Part shown: piece after piece, positions 1-64,000 of the stretch
How positions within the stretch are numbered: the stretch's first letter is position 1
Layout: every line of letters begins with the position of its first letter
DNA from: Chrysaora quinquecirrha
Lineage: Eukaryota > Cnidaria > Scyphozoa > Semaeostomeae > Pelagiidae
Length of the DNA stretch: 64,000 nt
Assembly (NCBI GenBank): GCA_014526335.1
Contig: JACTAT010000052.1
Span: 4,405,905 to 4,469,904 of the forward strand
Direction: 5' to 3'
The notes under the pieces: generated by a model
Told to the model about the DNA's origin: nothing
The model's database searches: none
What the model saw: only the letters and a program-made list of their open reading frames with translations
Translations under genes and position numbers: made by a program

Positions 1-219
1 CAGAAGAAAAACGACAACTTTTATTTTCGAACAAGACATGTTTCGGATTACTCAATCCATCTTCAGTTAATGAGAAATTAAAATAAAAACGTTGAATTTA
101 TTACAAAGCTAGGTAACAATAATAATTTAAAGAGGCAAAAGGAAAAGATCTAAAAACCTAATTACAATTAAAGTGTAAAAACAAGAAAAAAACAAAGAAA
201 AACAAAAACGCCGAAACTA

Positions 220-558
220 TTATACTAAAGTCAAATTATAATGGTAAAGCTGCCTATTGAGAGAGGGCTTCTCCCAAGATATGTGTAAGGCTTCCTTGAT
301 TTTTAATTGAAAAGACGTGTGGGCGGTATCCAGAACTGTAAAAGAGTCCTCAGAGCAAAATTCACGACAACCAGGAGAGTCCTTAAAATGTTTAAGAATG
401 TGTGAATTCTTATCTGTGACCAAATGCTCACGGATCCGTGTAGAAAGATGGCGGCTTGTTTCCCCGACATAAGATGCGTTACTGCATCCGGCACAAGAAA
501 ATTTGTAAACTACACGAGATCTGAGGCATTTGGGCACAGAATCCTTAACCTTAAACAA
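220..558 (-). pseudogene. PLE GIY-YIG-type endonuclease fragment (left copy)
   Basis: The encoded 112 residues contain the PLE endonuclease signature: CLRSRVVYKFSCAGC, then YVGETSRHLSTRIREH, and a downstream KIKEALHISWEKPSLN segment. In Penelope-like elements this domain follows the RT and nicks target DNA. The sequence is nearly identical to residues 42-153 of the plus-strand copy at 1511-1972. The reading frame upstream of 558 is closed because this copy lacks one A in an A-run at about 641-643 compared with the other arm (CATAAATT versus CATAAAATT), so RT and endonuclease are no longer joined. Confidence 0.85.
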
Positions 559-864
559 ATTACGTAATTTAAAGGATGTGAAAATAAGTTTAATATCTAA
601 ATCAGAACAATAACGTTTAACAATATTCTTAATTTATGCTTGGTGGCAAGAGAGAAACGCCCAATGTAAGGAAGCTTCAAATAGCTGGGGCTAACCGTTT
701 CCTGTAAGATGAGACACTATTGGGAGAAGAATTAGAACCTGTTGTGCGTTTCTTATCGAGATATGATCGAATAACCTTTTCAATGATATAGGAAGGGTAA
801 AGATTCTTATTAAAGATCTTAGTTAATTCTTTTATATCACTTTGGAAACCCCTTTCAGTGTTAT

Positions 865-1460
865 TTATCTTATATGTACGATCAACAAGATTTCTAATAA
901 GACCGATCTTGTAAGTAAATGCAGTAAAACTAAAAAGTTGGTGAGGAGGCCCGTATATGTCTTCTTACGATAAACAGATGTTAAACTCGACCCTGAATTA
1001 CTATTACTAACAAGAACGTCCAGAAAAGGCAATTTATTATCAACCTGTTTTTCCATGGTGAATTTGATGTTGTTGTGTTGTTTATTTATGAAATCAAAGA
1101 ATAATAGCGCGTCCTGTTCGTTCTTAAAAAGGCAGAACGTGTCGTCAACGTAACGACGGTAAAATAAAATATCCGAATCCGTGTAAGAAGTGACCCAAAT
1201 CTTTTCATGGTGACCCATGAAAAGGTTAGCCAAAACTGGGGCAAGTGGCGATCCCATGGCAACTCCATCGACCTGGTCATAGCAATTACCATTAAATAAA
1301 AAATGGGTTTGTGCCGTGGCAAAGGAAAATAATTTCTTAAGATCTTCGTTGCTAATTTTGAAATCTGGGTAGGCCTTAAAAATGTAATCAACAGCTAACT
1401 GGATACATTCTTCTAATGGAATATTTGTAAAAAGACTTTCGACGTCAAAAGAAACCATTT
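865..1460 (-). pseudogene. PLE reverse transcriptase fragment (palm)
   Basis: The minus-strand frame shows reverse transcriptase palm motifs in order: motif A (SFDVESLFTNIP), motif B (GVAMGSPLAPVLANLFMG) and the catalytic motif C YVDD within YRRYVDDTFCLF. This order and wording are typical of Penelope-like elements. The fragment starts at the inversion breakpoint near 1460, so the finger domain is absent. The frame is lost at about 925, after TYTGLLTNF, where a shift sends translation out of the family sequence before the stop at 865. It is the 5'-truncated, frameshifted RT part of the left PLE copy and belongs with the endonuclease fragment at 220-558. Confidence 0.85.
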
Positions 1461-1510
1461 CTTCTCCCAATAGTGTCTCATCTTACAGGGAAACGGTTAG
1501 CCCCAGCTAT

Positions 1511-1972
1511 TTGAAGCTTCCTTACATTGGGCGTTTCTCTCTTGCCACCAAGCATAAAATTAAGAATATTGTTAAACGTTATTGTTCTGATTTAGATATT
1601 AAACTTATTTTCACATCCTTTAAATTACGTAATTTGTTTAAGGTTAAGGATTCTGTGCCCAAATGCCTCAGATCTCGTGTAGTTTACAAATTTTCTTGTG
1701 CCGGATGCAGTAACGCATCTTATGTCGGGGAAACAAGCCGCCATCTTTCTACACGGATCCGTGAGCATTTGGTCACAGATAAGAATTCACACATTCTTAA
1801 ACATTTTAAGGACTCTCCTGGTTGTCGTGAATTTTGCTCTGAGGACTCTTTTACAGTTCTGGATACCGCCCACACGTCTTTTCAATTAAAAATCAAGGAA
1901 GCCTTACACATATCTTGGGAGAAGCCCTCTCTCAATAGGCAGCTTTACCATTATAATTTGACTTTAGTATAA
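1511..1972 (+). pseudogene. PLE thumb/linker plus endonuclease (right copy)
   Basis: This open frame of 153 codons begins at the RT thumb (LPYIGRFSLATKHKIKNIV), passes through a linker (FKVKDSVPKCLRS) and ends with the GIY-YIG-type endonuclease (YVGETSRHLSTRIREH) and its C-terminal EALHISWEKPSLN motif. There is no ATG at the 5' end and the RT palm is absent, so it is the 3' end of a truncated element and not a gene. The copy is intact over this stretch, which shows that the frameshift in the opposite arm arose after, or independently of, the inversion. It ends at TAG/TAA codons followed by a T-rich 3' UTR ending at 2194. Confidence 0.85.
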
Positions 1973-2195
1973 TAGTTTCGGCGTTTTTGTTTTTCTTTGT
2001 TTTTTCTTTGTTTTTTACACTTTAATTGTAATTAGGTTTTTTAGATCTTTTCCCTTTTGCCTCTTTAAATTATTATTGTTACCTAGCTTTGTAATAAATT
2101 CAACGTTTTTATTTTAATTTCTCATTAACTGAAGATGGATTGAGTAATCCGAAACATGTCTTGTTCGAAAATAAAAGTTGTCGTTTTTCTTCTGC

Positions 2196-2785
2196 AATTT
2201 CTCGCAAATGCGCTGTTAAACAGAAACTTATCGGGCTTACAAGCAATGTTTGACCGTTTGGTCGCGTCATACAACATTTTTCGACAAGCAGAGTTGCTTA
2301 TTAACGATGCCAAATGGTCACATTTTCTTTGACAAGGAAATTACATATGTTTGACGAACAATGTTTCATCGGACTTACAAGCAATGTTTGACCGTTTGGT
2401 CGCGTCATAAAACATTGTTCGAAGAGTGGAATTACTTATTAATGATACCAAATGGTCAAATTTTGTTTGACAAGGAAATTTCATATGTTTGACAGACAAT
2501 GTTTCATCGGGTTTACAAGCAATGTTTGACCGTTCGGTGACGTCATACAACATTTTTCGACAAGCAGAGTTGCTTATTAACGATGCCAAATGGTCACATT
2601 TTCTTTGACAAGGAAATTACATATGTTTGACGAACAATGTTTCATCGGACTTACAAGAAATGTTTGACCGTTTGGTCGCGTCATAAAACATTGTTCGAAG
2701 AGCGGAATTACTTATTCACGTTCCCAAACGGTCAAACTTATTGTTTGACAAACAATGTTTAAACGTTTGCCCAAGACCTGAGAAT
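2196..2785. repeat. 138-bp tandem repeat with alternating units inside a foldback element
   Basis: The word TGTTTGACCGTTTGGTC and its surroundings recur with the key TGACCG at 2251, 2389, 2527 and 2665, giving an exact 138-bp spacing. Units alternate: the first and third contain TTTTTCGACAAGCAGAGTTGC, the second and fourth contain TTGTTCGAAGAGYGGAATTAC, so the real period is a 276-bp dimer. The right edge (CAAACAATGTTTAAACG) resembles the inward-facing ends of the foldback MITE family found at 33321, 33951, 35564 and 44002. Open frames here (2125-2313 and 2341-2589, minus) only restate the repeat. Confidence 0.85.
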
Positions 2786-4733
2786 GATAGTGTTATAATC
2801 GTATTATTACAACAGTCAAACAGCTATTTCTTAAATACTCTTCAAAACATATTAATCTTCGTTAAAACAACCCTCTCAACCGAAGTCCTTTAAATAGGCT
2901 TTTAACACAGTAACACAACTTTGAGACTTGGGACTTTATTTATTACAAATACAGTAGTTTGATGTTTATCGGGAGATGAAACTTTATCAATAAAATAAGC
3001 AAATAAATACTACAAATAAATACTACAATGAAACGTAACTTAGGCCAAACAAGGGAGTTATACCTAGATATGTAAGAACAAATAAGTACAAATAGTTATT
3101 TTGAATATTTGAACGATGATAAACACACACACAGTCCACTCGGAAAGTTGATAACGATATAAGATTTGGAATACTTAAAGGCCTGGTTTAAAGAAACCTC
3201 GTTCCTACGGGCATCTGCATTAAGAGAATTTAAACTCGATGAAGGAAGGAGTTGAATTGGACTTATTACAGATCGTCCCACTCGTTCGGAAAAAGTAGCC
3301 TCTTATAACTATAACAATATAATTGCTGTTTCATAAGACTGGTGCTCAGAAGCAAGCAGCGACCAGGTTGCTGTGACGGTTCTTTGTCAAAGCATTGTTC
3401 AAAGCTGATCGCTGTTTGCGAAGAATGCGATGAATGTAGTTAGTCTAGAGTTGAAAGGAAAAGCAATACTAGCACACCACACAGGGTACGAGGTTTGGGT
3501 CCCTGTTTTACAAGATTTTCAAGAAACCTCGTAAGTAGGGAAACCACGAGGAACTCGAACATTGAACGTTGCTGTTCACAAATGACTGAAAATTCTGCTT
3601 ATGGTCAAACAAATTTTTCTGGCGAATTCAAACAGGCGAGACCATGGGTGAGGTCGGGGCATTGACAACAACATCTAAAAAAGTCAGCTTTCAGAAAAGA
3701 GGTGTACAAACTATTTGGTGTGCCCCAAGAAAAAATTCAAAGCTCTGACTATCAAACTCTAGTCTTGCCATGCACCTGAGCTAGAGCTGAATTTTATTTG
3801 CATTTTACAAGCTCGTAGAAAATTTTGATTCGCAAAGAACGGTAAAGGCATTAGGCCAGGGTAAAAGTGGCTTGAGCCACTCAGGGCTGACGTTTGTCAT
3901 ATACTATTCTTTTGTTTTATCAACCAATCAATTTACGCTTTACAGCGAATTCTTACAAAAACAATTGTTCTAGATTTAGTTCTGGCCTTATGCCTTTAAC
4001 TGGTAACTTTTTAGGACGACCAAACAAGAGGGAAGACGGTAGTGGCCAAACAACTATCTACATATACTATTTACAAATTATTGCAGTGACCGAATCAAGA
4101 AAGTGAGGGGGGATCATTTACTGATATGAAAAAGTCCAAATTTTGTTAAACGATGAAGCAATTCTATAATCATAAAACAAATATCCGCACACCCTTTCAT
4201 AAAAATCTCGGTTCCTCATTTCAACTTGATTCAATCACTACAAAATTCTCATTACCAGCATGTGAAAAATCTAAATTCTAGAACACAAGGATAAACGTTA
4301 CGCCTAAGAACACGAGCGTGACGTGGAGAACAAATAAATAAACGTAATAATATATAAAGACAAAATATAATACTACTAGAGATTAACTCGATTTACTTCG
4401 GACTGACTAAAATCAAGAGGATCAAGATTTTTTTACAAGAGAGAACTGGGTAACATGGTGCACAAGGTCATAAATCTTAGAAAAGAGAGCTCAGTCACGA
4501 CGGGAAACTTCTGAGACAATTATTTTATCTTAAGCTTTGAGAAGTACGCACGGGAATGAAATATCTCAGGAGCACCAGTTATCAATTTTTTATTGCCAAA
4601 AGTAATGTTTTTATCTTGGTAAATTTTGACTTTGAGCTGAGCAGGACTAAAAATGCCAGTAGAAGGTCATTCTGCTTGGAAAACACTGCCATGATAGCAG
4701 TGCGTGGTAGAGGCCTCTGGCAGATGAAATAAA
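2786..4733. other. Spacer, no gene seen
   Basis: No conserved coding segment was recognised on either strand. Bases 3256-3450 resemble, with many differences, the interior of the foldback element at 14383-14687 (shared words around CTTATTAC..CCCACTCGTTCGGAAA and GATGAATGTA). Bases 2985-3030 are an AT-rich near-duplicate of AAATAAATACTACA. Nothing else stands out. Confidence 0.5.
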
Positions 4734-5240
4734 TTGAAAAAACAGGGGTTTCACTTTACCGACAAATTGTCAAGAGTCTCGGTAGACATTATGCCGTTTA
4801 ATTATTGTCGGAAAACGACGCCTGCTTGCTCGAGAGTTAAATTCTTAGGGGCCCTTGCAGATGAAATCCCAACAAAATCAATCGAAAAACTGGGATTTTA
4901 CTCTGCCGGTAAATTGTCAATCCTCGGCAGACTTTGGATGCCGTACCAAATTTATTGGAAAACTAGCGATGGGCGCTTGTTTGCTCAAGAGTCAAATTAC
5001 CGGTAGATTATGGATACCGTACGAAATTTATCGGGAAACTAGCGACGGACACCTGTTTGCTCGAGGAAAAAGCGAAGTCCCCGTATCTAGAAAATACTCG
5101 ACAACACGCCTCAGTGCATTTACATGATAATGACGGTCATGCATCGAACCGAGAAGAGACGGTCGAGCGTCTAAGGGATACCAGAGGGTCATGCATCTAG
5201 CCGGGAAGAGACGGCTTGCATCGAGCCGAAAAGGGACAAC
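4734..5240. repeat. Degenerate ~76-bp tandem repeat cluster
   Basis: Diverged copies of a unit with CGGYAGA..TGGATRCCGTACNAAATTTAT..GGAAACTAGCGA..TTTGCTC are seen starting near 4780, 4925 and 5001 (the last two 76 bp apart). A second short motif, GGTCATGCATC..CCGRGAAGAGACGG, repeats between 5135 and 5235. Open frames at 4734-5006 and 4855-5127 (plus) follow the repeat and show no known domain. Confidence 0.55.
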
Positions 5241-5418
5241 TCTTCAACCAAACTAGAACTGGTCTGAGACCCTAAGCACATATAAATTCGATTTGGGAAT
5301 TAGCATTACCATGCAAGCGATAAAAACTAATGCTAAAAATTTTCCGTTGTATCTTAAATAAATCTGTGAAAATTTGGTTGGATTTTCTTTCTTTGTAATA
5401 TTGATACACAAATAATTT

Positions 5419-5424
5419 TTTATT
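5419..5424 (-). terminator. Polyadenylation signal of the SLC6 gene
   Basis: AATAAA on the minus strand, about 71 bases beyond the TAG stop at 5495-5497. Confidence 0.6.
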
Positions 5425-5494
5425 GATAGTTAAGATGAAAATTGTGAAAACACAACAGTTCGACATGGATATTATTCTACTTACAAAGAGCTTT

Positions 5495-8400
5495 CTAGAC
5501 GCCAATTGGAACGGATATCTCTTCATCTTTGTGTCTGACTTTTCTAATAAAGTAGTAGCATCCGAATGCAGGTGTGCACAATATGGGAAACAGTGTGACC
5601 AATACACCAACAGCGATTGACCAGCCGGGGTATGGTACTTTTACCAAAGCCATCTGAATAGAAAAATTCAACGAATTAGTGTCTTTTTATAAGCTTAATT
5701 TTGACTTCCGCCAACGGCTGATAAAACTCATCATTTTCTGCAGGAAAGATACTTAGTATAGCTGCTAAGGAAATATTTCGTCAGTCTGCGTTCTCAACGG
5801 GCTTCTTAGCTCTGGGGGGCCCCCTTGCCCCCACTTGGCTACGCTACTGTATACCAGCAATGTTGTGTATGTTGTTGTAGCAGTGATAGCTACTACACTT
5901 TTCTTTAATAAGCAACAGCTTAATAAGCAACTAGGGCTGAACTGACCTTAACATTAAGCAACTTGAGGGCTCAATTGAATAACTGTAAGCAACTAAGAAG
6001 TCAAACAACCAAGCTTATTCTCTTTCTTGTGTTAGGAAATTGTTCTTCGTTCTTATGTTTTGCATGTTGAAGCTCGTTGGCTAACGTTTTTCCACTTACT
6101 GTCTCCCAAAAGTCATGTTGTAGGCCTAACAGATGACGATTTGACCCGCGAAGTCAGGGGTGGTTAGTAGGTACAAAAAATGTTAAGCAACGTTTAAGCA
6201 ATTTTGAGGGCGTAAATGTCTAAAATTTTAAGCAACTTTGAAGGCTGGACGAAAGTCAAATTTCTTATTTAACAAAAAGTGTATTTCACCTAAACTCTGG
6301 GTATAGTGTTCTGAGCCTTATATAACGTCATTCATTCCTGTTCTAGTTCTTTATTACAGAAATTCAGAAGCAATAAAACTGTAAAAGCTTTGTCTAGCCT
6401 TCCAAAGGGCCTAGTATCTAATTCTGTTTTATGTTCAGATTTGAGGGCTCTTTTGGGAAGCTTAATAGGTATAGAACCGTGACATATTACTACTTTATTT
6501 TTTATTTTTGGGTAAGCTGTTATTTCTAGCTTTTACAGCTAATTTAGGCCTACTATGCATGCCGCATCCAGGCATGGGACCCCTAGTTTAACGCCTCTTC
6601 GGAAGGACGGGCAGAGTGAAAGTCATCCATCTGGAAAGTCACCCATCCAGATTTCGACCTCACACAACCAAACATAATTCACTGAAATGATTCTATCTCA
6701 ATGAAAACAATAGCAGTTGGACATCAAGCCTCTTTGTCTCTTTAACACTGGCATAAACTGGTACACAGAGTCATTTTAGGAGTAGTATAAGTGAGTACTT
6801 GAAATCAACACAAAACACTAACCGATGAAGGTGAAATGGTGTATCAAGGCTGCTAGGATCTTAGTAGTAGGTTAACTAATCGAGACCTCGTGCCTGTCTG
6901 TGATGCTACGGCAGTCGGGGCCCAAACCTCTACCTCGCTGAGCTTCAGACACCACGAGATAGCTGGATTAGGCCACAACGCCACAACACATTTAAACTTT
7001 AGCATTACATCAGAATAGAGCACTATTCTTACCTGAACACGATCCCAGATCTCATACATCAGTGTTCCTTTAGCAGACTGTACAACCATTCCAATAAGCA
7101 GAGAAGCGATGACAATTGGTGATACGGCCACCCATAAAACGATCCATATTTTGTGAGGTCGTCGGCCAGTCATGAATTCAATATCTTCACAAAATCTAGA
7201 ATAGAAAGAAACTTGCAACATGTGCTTCATGGGGTACCATTTCAGCATTAAAATGGGTTTATAGAGAACGATTAGGAACAATATTTTGCGCAATTAAGTC
7301 GACTCCTTTTAAATAGCATGCCTTTGGAATGCTTAAAAATCATGGTTACTATTTTCGCTGTATGATACATTTATCCCAGGGGTAACTCCAATTAGTGGTA
7401 CAGGATGGGCCATTTTTGGGATACCCTTTTCAGGATGAAAAACAAATTTTGGGGTGACCTTTGTTGTTACCATCATAAATTTAGGGACGCTTTGTTGACC
7501 TTGCTATACATGTAACATTCAAATATTAAAGAACATCTTTTACATTGCTGTAAAAATAAATTCTAGGGTATCTTTCAGGTATTTTGCATAATTTTGGGGT
7601 ATTTTTATGAAACTTTGTAAATTTTTGGGTCATATTTTCAATACGAAAGTGGTTTACCCTCGTCACTGGCCTAATGAAGTTGCTACACGGGACATACATA
7701 GCTGTAGGTACTGAAATTTACCTTGAGACTCCATAGAACCAAACAATGAAGAGCAACTCGCAAAGGGCAATGACAAGCAGAGGTACATCAATACTGTAAG
7801 AATTGAACAACTGCAATACGTATTCACCGGAATTCTGAGTGAAGATCAAACCGAGCAGGAAGCTTGGAATCGCGATCACAACTGTAAAATAAAAGGAACT
7901 ATTCAGTACCAGCTAAAGAGTTTTGGGACAGTAAAAGCAAATTTAAACGGCAGATTAAAGAATTTGAGGGAAATGAAAGTCGCTAAAAATTTAAATGAAA
8001 GTCGTTTTCTTTGCCAGCTTAACTGTCGTAACGCAGTTCTGTCGGACAGGGCTGTCCATATAAAACCAAGCACTTAACCAAGATGATTTTCAAAAAACAG
8101 AGTTGGATTTCGAATTATCAGGCCAAAAATTGTTTTTGTAGGCGATATTTAAGGAAACTCTGAGAAATTTGGTTCTTTGTCAATTTTTGCCCAACTTAAT
8201 GCCTCTTTTCAGTGCTGTTTCCCCTTTTGCGCAAAACGTTGCTTATGACCTAATTTCTGGGCAAATGAAATCATGTTTTGCTGTGCGTAATTTTTCTCAG
8301 AATGTGTAGCTACACTTGATCCTACTCCTTTTGACAAAGCACCCCGCGGAATCTTTTGGCCTTGAGTGTCTCACCCGGATTCATTACAGTAAACGAGTCT

Positions 8401-11400
8401 TAGTTTTCGCTGCCTTCGCCTGGCCCTAATTGTATAACCCAAATATATTTGTTGTTGTTGTTAATGATGACAGCTGGTGTGTTGTGTAGGGGCTGGGAGC
8501 CAGTATACGACTTTTGTATTGAGTCCGAGTCTCTCCTACGGTCTGAACAAACCATAACAAAAATCAAAACAAAGAAGAAAGTATGTAGACTTACTGATGA
8601 CAAACTCGCTTCTGACATTTTTGAACATGGGCATATCCTTCATGGAGCTGACAATACTTTCAAGGTTACCAAACATGCTGCTCAAACCAAGTGATACAAG
8701 CATCATAAAGAAGATGATTGCAAAAAAAGTCGAACCAGGTAGTTGATCAATGACTTCTGTCATTGTGATAAAAGCCAGACCAGTTCCTCCAGAACCCTAA
8801 AAACAACCAAAATTGCCTGAAAAATAGTCGCATGGACAGTCATGTAACTGGAGATCTCGGCCAGCGTGGGAGAAATCAAATCTGTTCCTCATTATCCTTT
8901 TACTAGGATTCACAATTCCATGAAAGAACAAAAGGAAAGTTTTGTCATGAAATGGTGGATCTTAGGAGAACGATACTGAGAAATAGACTTGGAGTAAGCC
9001 TACAGAGCAAGCTGCAGGTCCATATCAGCTGCAAAGCTTCCAGAAACCAGAATGAAACTATAAACTGCGGTAAAGCCCCCTCCCCCAACTATTTCTCTAG
9101 CTCTACGCCACTTTTTGCCACCCTGAAGTCAATTGAATCGACTACTTGGGAACGTAATTACGCCAGAAACTTCAAAACAAAGAAAATATCATCCTGCCAT
9201 GCCAATAAAGTAGAATAAGTTGTAAATGTAATTTGTGGCTAATTCTAGGCTGTAAAGCAAACATCGTCACTTTAGGCACTTTTAGCAGTTACTAAATTGT
9301 TTTTGAGGTCCAAGATAGTTCTGTTCTTGTGTATAGGATTTTGTGGATAGACAAAAATGGAATAAGCTGCTTTATTCTATCTGAAATTACATTTCAGGCG
9401 ATTATACTTGATGTGGTTGGACATACAAGACAACTGAATATAAGAAAGACTGACAACAAACTGTCCGCGGCAATACAAAAATTGATTTCAGAAACAAATG
9501 GCAGATAAGACAAAGAAAAAGAAACAGTTAGATACTGGAGTTAATACTTCGCATTGGAACTCAGGTCTTCGTCAGAGATAAATGAAAAATATAGCCAACA
9601 TTCCTTTATTTGGCTCTGAAGAAGCCCTGAATGCCTGATTGTTTCTGATTGTTTGTTTCTTTTCTGTCTTACTGTTTCTGATTGTTTCTTTTCTGTCTTA
9701 TCTGCCGTTTTCTGCTGTTTATGTAATCAATTTGAATTAACTAAGCTGAATCTACGCAATCAATACTCTACTATATACTATAGATGATTCCATACCTCTT
9801 TTAAGAATTTCTTCAGGTCGCAAAGCTCGTATTTGTTATCCTTGACACCCTGTTGATATATTTTGTCCCACAAAGCAGTGTAGTTGGATGAATTTGAAGG
9901 AATACTTGGATATTTCTTCATCATCACATTTCCAATATCAATGTTGTTATATTCTGTGCACTTTTTCATCATGTAATTTGCTCTGTAAGTAGAAAGAATC
10001 AAAATGAATTGCAATCATATCTTCAAATACTGAAATTTCATAATCGCGGCCTTTCGTTGAAAAGTTCTATTACAAAGGCCTATCGTGAAATACTTTAAAA
10101 TTGCCGCAATCTTCAACCCTGATCCTCACATACCTGTATCCTACCATTGAGAACATAGCTATTCCAGCAAAAATAGAAGTTCCACAGTTGATGAAACAGA
10201 TGAGCAAAGTGTCTTTCAGTGTATCTGAATGCGTCGGGTTATAACTTGCATATGCAATCAAACCACCATTTGCCAAACTTAGCGAGAATAGGATCTGTGC
10301 GGCAGCTTGTAGCCAAACCTGAGGGTCTTTCAACATCTCCCACTAGAATAGAATAAAGAAAAGAATTTCTATTACGAAGACAGAGTTAGGTCAAGGAAGC
10401 AAAAGAAACTGAAAAAGCATAGAAAAAGGAGATAGAGACGATACGGGAAGAATGTGGCAAAGTATAGACATGCTGAAAGAAAACAAGAAAGCATGACAGA
10501 AAAAAGGCAGAACGAAGGGAAACAGGAAGAACGGGAGAAAAGCAGGATGAATGGAAGAAGAGAAGGATGAACGGAAGAAAAGGAGGAAGAACGGAAGAAA
10601 AAAGGAAAAACGGAAGAAGAGAAGGAAGAACGGAAGAAAAGAGGGAAGAACGGAAGAAGAGAGGGAAGAGCGGAAGGAAAAAGGAAAAAGGAAGGGCTGA
10701 AGAAAAGAAGGAAGAACGGAAGAAAATGGAAGTACGGAAGAATAGAGGGAAGAATGGAAGAAAAGAATGGAAGAATGGAAGAAAAGAAGAAAGAATGGAA
10801 GAATGGAAGAAAAGAAGGAAGAACGGAAGAAATGAGGGAAGAACGGAAGAAGAGAGGGAATAGCGGAATGAAAAAGGAAGGGCTGAAGAAAAGAAGATAG
10901 AACCGAAGAAAAAGGAAGAACGAAAGAAAAGCAGGATAAAAAGATGAACAGAAGGAAGAACGGAAGAAAAGGAGGAAGAACGGAAGAAGAGAAGGAAATG
11001 GAAGAAATGAAGGAAGAACGGAAGAAAAGCAGGAAGAACAATGAACAGAAGGAAGAACGGAAGAAGAGAAGGAAGAACGGAAGAAAAGAAGGAATCAGCT
11101 ACCAAAGAAAGGAGGGAACAACCGAGCATCGCAAGTGGTGCGGAACAAAATTAGGCTCCCAGCAAGGAAGGATTTGGATCTTAATGTTGTTACTAACCTC
11201 TGGTGTGAATAAATGTTTGAGTCCATCTTCAAAGCCATCCAACATGAAACCACGGATTAAGAAGGTTAACAATACGACATACGGAAACAGGGCAGTGAAG
11301 TAGACAACCTAGAAATACAATAAATAAACGTTACAAATAGATATCTTGAAGCCTTAGTGGCCGTATTCTACAGAATTAGAAATGCCTTAAAAGCTAAGCC

Positions 11401-14400
11401 CCCGGCTCTGGACGTATTTATTGGTGGACTTCTAATAAAGGGGACTTATTGTGGAGGGGGGTTTTGTACTGGATCATATTTAACATTTTTATGGGTCAAG
11501 GAAAGTGTTACAGACATTAGAAATTGAGCAATATAAGAACGTTTTTTCGTCACATGAAATTCGTAGTCGCATAGTAGCTAGTTATTAGTAGTTGCAAGAC
11601 ACAAGCTTGGGATATCAAACAGACTACCAATAAATTTCCTTCTCGCAGGCTTATTAGCTACTAATGAACTGTCGAGTGGCCAAGATAAGGAGGATTAATA
11701 AAGAAGGGGCCTATTTCAAAAAGCTGGCCTAATGGAGAGGTTTGAATTTTGCTGCACATTGCTGCACATACCTTGCCAGTTCCTGTGATACCTTTAATCA
11801 TGCAAGCAGATACGAGAACCCAGGCACCCAGAAGACAAAGCGTTAATTTCCAGTTGATTCCAGTTCTCTCATCAATACTATGCGATATCTGCAACGTCTC
11901 GGAATACCAATAATACGCCGTAGATCCAGCCTTTTCACATTGCTCCAAGGACTTTGTGAATGTTTTGTTAGTCAATGTGTCTTTTATTTGTGTTCTACAA
12001 AGCAAAAAAAGAAAAGTATGTTAAAGGAAAGGTATAGCTTTCGAAAATACGGAACTTATTGGAAAAACAGTTCGTAATCGCGGTAAAACGCATAGAGGAG
12101 TTAGACAAATGTTCTCTTTTTTTGAATCGTTTTCCTCTGTTAACTTGACTGCAACCTCCTCCGTCTCAAGGGCGATTAGCACTGTACACGAGGCCCTGGA
12201 CAAACCATTCAGCATTGTTAGTCATAGCTACATCACAAATCTCCTTATCAAACAAAACGTTTGACCGTTTGGTAACGTCACGAAATGTCATTTGGCAAAC
12301 ATTTTTGGTTTTGTCAAAAGATTTTTCCACAAGTGGCATACCACAACAAGTAGGTTCGAGTCCCACTTATTATGTTAATTAAGATAGAAAAAGTAAAATA
12401 TTGTTTTGGAAGCAAACTTTGAATGCATTGCGTAAAGGGGGGTTGTAGACTCTTAAAATATTTACCACTCTGCAAATATCATCGACAGCTATCAACAGCA
12501 AAAACCATTTACATGGGAAAATTGAATTGGATGACATAAAGCTCAAAATGGTTCTGAGCTACTTCTAAATCAGATTGGCCTAAACTAAATAAACTACGAA
12601 TTGTGGAGCGACTGTTCAGCAAGGGCTAGAAAGCAGAGAAGACGAAACTTACGTTGGACACTGAGACCAAGGCAGCGGATGTTGGAACGATATGAAGAAA
12701 TAATACAGACACCATGCAATGACAACATTATAAGTACAGGCTTGAAAGAAAACGGCAAATACGGATGTAAAGCCAAGTCCACTGGAGTATTTTGAAACTT
12801 TTCCCCAAAGTGGTATTGGACCAAGATGATGCCTCTGGCCGATGCTTAGCTCCAGGTAGAAAAGTGGCAGTCCTTCTAAAAACAACATGATCACGTATGG
12901 GATAAGAAATGCACCTAAAAGAGATGAAATCATGCTTGTTAGGAATCTCGCATTATATAAGCAAGGTAATTAACTTCATTATGCTATTTCATGTTGAAAT
13001 TGGAAGAGTGGGCCGACTCACTCCTTTAAAATCTCGTAGACCCTTGCTGAAGATTGAAAAACCCCTTTGGTACGCGCTTGTGTGCTTGTTGGCCTTAATG
13101 ATTTCACAGCAAATGCTTCAACTCATTCTTTAACAAGTTAAACGTGTTTAATAACAGTTTATTTGGAAGATTTTATAACCACGCTCGAGAAGCAATTCAC
13201 TCTTTGGAAATCTCGTACACCTTTGCTGGAGATCCCATTGTTTTCATGGAAATCCTTTGAAATCCCACTGTTCTAAAGGAAATCTGGTACAGTGCATATG
13301 AAGAATGAAATGCCCCTCGATCACGCTAGCAAACCCATAATCAATACTGTGGTGGGTACTCATTACTGTGGTGGTAATTTTGAAATACCGAATACAAATA
13401 CACAAAAAAACAGAAACAAGTTTCCGTGTCCGAGAAAATAATTCATCCTTAAATGTCCTTTAAAGTTTCTCCTTTTCTCAGAAAATCAATTTGGTGAGTT
13501 ATCTTTTTAATTCTAAAAATATGTTTAAGCTTGAGAGAAATTCCGCCTAAGAACCATTTAAGTTACAGCTTCAAAATGTGCTCTGGCTTATCCCCTCCTA
13601 AGCCTAATAATTTAGTTCGTTCAATGACAATTAAAGCATATCTGACATTCAAGATTTTGACTTTACCTTTCTATATCTTTTCTAACAATCAAATCGTTAC
13701 TTGTTATTAAATTTTCTTGTCTGGACTTAAATTGCTCATAAAAGGGGTCAAATCTGTAGCTTTTTGAAGTAGTATTTAAGAGTTTCAAGGTTGCAGACGA
13801 GGTTATCACTAATTCAGTGGTGGATTTTTTCAGTGACTGAAAAACAGTAACAAAACAAGTGTCAGAAAGGGGGCAAGAAAAAGGTAAAAAGCTGGGCACA
13901 AAAACTTTTCGATGTTCCTTTCGATGTTCTCTAACTACGATTATGTAATCTTACTGACGTCATCAGGTATTCTCTGTGGTTTTCATAAGACGAGGTGGGC
14001 TACTACAGTAAAAACCCGTAAATATGAACCGAATACATAAGACACAGTCTCTTTCGATTCTTAAAGAGGTGTATACCGAAATCAGGGTGTAGGTTTTGGA
14101 CATTAGGTCTAAAGCAATTGCAAGAAAAACAAAGCGTGGTTCAGGCTTCCCGAAAGCCTGAATGAATGTTTCGGACTGGAATAGGATGGGAAGGCCGGAC
14201 TGGAATAGGATGGGAAGGCCAAAGTCAAAGACATGGGGGGGTACATAAATGTCATGATATGAAAATGACTTCTTTCTACAGAATTATAGCGTCTATTTCT
14301 GTTTCCTTTCCATCAATAACCGCCGATTGAAGAGGAGCCTAAGTGTGTCTTAGAGGCCATTTTGAAAGTTCCACAGCGAATGTAGCCTGCGTGCAGACTC

Positions 14401-17400
14401 GACTGTTTCCTTCCAGGCGAGTTGAGTTGAATCGAAATATCAATGTTCGTAATTGGAACATAGACTTATTACCTTCCTCCCACTCTTTCGGAAACAGCTT
14501 CTAACAACTACAACAACATACAGCTGTTTCCTCAGTGTGGAGGAGCGTAGACTACGATGAATGTAATAAGTCTAATTGGAACAAGAAATCGCTCTCTGAT
14601 TCGCAGACTCTACTGGAGGACGAACATTTTATATTTCGATTCAACTCAACTCACCTGGAAGTAAACAGTCGAGTCTCACGCAGGCTACAGCGAATGGAGA
14701 ACAGCGAGTATTCGTTTTAGGTCTTTAAATGTCTCCTCCGCAGAAGCATAGAAATTCCTCCGCATACACATGCAGCGTCCAACCAGCCAGGAAGAATCTG
14801 ACAGGAAGAATCTGATCTTGCCAAGGCTACTCAGGTACTACTGGCTGGTAATACTGACTGCAAAACATAATATCGATGGAAAGACACAAGGTGCTTACCC
14901 ATGCAGAATATTTCCTGTTCAAAATTAAAGGTTGTACAATTACAGTACACTATGTTCCTAATAGCGTCCTTCCCATAATTTAATTGAATACGTTAATAGC
15001 ATAATTAGGATACTTAATAGCAATTGCCTTATTAATGGCCTGTAAGGAGTTACAACTACATGTAAAGGGACATAATTAAGTATTCTGCGGCATGCTGACT
15101 TAAGCGACAGGAAAACAGAGAATTAGAAATGAGGTAGGTATTGTAGCTGGTCATTTAGCAGGTCAATTAGTATATGTTTGGTATGGAGAGTTTGTTTAAC
15201 TACATACAAAAGCACATCACATCACGCAATATTTTGGCATACATAAGCACCGAAATAATATCAGCTTATGGGCAAATTTATGGTCGAATCTTCACTTGCC
15301 TAAAAGTTATATTGATGATATGAAAATCCGCTCCGCTCGGACAACTCATCCACATTCTTTTATGAGTAAAAATCAAGATGCTTCGAAATCATCCCAAAAG
15401 CATTCCAGCATACAACAGCAAGATAAAGAACCTAGCTCAAAAACCGTGTAGTTTAAACGGGGCCTCATTCTTGAGTAACTGTTTGATTAAGCTCACTGAA
15501 TATAGTGACAGTAGTAAAATTTACAATTTAGCCTCGAATTTTGATAAACTATGTCATTGGGCCATATATGCCATATGCCAAATGAAGGATTAAAAGCTCC
15601 AAGAAAAAACATTTTAAAGTCACAGATACCCACGGATGAAGAACTACACGTATTTTGAACATCATTTAGACAGAATAACAATGTTGCATATATGGATATT
15701 CAAGAAACTCTTAAGAAATTTCAGTACTCAGAGTTTGAAAATTTTAAGAAACCTTCAGTACTGGATCAATTTTTAGTTTCTTATAAAAAAATACCTGTAC
15801 CGCATCCTTTTAAAATAGCCACGCACGTGCTTATTTATATGAACAACCTGTCTAAACAACAGTTCAAATAGATTTTGCGTAGTAGTTTTATAATCAAAGA
15901 TTGAATACAAATACTGGTGTATACTGTTCAAAAATAATTTAGTCTTTCCCACGTACTATGTAAACTCAAATCCTCCTCGTGACCTCATTCTCTTCGTTTT
16001 CAATAATAGCAGAAATCGTTGTTCCACGGGATCCGTATTTCAAATACGACTTTCAAACCAAGACAAGGCGTAGTGCTGTTTAGCAACCCACAGAACATCT
16101 TCCAGTGAAGGAGCAACCAAATTTTAGAAAGTTATCTTCATAAGAGTCCGGGGGGTACATGGTTTATGGATGGACGGGGCTGCATTGCCAAGATTTTTCA
16201 GACCCATCCATTTATCATGCAGGCACGGACCTTATATTACTATGGGCAATAACAAACGGAATATGAGAGTAATAAGACTTCCTAGGCCATATCATTGCTC
16301 TGAATTGTACTACGAATATGCTTCTCGAATATCTTTCCACTCTAAGCTATGGTGTTTTGGTTCAAATCATACCCATGTTTAGAGGAATTTCAGGCCAAAA
16401 ATCCATCCATATGGGGGGAGGGCAAATATCAGTACTACAGAAAACATTGGATTGACTCTTGTAGAGATGCATTGCTCTAGCGAAAGAGACGAAAGACTTT
16501 GAGGACATTATGTAGGATCCCTTTCCTAAGGTATGCTATGTTACCCCATATGTTTGAAGAAAAAACGAATTTCTATTCAGATAAGCTTGTTCTCCGCGCA
16601 CTACGAAAATGCTAGTGATAATTGGTTTCATCATACACGCATTTTTTTTTATAAGGAAGTGCTTTATAAGGAAGGCAGCACTCGGATAGGCTAAAACTTA
16701 AGGAATTCCAGTACTGGATCGGAGACTTTTAAGGAATCTGACTTTATTAAACAGTGACGAGGTCTTATGAAGCTGATCATTTGCATGTATAAAACGAGCA
16801 AGCAACACTTTTATTGTCAATGGTTTAATTAGTACTCTTTCTATTCGTCTTCTGACACCTCCATGTCCCTATATTCCCTTGTCCCAGGTTTATTTTAAAG
16901 AAACAAGTTTAAAAGTTAAGGAATTGCTAAGGAATTTTCAGTACTCAAATTTGGCTGTCAGTTAAGGAATTTTCAGTACTGAGCCTGAGCCGAACTTCCT
17001 TATAAAAAAAAATGCGTGTAATCAATTGACACTAATAATTTTCGTTTAGCCATCTACACAAGAACTAACGGGCTCAGAAACCACGCATTCACTACCACGG
17101 ACCAAAACAAAACGTATTTTGGATTTGGGACAGGGATAATTAACGCTGTTAAAGCCCATCATGGTGCGCTCTCTCTCAATGAACTATAAAGGAGCTGTAC
17201 TTAGTTATACCATACACTAACACAAGTACCTACGAGTACACAGTTATGAACACATTTAGAGTACATATAAATGAAAAAGTCTATCAATCACCAGTGAGTG
17301 AGAAAGCATGTGCTTTGAAGGGCCTTGAAGGATATTGTTCTTTTTTAATCATACGTTTATAACCTTGTATCCCTGTAGTCAGGGAGGATTCGTATTCATT

Positions 17401-18215
17401 CATTCGCATTCGTACTCGCTTATGGTCAAGATCTCTTAGAGTTAGCTTCGAGAGAGGAAGCAAGCATTCGTTGTTATTCATTCGTTGTCATTCATTCGTT
17501 GTTATTCATTCGCATCATTCGTATTCTCGTATATCAGGTAGTTTTAATAATTTTTTTTCGCTGTATATAGTAATTGTTGCGTTTGTATATATTCACGCAG
17601 AGTTTTCAGTTTTGTTTCACTTCGATCTGCCATTCTTCAACGATTTAGTCCTGAACCGTCATCTGGGGTTCTTGAAGATTTGCTGATAGAACACAGCCCA
17701 GCAAAAGAAGTAAATACACTTCATGCTTGAAGCATCAATAAGTTCTGTTGAACTAATTAACTGCATTTTCCTATCATAATCTACAGAGAAACTATTATCG
17801 ATAAAACCATACACTAATGAATAAATAATGAAAACGCTTAATAGCTAACCCACGATAACGAAACACGTGAAAGAAGACGGTGAATTGAAATAGGATAGAT
17901 AAACCTAGAAAATTTCATACCTCCTCCATTTTTCTGCGCCAGCCACGGGAATCTCCATACATTTCCTAACCCTACTGCATACCCCACACAGGCGAGAAGA
18001 AACTCGGTTTTATTCGCCCAAGCATCACGTTTTTTCTCGGGTTTTTCTTCTTCGTCCTCGTCTTGCTTTAGGCTTAGTAAACAACGCTCCGTAGTTCGCG
18101 ACAAATTATCAATGTCTCCCATCAATTTCATTTCTACATCTTCATCGTCGTTCGTCTGATCGATGTCAGGGTCGATTTCTGGGTCTTCGTTGACGGGATT
18201 TTTCGCCACAGTCAT
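5495..18215 (-). CDS. SLC6 Na+-coupled neutral amino acid transporter (B0AT/NTT4-like)
   Basis: Ten exons join in frame: 18215-17921, 12914-12653, 11994-11772, 11308-11198, 10342-10134, 9982-9796, 8796-8595, 7881-7722, 7195-7033 and 5653-5495. They total 1971 nt and encode 656 aa plus TAG. All introns are GT-AG. An acidic cytoplasmic N-terminus of about 65 residues precedes TM1 with the unwound sodium-site motif [15 protein letters not shown]2-3 follow, then [12 protein letters not shown], a phrase typical of the SLC6A15-A20 branch. TM6 holds [11 protein letters not shown] and TM7 begins [17 protein letters not shown] and NYT sequons sit in extracellular loops. An extra loop of about 50 residues between TM6 and TM7 is also seen in that branch. 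The expected role is sodium-driven uptake of neutral amino acids at the plasma membrane. Start: the first in-frame ATG, at 18215. The exact paralogue and substrate cannot be read from the sequence. Confidence 0.93.
6820..6988 (-). repeat. tRNA-derived SINE, family A, copy 1
   Basis: Shares long stretches with 54516-54690, including GTAGTAGGTTAACTAATCGA and the ends around CACCACGAG..AGCTGGA. It lies in the last intron of the SLC6 gene. The B-box-like region is degraded in this copy. Confidence 0.7.
10386..11130. repeat. Purine-strand minisatellite (GGAAGAACGGAAGAAAA)n
   Basis: About 700 bases of almost pure A/G on the plus strand are built from irregular copies of GGAAGAACGGAAGAAAAGA in intron 4 of the SLC6 gene. 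The long open frames on both strands here (S/F/L/P-rich on minus, K/E/R-rich on plus) are by-products of the repeat and do not encode a gene. Confidence 0.9.
12328..12366 (+). repeat. SINE-like fragment with B-box word
   Basis: TCCACAAGTGGCATACCACAA followed by GGTTCGAGTCC, a pol III B-box. The same leading word occurs at 51012-51032 in the PRORP region, so this is a dispersed tRNA-related repeat. A fragment of the GTTTGACCGTTTGG foldback family (about 12250-12315) precedes it. Confidence 0.45.
14383..14687. mobile_element. Foldback MITE with 9-bp target duplication
   Basis: Terminal inverted repeats of about 60 bp begin TAGCCTGCGTG and extend through GAGTTGAGTTGAATCGAAATA. The element is flanked on both sides by CAGCGAATG (14374-14382 and 14688-14696), a clean 9-bp duplication. 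No coding capacity was seen. A 9-bp duplication fits a Mutator-like mobiliser, but this is inference. Confidence 0.82.
16635..17020. mobile_element. Foldback MITE, TTATAAGGAA family
   Basis: The ends are inverted: ACACGCATTTTTTTT then ATAAGGAAGT on the left, and ACTTCCTTATAAAAAAAAATG on the right. Internal AAGGAATT..CAGTACT words recur. Related partial copies are seen at about 15700-15800 and 25625-25725, and a sister family (TTATAAGAAAC) lies at 44385-44770. Confidence 0.65.
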
Positions 18216-19219
18216 TTCTAAGTCTTTTTTATATATCAAGTTCCTCTATTTTAGAAATCAACCACTGGAGCTCTGAACAACTAAAAAGAACAGGTTCGGT
18301 TAGATACCTGCTAGAGGCTTTCCACGTTAGCGAGACATGTTGCTTTGCGGGTGCGCTTATCTTCTTTGTCGAAGATGAAAGAAAGAATGTGCGAGAGCAG
18401 GCTTCATTCAAATAACGCAATATGTTAGTCAAGCATGAGTGAATGGTTTATTACTGTTATTGAAAATCCAGTGAATTAAAAATAGCTGTCTTTCAGAGTG
18501 CAACACACAGAAATCGCTGACGTATTGATATTCTCTCGCTAACTTTATTAAGTCTAACGTGTTATTCCGCGGGCCTATTCGACAAGAAACGAGAAAAAAA
18601 CGCGAGTTTAATTACGAGAATACGGCTTAAAGCTAACCAATTCAAACTGCCAATACCACATCAATTTTTTATACCATTTGACTTACCTTTGTACAGAATA
18701 AACTTTAAAAACTTCGACCGAAACCCCACAGGTTAATTAACCAACAAAACGGTTCTGTTATAATGAACAATGAACAAGTGCTCACGCACGTGATTTTGTT
18801 TGTGTCACGTGACACGCAGTTTTCTGAGCTGTTCAAATAACTATTCCGCTACGTTAGAGTTAACTTAAAAAGTGTCTCGAGAAACGAAAGGGCTTTAATA
18901 TATATACCAGAGAGACTTAAAAACAAAATTCCTTCCTTAACAAGAATGGAATATGATCAAGGATACGTTGAAACGCGATTTCGATTCCTATCATCTTACG
19001 TACACTTGTTTTCAAAAACAACCATTAAAAAATCACACATCAAGGCCAGCCACATTCTGTAACAGAAACTTTATTTGCATTGTATGCAACATGTGACGGC
19101 AAGAAAGATTGTGAAAAACAATAACAACAACATCCTACTATTAAACGGTGTTTATGATTATTTTTTATGTGAAATCTGTTATTTGTCGAGGGTGTATCAG
19201 TTTTTAAAAAAACGTACGA

Positions 19220-19440
19220 GATTTATGGGATTTTCAAAGATTTATATAGGGATTTCTTCGATTATTATGTTATTAATCCTTTTGTCTTTTATGCTGAAAT
19301 TTATGGGATTTATTGAGATTTTTAAAGATTTATACAGGGATTTCTTCGATTATTATGTTATAAATCCTTTTGTCTTTTATGCTGAAATTTATGGGATTGA
19401 TTGAGATTTTTAAAGATTTATACAGGGATTTCTTCAATTA
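19220..19440. repeat. 88-bp tandem repeat, about 2.5 copies
   Basis: GATTTCTTCRATTA begins at 19251, 19339 and 19427, an exact 88-bp spacing, with TTTATGGGATT and CCTTTTGTCTTTTATGC between. The plus frame at 19075-19404 simply translates it. Confidence 0.85.
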
Positions 19441-21479
19441 ACTTGCATATTTTAAAATTTGCCCTTAGAAAAATTTTGTTAATAACTAAAACTGACTCGA
19501 TTTAGCCGCGTAGACTCAATTTGTTTTTTATTACGTTTTCAAAAACGCACACTTTTTTTCTAGTTGCTTCCAGCTTCCTAGCATGGTACTGCACAAGTAA
19601 ATCAAGCTTGTGTACATGCGCAGTAGCTAAACAGCCAGGTTTTTCAGAGATCTTTGGGACTTATAAGATTCGAAAGATTTTAGGATTTATGAAGATTTAT
19701 CGCCAGGGTGTACGAGATTTATGAAGTGATACACCCCTCGGCATTTGTGCAATTTTTACAGCGCCTTTAAACTGTGCATGCGCAGAAATACGGCATTCCA
19801 AAATTTTTGCTATGAAAGTCGATAAAAAGTTTTGGTACTGAAAGCTAGAAATATCTAAGAAAGTTTCATAGATAGGGTTTCTAGCAAAGGTGTAATCAGA
19901 TAGAGATTATACGCGGGACACGCGCAGATAGTATGCGGGATTAGTCGAAGACATTCCTTTCCGTCATTGCACTGGTTGAGTAATCTTCAGTTATGCGAAG
20001 TCAATGAACAAAGCGGAGTTTGGCATTGTCTGCAATGAATGTTGCAAAATCCCCTATTTTCCGTTTCACAGAAGCGGTTTCCAAGGAATTAGAAAGATAA
20101 GAGGGGACAGTGCTTTCAGAGAATTCAAGATTAAATCCCAGATAAAATACAGCTACTTTTGGTTTGGTAGTGCAGTGGTGCTGCTTGGGAAAACTGTTTC
20201 TGGGCTGACGAGGATTAAGGGTACCCTATCCTCCACGCAACCGGTCCATTGTCTTCAGCAGGTGGTCGACCATCTCTACAGATCGGGTCCGGGTGTGTCG
20301 GTCCTTCCTCTTTATTCTGTGTTTTCATTCACGTTCCTTTCTCAATGACATTGATTAACTTTCCAAGAACAAATTCGAAAATAGGAAAAATCCAAGGGAA
20401 AATCAATCAAAATGTCACTGATGGGCCTGGTGACCTAAGTCAACCGTGAGAAATTCTTGGGATGCCATGTCAAGGAAACCAAATCTCACTTGTCAAGCCA
20501 GTAACACCATGTCAACTTGGCGTGTCTTTTTCAATTCACACAGAGAGGAGTGTCTCATTCATTCAAGATTAACACCACTAATGTTTTCGTTTTGATTACT
20601 CTCAATTTTACAAATGTCGCAAGTTACTTTTACCACGTATTCAAACACATAAATTACTCAGTCAACTTCGGAATCTTTCTGAATATTTTAAAGCTTATAG
20701 ATAGTCCAGCATTCTGCTGTTGAAAACGGCGTGCTTAGCCGGCATGTTTTAGGCCATGTGCAAACGGCCCTAACAGCATCATTTAGGCAAGGTTAGCCCT
20801 ACAACGGCAACCGATAAGTATAATTTAGGCTACAAACTTAAACACTATACCGAAAAATTCTGCTAAATTCTGTGGAATTTTCTTGAAATCTTAGCAGAAA
20901 GATTTCGCGTTTTCCTTAGCCTGTTTTTCCGGTTCATCCATGTTGCCAGCGCAGTTGTCGTCGACGCAAATATACAAATCGAAAATATGGTTTTGTTTTA
21001 TTTCAAATAAAAGCACAACTTAAACACGCGAGTTACTCAATAAAAGGTCAGTAGGGAAAGGTGAATTCATATTGAATTTCCATTAGTTTCGAGTTACACA
21101 GCTTGGTACAAGAGAAATCAATCTGCAGTCAACAGACATCCATTCATTGTGAAAAGGACGACGACGTGGCCTTCTCTCGGCACGTGTTTTTCACTGCGCT
21201 ATTAAGCATCAGAAAATAGCATTTTATGAATTAAAATAACATTAAAACAACGATCTTATTTTATTAAATTGAAGAGAGCTTACCTTCAGTGGCAAAATAT
21301 ATTTTTAGGGCTTGATTTGCTTTCACTTTTCACCACGACAGCCGTCCCTGCCAGAGGCATTTGAGATAATAAACACGAGTGTATGACGTAAAATCCCGCG
21401 CTTTTTCTCAATGGGACTCTGCAGTTTGCCCTTCCCGCCGCAGGAATTTGTCTGTGTTTGCATGACTGTTGTCAAACAA

Positions 21480-22060
21480 CTTGTGGTCGGCGTCATCATC
21501 AGCATCAAAGAATGATCAAGCAGAAATCACACAACAGTGAAGTGATCTTAATCACAATCATTATTAGCAAAATCAAAATCAAATTGTTGAAAATAATCGT
21601 GACGAAACAATAACCGTTAATAAAACCATCATAACAAAAAACGTGATCATCATCATCATTGATCATCATTCTGTATGCCATGATCATTATCATGACCATG
21701 ATCAGATCATCATTATCATAATCATAATACTATCATTATTATTATCTTGATCAAGATGATGCATCATCACTGTAATCGTTTGTCACTAGCACTACAATCA
21801 ATTCGATCATCGGAATGGCCGTGATCATCATAATCATCGTGCAATCCTCGTGCAATCATCTTAATCATTGTAGTAATCGCAACCAACATAATAATCTTAA
21901 TCATCTTTGTCATCATCATCATCATCGTTATCATCACCACAATCCTCACAATCACTACAATCATCGCAGTCATCATAATCATCGCGCAATCAGAATAAAC
22001 AACTTAATCATTCTAATCATCATCATCACCATTTTAATCTTGTACAATGGTAATCAATAA
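21480..22060. repeat. ATC/AAT-rich simple sequence
   Basis: Interrupted CATCATCATC and ATAATCATC words over about 580 bases, with M/I-rich or H/N-rich frames on the two strands and no real gene. Confidence 0.8.
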
Positions 22061-22848
22061 GTCAACAGCAACAGGATTCGCAGAAATACCCAAATAAGAC
22101 CAGAAAAATACATTCGCGGGATATGAATAAAATAAGAATAAACGATGACTGATTGTTTAATAATTAAGAAAGTAGGTTTCTGTTGGTGCGCAGTACAATC
22201 ACATACTGTAAATCAGAATGTTTGCATATTACTTAATGTACAAATGTCACAATGTAAACATTATGTTACTAAACGCCAGAGGGCACAATATTCAAAACGC
22301 GAATTTCTGCATAATCTATAAACTTTCTAAATTCAAATACCCGTTTACCGGCATTTTTGCAAGTGTACCGGTCAGCATTCGTGACAATGTACCGGTGTAC
22401 CAGTTTTCACGCATGCGCATGTTATGGCTTTGATTTTTCAAGTGTACCATGTACCAGGTTCGTTTGTACCGTACCGGACGGTACCTGGAAGCTGTCACCT
22501 GCCACTTATGCGACATGAATTGAAATTACAAATTTCTAATTCCGTTTCGTGTAACGCAGTTTTCCGTACGTGAATTCGTGGGTGAAAATCTAACATGAAG
22601 TATGTGAGTCTAAACCCCAATGGGGAAGGCCCCACGAAAGCCTTTTCGACAGTATTGTTTTTGCCTCCAAAAATTAAATTATTAATTAATTACTCCAGCA
22701 CTAAAAAGCAAAAATACTTTTTTACAAAATGTTGATATTTAAGTTGAAATTAAAACAACCCAAGATTCAAGCACACATTCTATAATGTCCAGATGCACGA
22801 AATGCACGTTCCTATGTCTGAATGTTTGTTTCAATCACTCAAATTAAA

Positions 22849-23184
22849 TCATAAATCAAAATCAAGTACTTTGCCTGGATTTAGAATATTCTTTGGATCA
22901 AATGATTTCTTTATAGTCTTCATAAGATTATAAGTTTCTGAGCCAACTTCTTCTTTGAGAAGTTTCAACTTGCCCAACCCAATTCCGTGCTCTCCAGTGC
23001 ATGTCCCTTTCAAGGATAACGCATGCCTGAAAGGTAAGTCAAAGTTGAGAATTTCAATGACGGGATAAGAATATATTGTGAGGGTCAGTGTTTTGTCCAA
23101 GAATTGGTGGTGATGATGAGGATGAAGATGATGATTTTGATGATGATAATGATTATTATGATAGTGATTATGATGATTATGACA

Positions 23185-23216
<32 letters not shown>

Positions 23217-24404
23217 GATAAGGATTATCATGAGGATGATGATGATGCTGATGATGACGATGATGATGATGATAGTGATAATGATGATGATTATTATGGT
23301 GATGATTATGGTGATGATGAGGATGATGATGATGATGATGATGCTGATGATGATGATGATGAGGATGATCATGGTGACAATGATTTCGACCCTCTAAAAC
23401 GTCGGTCCAGAGAAATAAGTGGAGTCCTAAGAAAAACGAGGGTTGGGAAATTTTCGAAAAACTAATCGGTGGGGATGGACAGCAATGTACCCAAGAGAAC
23501 GTGACAAAACACTCTTAAGTGTTACGTGTGATTAGGGCAGGGGGTTCTGTTGCTTGCCACTTATAAGGTTTTAGGATTTTTCGAACAGGATGCGTTGTTC
23601 GATTGCTACAAAATGGATTTACTTAACGTATCAATCCAGATTTTAGATTCTGCTGTACCTTGCGAGTCTTTCATGAAAGTGTTTCGCTTCGGATATTTCA
23701 TCCGGGTCATTTGGATCCACAGTGACAAAGCAATGGAAATTTCCGTCGCCAACATGACCAAGGATCGGAGCTAAAAAGCAAATGTCCAAGATAAGAACGA
23801 GGTACAGCAAAAAGAAGACGTCTACCGGATCTTACTGTGGTTTGACTCTACTACAAACACAATAGACACAACTACAACAGCATTGAGATGAAATGATCAA
23901 CTAATCGATGACGTACTTAATAGATTCGAAGCAAGAGCATCTTCTTTAGCACATGTTATTAACTCAGGAAGATTCGATATCGGTACACAGACATCAGTAA
24001 CTACACCCTGGAATTCAAAAATAGTCACATTTAATATCATTGACATTGAACGGCAAGGAATTCAACCATTTCCTTGAGTAATTTGCAAGTTAAAATCCCT
24101 TTTTAGCTAAAATGTTCACACGAAACTTGCTTGCAAAGTCGTTGTTACTTAGTTAGCTAGCTATGTAGCTCTTTAGTTATTCAGTTGCTTAGTTAGTTTA
24201 TTCATTTGATAGCAAAAAAATAGTTGCTTAGTTATTTAGTTGGTTAGTCAGTTAGTTAGTTAGTTGGTTAGTTAGCTACTTAACTATTAAGTTATTCAAT
24301 TAGTTAGTTAGTTAGTTACTTTGTTAATTAATTAGTTAGTTAGTTAGTTAGTTAGTTACTTATTAATTAGTTAGCTAGCTAGCTAGTTTGCAGGTTAGCT
24401 AGTC

Positions 24405-24438
<34 letters not shown>

Positions 24439-27400
24439 CTAGTTAGTTAGTTAGCTAGTTAATTAGTTTTATTAAATACAAAAGTTTTTCTGAATTATTT
24501 AAGATTACCCTCTGCCTCTCCACCCTGCGCTAATCAGTATTAATGATCGCTCCCTTGTAGAAATCCAGTTAGAATAAATGTACTATTCACCTTGCATCCT
24601 GGGCGGTAAGCCAGAGCAGCATAATACATGCTATGCCTCGCTTTCCATAAACGATTCCTCTCTTCCATTTCTTTCGCCCAGAAGAAATTCGATCCTTCGT
24701 TCATGCCAACGATCTCACCTTTAAAAAATAATAAAAATTTAAAAATGAAACCTGAAATACCACAGAGAATTATCGTAGATTCCCTTCAATGAGCGACAGG
24801 GGAACTCAGTCAAATTCTAACATTTCTGGGAGGCGATAGGCACCAAGACAAAACAAGCTTACTCCGTTTATTTAATACTAAAAGTGTGGTTGGAAATCTT
24901 AAGGGGAAGAAGTTCAAGGTGGAACCATAGCTAACCTATGCATTCTCAGCCTACATCATGCAGGGTATAGTCAGTAGGGTGACAAAAACATCATCAGCGC
25001 GGGGGGGGGGAGGCATTTGCGTTGAACCCTCATTATCTCATTCTCATAAACCTTGTTTTATCATTACTATATTTGACAAATTTGCTTGTCCCTCTCTGTT
25101 CCACCTCCGCAATGCCCCTGAGGCTAGTAAAATGAAGAGAATTTTTAATAAAGCCTCCTGTCCATGTGCATTAAAGGCTAGCAAATGACTTTAAAAGCTA
25201 CCATTAGAATAATAAGTAAGTAAACAAAATTCTTAAAGAAGCTTGCCTGTTTTTTCTACCTGATCTTCTACACTTCTGTCACTGCCATGAAATTCGAGAA
25301 ATAGCGATGGGCTCACATCATAGTCTGTTCCAGAGTATTTGTTGCACATGTCAATCGCAATGTCATCCATCAGCTCTGAAATCACGAGAGAATAGAAGTT
25401 CTAGTCCGGTGTAAAGGAACTCGAGAATGAAAATGCTTAAGTATCTTAAAGGATTATCGAAGCTTGGATGAAATACTATAAGAATAAGATTTTCAAGGAC
25501 AAGACTGTTGATATAACTAACTAACATATATAACAATATATTTCTCTTAGTACTTCCCCAAAACACTCCGTGTATATTAAAATAAGAAAGTTTAAATGAT
25601 TAAACCGTAAAAATAAGAATTCAAACATATTTCACGAAAGTATAAGGAACTTTCATCCTCATCTCGTTGACAGATTAAGGAGCTCTGGCCTCAACTCGGA
25701 CCAAAAGTTCCTTATAAAAAGAACGTGTAAATTTTCTGTTCCTTGATGGTTCCTTAATTTTAACTGGACATTCAGTGTCATGACTATTTTACAGAGACAA
25801 TTGCTTGTAAGCAAACCTCGGAACAAGTAAAGGAAACATTTGATGCATGCGTAACGAACAATTTATGTGATTTTGGACTGCAAATGAATGGAACCGGCTT
25901 CCTAATTCTTGATTGTTTGCAGTGATAAAAACATTCAACATCGAAATGTTCTTTAGCGAGTTTTTATTTAGCAGTAAAAGTTCATTAAATTTTCGGGGCT
26001 TCTACATGTAGGTTCCTAATAAAGTGGTTCTTCACAAAAAAGCATGTATATACGCAAAGTATTATATGTATAAATAGTATTATTATAGTATTATTATAGT
26101 ATTATTATAGCATTAATATTATAGTATTATATGTATTAAAAAGCGAGCTTACCGATACGAGCTATTGGAATGCCACATTGAAGTATCATGACAACACAGT
26201 CTACTGCATCTTTGATGCTTGGGAAGTTGCAGACAGCTGCTGTGATCTACAAGAGGTAGTTGAAGAATAGGGTCTTGCTTAGAATCAAAATTGGATACTA
26301 ACGAGATAAACTATAATCTGAATTATGGCTATATTTCCCTCGAATAGAATCCGGGGTACATGACTTTCTTTTGGGCAGGGGTGTGCCCACAAAAAATTCT
26401 TTACCTGGTTCCAGCATTTTCCCTAAAAAAGATAGCCTATCGTATAGGAAAGCTAAGAAAAGTATACTTAGAAAAGTGCACTCTCTCAGATTACTGTAAT
26501 GATAACTGGCTCTAGAGGGAATGTGCGCGTCCAACAACCGGCTCTAAAACAGTCGTCTAGCTTTGATTCCGGCACTAGAAGAATCAAGTGAAAACGTTAC
26601 CCCATCGCACAAATAAACTATAATCTGAAAAAACAGTAATTGGATTGCTGTAGCTTTTAAACGGTTTATGTTACTGTTTGACAAGAGTGGGAGACAATTT
26701 TGTACGTATAGGTGCCAAAGGGTTAATGAAAGATTTTAAAATGTGGTAAAAATCTCACTTTGAGGGGTGTTTGGGTTTTACGGTTACACGGTTTTGCCAA
26801 TATTTTTGCTCGGGATTTTCGGTTTCTTCCGAAAAATTACGCGGTTTTTCGGTTATCCAAATCTCGTCGGTGAACGGTTTTACGGCATTTCTGCCTAATT
26901 TTTCCGGTTTTTATTAAGATTTCGCGTTTTGGTACTGAATGCCGACTCCTTGAAACTGCAGGTTAGCCCGCAATGAAAACAAAAATTGTTATTGGAGGAA
27001 AACGTCTCAAAACGTGAAGTGAACAGTAAATGTTGACGAACCATTTTCATAGATTTTCATAGATTCTCTGTGCAATTTTTACGGATTTTGAAAACGGATT
27101 TACGGGACTTGAATCATTGCCATACGGATTTAGTTCAAAATATCGCACGGTTGAATTTACGGCAAACTGCATTTTGATCCTTTTTCCTTATCAAATTTTG
27201 AGCATCGGATTTACGGTTTGAACATTGTTCAGTCCCCGACCCCAAACACCCCGTTTCTTGTGAATAAGAAATAATTTTGTTTTCTTTAAACAGCATGGGG
27301 GTTTTCCAAGTTAGTTTGGCATTTATTGTAGTTGCAAATCAAAGGGGGCCAATTGTAGGGGGACCAGAAGCCGCGACACCGCGAAAAAATCAGCTCAAAG

Positions 27401-30400
27401 CCGCATCCCGTCCCATCATCAAATTAACTTCATGAAATGAAGCGCAAAGCCACAGTGGATAAACGTTACTCCTGATCGTGACAATAACGGCTCCAATAGC
27501 TTGTTAATCAACATTTATCCGGTAGGTTGTTCGTTTTGTCGCTTAGCTACTTTTCCTATTTCGTTTTCTAGCGCCACAGAGCTCTTTTCACCCCATTCCT
27601 TGCGAAACTAAGAGTGTAGTTGTAGCCTTTATTTGGTTAAAAGCAGAAGCGGCATGCAAAATGCCGTACGATACAAATACACACCAAAAGACGCAAGAAG
27701 CACATATTCTGAAACCGCCATCCGTAGAAAAAGCATTGCAAAATCCACAAGTTGCATGCAAAATAGGGGTCGAAGCCGGTCGAAGCCATGAAGCCACAAA
27801 ACTATTATAAGCCCTGTGTCAAAAACCTCTATCTCTACATATACTTACTGTACATGTTCATACAATTCCTTGGCATACGTCTTGTTACAAGACCTTAACT
27901 TCCAGCAAATGAAATTTTCTTTATGATGAACATCTGGGCAAATAACAATTAGGAATAATTACCTACAGGAAACCAAAGCCCAGAATCTTTGATATAGTGG
28001 TTCAGGGCATCTCGTTTCACACCAGGTTCAACAGTCACATCAAAATCTTCTGGATGTAAATCAACAATTTGGTCCATCTTTGTAAGATCAATGCATACTC
28101 CATTCTAAACGGAATGTATATATTACATATTATACATATAATTCAGCTTACAGTCTTTCAGAAGTAATTTTTAGAAAAAAATAACAGATGGATACATAGA
28201 CAAAATTGCAATGAACAAGGGAAACATCTTTAACCATACTTAAAAGCTTTTCTCATTACCTAAGATCGAACAATAACTCCAGATGCAGATCATGAAGCTC
28301 GGATGGGGTTGTGTTGTAAATACCAATCAGGCATGAGCAGTGCCACAAGGTGTACTGTGGGGGGGCGTGTCCACCCCAGTTTTCTTAAAGACCAATTTTG
28401 TAATTTGCTTAAGTTTGAGGAGAAAATGATGGGGGGTAGTTATGAGTCATTTACGCATTTTTCATTCTTAGAGACTTAACCGATGTACCTTTCCTACAAA
28501 GAAATTATTGTTTCCGACACTATAAAGGGCGTTTTCTGGCATTCCAAGGGGCGTGGTCCCCGGACCCCATCAATTCTCACTTGTCCACATTTTGCCTGCT
28601 GGCACCCCCCTGGAAATAGGTCAGGGAATTCAGCAGAATGACTTTATAAAAATAACTGACAATTCCACAAGTGAAAATGAACTCTCTCTCTGTATATACA
28701 GAGCTGGCTTTTTGGATTTTATGTAGTTTTAATTTTAAAATCTTTCCGTGTGAAAATTAAAAGGGTGGTTCTGTGCAATATTTATCAAACAAATGATATT
28801 TAAGGCTTTACCTTTCATTTAGCATTAATCAATCACTTTCATTAAAGGGCGAAGCCTGAACATAAAAGACTCAAGACAAGACTTTAAAAATTAAAACCAT
28901 AAAACAACAGACCTCTGTAGCATTAACGCCTCCTTCAAGTCCTGTTCCAGTACCAAATGGTATTATATGGATATTATTTTTGTAGCAAAGCTTTGCAATT
29001 TCACTGACTTGTTCAACATTTGTAGGGAATACAACAACTGCAGGGAGCTTCCACCATGGTATGATTCATCATGACTGTGATGCTCTCTTACTGACAGGGA
29101 TGTTGATACATTTTCCTCTCCACAAATCTCTTTCAATGGTCTTATGGCTTCAATAACAGCTGCAGGACTCTGTTGAAATTAACAGATTCAAATATCAGAT
29201 ATAAGGATATAAAAGAGCTTTAGCATATGGATAAAAGTGAAAATAAAATCTCAGATTGGGGGAGGGGGTGGGGCTGAACAACTGAAAAGTACTTAATGAG
29301 GTAATGATTTTATGACATCATACTACACTTAGGGTACAAAAGTATTGCAACGCTTGACCTAAAATTGCGGCCAACAGTAGCCGTAGGCCCAACAACACAA
29401 AATTTACATAACAAAGCCATGGCGGCTCAGGGGCATCGTCGAACTTGATTTAGGCGGGAAAATGTTCAAAATTTCATTGACTTTCATTTAGAATAAAAAG
29501 TAAACGATTTATTTGATGCTTCTTGTGGAAAAGAATGAAAAACTATGAAGTAGTGCCTTCCAAATTTTCTGGAAAACATTTCAAGGGCTGTCTTGAAAAA
29601 CAGCGATGTATGAACCACTTGTCGTGACTTTTGCTACAGAGTTTCGTGGTTTTTTGAGACAAAATAGTTCAAACTTGTAATTACGATTTAAATTTTCGCT
29701 GCAAGTGTGCACTTAGAGAAGAATTTCGGGGGTTGAAGTATTGATAAAGATTTTAGGTGAGTAACTTTTGAAGTTGTTGTTTTGATGCGAAAATAAATTT
29801 TGCACTTGAGGGAGTCATCAGAAATTTTTATGGACAATTTCATTCACATATTTCAAAACACTGGTTATCCTAAAATATTGCAAATTAATTTTGAAGCAAA
29901 TTCTTGGGTTTATAGAGAAGAATTTGCAAATTTACAAAAAGTACCCTCTGTTGGGCCTAAACAAAAGTCACTCAACCTGAAATTGTTGTCCACAAATAAT
30001 GTCTGTTTTTTTTGTGGAAACTACTTTTCTCAGTAAAAATTATAACATGGAACAAACGTTTCAACTATTTTGATTTGAAAAACGAAAAATTTTTTAGTCA
30101 ACGGTCAAAAAAGTAGTTATTTTTATTGCTCTTTATCAAGACAACTCTGGAAATATTTCGCTCGAAATCTGGAAGGCACTACTTCATAGTTTTTCATTCT
30201 TTTCCACAAGAAGCATCAAATAAATCGTTTACTTTTTATTCTAAATGAAAGTCAATGAAATTTTGAACATTTTCCCGCCTAAATCAAGTTCGACGATGCC
30301 CCTGAGCCGCCATGGCTTTGTTATGTAAATTTTGTGTTGTTGGGCCTACGGCTACTGTTGGCCGCCATTTTAGGTCAAGCGTTGCAATACTTTTGTACCC

Positions 30401-31691
30401 TAAGTGTATTGTTTTCAAAATTATTGGGGGGTTAGGGGCAAAAAGCCCTATTGTTCTTTTATTGTTTTCATCCACGCAATTCTCAGTGAGATCTGCAGAA
30501 AATCCAGGCTGGGGCAGGGGGCACCACACATCAAGAGTTGTCAGGGCATTTTTTAACAGTGTAACTACTGGGGAACGTTCCCCAGTAGGCCCAATGCCAT
30601 CCCCAGTAGTGAGCGCCAAAATCATAGAATTTCCCCAGTAGTCTGGGCCCTTGTCAATTCCCACTTACCCACTTGAAAATCAACTGGTAGTTTTAAGTGA
30701 AAATTTCTTTGATTATCTACAGCATGTATTTTAGGCATTGGCAGTATTGGTAAAGATATTGTTTGTTTGAGCTTCGTACAAGAAAAAAATTTCGACTTCG
30801 CGATGACGGTACAATATATTTGTAGTCAATACAGCCGTCAGTAGTGGACACCATAATTTCGTCAGGCCATAATTTCTAAGAGGTTCAGTTAAATTTTGGC
30901 GAAAATGTATCTTCTGTATATCTTCTGTTTTCTTCAAAATCTGGGCTGCGTAAATTTAATAGAAGAGTCCTGAAATGATCAACAGAGCAACTCTAGCTAC
31001 CCAAGCATGCCCCCGGACCCCTCCAGATGCCTGCACCTTCGACGCTCTGGAGCCTTCCTTCTGCGGTGCCACTTCCTTGCCACCCTCCGTAAAGTTCTGT
31101 TGATTTGCGCCCCTGTGCCTTTGACTTTTTTGTTTTGAGGCAACTGTGAAAATCTTTAAAATGATGTATTTTACTATCGCTTATTACGCTTTTAGGCCCC
31201 TTTTCAAATTTTCCCCAGTAGTGAAAATTTCTTAAAAAATGCCCTGAGAGTTGTGTTAATTTCATTGGAATAATGCTGGAAGCCAGTAAATTTTGGGGTG
31301 CCCCAGGGATCATCTCTCGACTCTAGCCTCTAGAATGTTTTTAGGTAGGTATAGAGGTCACAGAATAGGTCACAGTAACATTCACTTTTCACTTTTCATG
31401 GGTTTTGTCTCTTCTGATGTGGACATGTTTTGAACTTGTTTCCATTTATTGAGCTTGCAGAGAAGGAATATTTTCTATGGCAGAGTCTAATGAAAAGCTT
31501 ACCATGCTCATAAACCGAGTATTCTTTGCATTTTTCAAATTTCCCGACACCGACTTGACTCTTCCCATGGATGAAGCTCCTGAGCTGTACTTCGAAAGTT
31601 TCAAAACAAACGAGGAGGGCCTAGGCGCCAGGAGACACTTTGAATGTTGGCAGTTCTTTAGAACATCGACCAGTTTCTTCCTAAGAGCCAT
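22849..31691 (-). CDS. LDHD: Mitochondrial D-lactate dehydrogenase, incomplete/broken copy
   Basis: The product is an FAD-linked enzyme that oxidises D-lactate to pyruvate in mitochondria. Exons seen: 31691-31503 (R/K/S-rich presequence, tentative), 29169-28913 ([14 protein letters not shown]-loop motif [11 protein letters not shown]), 28104-27963 ([16 protein letters not shown]), 26246-26153, 25375-25247 (SLFLEFHGS), 24718-24591 ([18 protein letters not shown]), 24007-23917 (TDVCVPIS), 23770-23659 (GHVGDGNFH) and 23026-22849 ([19 protein letters not shown]). Two defects show. First, about 90 codons of the FAD domain expected between 27963 and 26246 (the PGADAS..GTNA and SEGTLG parts) were not found, and joining the flanking exons directly is out of frame. 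Second, the 29169-28913 exon is one base short, with a frame change at about 29040-29057. The intron after 25247 uses a GC donor. Either this copy is a pseudogene or the assembly is damaged. Family identity is secure. Confidence 0.85.
23100..23385 (+). repeat. (GAT)n microsatellite
   Basis: About 280 bases of GATGATGAT with interruptions, starting about 75 bases upstream of the last LDHD exon, in its last intron. The D-rich, M-rich and I-rich open frames here are artefacts of the repeat. Confidence 0.93.
24160..24475 (+). repeat. (TTAG)n microsatellite
   Basis: GTTAGTTAGTTAG tracts with interruptions (GCTAGCTAG, GTTATT) over about 300 bases, in the LDHD intron between 24007 and 24591. Confidence 0.9.
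26247..27962. other. LDHD intron where FAD-domain exons are expected but not found
   Basis: The minus strand was read in all frames for the missing LDHD segment and no match was seen. The stretch holds an AT-rich TATTATAG tract just outside it (26060-26140), a repeat with many CGGTTTTACGG/GGATTTACGG words (about 26760-27230) and a CCGC-rich dispersed repeat (about 27350-27800). Confidence 0.55.
29326..30406. mobile_element. DNA transposon with ~245-290 bp inverted repeats, TA-flanked
   Basis: The first ~245 bases (CACTTAGGGTACAAAAGT at the tip) are repeated almost perfectly in reverse at the right end. Weaker similarity continues about 50 bp further in. The element is bordered by TA on both sides (29324-29325 and 30407-30408), as for Tc1/mariner-type insertions. 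The interior (about 29620-30120) holds only short broken frames, so the copy is non-autonomous. It lies in the LDHD intron between the tentative first exon and the exon at 29169. A diverged relative of the left inner part occurs at 58930-59165. Confidence 0.85.
30430..31502. other. Rest of LDHD intron 1, no exon seen
   Basis: Holds two CCCCAGTAGT-containing stretches (about 30555-30645 and 31205-31250, the latter followed by AAAAAATGCCCTGAGAG). These look like parts of one dispersed repeat. No coding exon was recognised. Confidence 0.4.
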
Positions 31692-33818
31692 AGTATCTGC
31701 AGCTGTTTTAATGAAGCTTATTTGTTTGCAACAGATTGGTCCTTCTCTGTCCTTTCCTTAAGTCTAGCAAGAATATTCTGAGCACTTGATAGACGGCACC
31801 TGTCGCCTTTCCATTTTGTGTATCCCTTTCATCTACTTACGATTGGACAATGAGCATTGTCTCGTCGTCACCAGGGACCAACCAGGTAACTCCTGCCCGG
31901 AAATCAGCTGCAGAAAACAAAGGAAAGGGCTGGGTTTTCACCGAAATCAACAGCGCAGTGACCAGGACTTCACGCCTTTTGGCAGGTTCATTTCGTAAAT
32001 CTTGCCAATGAGTTACACCAATGTGAAATACATTTCCTCTTGATTAGTTTCTCTGAATGAAACCAAAAAACCTGAAAACATTTCTTTGGCTTGTGGAGTA
32101 AGCTGTCATATTTCAAAACAGCCAAACATTGTTTATCAAACATTTTAAATTTGCACGTCAAGCGAAAATGTTTTACCGTTTGGCCACGTCGTAAAAATAA
32201 TGCCCGTCAAACAATTTTACTTGCTGAAAGCAAAACATGTTTTGAACTCATTCATCATTTTCATCAATATCGTACAACATATTTAGATTGTCTTGACGTG
32301 AAGCAATGTTTATGACGTAGCAAAACGCATATGACGTAGCAAAACGTTGCCTGAAAATCAAACTTCAAAAGTTCAACAATGTTTGATCGTTTGATAGGAC
32401 ACAGGACAGGTCTCGAGTTGATGACCTCTGGCCTCTTGATGTGGCCTGAGACCTTTGACACGAGATACCAGAGGTCAAAGATTCTAGAAATTATCCCTTG
32501 TACCCGGCAAACACTGTTTGCAACAAGGACTATGGCAAGCACTCTGGGTAGATCAACCATCAGCTATTGTTCAAGGACATTTTGAAAATCTACATTATAA
32601 ATGATCGTCGTTCTTTTATTAAGAGCAGATTTGGAGAGGTTATCAGATTTCTACCTGCCCTGAACTGTCCGCACGTCTGTTTTGCAGTTGAAGTTTTGAG
32701 ACAGAAAAAAACACTTTGCGTTGTGGCGACTACTTGGGGGACCCCGATGGCTGCACCATTGAATGAATAGAACCAATCAGCAGGTCAGGTACCTTGTTAC
32801 TGTGACCAGCCACGATTAGCTTGATTAATCTGATTAATCTTTGATTGATTCGACTTGATAAGGATTCAACAGACAACAGAGAATTCATCGTAGTATATCT
32901 TAGCTCGTATAAATTCAGATTCATTGCAAAATATACGAGATACAGTATTTGCACATTGCAATTAAAACTACACATTGATTGAAGATTCTCTAATACTACG
33001 ATATCTTAGTGTTTGCAAATAGTTAACAATACTACTGTCAGTTCTAGGCCTATTAATAAGGGTCCTTCAAGACTTCATCGTTTCAATGTTTGTACTACGA
33101 AAAACTAGTTTATTCAATCAAGACCTGTGCTTAAAAAGCTGTCGGTTTTTGTAACACGCAGTTACAATTGGTAACCATAGTTAGCAACACGAATGCAGTC
33201 AGACAATGTTAGTTCTAGGCCTATTAATTAGGCTTTTTTAAGTCTTTGTCGTTTCAATGGTTACACAAAGAGGAACAAGTTCACCCAATCCAGAGTTTTA
33301 ACCACATTTGTAGTTAGCCTAGGCCCTGGCCAAACGATCAAACATTGTTGGTCCAACATTTCAAATTTGCTTTACAACAAATGTTTGACCGTTTGGGCCA
33401 CGTTTGGCCACGTCCAAAACATTGCTGTCCAACAACGATGTTATTGCTAATGCACAAGCACGAACGCCTTGTTGCTAAGAAATGTTGCTAGGTGGTGAAA
33501 TGTTGCAAGTTGTTGCAGTTTGTCAAAAACAAAAGAAATGTTTGACAAGCAATGTTGGAAAGGCGGCCAAACGATCAAACATTGCTTGACAAGCAAAAAT
33601 AAGCAAAATTTGTGGCGTAGAAACATTTTTGCTTGACGTGTTTGAAAAGTTCAAAAAACATTTTTTTGATATTCTTGACGCACGCAGAAAAAGAAAATTC
33701 CAATGTTGGACTGGAGAGGAGCAATGAAAATCACTCCAATTTTGGACGGATAGCTTTGGGTAAACACCAAACGATACGAAAATCACGCTCCGAACATTTT
33801 AACGGGGCTTGTTTTTAC
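31692..33818. other. Spacer between LDHD and USP10; missing USP10 3' exon expected here
   Basis: Contains foldback repeats of the AAACGATCAAACATTG family (about 32117-32400 and 33321-33600) and the presumed LDHD promoter. The USP10 C-terminal segment (W..IDD.. and YLLYYRR-like end) was searched for on the minus strand and not found convincingly. Confidence 0.5.
33321..33600. mobile_element. Foldback MITE, GGCCAAACGATCAAACATTG family
   Basis: Starts CCTGGCCAAACGATCAAACATTG and holds inverted versions of TTTGACCGTTTGG plus a second inward copy GGCCAAACGATCAAACATTGC at about 33563, so it looks compound. Related elements lie at 2196, 32117, 33951, 35564 and 44002. Confidence 0.65.
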
Positions 33819-36800
33819 ATAGAGATCTTTGTGCTTCACTGCTGTTGTATAATGGCCACCAGCTGCATTCTTACCATGATGGAACTCAACTGTAAAGGAT
33901 AATATAAATTATTAAGCACCATCATATTAACGGATACAAAATAACAAGTTAGGCCCCGGCTAAATGATCAAACATTGTCAAACATTTGAAATTTTCCATT
34001 CGAGCAAAAACGTTTTACGGTTTGCCCAAGTCGTAAAAAACTAGGTCAAGCACAAACGTTTTTTCAAAAACATTTCTCGACGAATTCTGTTCGTCAAGGA
34101 ATATTTTGTGACATGGTCAGCCGTTCAAACAATACTGTTCAAGAAACGAATTTCAGATATTTGACCAACAATGTCTGATCGTCTGGCTAGGGCATAAGAA
34201 ATCCAATATCCTATAGAATCATCACATAATAATATATACTTTTTAAAACAGACTTGTACCAACTAGCAACAAAAGCAACTATTGACATAACGAAATGAAC
34301 TGAATGTCTTGCCTAAATGCTTAGAGTGGATATTAGGGCTTCAAATTTATCATCGTCCGGAAAATAAAACACAAGTCTTCGAAATTTAAAGTAGGTTAAC
34401 AAATATTTCGCTTTACTTACTGGCAAACAATTCATATTTTCTTTGATTTGCTGGAACTCTACCTTTCAAACTCTGGGACAACACATCTAGAAACGAAAAG
34501 TGAAAATTTAATGTAACTAAATAAATTTCTATAAGACCACTAAGATATTGTATTGCTCGCCCTTCTAATTTTTAGTTCTTCTATTCATGCTTTATTTCTT
34601 GTTTGATGATCTCGTTGCTTTCTTTCGTACCGTCTTTAGCCGCGTTGCAAAGTAAACAATAGATTGATCGCACCAAAAGCATGAATAGCAGATTGATTCA
34701 ATAACACAACAAATGTCCTGAATAAACCTAAAATTCACATGTGAACCTGATAAGCCTCTTGAATAAGAATTGTGAAACTCTCCAAAGGGGAGGATTAAAA
34801 TACTGTTGGGATGGGCATATTTAATTCCTAGGCTGGCACATGCCCGTCCTATAGATCGGATCTCTGGCCCTGAAAGATCCAGCCTATGGGTCTTGGGCCA
34901 AAGGCCCTGAAAGTCTTCAATAAAACAAGAAAAATTTTAACCAAAAACCCATATATGGTTATTTTTACCCATATATAATAAAGTGTATATTTCCGAGATC
35001 TTCATTGGGGGTATAAATACTCCAGATTTTATTTTTACAATTTTCGTAAACTCTACAGAAAAAATTCAGCAGTATAATTTTTAAGTACTTACCGTTAGGG
35101 ATTTCCAACTCGCGTTCAATCTCAATTGCTTTGTGTGTCTTCTGACATCCTCCTGTCTTATCATATACGAAGTACTTGAGATGAAGAATCAATATGCGAG
35201 GCAGTTTCTCCAAAGATGTCTTGTGAGATGCTTCCACCTTTGTATGATAGATTTAGCATCAGGTTAAAAGCAAAAAATTATCAACAAATAAATTTACATC
35301 TGTAAACCAGTGGACCTAGCTTATCATGTGGCTCATCTACGGGTGGGCTAATCAAAGGGTGAGCTTGTGCGGCAGTTTACAGTATGGACTGGCCTGAAGT
35401 GCTTTGGAGTACCTTTTATTGGCTCAGTTCTAAAGTAATTACAAGTATGCTGTTCACCCTTCAAATGTCGGTCGGTAAATGAATATCCAGGCCATTCGCT
35501 CTCGATGGACATAAGCTACAGGTTCATATCAACTGTAGTGCTACCTCTATCCCAGTCCTCTAAGGTCCTTGCCAAAAGACCAAACACTGCTGATCAAACA
35601 TTTCAAACAACTTAAAACACAGTTGTTTGTTCAAACACCTTAAAACAATTTGATGGTAGTATCAAGCAAAAATTTTTTGTTGAACAGTGGATTTTGTGGT
35701 TTGGCCAAAAGGTAAAACATTGTGTTTGACAAGCAAATTTCAAATGTTTGACAAACAATGTTTGATCGTTTGGCTAGGGCCTGAAAACACATTGTTGTCG
35801 CAGATTCCCATTTCTTTCATTTTTATGTTTGAAGAATTCAAACATTATGCAGGGGTTTTCGTCAAACCGGAAGAAATAGACCTAGATAGATAGATAGATA
35901 GATAGATACCTAGATACCTAGGAATCAGGAATGTTGTAACAATAAGATCGGAATTTCTATTCTCTATGTAGGAATTTCTATTCTCTATGTGCACAATGAA
36001 AACAATCGTTTCATTGAACCACTTAGTTCCCTATTGTTCTGCCTCTGTACTCGGCCTCATAAACGAATTTAATGAATGACTGCCGCCCTGCTGTACCTAG
36101 AAACGCGTTTCTTTTTTTGAACGAAGCCTTTTCTGCCCAAAAAGTGCAAGCCGTATTATTCTAAATGTTTTTGGTCCTGCAATGTGGTCAAAATTTTGAT
36201 TTGCTCTTGATTTTTAAGTGTTTGGTTTCATTGCGGACATATATTGTTAGTTGAACTCAACTAATTGCGTTCCTTTGTTCTACCAAAGTTGTTATTGCTG
36301 AGATGCGGAGATCAAATTGTAAATTCTAAAAGTTAATCACCTTGGCATTTGTTTTGGATGATGTAAAGCCCTCGAGATTCTCTTTGGTAAAATAGTTCTC
36401 AAAAGCGTCTTTGATGTTCCAAATATTCTCTGCCTACAGAGAAAAGATATTGAAAATTAATCCTTGTTATTGTTGCAAATAGTAAGAATATTAAGAGGAA
36501 CGCTTTAGCCTGTTCGTACAACAAAACTAGCCTAGGCGCGACCCAGTGTTATGAAAGCCTGCGTCTGGCCTAGGCTTGTGTGAACGTGAAAAACTTTGGC
36601 TCGGCCCGGATAACTTGGGCTTTGTTCTGAAGTGGACTCGGTCCAGGTTAAGAAATCAATTGCCGAGCTCAAGTTTTACGCATTCACGCTAGCCACAAGA
36701 TATCGTTAGATTAGGCCGGATCTAGGCTAAATGTTTTTGTGCGACAATGAAGAGCTGCATTAAATCATTTTTGCTTGTCATCAGGTAAAATTTACTTGAT

Positions 36801-39800
36801 GAACATGAAATACATGAAAATTCGAAGGTGGGAAAACTGACAAAATGTCTTGCTAGAAAAACCCCCTTGCGTTGGCAATGCTTTCCAGTCTTCTCAAGCC
36901 CTATAAGAAACCTCTACGTTTGAAAGTACATACGATAGAGTTAAGTTTACCTGAATATCTAACTGAATGGTGAAAAATGGTTGTAATGATGCAGATTCCT
37001 TAGCTCCAGCATGGTGAACTGAAGAACGGGTGATCCCTCCAAAAATCCTGGTAATCAGAGTCTCCTTATCTGATGCCTGAAACAAACAAAGACAAGCACG
37101 ATTCTATTACGTCAGTGCATCTTCGACCCAGCCAGTATGTCACACCAAAACACCAAGCAGATACCACTTTTCGTTTACGTGTTTGCCTTAATAAACTTTT
37201 TTCATATTTGTCGTAGTTGAATTGTAAGTGCCAGTCACAGTGGGGACCAGATGACCAAGTGTCCTTCCCCGCTGTAGCTGGTGCATACCTATATACCGTA
37301 AATCCTCTAATAAGCCCCCACCTTCGAATAAGCCCCCCTTGAATAAGCCCCAACCCAACAATTCATTTTTACAAATAAGCCCCCTCGAATAAGCCCCCTT
37401 GAATAAGCCCCAGCCAAGAATTCATTTTTACAAATAAGCTTCCCCCTCGAATAAGCCCCCACCCAAGAATTCATTTTTGCAAATAAGCCCTCCCCTCGAA
37501 TATGCCCCCACACGGGGAATTATTCAAAGGCCTTATGAATCTGTTTTTGTCCATAATTCATCTTACAACTTATTAAAACACTGAAAAGGCTTGTGCTGGC
37601 AGGTTTTACTAACTGTCAATTCAACCAATAATCAGCCATTGACTGAGGGCAAGCGGGTGATTTTGATTATAGAATACAGATAAGTTATCTTTTTCTCTCT
37701 CTGCTATTTTGTCGAAAACGCACTATATTGAACTTTGAAATATGCCCTCCCCTCCAACAAGCCCCCATCAAAAGATTTATTTTTACAAATAAGCACCTGG
37801 GGGCTTATTTGATGATTTACGGTATCTATTTTGTAGTCTTTTTAAATAGTTTTCATTAAATAAAAAAAACAACCTCAGTGTAACTTTAATCAAACTGAGT
37901 TTACTACCTGTCTGAGATTCGCTGATTTGTTATTACGTCCAACTTGCTCCCATTCATCAGGAGAGCCATTTTCATCATCATCATTATGATCAGCGATTTT
38001 CTTGTCGCCATCAGAATCAATAATAACAACTGATCGCTCGTTCATATTGCCATTCACCAGCTTTTCTGCAGCTACAAAATAGACAAAGTGATGCAAAGTA
38101 TAGTTTATTTAAGTCACTACGATAAACGCTGTACTGATGGAAGTTACTTAAGGCTATGTGTAAACCACAGATTTTTGTCGGTGAGTTATGCAATTTTTGT
38201 TTTTGGTCCTCAAGTTTCTGTCAAAAAGACCTCTTTGTTTGCATAAAAATTCAGAGAGAATCAGAGATCTATATAACTGACACACAAGAACCTTTTCTTT
38301 CCTCGTCTACACTTCAATCAGTCAACGAAGTCACCTAACATAAAATTCATGGGAAACTCATTGGAATGAAATTGCCACTAGCTCTGCGATCTTTGTGGTT
38401 GAATACCACACAACGAAGTTTCTGCTTGCAGAAAAATGTAAAGAAAATCAAAATGGATATGGAACAAAAATCTTGTCGTTCCCGGGTTGCTGAGAAATGA
38501 TTTTATCGCCAAAGACAAGAATGATAAATCTGCTGTGTGCTTCAGCAGAATATTTAAATGCCCTGCATTACAAAATGCTTTATCTTTAGCTCCTTGGTCT
38601 TTTGAACGTTTATAATTGCGGCACAAAAGAGACAGGCAAGCTTTATATACGAAAACCAAAGATGGCAAGCAGTTCGCTGACGCCATAATGATAGATGCTT
38701 AAGCCAAAGTTACACCAGCAATTTTTCTATGACAATGTTTTATTTTAAGTTTATTCTGCTCGTGTAGATGGGGCCACTTTGAGGTCAATAAAATTTTTTC
38801 TATGACAAGTGCACTTGTTCAAAAACTGGCATGCAGATATTTCAATAAATGCATTTGTCATAGAAAAAATTGTCACATGCGAAAATTGCTCGTGTAGATG
38901 ACTTGACAAGTGGACTTGACAATTTCTGTAATACTGATGACTAAGAATCATAAATGTCAAAGAACATTGTCATTGAAAATTGTTGAAGAAAATTGCTCGT
39001 GTAATTTCGGCTTTATACACAGATTAGCTATAAAAAGTGCAAGGAAACAATTTGTTATTGCTTACCAGTTTGATTTTTGTTGTTGTTTACACTAGTATTC
39101 TGTGTTGGAACAAGGCATTTCAGAGAGGCAAATTCTTCATGTAAACCATTCAAGAGAAATGTGAGAAATTCTTCAGCATCCTGTTGTTTACCCTGCGAGA
39201 AAAAAGCCACTAAATTTATTACTGTTGTTCTTATAAAAAAGATTATTTCAAAGTAAAGTTGTCGTTTTAAAGTTGTACTCAGTTGACTTTACACTTTACC
39301 CCTGGTCAGGATGCATATAGCATATAGCAGGGTGCAGCCACACACGGTGCTCATAACTACCGACCAGGTGCTCATTTATACACCTGGGTAGAGAGAGGCA
39401 CATTTGTTAACAACTTAACCAAGGTTGTTATCTCTGCAATCACAAGTGGAGAGACCGTAGCTCGAACCCACATGTTCGTTGTGAGCCCTGCATGCTAACC
39501 ACTGCGCCAGAGACCACAATTTTATCTGAAAATACCCAGATGATATCAAGATCTGTTGAACTGTCCAGGCCTTAGTACCAAGCAAACAAGACAACAAGTT
39601 CATCATTCCAAATAAACAATATTCCAAATCCTTAACTTACCGTTTCAGATAGGGTTGTTTCCAGCACAGACAGAATTTCGTAGACTTTCTTTGGCTCGAA
39701 AGAAGGTCCTAGCTTGATCTCATCATTTTTCTTGCCCTTGTTGTTCATGGCTAGCGTAAAAAAAATTAGACTTAAATCTAAACTTATAAATGTTTAGGAA

Positions 39801-42800
39801 ATTATGGCTTTGTGCAGTTTCTTTAATTTAACTGATAGCCGGTAGCTTAACAACATATAGATCAACAAGGTACCAATTAATAATCGTACTTTGCCATGCT
39901 TAAGAATTGGGTATTACATACAATTTACTTCAACTGCCATGCCAACAGAGAAAAATCACAGAGTAGAAATAATTTTCGCTGGAAGTTTTTGAGAAGGTGA
40001 ATTTCACTTAAAATAGTCCTGGATCCAAAAAATTTACCAGCACAAATATTTATGCGTAGAGCGTAATAAGAAAAAGGTATACCTTTTTGGTCCAGTGTCG
40101 AGAATTCATTTACAAACTCGATCCTAGAGTTGAAAAAGCAGAGTGAGTGGAAAACTAGTTTAGAAAAATGGGCCTTCTTGGAGATAAATACAGAGTTTCA
40201 TTACCATCAACTCTTTTACCAACACAAACAATTTTGATGAATTTCAATACATATTATGACAATTCCAGCTAGAGATATTGCATCACATATAATTGTTTAC
40301 AACTATATCTGCAGCATTGCATACTTTCGAATACCATTTTTTGGCAATAATGAGAAATAAGGCACTGTTTTCTTATGACGTCCCTTTAACCTGAAGGCTT
40401 CCCCTGTCATCCCACCCCTGTCCATAGCCCTTCTTCTATGAGGCTCATCGGCAGACGGGTGTATCAGAAGCAGATGAGTTAACAGGTGATCCCTTCAACT
40501 TCCAATGGCAACCGTTGATCTAATACTTGAATCTATCAAAACACTTACATTGTATCAGTGAGAGGAGTTGACGAGGCAACTCCTAGTTTATGCTTGAATG
40601 GAACCATTGATTTAAACAAATGATAAAACGCAGAGCATCCAAGTAAAGATTGAAGTGTTGCATTGATATAGCACCAGTTTCCATTGTTGATCAATCCACG
40701 TAATTGCAATGGTAGGCTCTCTGGGTGAAGTGTTGTTTTATGAAGGAAATCTGCAAGGAAAAAATTTGTATCATTTTGAAAATGAAGTAGACAGGATATG
40801 ATGCTTCTTGACCCTTAAGCTAAAATTCTATTGACTATCCTATCTCATTGGGATCTTTGATATTGCGAAGAAAAACTGAACGATCTTGTAACATACTTAA
40901 AAGCTTTTATGGTCTCATACTCCTTTGAATAAACAAGTATCTTCCAAACTGTTTTTGTTTTTCTTTTCATAATCCAAATTAGTTTTCGTTCATTTGAATG
41001 TATATACCGTAAAAGCTCTATTTAGCCCCTGGGGGTGGCTTATTTTTTGGAAGTTTTTGAGGGGGGACTTATTAGAGAGTGGGGGCTTAATAAATTAATT
41101 AGGATATTTTTTTGTTATTTGTCAAGACGAATGCTACAGACTTGCAATAAACAGCGGAATCATTTTTGGGCATACTTAAAAGCTTTTTTCCTCTGACACT
41201 CCTCAGGGTATGAACGTCAGAAACAAACCAAAACAATAGACAGCAGAATTGACGGAATTTATACCCAGATGCGGCTCAAAATGCACCTATCAGAAAGAAA
41301 AGCTGAGTTGGCATTGCGTTTTAAACACCAATCAGCTTTTAGTTAGGAAGAACAATGAAAATTAATGGAAGAGTCCAAGTGAGAAAACAAACCCTTTCTG
41401 TCTACACAGAACAGGCTTTTTGGTTTTGATGTGGACAGATTCCAAAACACAGAGATAAAACGAGGAACTAGCCCTGGCAATTTTTCGAAAACAGTCCTCG
41501 TTGTAATTTTCTGCACACTCTGGGTGATCTAATAAATGTTGTCCTGTGGCAGAATCATGGCTTAAACATATAGACCAGACCTGTTGTTTTAACTGGCATT
41601 CTCGTTAGAACTTACAAACATATGGATTTAGTTCTTAGGTATTTAACAGCAAGAACAATAATATTTAAGTTTTGAACAACAGATTGTTGTTTTATCATTT
41701 TCTTCCACAATGAATCAGCCTGATTCAGCACCATACTTAAATGGTTAAATAAGTTGAATGCTTTGATAGGCAATTTATTCTAGGAAACAACTGCAAGCTG
41801 GCACTTATAAAAAGAGACAACTAAGATCAAACGTTTTATATATACCTGCCAATGCTTTTGCTTTGTCATCATTCTTAACGGTGACAGCTTTTGTCTCATT
41901 CTGTTCTTTTGAGACAGCAGCAACTGTTTCTTCTTTTTTCACATCTTGCTCAACTTGCACAGATACAATGTTCAGTGATTTTGATGAAGGGCTGGGTGTA
42001 TCAGATTTAAACAGACCAGCCCAAGTTGCTGGCTTTTGTTTCACAGGCTTTGCTTTCTCAATTTGAGAGTTTGCTGAGGATCCATCTTGCATCTTGGTAG
42101 AATGCTGCTTGGCTGCTGCATCTAAAATGAAAAACAGTTAGAGCATGAAAGTTGTGTCAAAAAGCTCAAAACATTCTCTATTTAATAGGTGATTGGAAGA
42201 GCATGCCAGCCTTAAATTTAGTATCTACACCATTTTCCTGTTCCTTACTCCAGTGAGACCTTTATGTTTTAACAACCATTGTCAATAAATGGCAAACATT
42301 GGTGGAAAAGGGCGTCAGCAGGAAAAACACAGCAGATACTTTATTAATCCTTGCAATACATAGTATTTAGCATTAGGTAGGGCTGTGACCAGCAAAACGT
42401 TGCTAACATGGATTTGTTAACTTATACATATAGATGAAATTATAGTTATGATAAAATATCGAAAGTGTCAACTAAGTGTTGTCTCTCTTCCTGAAGGTAA
42501 AGAGTCTAATAAAACTCTACAACAATTAAAATCATATAATTGTCTGTCAGAATGAGAAAATACAGTAACAAAATGTAACCACAAGTTGACCCTAAGACCC
42601 TGTTTACACTATGCTGGTACGAGATGAATACGGTATGGAACTATACCGTTTTGGCCTTGCGTCTACACTATGCCGGCATAATTTTGATATGAATACGGTA
42701 CGAAATGAATACGATATGCTAACCGGCTTCATCTGAAAACGGCATAGTGTAAACGCTTGAATACGGTACAGTTTCATGCCGCTTCGCTGAATGAATGAGA

Positions 42801-45193
42801 GAAAAAACAATTACTCTTTATTCTTGTTGACATGAAACAAATAAATTTTAGACAAAAGCCGATGACCTTGCTCTTCATATTCATTTCATACCGGCATAGT
42901 GTAAACAGGGCCTAAAACTTTGTTGAACATATGTGCTGATGTGGATCAGGGGTAAATCAAATGCCATTCACTCAAACTCCTAGCAGAGCATTTCATGGAA
43001 TAACAGTAACAAGAATGCTATGAGTTAATGAATAATGACTGCTTTTACCTTGTAATCTTGCAGGGGCTTCAATTTTTTCAGCCTCCTTGTAGTTGTAACC
43101 AATTGTTGCATTGTCAGCAGCTGGGTCATTGTCAAGTGCATTTTCAACAGGCTTTTTCTCAATTGATACACTTGTCCCTATTTGTGAATCTGTCTCACTT
43201 TCAGCAAAATGTTCTTCAACAGCATCAGCCCAAGATGCAATTACATCTTCAAACTTGTCTCTCTCTTCAGCCTTCTCTGCTTTTCCTGTGGAACACAGTG
43301 GTCAGTTAGAGTGTAGTGTTTAGCATATATCATCATACTCTCATTTCATTATCATATTTAGTTTTATAGTCTTTGAGTTGTACATACTTCAAAATTGTGA
43401 TGAACAGCAGAATCATTTTCGGGCATACTTAAAAGCTTGTTTGGTCTGACACTCCTCAGAGTATGAACATCAGAAACAGACCAAAACAATAGTCTAAGGC
43501 AGAATTTGTTCCCAGATGCGGCTCAAAATGCACCAATCAGAAAAAATGAAAAGCTGAATTGGCATTGTGTTTTAAACACCAATCAGCTGGTCGGATACAG
43601 CAGGAAGACCAATAGAATATATTGTTTCGGTCTGTTTCTGACTTTCATACTCTGAAGAGTGTCAGACGAAGAAAGCTTTTAAGTATGCCTGAAAATGATT
43701 CCGCTGTTCATCCCAATTTTTAGTTTTGCTCTTTTCCATTCTTATCACTTTAGACTACATACTGTTGAGGGCACTAGCATAGGCATCCATGAATTGCAAC
43801 ATTGCATGCTACCAATGTAGGATACTTTTGAAGAATCATAGGTATTATGTGTTAACACAGTTGAAACTTCTAAATCTTTAAGACCTATCTTTTAAACAGT
43901 ATCTTATTGAATGAATTGTTTAACTTAGATTTTTAATGAAACTTGAAAACTTTTGTATTTTTAACATACTTTTAATTAGTCATGAATTTATTAATTGTAA
44001 AGCCCTGGCCAAACGATCAAACATTGTTGGTCCAAAATTTGAGAATTGCTTGTCAAGCAAAATGTTTGACCGTTTGTCATGTAACTGAATTTATTCGAAA
44101 ATTTTGAAAAAACTTACTTTTGCTTGCAATTTCTTTCTCTCTAGTACATGGTTCATTCACAAACTACAAAAAAATAAACAAATTTCATAAAAGTTGCTAT
44201 AAAAAGCCAAAAGTGTTTTGAAACATTCTTTATAAGGCATACATCTCTCTTTCCTTAGAAAATGTATACTGTAAAACAAGTATAAAACTTAGAATCAAGA
44301 CTGGCAATATATGCACTACATGCCAAAGGCACTGCATATTATTGTGCTGCGACTGCATGTAATCTGATAAAGAACTGAAGTACACATTTTTTTATAAGAA
44401 ACCGGTTTATAAGAAACCTAGAACTAGACACCCAAAAGTTAAGAAACTTTCAGAACTAGGAGGAAGGAGTTAAGAAACTTTAGAAGTTTTTTGTGTCAGT
44501 TTTCCAACATACTGATTTCACATTTGCGGAGGTAGAAATTAGTTCTCAAGCATTCCCGTGCGATTTCTCACACCAGTGTGGCTAATTCCTTGCGATTTCT
44601 CGCACCTGTCAGCAATACAGTATCTTACAGAAGGTTTATTGTCGTTTTTACTGCAATTTAATTCTATTACATTAAGAAACTGTTCAGAAACTTTTAGAAC
44701 TAAAATTGGGCCAAAAATTAAGAAACTTTTAGAACTAGGCCTGAGCCAGGTTTCTTATAAAAAACATGTATAGCAATACTTACCTTAACGGCAACATCAG
44801 AATTAAAATACTTTCCATACTCATCTTCATTAAAATCTCCAAACAGCAAATGCTGCAAGAAAATTGAATGAAATATTATTAATAATTGTTCATAAGCCAA
44901 ACAAAGATCTCTAACATGGAAGAACAAGTATTCTTTTATTGTTCTATTGCTTAATCTTATCTTTGACGTATTCAGTGTGGCATAGGTATACATGGAATGC
45001 ACAATGGGAAGCCAAGTTCAGTTCCAGTCTCTCAATCAAATCTTTAATTTTTTACCTGTATAATCAACTGCCACTTCGCTTCTTGTACTGTAAAATCTTC
45101 CAAAAAATCAAGAAAACTAGACTACGGTTATCAAAAACTAACCTGTATTTCCCTTTTATCTTGATTGACTTTTGAAATATCGTTGTCTCCCAT
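33819..45193 (-). CDS. USP10: Ubiquitin-specific protease USP10, C-terminal exon not found
   Basis: Fifteen exons in one continuous frame: 45193-45143, 44852-44784, 44163-44118, 43285-43049, 42121-41846, 40750-40549, 40123-40083, 39750-39641, 39192-39066, 38071-37908, 37076-36951, 36433-36341, 35237-35093, 34486-34421 and 33889-33819. They total 1824 nt, 608 codons. Near the N-terminus is [11 protein letters not shown], holding the FGDF motif by which USP10 binds the NTF2-like domain of G3BP. The middle is low-complexity and has KPATWAGLF. The catalytic Cys box is [15 protein letters not shown], then [50 protein letters not shown] (Tyr where Arg is usual) and the catalytic His box AAGGHYTT. 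It removes ubiquitin from substrates in the cytoplasm. About 40 C-terminal residues, including the third catalytic residue, are not located. Confidence 0.93.
33951..34194. mobile_element. Foldback MITE, same family as 33321
   Basis: Left end AGGCCCCGGCTAAATGATCAAA and right end GTCTGATCGTCTGGCTAGGGC are imperfect inverted repeats. It lies in the last visible USP10 intron. Confidence 0.7.
35564..35782. mobile_element. Foldback MITE, same family as 33321
   Basis: Left GTCCTTGCCAAAAGACCAAACA pairs with right TGTTTGATCGTTTGGCTAGGGC. The interior is built from inverted AAACATTTCAAA and TTTCAAATGTTTGAC words. It lies in a USP10 intron. Confidence 0.7.
35881..35915 (+). repeat. (TAGA)n microsatellite
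   Basis: CTAGATAGATAGATAGATAGA tract in a USP10 intron. Confidence 0.85.
37294..37824. mobile_element. MITE with AATAAGCCCC tandem interior
   Basis: Ends are inverted: ACCGTAAATCCTCTAATAAG on the left, CTTATTTGATGATTTACGGT on the right. Between about 37310 and 37500 the units CGAATAAGCCCCC..AACAATTCATTTTTACA repeat four to five times. A partial relative (TATACCGTAAAAGCTCTATT then GGGGGCTTAATAA) lies at 41006-41100. It lies in a USP10 intron. Confidence 0.75.
38701..39013. mobile_element. Foldback MITE
   Basis: Left end AAGCCAAAGTTACACCAGCA and right end TGCTCGTGTAATTTCGGCTT are inverted repeats. GCTCGTGTAGATG also occurs twice internally in direct orientation. It sits upstream of the USP10 exon at 39066. 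Confidence 0.7.
39438..39522 (-). repeat. tRNA-derived SINE head, family B
   Basis: The minus strand reads TGGCGCAGTGGTTAGCATGC (A-box-like), followed about 30 bases later by GGGTTCGAGCTA (B-box-like), the spacing of a tRNA gene. The arms do not form a normal tRNA with an anticodon loop, so it is taken as a SINE in a USP10 intron. Confidence 0.6.
42598..42910. mobile_element. Foldback MITE, hAT-like ends
   Basis: Both ends begin CCCTGTTTACACTATGC when read inward, and GAATACGGTA words recur inside. Flanks CCTAAGA (42591-42597) and CCTAAAA (42911-42917) look like an imperfect target duplication. It lies in a USP10 intron. Confidence 0.75.
43391..43720. mobile_element. Foldback MITE with ~90-bp inverted repeats
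   Basis: The word order GATGAACAGC..GAATCATTTT..CATACTTAAAAGCTT..GTCTGACACTC..CAGAGTATGAA..CAGAAACAGACC is found at the left end and in reverse at the right end. Partial copies lie at about 41150-41370 and 54455-54515, so the family is dispersed in this region. Confidence 0.8.
44002..44080. mobile_element. Fragment of the GGCCAAACGATCAAACATTG foldback family
   Basis: CCTGGCCAAACGATCAAACA followed by GCTTGTCAAGCAAAATGTTTGACCGTTTG, a short internally deleted copy in a USP10 intron. Confidence 0.65.
44385..44770. mobile_element. Foldback MITE, TTATAAGAAAC family
   Basis: Left TTTTTTATAAGAAACCGG pairs with right CCAGGTTTCTTATAAAAAA. The internal words TTAAGAAACTTT and AGAACTAG recur. It lies in USP10 intron 2, ending close to the second exon. 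Confidence 0.65.
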
Positions 45194-45958
45194 TTCGATC
45201 ACAGCAAGATAATCTTTTGATAGGCCTAATTTTCTTTTGACGGTTCACAGCGTGCTTGGTAAGAGGCGAAAAATCGCTGCTAAAAGCACCAGTTTATAAA
45301 ACTCAATCTTAACAAACATTTCTAGAATTCATCTTTGATACCTTGAGGTTGAAACGATGACGGAGTGACCAAGATATTGTATTTTTAATCGATGAAAATG
45401 ACACCCTTCTTGCTTCGCCATTTTAGGTAGTCAAACGTGAGCAGTGTTTCACCATGCTGCGTGAACCCGAGGTTTATTTGCAGATGTGCAAACAGGTAAA
45501 GGCTGGTGGGACAAAATCGACATGCACCAATCAGAGAGCGATAACTGCAACTCGTGACCCTCTTAGAGAATGGTTCAAACTGGAAAACAAGTGGGAAGGA
45601 AGAAGTGATACAATATTCGCCCCACTTCCAGATCCTCCTTAACCCACGCAGACACATTGTCTGAGTGGGGCTTGTATAAATCATTTCAACTGGGAGGGCA
45701 CTGGAATTCGGAGAATTATTGAAGGAATCAGGGCTTTGGGCATCACATGATTTCAAATTCAAACAACAAAGAAACATTGGCAGCAAGGAGGGAGCACAAC
45801 AACAGCAACATCGATATATAGCAGCACATGGAGGCAAGTAGTAGTAGAACACACCACACACCACAGTGACTCAGGGACTTGACAATGATTTGACTGTGGC
45901 ACAGTCCAAAAGTCCTGGCACTGCCTCTGACTTGATGGAAGGTGAATGTGGAACGAGA
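45194..45958. promoter_or_regulatory. Likely shared USP10/PRORP promoter interval
   Basis: The two genes start on opposite strands with 765 bases between their ATGs, so this interval must carry both transcription start regions unless upstream untranslated exons lie elsewhere. A minus-strand frame at 45385-45864 (159 codons) and a plus frame at 45454-45642 lie inside but show no family features. No TATA box could be assigned with confidence. Confidence 0.5.
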
Positions 45959-48900
45959 ATGCAAAAATCATTTAGTCTGAAAGCAATCTGGAACAAGATT
46001 CCTTGTGTTTTCAATACAGCATCATGTTATTCAACTGTTATTGGTCAGAAAAACTCAAAATGCTGTCAAATCTACCTCCAAAATGGCCATACAAGGGCTA
46101 GGTTCGCACACGTGTTTGCTAGGGCTAAGCAAGCAGTTAGGCCTGTTACTGGAGTAGATGTAAAATTTTCTTCTATTGGGAATTTCCGTCAAGTATCTGC
46201 AGGCAACCCAGAAGCCATAAAAGATGAAGCAAAGTCAAAGATCGAAGAATTAGAAACAAAAAATCTTACATTAATTTCAGATATTATAAAGGATTTTAAA
46301 AGTTTGGGAACTCAAGGAACAAATAATGCCAAGATTCAAAAGTGTATCAAGTCATCAAAGATCCTGAGAGCTGAGTTCTTAAAATTAGCCAATAAAGAGA
46401 AATCCAGAACGACAATGATAGACAACTTAAACTCTTTGCTGTATTGTTATCATACTTGCAATTTAGCAGAAGAATTCAATGAAACATTCAACTTGATGGA
46501 AGCTAGCAAAGTCTTCAATGAAGCAACATTTTCAGTTCTTATTCGTCAGAAAGTGAAAACTGACAGCTGGAGGAGTGGTGTGGAAGTAATGAAACAGATG
46601 ACAGAAACAGGATTTGAGCCTCATTCTAGAACTTATCATAGCATTATCCTAAAGTGTGTTGAGATGGGTGACTGGGATGATGCACTAAGTCTTTTCAAAG
46701 AGATGAAAAATATAGAAATAGTATTCAGCGATGATTTCTACAGCTCTTTGATAAGCATATTAATTCAAAAGCAGAGCACAAATAAAGATTTTTTGCCAAG
46801 TATACTGAATTTGCTAGAGGACACTGGCTTTACATTTGGTCCAAAGTCATTCAACCAAGCTAAACATTGGTTTTCAAGGTTAGGTAGTTTGCTTTGATTT
46901 AGGGTTCTACTTCAGCATTCAAGGTGAACAGAATGGTAGAAGTTCTTGACACCTGGTTTCCATAAATCATGGAGGAATGAAAAGGATTAACAATCATTTG
47001 CGATTATCCGTGTTGCTTTCCTAAATTAATGGAACATGCTGTCACAACTGACAATAATCCTTTCTGTGCGAAAAATTCAGAGCATTTAATTTAGCCAAAT
47101 TAAGAGAGTCAGGTCAAAGTAATTGACAACATGTATTGTTCTCGTTGGAGAACCATGAAATGATTTTGCAGGCTGAATCCCAGACCATCACCAATCCCGG
47201 GAAACCTACACATTTGAGAGTGGATGGAAGATGGAAGAAGGGATCAATGACAATTGCAGAAGATCACCAATCCCTCTACAATTTAATGGAAGCCAGGCTA
47301 AAGTTTCATCTACAGCTCAAATATTCTCATGTTCCTCGTTGCATTCAAGTTAACATGGATGATATATTGTTTCTAGGGATGAGAGGTGGTATGCAAGAGT
47401 CTCCTCTGTAGATCCAAGGTAAAGGTCTTATGCTTCTTCTATATGTTTTCATTATTTTTGATCATTTGTAATCAAGATACCCTTTGTAAGCCAGATATCA
47501 AGTTCAAAAACTTTGGTTCAACGTAACCAGCCAGACAAACAACAATGGATTTCATACACTGTCATTCCCTTTCATGAATGAGGTCATTATAGAAAACATG
47601 ATCGACAGGTTGTGAGTCTGAATCTTGATCAGATCAATATAAAAACCAACAGTGGAATTGTACATCATTTGAGGTCAGAGCGAGTACCCATGGTATCATT
47701 TCTAAAAAGTTGCCCCTGGGCACAAGAATCTCCGAGTCTACAGCAGCTGGAAAGTTGCAAGCACCTGGTGTCCTGGATCAACAAATAAAGAATGTTCTGC
47801 TTGTTACCTTCAAGACGGTCTACAAGCATATTATGGCCAACATCAGCAAGTGTGAAAAGTCCGTAATCAATATTACGAGATTTAATGCTACCATTGTAAT
47901 ATGACATCTGCAGAATTTGCAAAGGCCCATTAACAAAGATGTGGCACTTTCAGGATCACCAGAACCGACAAGGACAACAGACAGAAGATAACATGAAATC
48001 TGCAGGTTGCAATGTGACACTGCCTTTCTTTCCCATGAACTTACGAGTCTGATCACATCATATCTGCACCTCACGAAATTGGCAGACTCAGTGAAGAAAA
48101 CTGGCTCTTGATGTGCTTCATTTGCTCACCAATAGATAATAAAGTCCCATACTCCTTCCTTTTGCCAGGGAAATGTCTTGTCTTGTTGTGATTCGAACTG
48201 GGCACACAGCATCTGATTCTGGGGATTTAGAAAGGCAGATTCTTTAGAGAACCTCTCTGCATCATTCAGTGTTGATTCTTCAGTCCAAGTGTCAGCTATA
48301 GTTCAGATAATATTATGTGCCTGCTACTTAGCAGACCAACTATTGTAGAATCCAGATGTTGCTCCTTGTCCATGAAAGGAACCACTTCCTCTTCCAATTG
48401 AGAGAGACCGATATTAACTGTGTTTTCAGACATGTTCTTGAAGCTGTACAGCACAAGTTGCACCAGATGCGGATCTATAAAAAGGCACAGACCAACATTA
48501 GCGCATATGCCAGTTAACTGCATAAGGCTGATTTACGGTTTACTGTGTTGTAAGACATGTTCTTGAAGAAAGCTCAAGTTACACCAGATGCTATTCCTGA
48601 TGCTGCTCCTCAATCATGAAAAGGGACCACTCCCTCTTCCAAAAAGAGACAGACCAAAATTAACACGTATATACTTATCCTCTGCATTAGGCTGTTTATG
48701 GTCCAATGTGTTGTGAGACACGGTCTTAAAGTTCTACAAGAAGAAAGCTCAAGTTACACCAGATGCTGCTCCTCAATCATGAAAAGGGACCACTCCCTCT
48801 TCCAAAAAGAGACAGACCAAAATTAACACGTATATACTTATCCACTGCATTAGGCTGTTTATGGTCCAATGTGTTGTCAGACATGTTCTTCAAGTAACAC

Positions 48901-51900
48901 AAAAAAGTTTAAGTTGCACCAGTTGCTGCCCTTAATGCTGCTCCTCAATCAGGGACCACTTCTTCTTCCAAAAAGAGTCAGCACAACATTAGCACATATG
49001 CCAGTCAACTGCATAAGGCTGTTTTACAGTTAACTGTGTTATCAGACATTTTCTTGAAGTTCTACAAGTTCTACCAGCTGCATTAGGGTGTTTTACGGCC
49101 ACTGTGCTGCCAGTCGTGTTGTTGAAGTTGTACAAGATGAAAGCTGAAGTTACAACAGATGCTGATCTTGATGCTGCTTCTCAATCATGAAAAGGGAGCA
49201 CTTCCTCTTTCACAAAAAGATGGACCATCATTAACACATTATACCGATCCACTGCATAAGACTGTTTTATGGTCCACTGTGTGGCCAGACATGTTCTTGA
49301 AATGAACTTGCACCAAATGTTGCTCTTAATGCTGCTCCTCATTCAAGAAAAGGGACAACTTCCATTGTCCAAACAGAGAAAGACCTACGTTAACACATAT
49401 AAGAATCCACTGCATTAAGCTGTTGTACAGTTCACTGTGTTGTCAACTATGTTCATGACGTTTTACAAAAGGAAAACTCAAAATGCACCAGACACCGATC
49501 CTGATGCTGCTCCTCAGTCACGAAAAGGGACCACTTCTCGTTCTACATGGTACATGGTACACTTGAAAACAAAGCCACAACATGCGCATGCATGAAAACT
49601 GGTACATTGTCACAAAAAGCTGATACACCGGTACATTGATGATAGCCGTCATCCACCAATCTGTAACACTCTCCCGTGTCACGCAGGGAGACACGGCAGC
49701 AGTAGACACAAGGACACGGGGAAATGATACCATAAAATCCAAGCTACCAAATCAGAGTTATCGGAAAACTTCTGTGGTTTGTAACTTTTATTTGCCACTG
49801 CCTTGTATGTTATCACTATTCATAAGGTATACCAGAGGGTATACAATATGGGATAAATCAGATAGGACAGGCTCAGAGTGCGTAAATTGTATTCGAACCA
49901 CTCTGGTCTTCTTGAGTAGGGTATATGTTTCTTCCAATGGCATTGCAAGGAATGGGAAAGGATTATTCTTGGATGCCACGATTGGTTTGATTTCTTCCAA
50001 AACTGCTTGACAAGAAATCTGACGACGCTTCCACCATGACTTAAATTGTTCAGATGAATAGCCACTATTTCCTCTAAGTCTAGTAGCCCATCCAAGGTTC
50101 TTCCCATTAAATTTTGTGTCAGTGTCCAGAAAAGTGCCCAGCCTTTCTCCGTACAAATATACGCACAGCTGGAAAACTTCCTCACTCAACAATGAATAAC
50201 AGGCGTGTCTTGGGTGTGGCAGCATGAGATCTTTTTCCTGACGCCGTTTAGTGTCTCGGCTATCGAGTCTTTATCACTACCGTAACGTATGGGACTGTGA
50301 ATACAACTTTGGCGTGTATTACTTGAAGCATTTATGGCTATTGAAGGTGTTGTGTTGTCGTGTTATAATCTAGCTAGTTTGTTGTGTCAGAAGCTCAGCG
50401 AGGTAACGGCTCGAACCCCAGCTACAGAAAGCGGTCACAGCCTGGTTGAGGTCTCAATTAGTTAACCTACTACTGAGATCTTTGGGGGTGATACTAAATA
50501 CTCCATTTCCCCTTCACCTTCACTCTATTGCACTAAGCTGTTTAACTCAAGTGAACGGTATTCAGTTCCCTGTTCATGCAGCCTATGTTCGAAACCCATC
50601 CACTTAGGATGATAGTACTGTTTTGACTGTTTTGTTCCGACACTATAGTGTTTAGTGATCTATTATGTTTTTTTATTAAGTGGCACTTGCAAGTCCTGTG
50701 GATTGCCTTTGAAAGAACTAAAGCTGCCTGAACCGGTCAGAACCAGTCTACAGCAAGGTCTTTTCGAAGTTGCTGAAAATGCAATCGTTGATGCGGAAGG
50801 TACCCCAGATGCTAATCCACTGAAACAGTTACTTGATATATCTACTGAAAAGACGAAAGGCAGCAGGATACTCAAGCTAAAACAGCTTATAAACACATCT
50901 GGGCCTTATGATACCGTACTTGATGTTTTGAACATTGCTTATCTAAGAAATAAAGGTTTCAATTCCTTTCAGGTATGTGATTTTTCCCTCTCTGTAATTT
51001 TATGATTTCTCCACAAGTGGCATACCACAATAGATTGGATTCGAACCTGGATTGCATGACCGTAGAGCCTACGACACTGAGCTTAGAGCTCAGTGACATT
51101 GCCGAGTAACTCTTCAAGTCATACAGCCCAAGGCTCTCTTCGCATTTGAGTTTGTATTTCGGCTATGTCGAGCCTTCTTCAGCACCATACATATTGGGTA
51201 TATATTTTGTAGTGCATAATAACGCCACTCTTATGGATGGGTCATAATTCTTGCATATGTCTGACGCAGTGGGTATGCACCACAGGGATAGGTTGGTACA
51301 GGTTGGTAATGAACCAACCTACTACCAAACATAATAAACCGCCCTAGCAAGACGTGACTACATCAAGCTCAAGCATAACCAGGAATCTTATAGTTCTATA
51401 AGCTCCCTGAGCATAGCTCCCTTGAGTGCGTGAAGCGGGCTACAGAGACCCTTCTTGAACCGTTAGATAGAATTCAATGTTACTTTTGGCTAAGCCTTAA
51501 CGCTCTATTTCATGGGAACACAAGCCTTGAACTAACTGCCGTTCATTTCTATAGGTGAAAAGAGTGGCAAAGCATTTTCTCGAAAAAGGAGACAGGCTTC
51601 TTGTTATATGCTCAAGTCCGTTGTTATCCAGTCTGCTTAGGTGTGCACCTGAACCGTCACAGCAACATCTGGTTGATCTTCTGCATTTCTTCAGAAGACA
51701 AAACTGTGGAATCTTCTTTGTTGACGATGAGTAAGTTTGCATTGCTTACTTTTTGATGAGCGTATGGAGTAAAGGGGAAATGGTGTGTTTAGCGCCATCC
51801 GCTAGGTTTAATGTCGCGGTCCGCAAAGTTTAATGAGACCTTGACCCTAGCTATAACGCTACCATTCTTGCCAAAATGGTTGGAACATTTCATAAAATTT

Positions 51901-52966
51901 GCTCCCTCTCCTAACAATAGTGTTTCGATAGCTTACATATACCATATTTCCTCGATTAAAAGATCCGATTAAAATTATTTGAGAATTTATACACAAACTA
52001 ACTTTCTGACGAAAACAATGTTTGCAACAACTGGCAGAAGGTGTCTCCTGATTCTTCCCATCAAAAATTTGCACATACACTATCAAAGGAGTGTACAGCA
52101 CCAACCTGATGGGCGGCTTAAACCGAATTCGAGGAAATACGGTATGCATATGACATTACAGTAGTCGAAATCGATATAAGTATCACAAGGATCATGTTCA
52201 GGGCCACTTGCTTTCATCAACGCAATGCTAAGTCACAAGGTTTGCGAGTCCCTTGTCTAAGACCGAACACAATTTCAAAGCTTCTCTACTCTATTCATTT
52301 TCTCTAGGAGACGGGGTGATCAAATCGACGACTATTTCATACTGTTGAGTATTATTTATCATAACATGAACATCAAGATAGTTACAGCAGATAACTTCTT
52401 TGATCATGTGCACTCATTTGACCCAATCACAAAGCGACACTTCAACAGATGGAAAAGATCGCATCAAATTGCTCTCAAGCGTTTCACGCAACAAGGCAAA
52501 CCCATTTTCACGGTAAGATGTATCTCAAAGTACATTCCATATATAAATATGTAGAGGGTCGTTAACGGTCTTTCGCAGTCCTGGCAAAAAAATGAAAATA
52601 ATGCCAACGACTATAGAGACTCGTAAAACAACACCTTCAACAATCAAAGATCATAGAGACTAGGTCGTTTAGTGTCTCGGTCTTCGAGGGTCGCTGTGAT
52701 AGAGATAGAAACCATTTCTTTAGGCGATTTGACTTGCAATAACTGCAAAAGACCGTGAACGACCCTCTGCGACTGCGGTACCAGGCTTAAGAAACCAGTT
52801 TTTATCCACGGTAGATAACTTGAAATTTTATATAAGCACATTTTTTTCGTCAGTCTTCTTTCTACCATAGCCCACAGCGAAGTATGACATTGACGTGCAA
52901 AGCACTGAGAATAGCTGGCATATTCCAGGACAAGATGGAAAATGGCTTTGCTGTACGAAAAGATGA
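45959..52966 (+). CDS. PRORP: Mitochondrial protein-only RNase P catalytic subunit
   Basis: Five exons: 45959-46878, 50681-50972, 51555-51730, 52308-52512 and 52871-52966. They total 1689 nt (562 aa, TGA stop) with intact phase at each GT-AG junction. PRORP (MRPP3) cleaves the 5' leader of mitochondrial tRNA precursors, in animals together with MRPP1/MRPP2. The start MQKSFSLKAIWNK gives a basic, acid-poor presequence. An in-frame ATG at 45935 is the alternative. Helical PPR-like repeats occupy about residues 150-290 (MKQMTETGFEPHSRTYHSII and others). The zinc-binding half CKSC opens exon 2 and its partner SWHIPGQDGKWLC is in exon 5. The NYN-type nuclease Asp residues are visible in TVLDVLNIAY, FFVDDE, QIDDYF and IVTADN. 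The usual DG of IDGLNVA is DV here. Length is close to the human protein (583 aa). Confidence 0.94.
47665..47922 (-). other. Unidentified open frame, possible gene remnant
   Basis: An 85-codon minus frame with a protein-like composition (SRNIDYGLFTLADVGHNMLV, then DRLEGNKQNILYLLIQD). A neighbouring minus frame at 47820-48074 contains VGSGDPESATSLLMGLCKFC in a different phase, so the stretch could be a frameshifted retrocopy. No family was recognised. It lies in PRORP intron 1, antisense to that gene. Confidence 0.25.
48330..49545 (+). repeat. Degenerate ~160-235 bp tandem array, 7 copies
   Basis: Each unit carries TGCTGCTCCTCAATCATGAA, GGGACCACT(T/C)CCTCTTCC, ACACGTATA..CCACTGCATTAGGCTG and GTGTTGTCAGACATGTTCTTGAAG in that order. 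The TGCTSCTYCTCA word falls near 48340, 48601, 48765, 48937, 49173, 49330 and 49505. Spacing is irregular, so it is an old, partly deleted array in PRORP intron 1. Confidence 0.8.
49788..50225 (-). CDS. Hypothetical 145-codon ORF antisense in PRORP intron
   Basis: An ATG-started frame (MLPHPRHACYSLLSEEVFQL...) with mixed hydrophobic and charged composition, including FKSWWKRRQISCQAVLEEIK. It is not low-complexity and not part of the neighbouring array. It matches no family I recognise and has no visible signal peptide or membrane segment. It could be a remnant of a mobile-element protein or a nested gene. A SINE lies just upstream on this strand (50391-50530). Support is limited to frame length and composition. 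Confidence 0.3.
   Translation of the reverse strand: MLPHPRHACYSLLSEEVFQLCVYLYGERLGTFLDTDTKFNGKNLGWATRLRGNSGYSSEQFKSWWKRRQISCQAVLEEIKPIVASKNNPFPFLAMPLEETYTLLKKTRVVRIQFTHSEPVLSDLSHIVYPLVYLMNSDNIQGSGK
50391..50530 (+). repeat. tRNA-derived SINE, family A, copy 2 (partial)
   Basis: Plus-strand copy with CGGCTCGAACCCCAGC, GTCACAGCCTGG, AATTAGTTAACCTACTACTG and CCTTCACCTTCAC, in the order of the full copy at 54516-54690. Confidence 0.7.
51010..51110 (-). repeat. SINE-like repeat with B-box word
   Basis: The minus strand has GGTTCGAATCC. The edge TCCACAAGTGGCATACCACAA (plus strand) is shared with 12328. It sits just after PRORP exon 2. Confidence 0.5.
51765..51872 (-). repeat. tRNA-derived SINE, family A, fragment
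   Basis: GGGGAAATGGTGTGTTTAGCGCCATCCGCTAGG and GAGACCTTGACCCTAGCTATAACGCTACC correspond to the 3' two-thirds of the copy at 54516-54690, with an internal change. It follows PRORP exon 3 at 51730. Confidence 0.55.
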
Positions 52967-54295
52967 TGCTATAATGTTTGAACCATTTTGTGTAATATTC
53001 TAGTTAAATTCTTAAATAAGATTTTCATCAGCCATTTCTTCTCAAGCCGCATTCGTATTTGATTTTTAAGAAACTCATCGCGAAAAATTTAAGCAACATC
53101 AGTATTGGAAAATGTTCAACTCATTCTGCGAAATACTTTATTTTATTCTCAGGAATAAAAGAATTTCAGTGAAAGACAAGCCTAAAGCATGCAAATACGA
53201 TCAATAAAGCGGCGGCGGGCATATGTGCAAGGTGACCTTAATAGGTACCACAGCCCCGACCACAACCGAGAGGTCAAGGCAGTCATGAAGTGCCGCCCGT
53301 TTTTCCATACCCACCCAAGTCTACCGGTAAATTCTGTCACTCGTGGTGGTAGCCATGTACAGAAAAAATAACGACATTTTTTACCCAAAATTTAACACCC
53401 GAGGAAACTTTAAATGCGGCGAAAAGGCCTTTGCCCTGAAAACTAAAACGCACTTACCCGATTTGCACCATAAAATTGATTCCAAATACAATGGATGTCT
53501 CATAGTTTTTTTCAATATTTTACTACCCATTTGGGCGGCACGTCTAGTAAAATGAACACTGGAAGTGCCCCCCTTCTGTGTTTTCACTTCGAGACAATCG
53601 ATACTCCATTGCATTGCATACGCAGAGCTGAAATCATGTGGGTAACTTTTTCAGTGCCAATTTCCCTACATCAGGGTTGATTTTTCGTAAAGAATCTCTA
53701 CACATGGGTAGTAAAATATGTATAACATTTTAGACATGCATTGCTTTGAAAAGCCTGATAAAAAGTGCGTTTTAGTTTTCAGCGCAAATGACTTTTCGAC
53801 GCATTTAGAGTTGCCTCAGGCGTTAAATTCAAACATTTGAGATATTGGTACAAATGGGTAACAAATTTCGTGGTTTTTTCTATACATGGGTACCACGAGA
53901 AACAGAATTTATCGGTAGACATAGGTGGGTTTCATTTGAACAATGAAGGGACCACCCAAGAGAATACATAAAAAATATGACAATATTGAACTCAATAGAT
54001 GCTACATAAAGCTATCTCACTTCAACAGTAAGGATAAAGTTATTATTACGAATAATAATAACAATAATCCATAATAATAATAATAATAATAACAATAATG
54101 CGGCAAAGAATGAATTCTTTGCCGCATGCATAGCAACAATAGGGAACCATTTTTTACTCTAAATTACCCAACAAAACAAGAATAAAAAAAGTGAATGATA
54201 AAACTTTTTTCCACGTTTTAGGGGAGAAACATAAAACTATCTGTACAATATAAACATCCTTTTATTTATAATAACAAGCCTTCAAAGTTGTAGTT
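52967..54295. other. Convergent spacer between PRORP and the GTSF1-like gene
   Basis: Both genes end into this stretch. A plus AATAAA at 53154-53159 is a candidate PRORP poly(A) signal. An AATAATAAT tract lies at about 54040-54100. Small frames at 53182-53680 overlap each other on both strands and show no conserved feature. Confidence 0.5.
54261..54266 (-). terminator. Polyadenylation signal of the GTSF1-like gene
   Basis: AATAAA on the minus strand, 30 bases past the TGA at 54296-54298. Confidence 0.6.
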
Positions 54296-57200
54296 TCATC
54301 TTTTGTTCTTTATGGTTCCAGGGGGTTCCATACTGTTGTCTGGTGCAAGTTTAAAAACTGGCGAGGGCAGTGCCCCGCCCTCTGCCTCGACCTAACGGAA
54401 AGCAAAGAAAGGTTTTATAACTTGCGAGAAACATCGGAAACATCTTTGGACAAGATTTTTTCGTCAGACAATCCTTAGAGTATGAACGTCAGAAACAGAC
54501 CGAAACAACTGACTAAGGTGAAGGTGAAGGTGAAGGTGAAATGGTGTTTAAGCGCCAGTCGCTAGGATCTCAGTAGTAGGTTAACTAATCGAGACCTCGA
54601 CCCTGGCTGTGACGCTACCGTGGCTGGGATCGAACCCTGACCACACTGAGCTCTTGACACCACGAGTCAGCTGGACTACACCACGACGCAACAGCACCAA
54701 GGCGGCAGGGGGTTGTCACAGACACGAACAGAACAACAAGTCAGAGACAACAAACAGAAAGATCCCTGCAAGCCCGGTATGGACATGTGTTTGAGATGTA
54801 TGAACTTTCCACTGTTAATATAATAGAAACTTACCCCTTTTGTTGACAACAGTGGACCATTCGTTGTTTTCCTTCTGGAACGAAAAAATAGATGACGTTT
54901 CAATTATCATGAATAGACCTTTCCAAAGAGGTCTGGGTCGGGTGCGACACTTTTCTGGAAAATGGTAGACATTTCTAGCAAGGGAATCCTCTCCGTGTGC
55001 AACGACTGGAATTACGGTCAGTTTAGGAAATTTAGTTCAGCAAATCTTCCTCCATACTCACGAATAATGGAAGAAAAAGAGAGTGAAGGAATCTGCAACA
55101 ATGTTGAAAATGTATGCAGAAATTCAGAGGCATACAAATTCCTCTTACCGGTTGGACAGAAAGTCCTTGCATAGATGTTTCCATACTCTTCGTTGCCGTT
55201 GAAAAGGAATCTGGTGGCAACAGCACTGGCTGAGCAGCTGCTGCTCCTGGCCTGCCAGGACTTTGGTGGGAGGCTGCCGCAGTCGGCCTGGCAGGACTCT
55301 GATTGGCGGCTGCAGCTCCTGGCCTCGAAGGGCTATGATTTGCTGTTGGCAATTGACCAGCCTCGTACAAAAGCCCCACTTCATGTGCTTGCCTCATCTT
55401 CTTAAGATCATCCATCTGTCTGATAGGCCTTGGCTTACTGAGATGACTTGCTTCATCTAAAATCAAAACAGGGGCATTTATTACGGAATTCAAGCTTTAA
55501 GGCCTGGCTAAACTAGGAGACATGCCACGCGCAACATTGATGTCTCCTAGGTGTTTAGCCACCCCGGAAACTTTGTAGCACGCGACAAAATTTGTAACAA
55601 GAGACGCACAAATGTTTCTGAAAGAAACAGAAACTTTTCTTGTCTTGTCTCCGCGACATGCAAATGACTTTGGGGACATGTTGTTCGCTTGCCACTCGCA
55701 TGTTTACCCACGCTGGGAGACACGCCGAGTAGGCAGTGTCGCGCGCGACAAGTCTCCTAGTTTAGCCATAGCTTTAGAGGGTTTTTTTAATTAAAGGGAT
55801 GTTTATTTGACTGGGCATTAAAATGATGTATTCTGCTTTTAGCGTTTTACTCAAGCGTATTTTACTCTAAAAATCGAGCATTTAATCTTTCATTTTTCAT
55901 AACATAAGCCAATAACATATGTAACAGGGGCTGATTTGTTAAAAAAGTCAGTAAAAATATTAAAGCCCCTTAAAATTATACAAAAAGATTTCAAAATTGC
56001 GTCTGAAATTAATCGTCCGAAAATAAAACGTCCGAAAATTTCACGTCTGAAATTTTTAGGAGTCGCTGTTTATTGTAAACAAAGAATTGATACAATATTG
56101 CTCGACTTACCTTCAGGCAGTTTCGCTATTCCGAGCAACGCCCATCTCGCAGCGTCTTGCATTGCAGATCGTTTCGTTCTGTGGGTGCCATGGCTTCTGA
56201 ACACCTTGTTCATATTTTCAAACCTACATTCGTATGAAAAGCCACCATAATTAGATCCCATATGTGACTCGATGAATTTCGGTGCATTAATCCTGTTCTT
56301 TTGACAATACTGATTCAATGGGCTTTTATAGTCGACGTTTGCACCTATAACAAGGAGAAACTTCATTATTTTGGTTTGGTACCGCAGGAGAAAGGCTTGG
56401 GACAAGCGCCTTTTAACATCTTTTAACAATAATTCTGTTATATTAAACACTAGTCAACCATTGGCTGACTATGTGATGAAGATCGAGAGGTATGTGCAAA
56501 GAAAATGTAATATTTCTTGAATAATCATTTCGTATTTTATATGTAGGTTAAAAACCTTGGCGGACTAGATAATCCAAGTCCGACCGGTCCGAATTAACGA
56601 GAGGCTGGATAAACGAGAGGTCGGATGAACGAATAAATACTGTAACTCTTCTGAAAACAGCAATTCTAAGCAAATCTGGAGGTTGTGTTATGATAAATTT
56701 GCTGGCCCGCCCCTAGATCCCCCTTGATTGCCGCACCTTCGCTGCACTAAGCGCCTTACACACATATTGTTACCTCGTTAAAATTTCTGTTAACTCTTTA
56801 TTGAAGAAGATTCCCTTAGTTATCTTTCCAACTCTACATCACTGGCTTTAACTGTACCTTCAACTGATTTAACTTTGACTAATGAATGCACAGCTGCAGC
56901 TATGGCCGAGTAAGGACGAAGATAAAGGTTCATAACCGAATTAAATTCGCTGCATCATAACTTCGACGTATAAACTATTTGGAGCAGCGCTGGAGTCCAA
57001 AGTGTTGCGTCACCCTTGCTTTGGTACATACAATAGACGCATTACTGATACTTATAACAAGAAAACTAGATCTTTAAAACTTACTGTCAATTTTTCCCGT
57101 TGGTGGGGGATAAACTGCAAGAATAGCCTTGATCTTGGCTTCTCTCTCATCCTCTGTCCAATCTTCAGGATTGTCTGACCTGAAAATGTATCCATATTCT

Positions 57201-60200
57201 TATTTTCATATATAAGAAAAACATTTCGGAAAAGGGCCAAATTTCATCGATAAATGTCTCAGATTTCAACAAACTTCTTTCTGCAAAACGGCTTCAAAAG
57301 ATCATTACTAAATACTAACTAAACATAGATTTTTGTGGCTTACTTCTTGAAGTCTTCAGGTGTAAGGCCCATTTCTTTAATTTTTTGTTGCTGTCGGTTA
57401 TATTTTCGTTTGTAATTCTTTTTCTGGGTAGCCGTCATTCTAAAAAAAACAATGCCATTGATGAATATTGTCATTTCCTATGATTCATGGGTCACAAAGC
57501 ACCAGCAACGTGACAATATCATAGAAAGTGCGGTAGATATCAATCTGAAAAAAAATCAAACGTGAGTGAGGCGGGCCGTAGAGTAAAATAGCCTAGGGAA
57601 CATTAATCAAAAGAAAGTAGTTATTTCCACTTAAACTTTTTAAAACATTATGCTGACATTACATCCACATTGACTTGTCGTTCCTAATTTCATTTCGGAA
57701 ATAAGAATTGCTCCTAAATACGTAATTTATTAACGTGAGTTGTGAGTGATCGCTCCTGCAAATGCACTCACGGCAGCTTTTTACTCGCAAAAACGCACTC
57801 AAATTTTCTCACGAAAAGGCCTGAGATGAAAACCAATGCTCGACTGAAAAAGGCATAGAGTGGGCACAACACTGGGGTCCCAATGCACTGGTGGTGCTTG
57901 CTAGCCACTGCCTCCAATGTCCCTGGGCTATACTAGTGTACCCATACAAATATAAAAACAAATGAAAACAACCTGTCCCAATCTGCTGGCCTCTCTTGCA
58001 ACAAAATCATGCTTTCTGGTTCTTCGTTGACCTCTTCTTCCTCTTCCTGCAGCTCCTGTTCCATTATTATCTGATGATGTTCTTCTGCTTCTATGTATCA
58101 ACAGCAGATCAATCAGTAGTACAGTCAGTCAGCCCCCTCTATCTCAATAAACCTCTGTCTTTCTAAGCTTCTTTCTAACTTGAACTGAAGTTGCAATCTG
58201 CTAGCAATAGATGGTGGCTGCTACCTAATTTTCTTTCTGTATCTCAAACTTCTCTGTCTCACAGTGGTGCAGCAAAGGGGGCAAGTGCCCCCCCCCCAAG
58301 CACCAAGTCATAGGGGTGCAAAATTCTAGAATGTTTTTAGTCAATTGAAAAAATCATAGCGTGACTTAAAATGTGACAAAAATGGAATGTAGGTCTGCTG
58401 CTGGTCATACCCCCTTTCACCAAGTTATAAAAAGTTATGGTCATAAATGAAACATAAAGATTCAGTCTTTGGTTCTTAACTTTTCATTTTTAGTATTCTC
58501 ATAAATACCTCAAAACTTTTCTATCAACACTAACTGGCAATGACTTACTATGGTAAGACTAATACATCACTGAAACAACATGCTAAATACATAAACAATG
58601 ACAACAAAACAAAAATATAAACAAATACCAAAACATACCAGCCTCCCAGTCCTCACTACTTTCAGGCTTATTCCATTGTGGGTGATGTTCGACAGGCGGC
58701 AGGTAGTGCCTCTCAAGGCCGCTGGCTATGAAACCAAAAATACAATTATTGGCATACGGCATACTTCATAAGCATTGAGACAATTAAAGGGGGCTATTAT
58801 AGATTTGCAGCTTAACAGCTTCAATGCTCAATTCAAGTACAGAATACAGATTTGACAATGTTTTTTCTATGTTTTGCAGCTTCAGAAAAAGAAGGGTCTT
58901 GCATCTTTTTTCTCTATTGACATCCGTTTTCAGCCTCTTTTACAGCCTTGTTGGAGTCAAAGGAAACAATTTATAATACACAGAAAGTAAACACTGGTAA
59001 CAGTAACACTGGGGAAAAATTTTCATAGTAAACAGAAGTTTGAAGTATTCTGTCTCAAAAACAACAAAACTTTGTCTTGAAACTTCTGAAAAGTGTTTCT
59101 TACATTGTAGTTTTTGAAGAGAGCTTTTGAAATATTTTGCTGAAAATTTGGGAGGCACTGTTTCTCAAATATGCCTATTTTTCTTTGCTTTGTTTTAGCT
59201 ACCTCTTCTCAAACTATCATATATATAATTCTTTTTTAAAATTCCTAAACTGAGAAAATCCAGCTTTCTGGCTGTTTTTTTATAGATCCTGGCATATTGG
59301 AGATTCAGCAGCGGATTGCCAGATAATCTGGATAATCCAGTACAACCCTAATCATCTTTTGACCAAAACATCCATAAATCTAATTTTAACTAAAATTTTT
59401 TAACTACTGTCTGATTGGATAAAAACAGGAAATTTATTCATACCTCTCTCGATATCTGCTTGCACCACATGCTAAAAGATGATAATATTCTTTATCAATA
59501 AATAATCATTTTTGTTACAAAGAGACAGTTTTAATAAGATCATGGGTGTAAACAAGCAAATAAAGCAAACTTAATTCTAAATTTTAGCTGGAATAGAAAA
59601 ACCTACCTTATCAGGACATTCTATGAGGTGTTTCTCAAATATTCTTTCTGGCACATGATGTATTGCATTAAAGGGGCAAATTTTGAAACCAGTACCTCCG
59701 TGATTCTGGAAAATAAACAAAAAATATTTCATTTTATAGTTCCATGACAGAGCAGGGTTGAACAAGATGCTACTCCTTTAAAGGCAAGACCTTAAAAGTT
59801 CTTGAAAAATCAGAGATTTCGGCCCCCAAGCTTTGCTTCGAGTCAAAGTTGTGACTTAACTCACATAGAGAGATTGCTTATTTAACAAGGTGTAAAGGAA
59901 TCTATGATGATGGTAGTTTCCATAAACCACAAGTTTAAATAACATTAGTAAAAGGTGTTGTGGTAGGGGCATATGGGCAACATTTGTATCGCATATGCAT
60001 ACAGAAAACAGTACTCTGCATGCAAAATTGCACTGGAAAAAGAGATTGAGATTACATATATATTTAAATGCCAAATCATAAGTGCACTGTACTGTAGCAT
60101 CATTGAGGGTTATTACCCTATGATCAGGGTAAATCTGTTATGATATCTCATTGGCTGGAAACAATTGCATGCAACATAATGACAGGGCATCATTAAGAGT

Positions 60201-60758
60201 GGGTGCTTACCTATTGGAGGGGGTAAGTACTTATTTAAGGGGGTGGCCACTTTTGTGTTATGAGTCCTCAGGTCTTCTGACAGCAGGAAACAGGCAACCA
60301 CAAAGGCCAGCAGTGCACTAGTATTCTCGATCAAGTCATGTAGTCCAACGCTAAGATAGCTATCGGAGCACCGCACCTTGCATTAACCCATACTGTATTA
60401 GAGGGCAAGTGTTTATATTATACTGGGTAGCTATCCTTGCTCCTTGGTTTTCATATTGGATAGACCCATTTACACAACATATACCAAATAGATAGCAGAG
60501 ACAATAGAAATTTAGCCATTTCACTATTTACTTCCCGTTTCACTTCCAGTTTAAAACTTGCCTTTTTAAAATTCAGTTTGAGAAAAACACAAAAACAAAA
60601 TGTGCACGTTTATCTATAGTTCTTCTTACCCGCCGACATTTGATCAAATGCTGCATCATCCGACATGCCCTCAGATCAGGGACGTTGCAGTACGGACAAA
60701 CATACATGGCCTCTGGGTCGCTGCCATAAGGCACGATGCTTCCCTGCATATTACTCAT
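54296..60758 (-). CDS. GTSF1-like CHHC zinc-finger protein fused to a dsRBD-like domain
   Basis: Eleven exons join in frame: 60758-60630, 59705-59607, 59471-59444, 58725-58639, 58090-57973, 57439-57344, 57179-57085, 56344-56111, 55456-55149, 54874-54835 and 54357-54296. They total 1296 nt, 431 aa. Finger 1 spans residues 21-41 (CPYCNVPDLRACRMMQHLIKC). Finger 2 is a full CHHC finger (C53, H59, H69, C73; ICPFNAIHHVPER), matching the GTSF1 layout KCRK-NH..CPFNARHQVP. Acidic W-containing segments follow (SSEDWEA, RPADWDR), as in the Piwi-binding tail of GTSF1. A basic Q/K stretch (KKNYKRKYNRQQQKIKEMGL) comes next. Residues about 218-295 look like a dsRBD (PLNQYCQKNRINAPKF..., GTHRTKRSAMQDAARWALL). 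Exon 9 adds three SPxRPxAAA repeats. GTSF1 proteins assist Piwi/piRNA silencing, and a similar RNA-linked role is inferred here. The fusion rests on phase-correct splice sites without transcript proof. Confidence 0.85.
54516..54690 (-). repeat. tRNA-derived SINE, family A, full copy
   Basis: The minus strand starts GCGTCGTGGTGTAGTCCAGC (A-box-like), has GGGTTCGATCCCAGC (B-box) about 45 bases on, then a non-tRNA body and a (CTTCAC)n tail (GAAGGTGAAGGTGAAG on plus, about 54516-54540). Other copies lie at 6820, 50391 and 51765. It is in the last intron of the GTSF1-like gene. Confidence 0.8.
55501..55769. mobile_element. hAT-like MITE with 8-bp target duplication
   Basis: Both ends carry TGGCTAAACTAGGAGAC read inward, and the flanks are AGCTTTAA (55493-55500) and AGCTTTAG (55770-55777), an 8-bp duplication with one mismatch. 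The interior is rich in GACACGC/GCGCGCGAC words. It lies between exons 8 and 9 of the GTSF1-like gene. Confidence 0.82.
58930..59165 (-). repeat. Diverged relative of the 29326-30406 transposon
   Basis: Read on the minus strand it aligns with 29560-29690: GTGCCTYCCAAATTTTC.., then TTTCAA.., then TTTTTGAGACARAATA.TTCAAACTT. Here the frame stays open for 72 codons (KFSAKYFKSSLQKLQCKK, QSFVVFETEYFKLLF). The copy at 29.6 kb has stops, but the same residues can be read in pieces. It lies in an intron of the GTSF1-like gene. Confidence 0.6.
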
Positions 60759-61020
60759 GATTAATTTCGATAATTAAAACCTAAAACTAAATTATACTGA
60801 AGGCCTAAAAAAGTAAATTGTGCTCCAGTCCGAAGAAGCGTCTGTCATTCAGCATCCGAAACAATGAACGAATCAAAGAGCGCGCGGTTCTGTCGTGTTC
60901 TTTGACATGCGTGTTGGCACTGGCTCACTTTGCGCATGAGCCCGCAAAGGCTTATTTGTAAAAAAGGGAACGAACAACGAACAATGATTCCCGAACGTGG
61001 GAATCTTATCTCTCGGGCCT
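60515..61020 (-). repeat. Tandem duplication unit 1 (promoter plus first exon)
   Basis: This unit shares high similarity over its whole length with 61030-61640, including intron start, exon 1, 5' UTR (AATTTCGATARTTAAAACC, GAAGAAGCGTCTGTCATTCA) and a CpG-containing upstream part (GACATGCGTGYTGGCACTG, GAACGAACAACGAACAATGA). Confidence 0.88.
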
Positions 61021-61029
61021 AATCATTTA

Positions 61030-61640
61030 TTGCCATTTCACCATTTAACTTCCCGTTTCACATCAGTTTAAAACTTGCCTTTTTAAAATTCATTTCTAAA
61101 TTTCAAAAGAATTCAAAAGTTTGAAAGTTAGCTTTAACCCTTTAACAGATAAGGCAAGATGAGATGAATATGCGGAGAAAATAAATTCGAGAAAAGAAAA
61201 GCAACAACAAAACGTCCACGTTCAGTCTTTCTTACCCTCCGACATTTCTTTACATGTTGCATCATTCGACTTGCCCTCACAACATGGACGTTGAAGTACG
61301 GACAAACATACATGGCCTCTGGGTCGCTGCCATAAGGCACGATGCTTCCCTGCGTATTACTCATGATTAATTTCGATAGTTAAAACCTAAAACTAAATTA
61401 TACAGAAGGCCTAAAAATGTAAATTGTGCTCGAGTCCCAAGTCCGAAGAAGCGTCTGTCATTCAGCATCCGGAACATGTGAACCATATGTGCTGTTCTCA
61501 TTGGCTGTTCTGTGTTCTTTGACATGCGTGCTGGCACTGACTCGCTTTGCGCATGAGCGCGTAAAGGCTAGCCTGTAAAAGACGGAACGAACAACGAACA
61601 ATGATTCCCGAACGGAGAATCGTATCTCTCATCGTTTTAA
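61030..61640 (-). repeat. Tandem duplication unit 2 (promoter plus alternative first exon)
   Basis: Second copy of the unit at 60515-61020, head-to-tail in the same orientation. It contains the alternative exon 61236-61364. The outer edge abuts the (ATT)n tract and retroelement fragment beginning at 61640. Confidence 0.88.
61236..61364 (-). CDS. Alternative first exon of the GTSF1-like gene
   Basis: 129 nt, 43 codons, ending CGG AGG followed by a GTAAGA donor in the same phase as the other first exon, so it could splice to 59705-59607. The encoded start MSNTQGSIVPYGSDPEAMYV matches exon 60758-60630 at all but one residue (Thr for Met at 4). The finger differs: C21, H27, H37, C41 (CPYFNVHVVRASRMMQHVKKC) gives a canonical CHHC set, while the other copy has Pro at 27 and Cys at 24. 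Use as an alternative promoter/exon is inferred from the splice site and open frame. Confidence 0.7.
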
Positions 61641-61670
61641 TTATTATTATTATTATTATTATTATTGAAT
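61641..61670 (+). repeat. (ATT)n tract at 3' end of retroelement
   Basis: About ten ATT repeats directly beyond the 3' end of the minus-strand retroelement fragment. Confidence 0.9.
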
Positions 61671-61736
61671 GATCGCACACTGATAAAATCTCATTCAGTG
61701 GTAATGTCTCCTTGATATTGGTGACAGCAAGTCTCC

Positions 61737-62438
61737 TCAATTTTCAAGGACTTTTCTCAGGATCCGTGCAGATTGCAGGATTACAGTCTTCTGCATCTCT
61801 TCAATTCTTGTCTCAATTCCCAGTTCTTCTACTCTCCTCTTGATGTCTTTTGGTGGTGTTCCTAATGCCCCAATAACTATGGGTACTACTTTTACTTTCA
61901 TATTCCATAACCTCTGGAGTTCTCTCTTTAAGTCCTGGTATTTCTCAACTTTCTCTTTCTCCTTCTGCTCTATCCGGGTATCATATGGGATGGCAAAATC
62001 AACGATAATGCAGTTGTTTTCTTCCTTCTTGATCAAAATTAAGTCTGGCCTTCTAGCTTCAATTACATGATCGGTCTGGATGGTAAAGTCCCACAGTACC
62101 TTGCAAGTATCATTTTCAACCACACTTTCTGGCTCATGGTTGTACCACTTCTCGCTTACATGTACCCCAAACTTCCTACATATGTCCCAGTGGATTCTTC
62201 TCCCGACCCAATCATGTCTATTCTTGTATTCTTTCTGCGCCATTTTGCTGCATTCGCTGATGAGATGATTAATAGTTTCATCAACCTTACCGCAGATTCT
62301 ACATCTACTGTCCTCCTGTGTTTTGTCGATTTTGGCTTTGATGAGGTTCGTCCTAATGGCTTGCTCTTGAGCTGCTAGGATGAGAGTCTCGGTCTCCCTC
62401 TTGATGCCACTATTTTTCAACCATTTCCACCTTTCCAA
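61737..62438 (-). pseudogene. R4/Dong-like non-LTR retrotransposon 3' end (zinc knuckle plus restriction-like endonuclease)
   Basis: A 233-codon frame begins in the distal part of a retrotransposon ORF. It holds a CCHC knuckle (CRICGKVDETINHLISEC), then a restriction-like endonuclease core with RPDLILI and CIIVDFAIPYD, and ends PIVIGALGTPPKDIKRRVEE. This order is typical of R2/R4/NeSL-type elements. The RT is absent, so the copy is 5'-truncated. (ATT)n tracts lie on both sides (61641-61670 and 62442-62516), which fits the known preference of Dong-type elements for TAA repeats. It lies just upstream of the duplicated GTSF1-like promoter. Confidence 0.8.
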
Positions 62439-62439
62439 C

Positions 62440-62441
<2 letters not shown>

Positions 62442-62516
<75 letters not shown>
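62442..62516 (+). repeat. (ATT)n microsatellite
   Basis: About 25 uninterrupted ATT units at the 5'-truncation edge of the retroelement fragment at 61737-62438. Confidence 0.95.
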
Positions 62517-62517
<1 letters not shown>

Positions 62518-62667
62518 AAGACACTAATATCATTAGATACATGGTCAAAAAGTTAACAAAAAGATACAAAATATTAAAGTTACAACAACTTAACAAAAAA
62601 GTAAATTAAACTAAAGCAAACAGTCCAATTAATCAATAATTGACAAGAGATAAAAAAACAATTGTTA

Positions 62668-63126
62668 TTATAATGAGAATATACTAGTAAAGATCACATT
62701 TAGCCTATCTAAAGTTGTACGCTTAATGTAAATTTCATACACGAAGGCACTAAAATTTTCTAAAATTATTTCATTCTCATTTGTCATAAAATATATAAAC
62801 TGTTGATCTGTAGAAGGGATAGTTGCAAAGTTTGGACAAAGTCGACAAAGGCTATGGATTTGGTTTGAGAAATTGTCTCTTTCAAAATTGTACTCATTAT
62901 AAACTGAAATAAAGTGAATTTCATCTTCTACAATATTTTTGCAATATTTGCAGAATCCTTCATGTCTTTCAACAGGCGGTTTAGAGTGCCTACATTTTTC
63001 AATAGCTAGGCAGTGGTCACTTAATCTTAGCATGTACAGTATCCTTCTTTGTCTTCTATTGGGAATAAGGTTTAGATATTTTTCATAAGTTATTTGATTC
63101 TTATAGGATTTGCAGTCAAAGATCAT
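62668..63126 (-). pseudogene. C-terminal fragment of a second LINE-type ORF
   Basis: A 152-codon frame with RRILYMLRLSDHCLAIEKCR and a Cys/His cluster (FCKYC..VEDEIHFI) like the zinc-knuckle C-termini of LINE reverse-transcriptase proteins. Here the usual second Cys after HFI is replaced (SVYNEY), so the knuckle is damaged. RT motifs are absent. It is a separate, older insertion next to the R4/Dong-like fragment and ends at a TAG-rich stretch near 62668. Confidence 0.6.
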
Positions 63127-63200
63127 AAATCATGTATCATAAATCATAGATCATAAATCATAGATCATAAACCATAGATCATAGATCATCAATCATGTTG
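63118..63200 (+). repeat. AATCATAGATCATA tandem tract
   Basis: Short repeats of ATCATAAATCATAGATCATA. This is the type of simple tail often found at non-LTR element ends, adjacent to the LINE fragment at 62668-63126. Confidence 0.75.
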
Positions 63201-64000
63201 GATTTGTAGGATTTGAATCAAGGAACGGGGAACTAGGGAATGGGGAATCAAGGAACGTGGAATCATGACGTCACATTTCCCTTTTATGCAGCTGTGAAAT
63301 TCTCTAAAAGGTAATTTTCTTGATTGCCAAAGCACAGACAAATCGAATTGCATCTACATGGTTCTTTTCGGATTTCCTTGAATATTGTCGACCTCATGAC
63401 GGCTAATGAAATTTGATTCTGTGACACAGAACAACAGAACCTTGTGACGACGCAATGGAGTTTTCTTAATTTCTTAGATGCTGTACCACCTTAACATAAA
63501 ATTGAATTAAACATCAAAATTAAGACGAGTTGGTAACACAGCAAGAGAGGTTACTGCGTCAAGAGGTCGCAAATAGGAGCACCGGAGGCGCGGAAGGGGA
63601 AACGCGCGGTGATCGAGTTTTCGCTCGAGCTTCAAATTGTTGAGGCTGGAAACAACGTCGTGGAGCGTAAGGTACTAATGTTAGGTTCTCCATATTTACA
63701 GCGTATTAGTTCTTGAAATTTCTTTGATTTTTATTGTTCTGATCAGAATGCTTGCGTGGACCACTAAAACTAATCAATATCAATTCTTTTCAAATACTTG
63801 CTGGAACTTCAGGCCTGGCCGGGGGGCTTCAGACAGGTACTTCTTCTTCAAAGGGGTGCCCTGAACCTTTAAAGGGGTTCGAAGCCCCTGAGCCTCCCAA
63901 ACTATTGCCTTTGAATTCAGCAATTATCAGCTGAAAATTGCCCTTCATTGCAATGGTCAAAGAGCCCAAATTTGAGAATCTCTATGCATAGAAAAAGAAC
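63201..64000. other. Window end, no gene assigned
   Basis: Short repeats of GGGGAATCAAGGAAC at about 63215-63265 and a GC-richer patch with CGCGCGG/CGCTCGAG at about 63575-63640 that could be a promoter region of a gene beyond the window. A plus frame at 63752-63934 has no recognisable feature. Confidence 0.4.

Follow-up and report, generated by a model that had tools for sequence, protein, structure and literature searches.

The window analysed here, a 64,000-nucleotide stretch of DNA from the scyphozoan Chrysaora quinquecirrha, holds on its minus strand what appears to be an animal-type gene with a GTSF1-like start running on into a dsRBD. The spliced model comprises 11 exons and 1326 coding bases including the stop, and encodes 441 amino acids; every internal exon boundary carries the flanking AG and GT, and all phases are compatible. 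These junctions and phases bear out the original prediction of eleven phase-matched exons with outer limits at 60758 and 54296; the 431 aa it gave for the product was ten residues short. Features are listed below from the 5′ end of the gene, with splice donors scored by a simple matrix drawn from general knowledge.

61025–61630, minus strand: tandem duplication, copy with exon 1b (nucleotide alignment)
61236–61364, minus strand: exon 1b, putative alternative first exon, encoding 43 aa and an intact CHHC in finger 1; donor AGG/GTAAGA, score 5.0
60510–61014, minus strand: tandem duplication, copy with exon 1a, covering the upstream region, exon 1a and the start of intron 1 (nucleotide alignment)
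60630–60758, minus strand: exon 1a, putative alternative first exon, finger 1 of the form C-x2-C-x12-H-x3-C; donor CGG/GTAAGA, score 5.0
59607–59705, minus strand: exon 2, canonical CHHC finger 2 (best PF05253 stretch 51–74; splice sites)
59444–59471, minus strand: exon 3, 28 bases, within the colinear mouse GTSF1 alignment (splice sites)
58639–58725, minus strand: exon 4, W103 and W112 of the PIWI-binding region (alignment to mouse GTSF1)
57973–58090, minus strand: exon 5, acidic region, with a weak donor CAG/GTTGTT at the fusion point (score −1.6)
57344–57439, minus strand: exon 6, basic Q/K segment starting A-ATG (splice sites and phase)
57085–57179, minus strand: exon 7, acidic, with an EDW motif containing W193 (splice sites and phase; motif)
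56111–56344, minus strand: exon 8, one dsRBD in a phase 1-1 exon (PF00035; phases)
55149–55456, minus strand: exon 9, proline/alanine repeat tail (sequence and splice sites)
54919–54954, minus strand: exon 10, uncertain, with a weak donor (score −1.9, 82.1 percentile)
54296–54391, minus strand: exon 11 with the stop codon, uncertain, followed by AATAAA at 54266

The proline/alanine repeat tail that had been predicted is indeed encoded, by exon 9, and the two exons beyond it are uncertain. Reading past the exon 10 donor gives VYS and a stop, and a stronger donor is found at 54835. Between exons 10 and 11, positions 54524–54698 are repeated at 6826–6989 and 50346–50523 with 76–77% identity; this repeat holds what we take to be a tRNA B box-like sequence and may be a SINE.

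Several other coding remnants and exon-like frames were detected elsewhere in the window. A reverse transcriptase fragment (868–1482, minus strand; RVT_1, E 5.3e-9) lies within 220–1972 and is flanked by opposite-strand frames (220–633, minus; 1388–1972, plus) with 137-aa ends that are identical by eye, and the whole reads as an element with inverted copies. Exon-like frames of sodium:neurotransmitter symporters occur at 11664–12020 and 17841–18245 on the minus strand (PF00209, E 3.3e-13 and 2e-16), and at 22852–23514, also minus, a histidine-rich stretch, probably a translated repeat or intron, runs into the C-terminal domain found in FAD-linked oxidases (PF02913, E 5.7e-19). On the plus strand, 45848–46897 and 50649–51005 encode PPR repeats (PF13041, E 1.6e-9; PPR_long above cut-off) followed by a frame whose PRORP match is sub-threshold, and may be exons from a gene for a protein-only RNase P.

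In a search of the sequences of solved structures, for which the query was the first 329 residues of the model in its exon 1a form, residues 13–119 matched mouse GTSF1 (6x46) with E 3.3e-17 and residues 14–116 matched a second GTSF1 (9nhb) with E 5.3e-9. The mouse GTSF1 match is colinear across exons 1, 2, 3 and 4 and the start of exon 5, hence these exons are tied together by homology, and the GTSF1-like start of the original prediction is upheld. Passages of PMC9385479 describe finger 1 of mouse GTSF1 as binding RNA via R26, R29, K36 and K39 and the protein as binding PIWI via W98, W107 and W112, and report that GTSF1 speeds PIWI cleavage, both RNA and PIWI binding being needed. All four of these RNA-contact positions are kept in our alignment (R30, R33, K40 and R43, the last with Arg for Lys) and are present in both forms of exon 1. 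Two of the three PIWI-binding tryptophans named in those passages are also kept (W103 and W112, equivalent to mouse W98 and W107), the position aligned with the third (mouse W112) being non-aromatic; W152 and W193 occur further along the model, outside the alignment. Because the RNA- and PIWI-contact residues are largely kept, we infer the same basic role as for mouse GTSF1.

The two forms of exon 1 differ in finger 1. Exon 1b, which lies 606 bp upstream of exon 1a and outside the span of the original prediction, has an intact CHHC and together with 7 residues of exon 2 matched PF05253 at E 1.3e-5 (25.4 bits, cut-off 21.1). The exon 1a finger reads C21-P-Y-C24-N-V-P27 ... H37-L-I-K-C41 (spacing C21-x2-C24-x12-H37-x3-C41), with Pro27 at the position of the first His ligand and an extra Cys24 three residues past the first Cys. 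It matched PF05253 at E 0.34, in the C-terminal half only (profile positions 13–25), and its other profile matches, to zf-Di19 and the ZNF462 C2H2 finger, were sub-threshold. The Pfam search found two PF05253 stretches, and so two tandem CHHC fingers, in the model with exon 1b and one only with exon 1a. Of the two CHHC fingers originally claimed, that of exon 2 is thus canonical, and the finger 1 of the first exon then chosen (60630–60758) is not CHHC.

Exons 1a and 1b lie in head-to-tail copies (60569–61014 and 61183–61630) with 383 of 424 aligned bases identical and 46 gap positions, and the duplication extends through 60510–60578 and 61025–61095 at 90.3% identity over 72 columns. An upstream region, an ATG and a good donor are present in both copies, so that 1a and 1b would serve as alternative first exons, each with a separate promoter. 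An arrangement in which exon 1b is spliced into exon 1a was rejected, as the bases before the 1a ATG form no acceptor and frame 0 through 1a, read from just past the nearest upstream AG, gives VLIIEINHE and a stop. Just upstream of exon 1b and adjoining TTA repeat runs, a 234-aa frame (61737–62441, minus strand) matches zf-RVT below threshold (24.9 bits, cut-off 27.5) and is perhaps a retrotransposon tail.

Divergence between the two first exons is uneven. Codons 1–23 are identical at 68 of 69 bases, more than in the flanks (Fisher p 1.9e-5), suggesting constraint or gene conversion, and codons 24–43 are identical at 48 of 60, compared with 306 of 384 in the flanks (Fisher p 1.0). Per-site differences (pN 0.087, pS 0.158) come from 13 changes and decide little, and this pN/pS comparison gave no sign of positive selection between 1a and 1b.

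The zinc ligand replaced in exon 1a is called absolutely conserved in the sections of PMC9539491 available, hence a proline at this site suggests that the exon 1a finger has either lost function or become a C2HC form. The importance of finger-1 zinc ligands is also spoken for by a homozygous GTSF1 p.His33Asn tabulated among infertile men in part of PMC12766463; mouse His33 is a finger-1 ligand by alignment numbering, human and mouse numbering being assumed to agree. The first outcome, in which exon 1a is a decaying duplicate and the gene uses exon 1b alone, is a serious possibility and only slightly doubtful, given the lost ligand described in that section of PMC9539491 and codons 24–43 that have diverged as much as the flanks. 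However, the ATG, open frame, good donor and RNA-contact residues are all retained in exon 1a, which has a GTSF1-like HLIKC where exon 1b has HVKKC and whose new Cys restores four candidate ligands with C2H2-like spacing. The near-identity of codons 1–23, whether from constraint or gene conversion, also argues against simple decay.

The dsRBD of the original prediction was confirmed by profile search, with exon 8 alone matching PF00035 at 33.6 bits against a cut-off of 23 (E 6e-8), which rules out a chance resemblance. This was the only PF00035 stretch in the 441-aa model. By sequence, the best solved match of exon 8 was DRB4 (E 0.0091, weak), followed by PKR (0.2) and R2D2 (0.55). One single-sequence fold model of the exon, poorly packed and of low confidence, showed helix, three strands and helix, and no dsRBD occurred among the 50 matches listed in its structural alignment; another low-confidence model had no clear first strand and gave a Foldseek list headed by dsRBD chains, all with non-significant E-values. 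DCL4, Loquacious, PACT and HYL1 were among the Foldseek neighbours, all without significance.

The canonical RNA-contact motifs of dsRBDs are the helix-1 Glu, GPxH and KKxAK. By eye these are partly kept in exon 8, with Gln for the Glu, GSNY for GPxH and KRSAM for KKxAK. Some dsRBDs of Dicer partners act as protein-docking domains, and the substituted motifs, together with plant DRB4 as the closest solved relative by sequence, albeit a weak one, are consistent with an exon 8 that keeps the dsRBD fold and serves protein docking rather than RNA reading. Helix 2 nevertheless remains basic (HRTKR), as does the exon overall (12 K+R, 6 D+E), and we consider a docking function unlikely, though of appreciable weight.

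Joins 5–6, 6–7 and 7–8 are defined solely by splice signals and phase. The phase delivered by exon 5 is the only one in which exon 6 is open; read on in that phase, exon 7 supplies the single base that exon 8 requires, and exon 8 is open in the resulting phase alone. A scan between exons 5 and 8, with thresholds set with exons 6 and 7 in view, listed only these two exons and an exon 7 variant shorter by 5 bases. The EDW motif of exon 4 recurs in exon 7, and searches found no homology for exons 6 and 7. One transcript spanning the locus is likely, and we are fairly confident that it represents one spliced gene.

The exon 5 donor, at the point of fusion, ranks at the 84.0 percentile among the region's GT sites; on the same simple matrix, exons 1a, 1b, 2, 3, 4, 6, 7, 8 and 9 have donors scoring 3.1 to 8.6, and only the exon 10 donor is weaker than that of exon 5. 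Reading through the exon 5 donor would add 13 residues (RLFSFVFIFVWVH) before a stop at 57933, giving a GTSF1-sized protein of 166 aa, and AATAAA is found downstream of this stop at 57731. The start of exon 6 is an ATG that has A at −3, and a further in-frame ATG occurs shortly upstream of exon 8, in the 56070–56453 frame. Each of these signs would suit two neighbouring genes, one an ordinary GTSF1 (about 166 aa) that stops in intron 5, the other a dsRBD gene whose start lies at exon 6 or just before exon 8. We consider this arrangement improbable, however, as the phases of exons 5 and 6 agree (one chance in three), the gap between them is only 533 bases and the 13 read-through residues resemble translated intron. 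Furthermore, AATAAA is about as frequent as expected by chance (8 in 8.2 kb, with 0.74 expected per kb), and a good, pyrimidine-rich acceptor stands directly before the exon 6 ATG, hence a separate dsRBD gene would have to include an unseen 5′ exon.

Both sets of signs would be reconciled if one locus gave two products, a short GTSF1 that retains intron 5 and is polyadenylated near 57731, and a long dsRBD form spliced from the weak donor. This version of our best explanation, in which the weak exon 5 donor would act as a switch, would accommodate the donor, the GTSF1-sized read-through product and the AATAAA as well as the phase agreement of exons 5–8. Each sign of two products is, however, within chance when taken alone, and this form appears rather improbable.

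On balance, we favour the explanation that a minus-strand gene for a GTSF1-family PIWI cofactor has acquired a set of C-terminal exons with one dsRBD, and that its upstream region and first exon have been duplicated. The model resembles GTSF1/Asterix in its two N-terminal fingers (CHHC with exon 1b), its retention of the basic residues for RNA contact and of two of the three tryptophans that bind PIWI, and its acidic central region. It differs in its paired first exons, of which one lacks the first His ligand, and in its predicted length of 441 aa, which includes a dsRBD and a proline/alanine tail. By comparison, GTSF1 proteins have a mass of about 19 kDa and, regardless of species, a C-terminus that is likely unstructured according to the accessible text of PMC9539491, and Paramecium Gtsf1 is described in the same way in PMC11724296. 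The 441-aa model departs from this size, whereas the 166-aa read-through form would fit it.

Other families were a poorer fit. Only three eukaryotic proteins with CHHC fingers, GTSF1, U11-48K and TRM13, are named in the passages of PMC9385479. U11-48K and TRM13 share the CHHC finger with the model, but GTSF1 is far closer; membership of U11-48K was rejected, as it matched finger 2 only at E 0.13 compared with 3.3e-17 for GTSF1. The Pfam search found no methyltransferase domain in the model. Dicer partners of the HYL1/DRB type have two tandem dsRBDs. The dsRBD of exon 8 is shared with these and other Dicer partners (HYL1, DRB4, Loquacious, R2D2, PACT and cnidarian Hyl1-like), yet here a single dsRBD, the one PF00035 stretch of the 441-aa model, is joined to GTSF1-type fingers, and no second dsRBD was found. 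In Nematostella, according to an extract of PMC9098223, a HYL1-like protein acts in miRNA biogenesis.

That such a fusion is undescribed, as originally claimed, agrees with the review PMC9539491 in its accessible portion. CHHC fingers joined to a dsRBD were likewise absent from titles and abstract starts of the open-licence literature, among the matches listed, an absence that carries little weight with most of the subscription literature outside that search. No fusion of this type was found in the available parts of PMC5312943 and PMC12766463, and no relatives were found in viral and prokaryote sequence collections. The GTSF1-dsRBD fusion is probably new within the known GTSF1 family, if the transcript is confirmed.

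Judging from the kept residues, the fingers of the favoured gene would bind RNA and its acidic tryptophan region would bind PIWI, as in mouse GTSF1. The dsRBD, carried on a flexible linker, may add a second contact, most likely with duplexed RNA (a piRNA-target duplex or structured target RNA) and less likely with a protein partner, the piRNA-target duplex being the nearest candidate. The GTSF1-PIWI module could thereby be held on particular RNA. The sequences of the locus allow finger 1 to be supplied as CHHC from exon 1b or as a C2HC variant from exon 1a, and both may be used. A more speculative and distinctly improbable extension is that two promoters choose between the CHHC and C2HC RNA-binding fingers, so that the same PIWI-binding and duplex-RNA-reader parts are aimed at different RNAs.

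If the fusion is real, one gene would link a PIWI cofactor and the domain type used by Dicer partners, and a natural combination of GTSF1 with a duplex-RNA module would make it testable whether gripping the piRNA-target duplex in the same chain aids cleavage. The paired first exons would, in turn, be a natural experiment on the zinc ligands needed by an RNA-binding finger.
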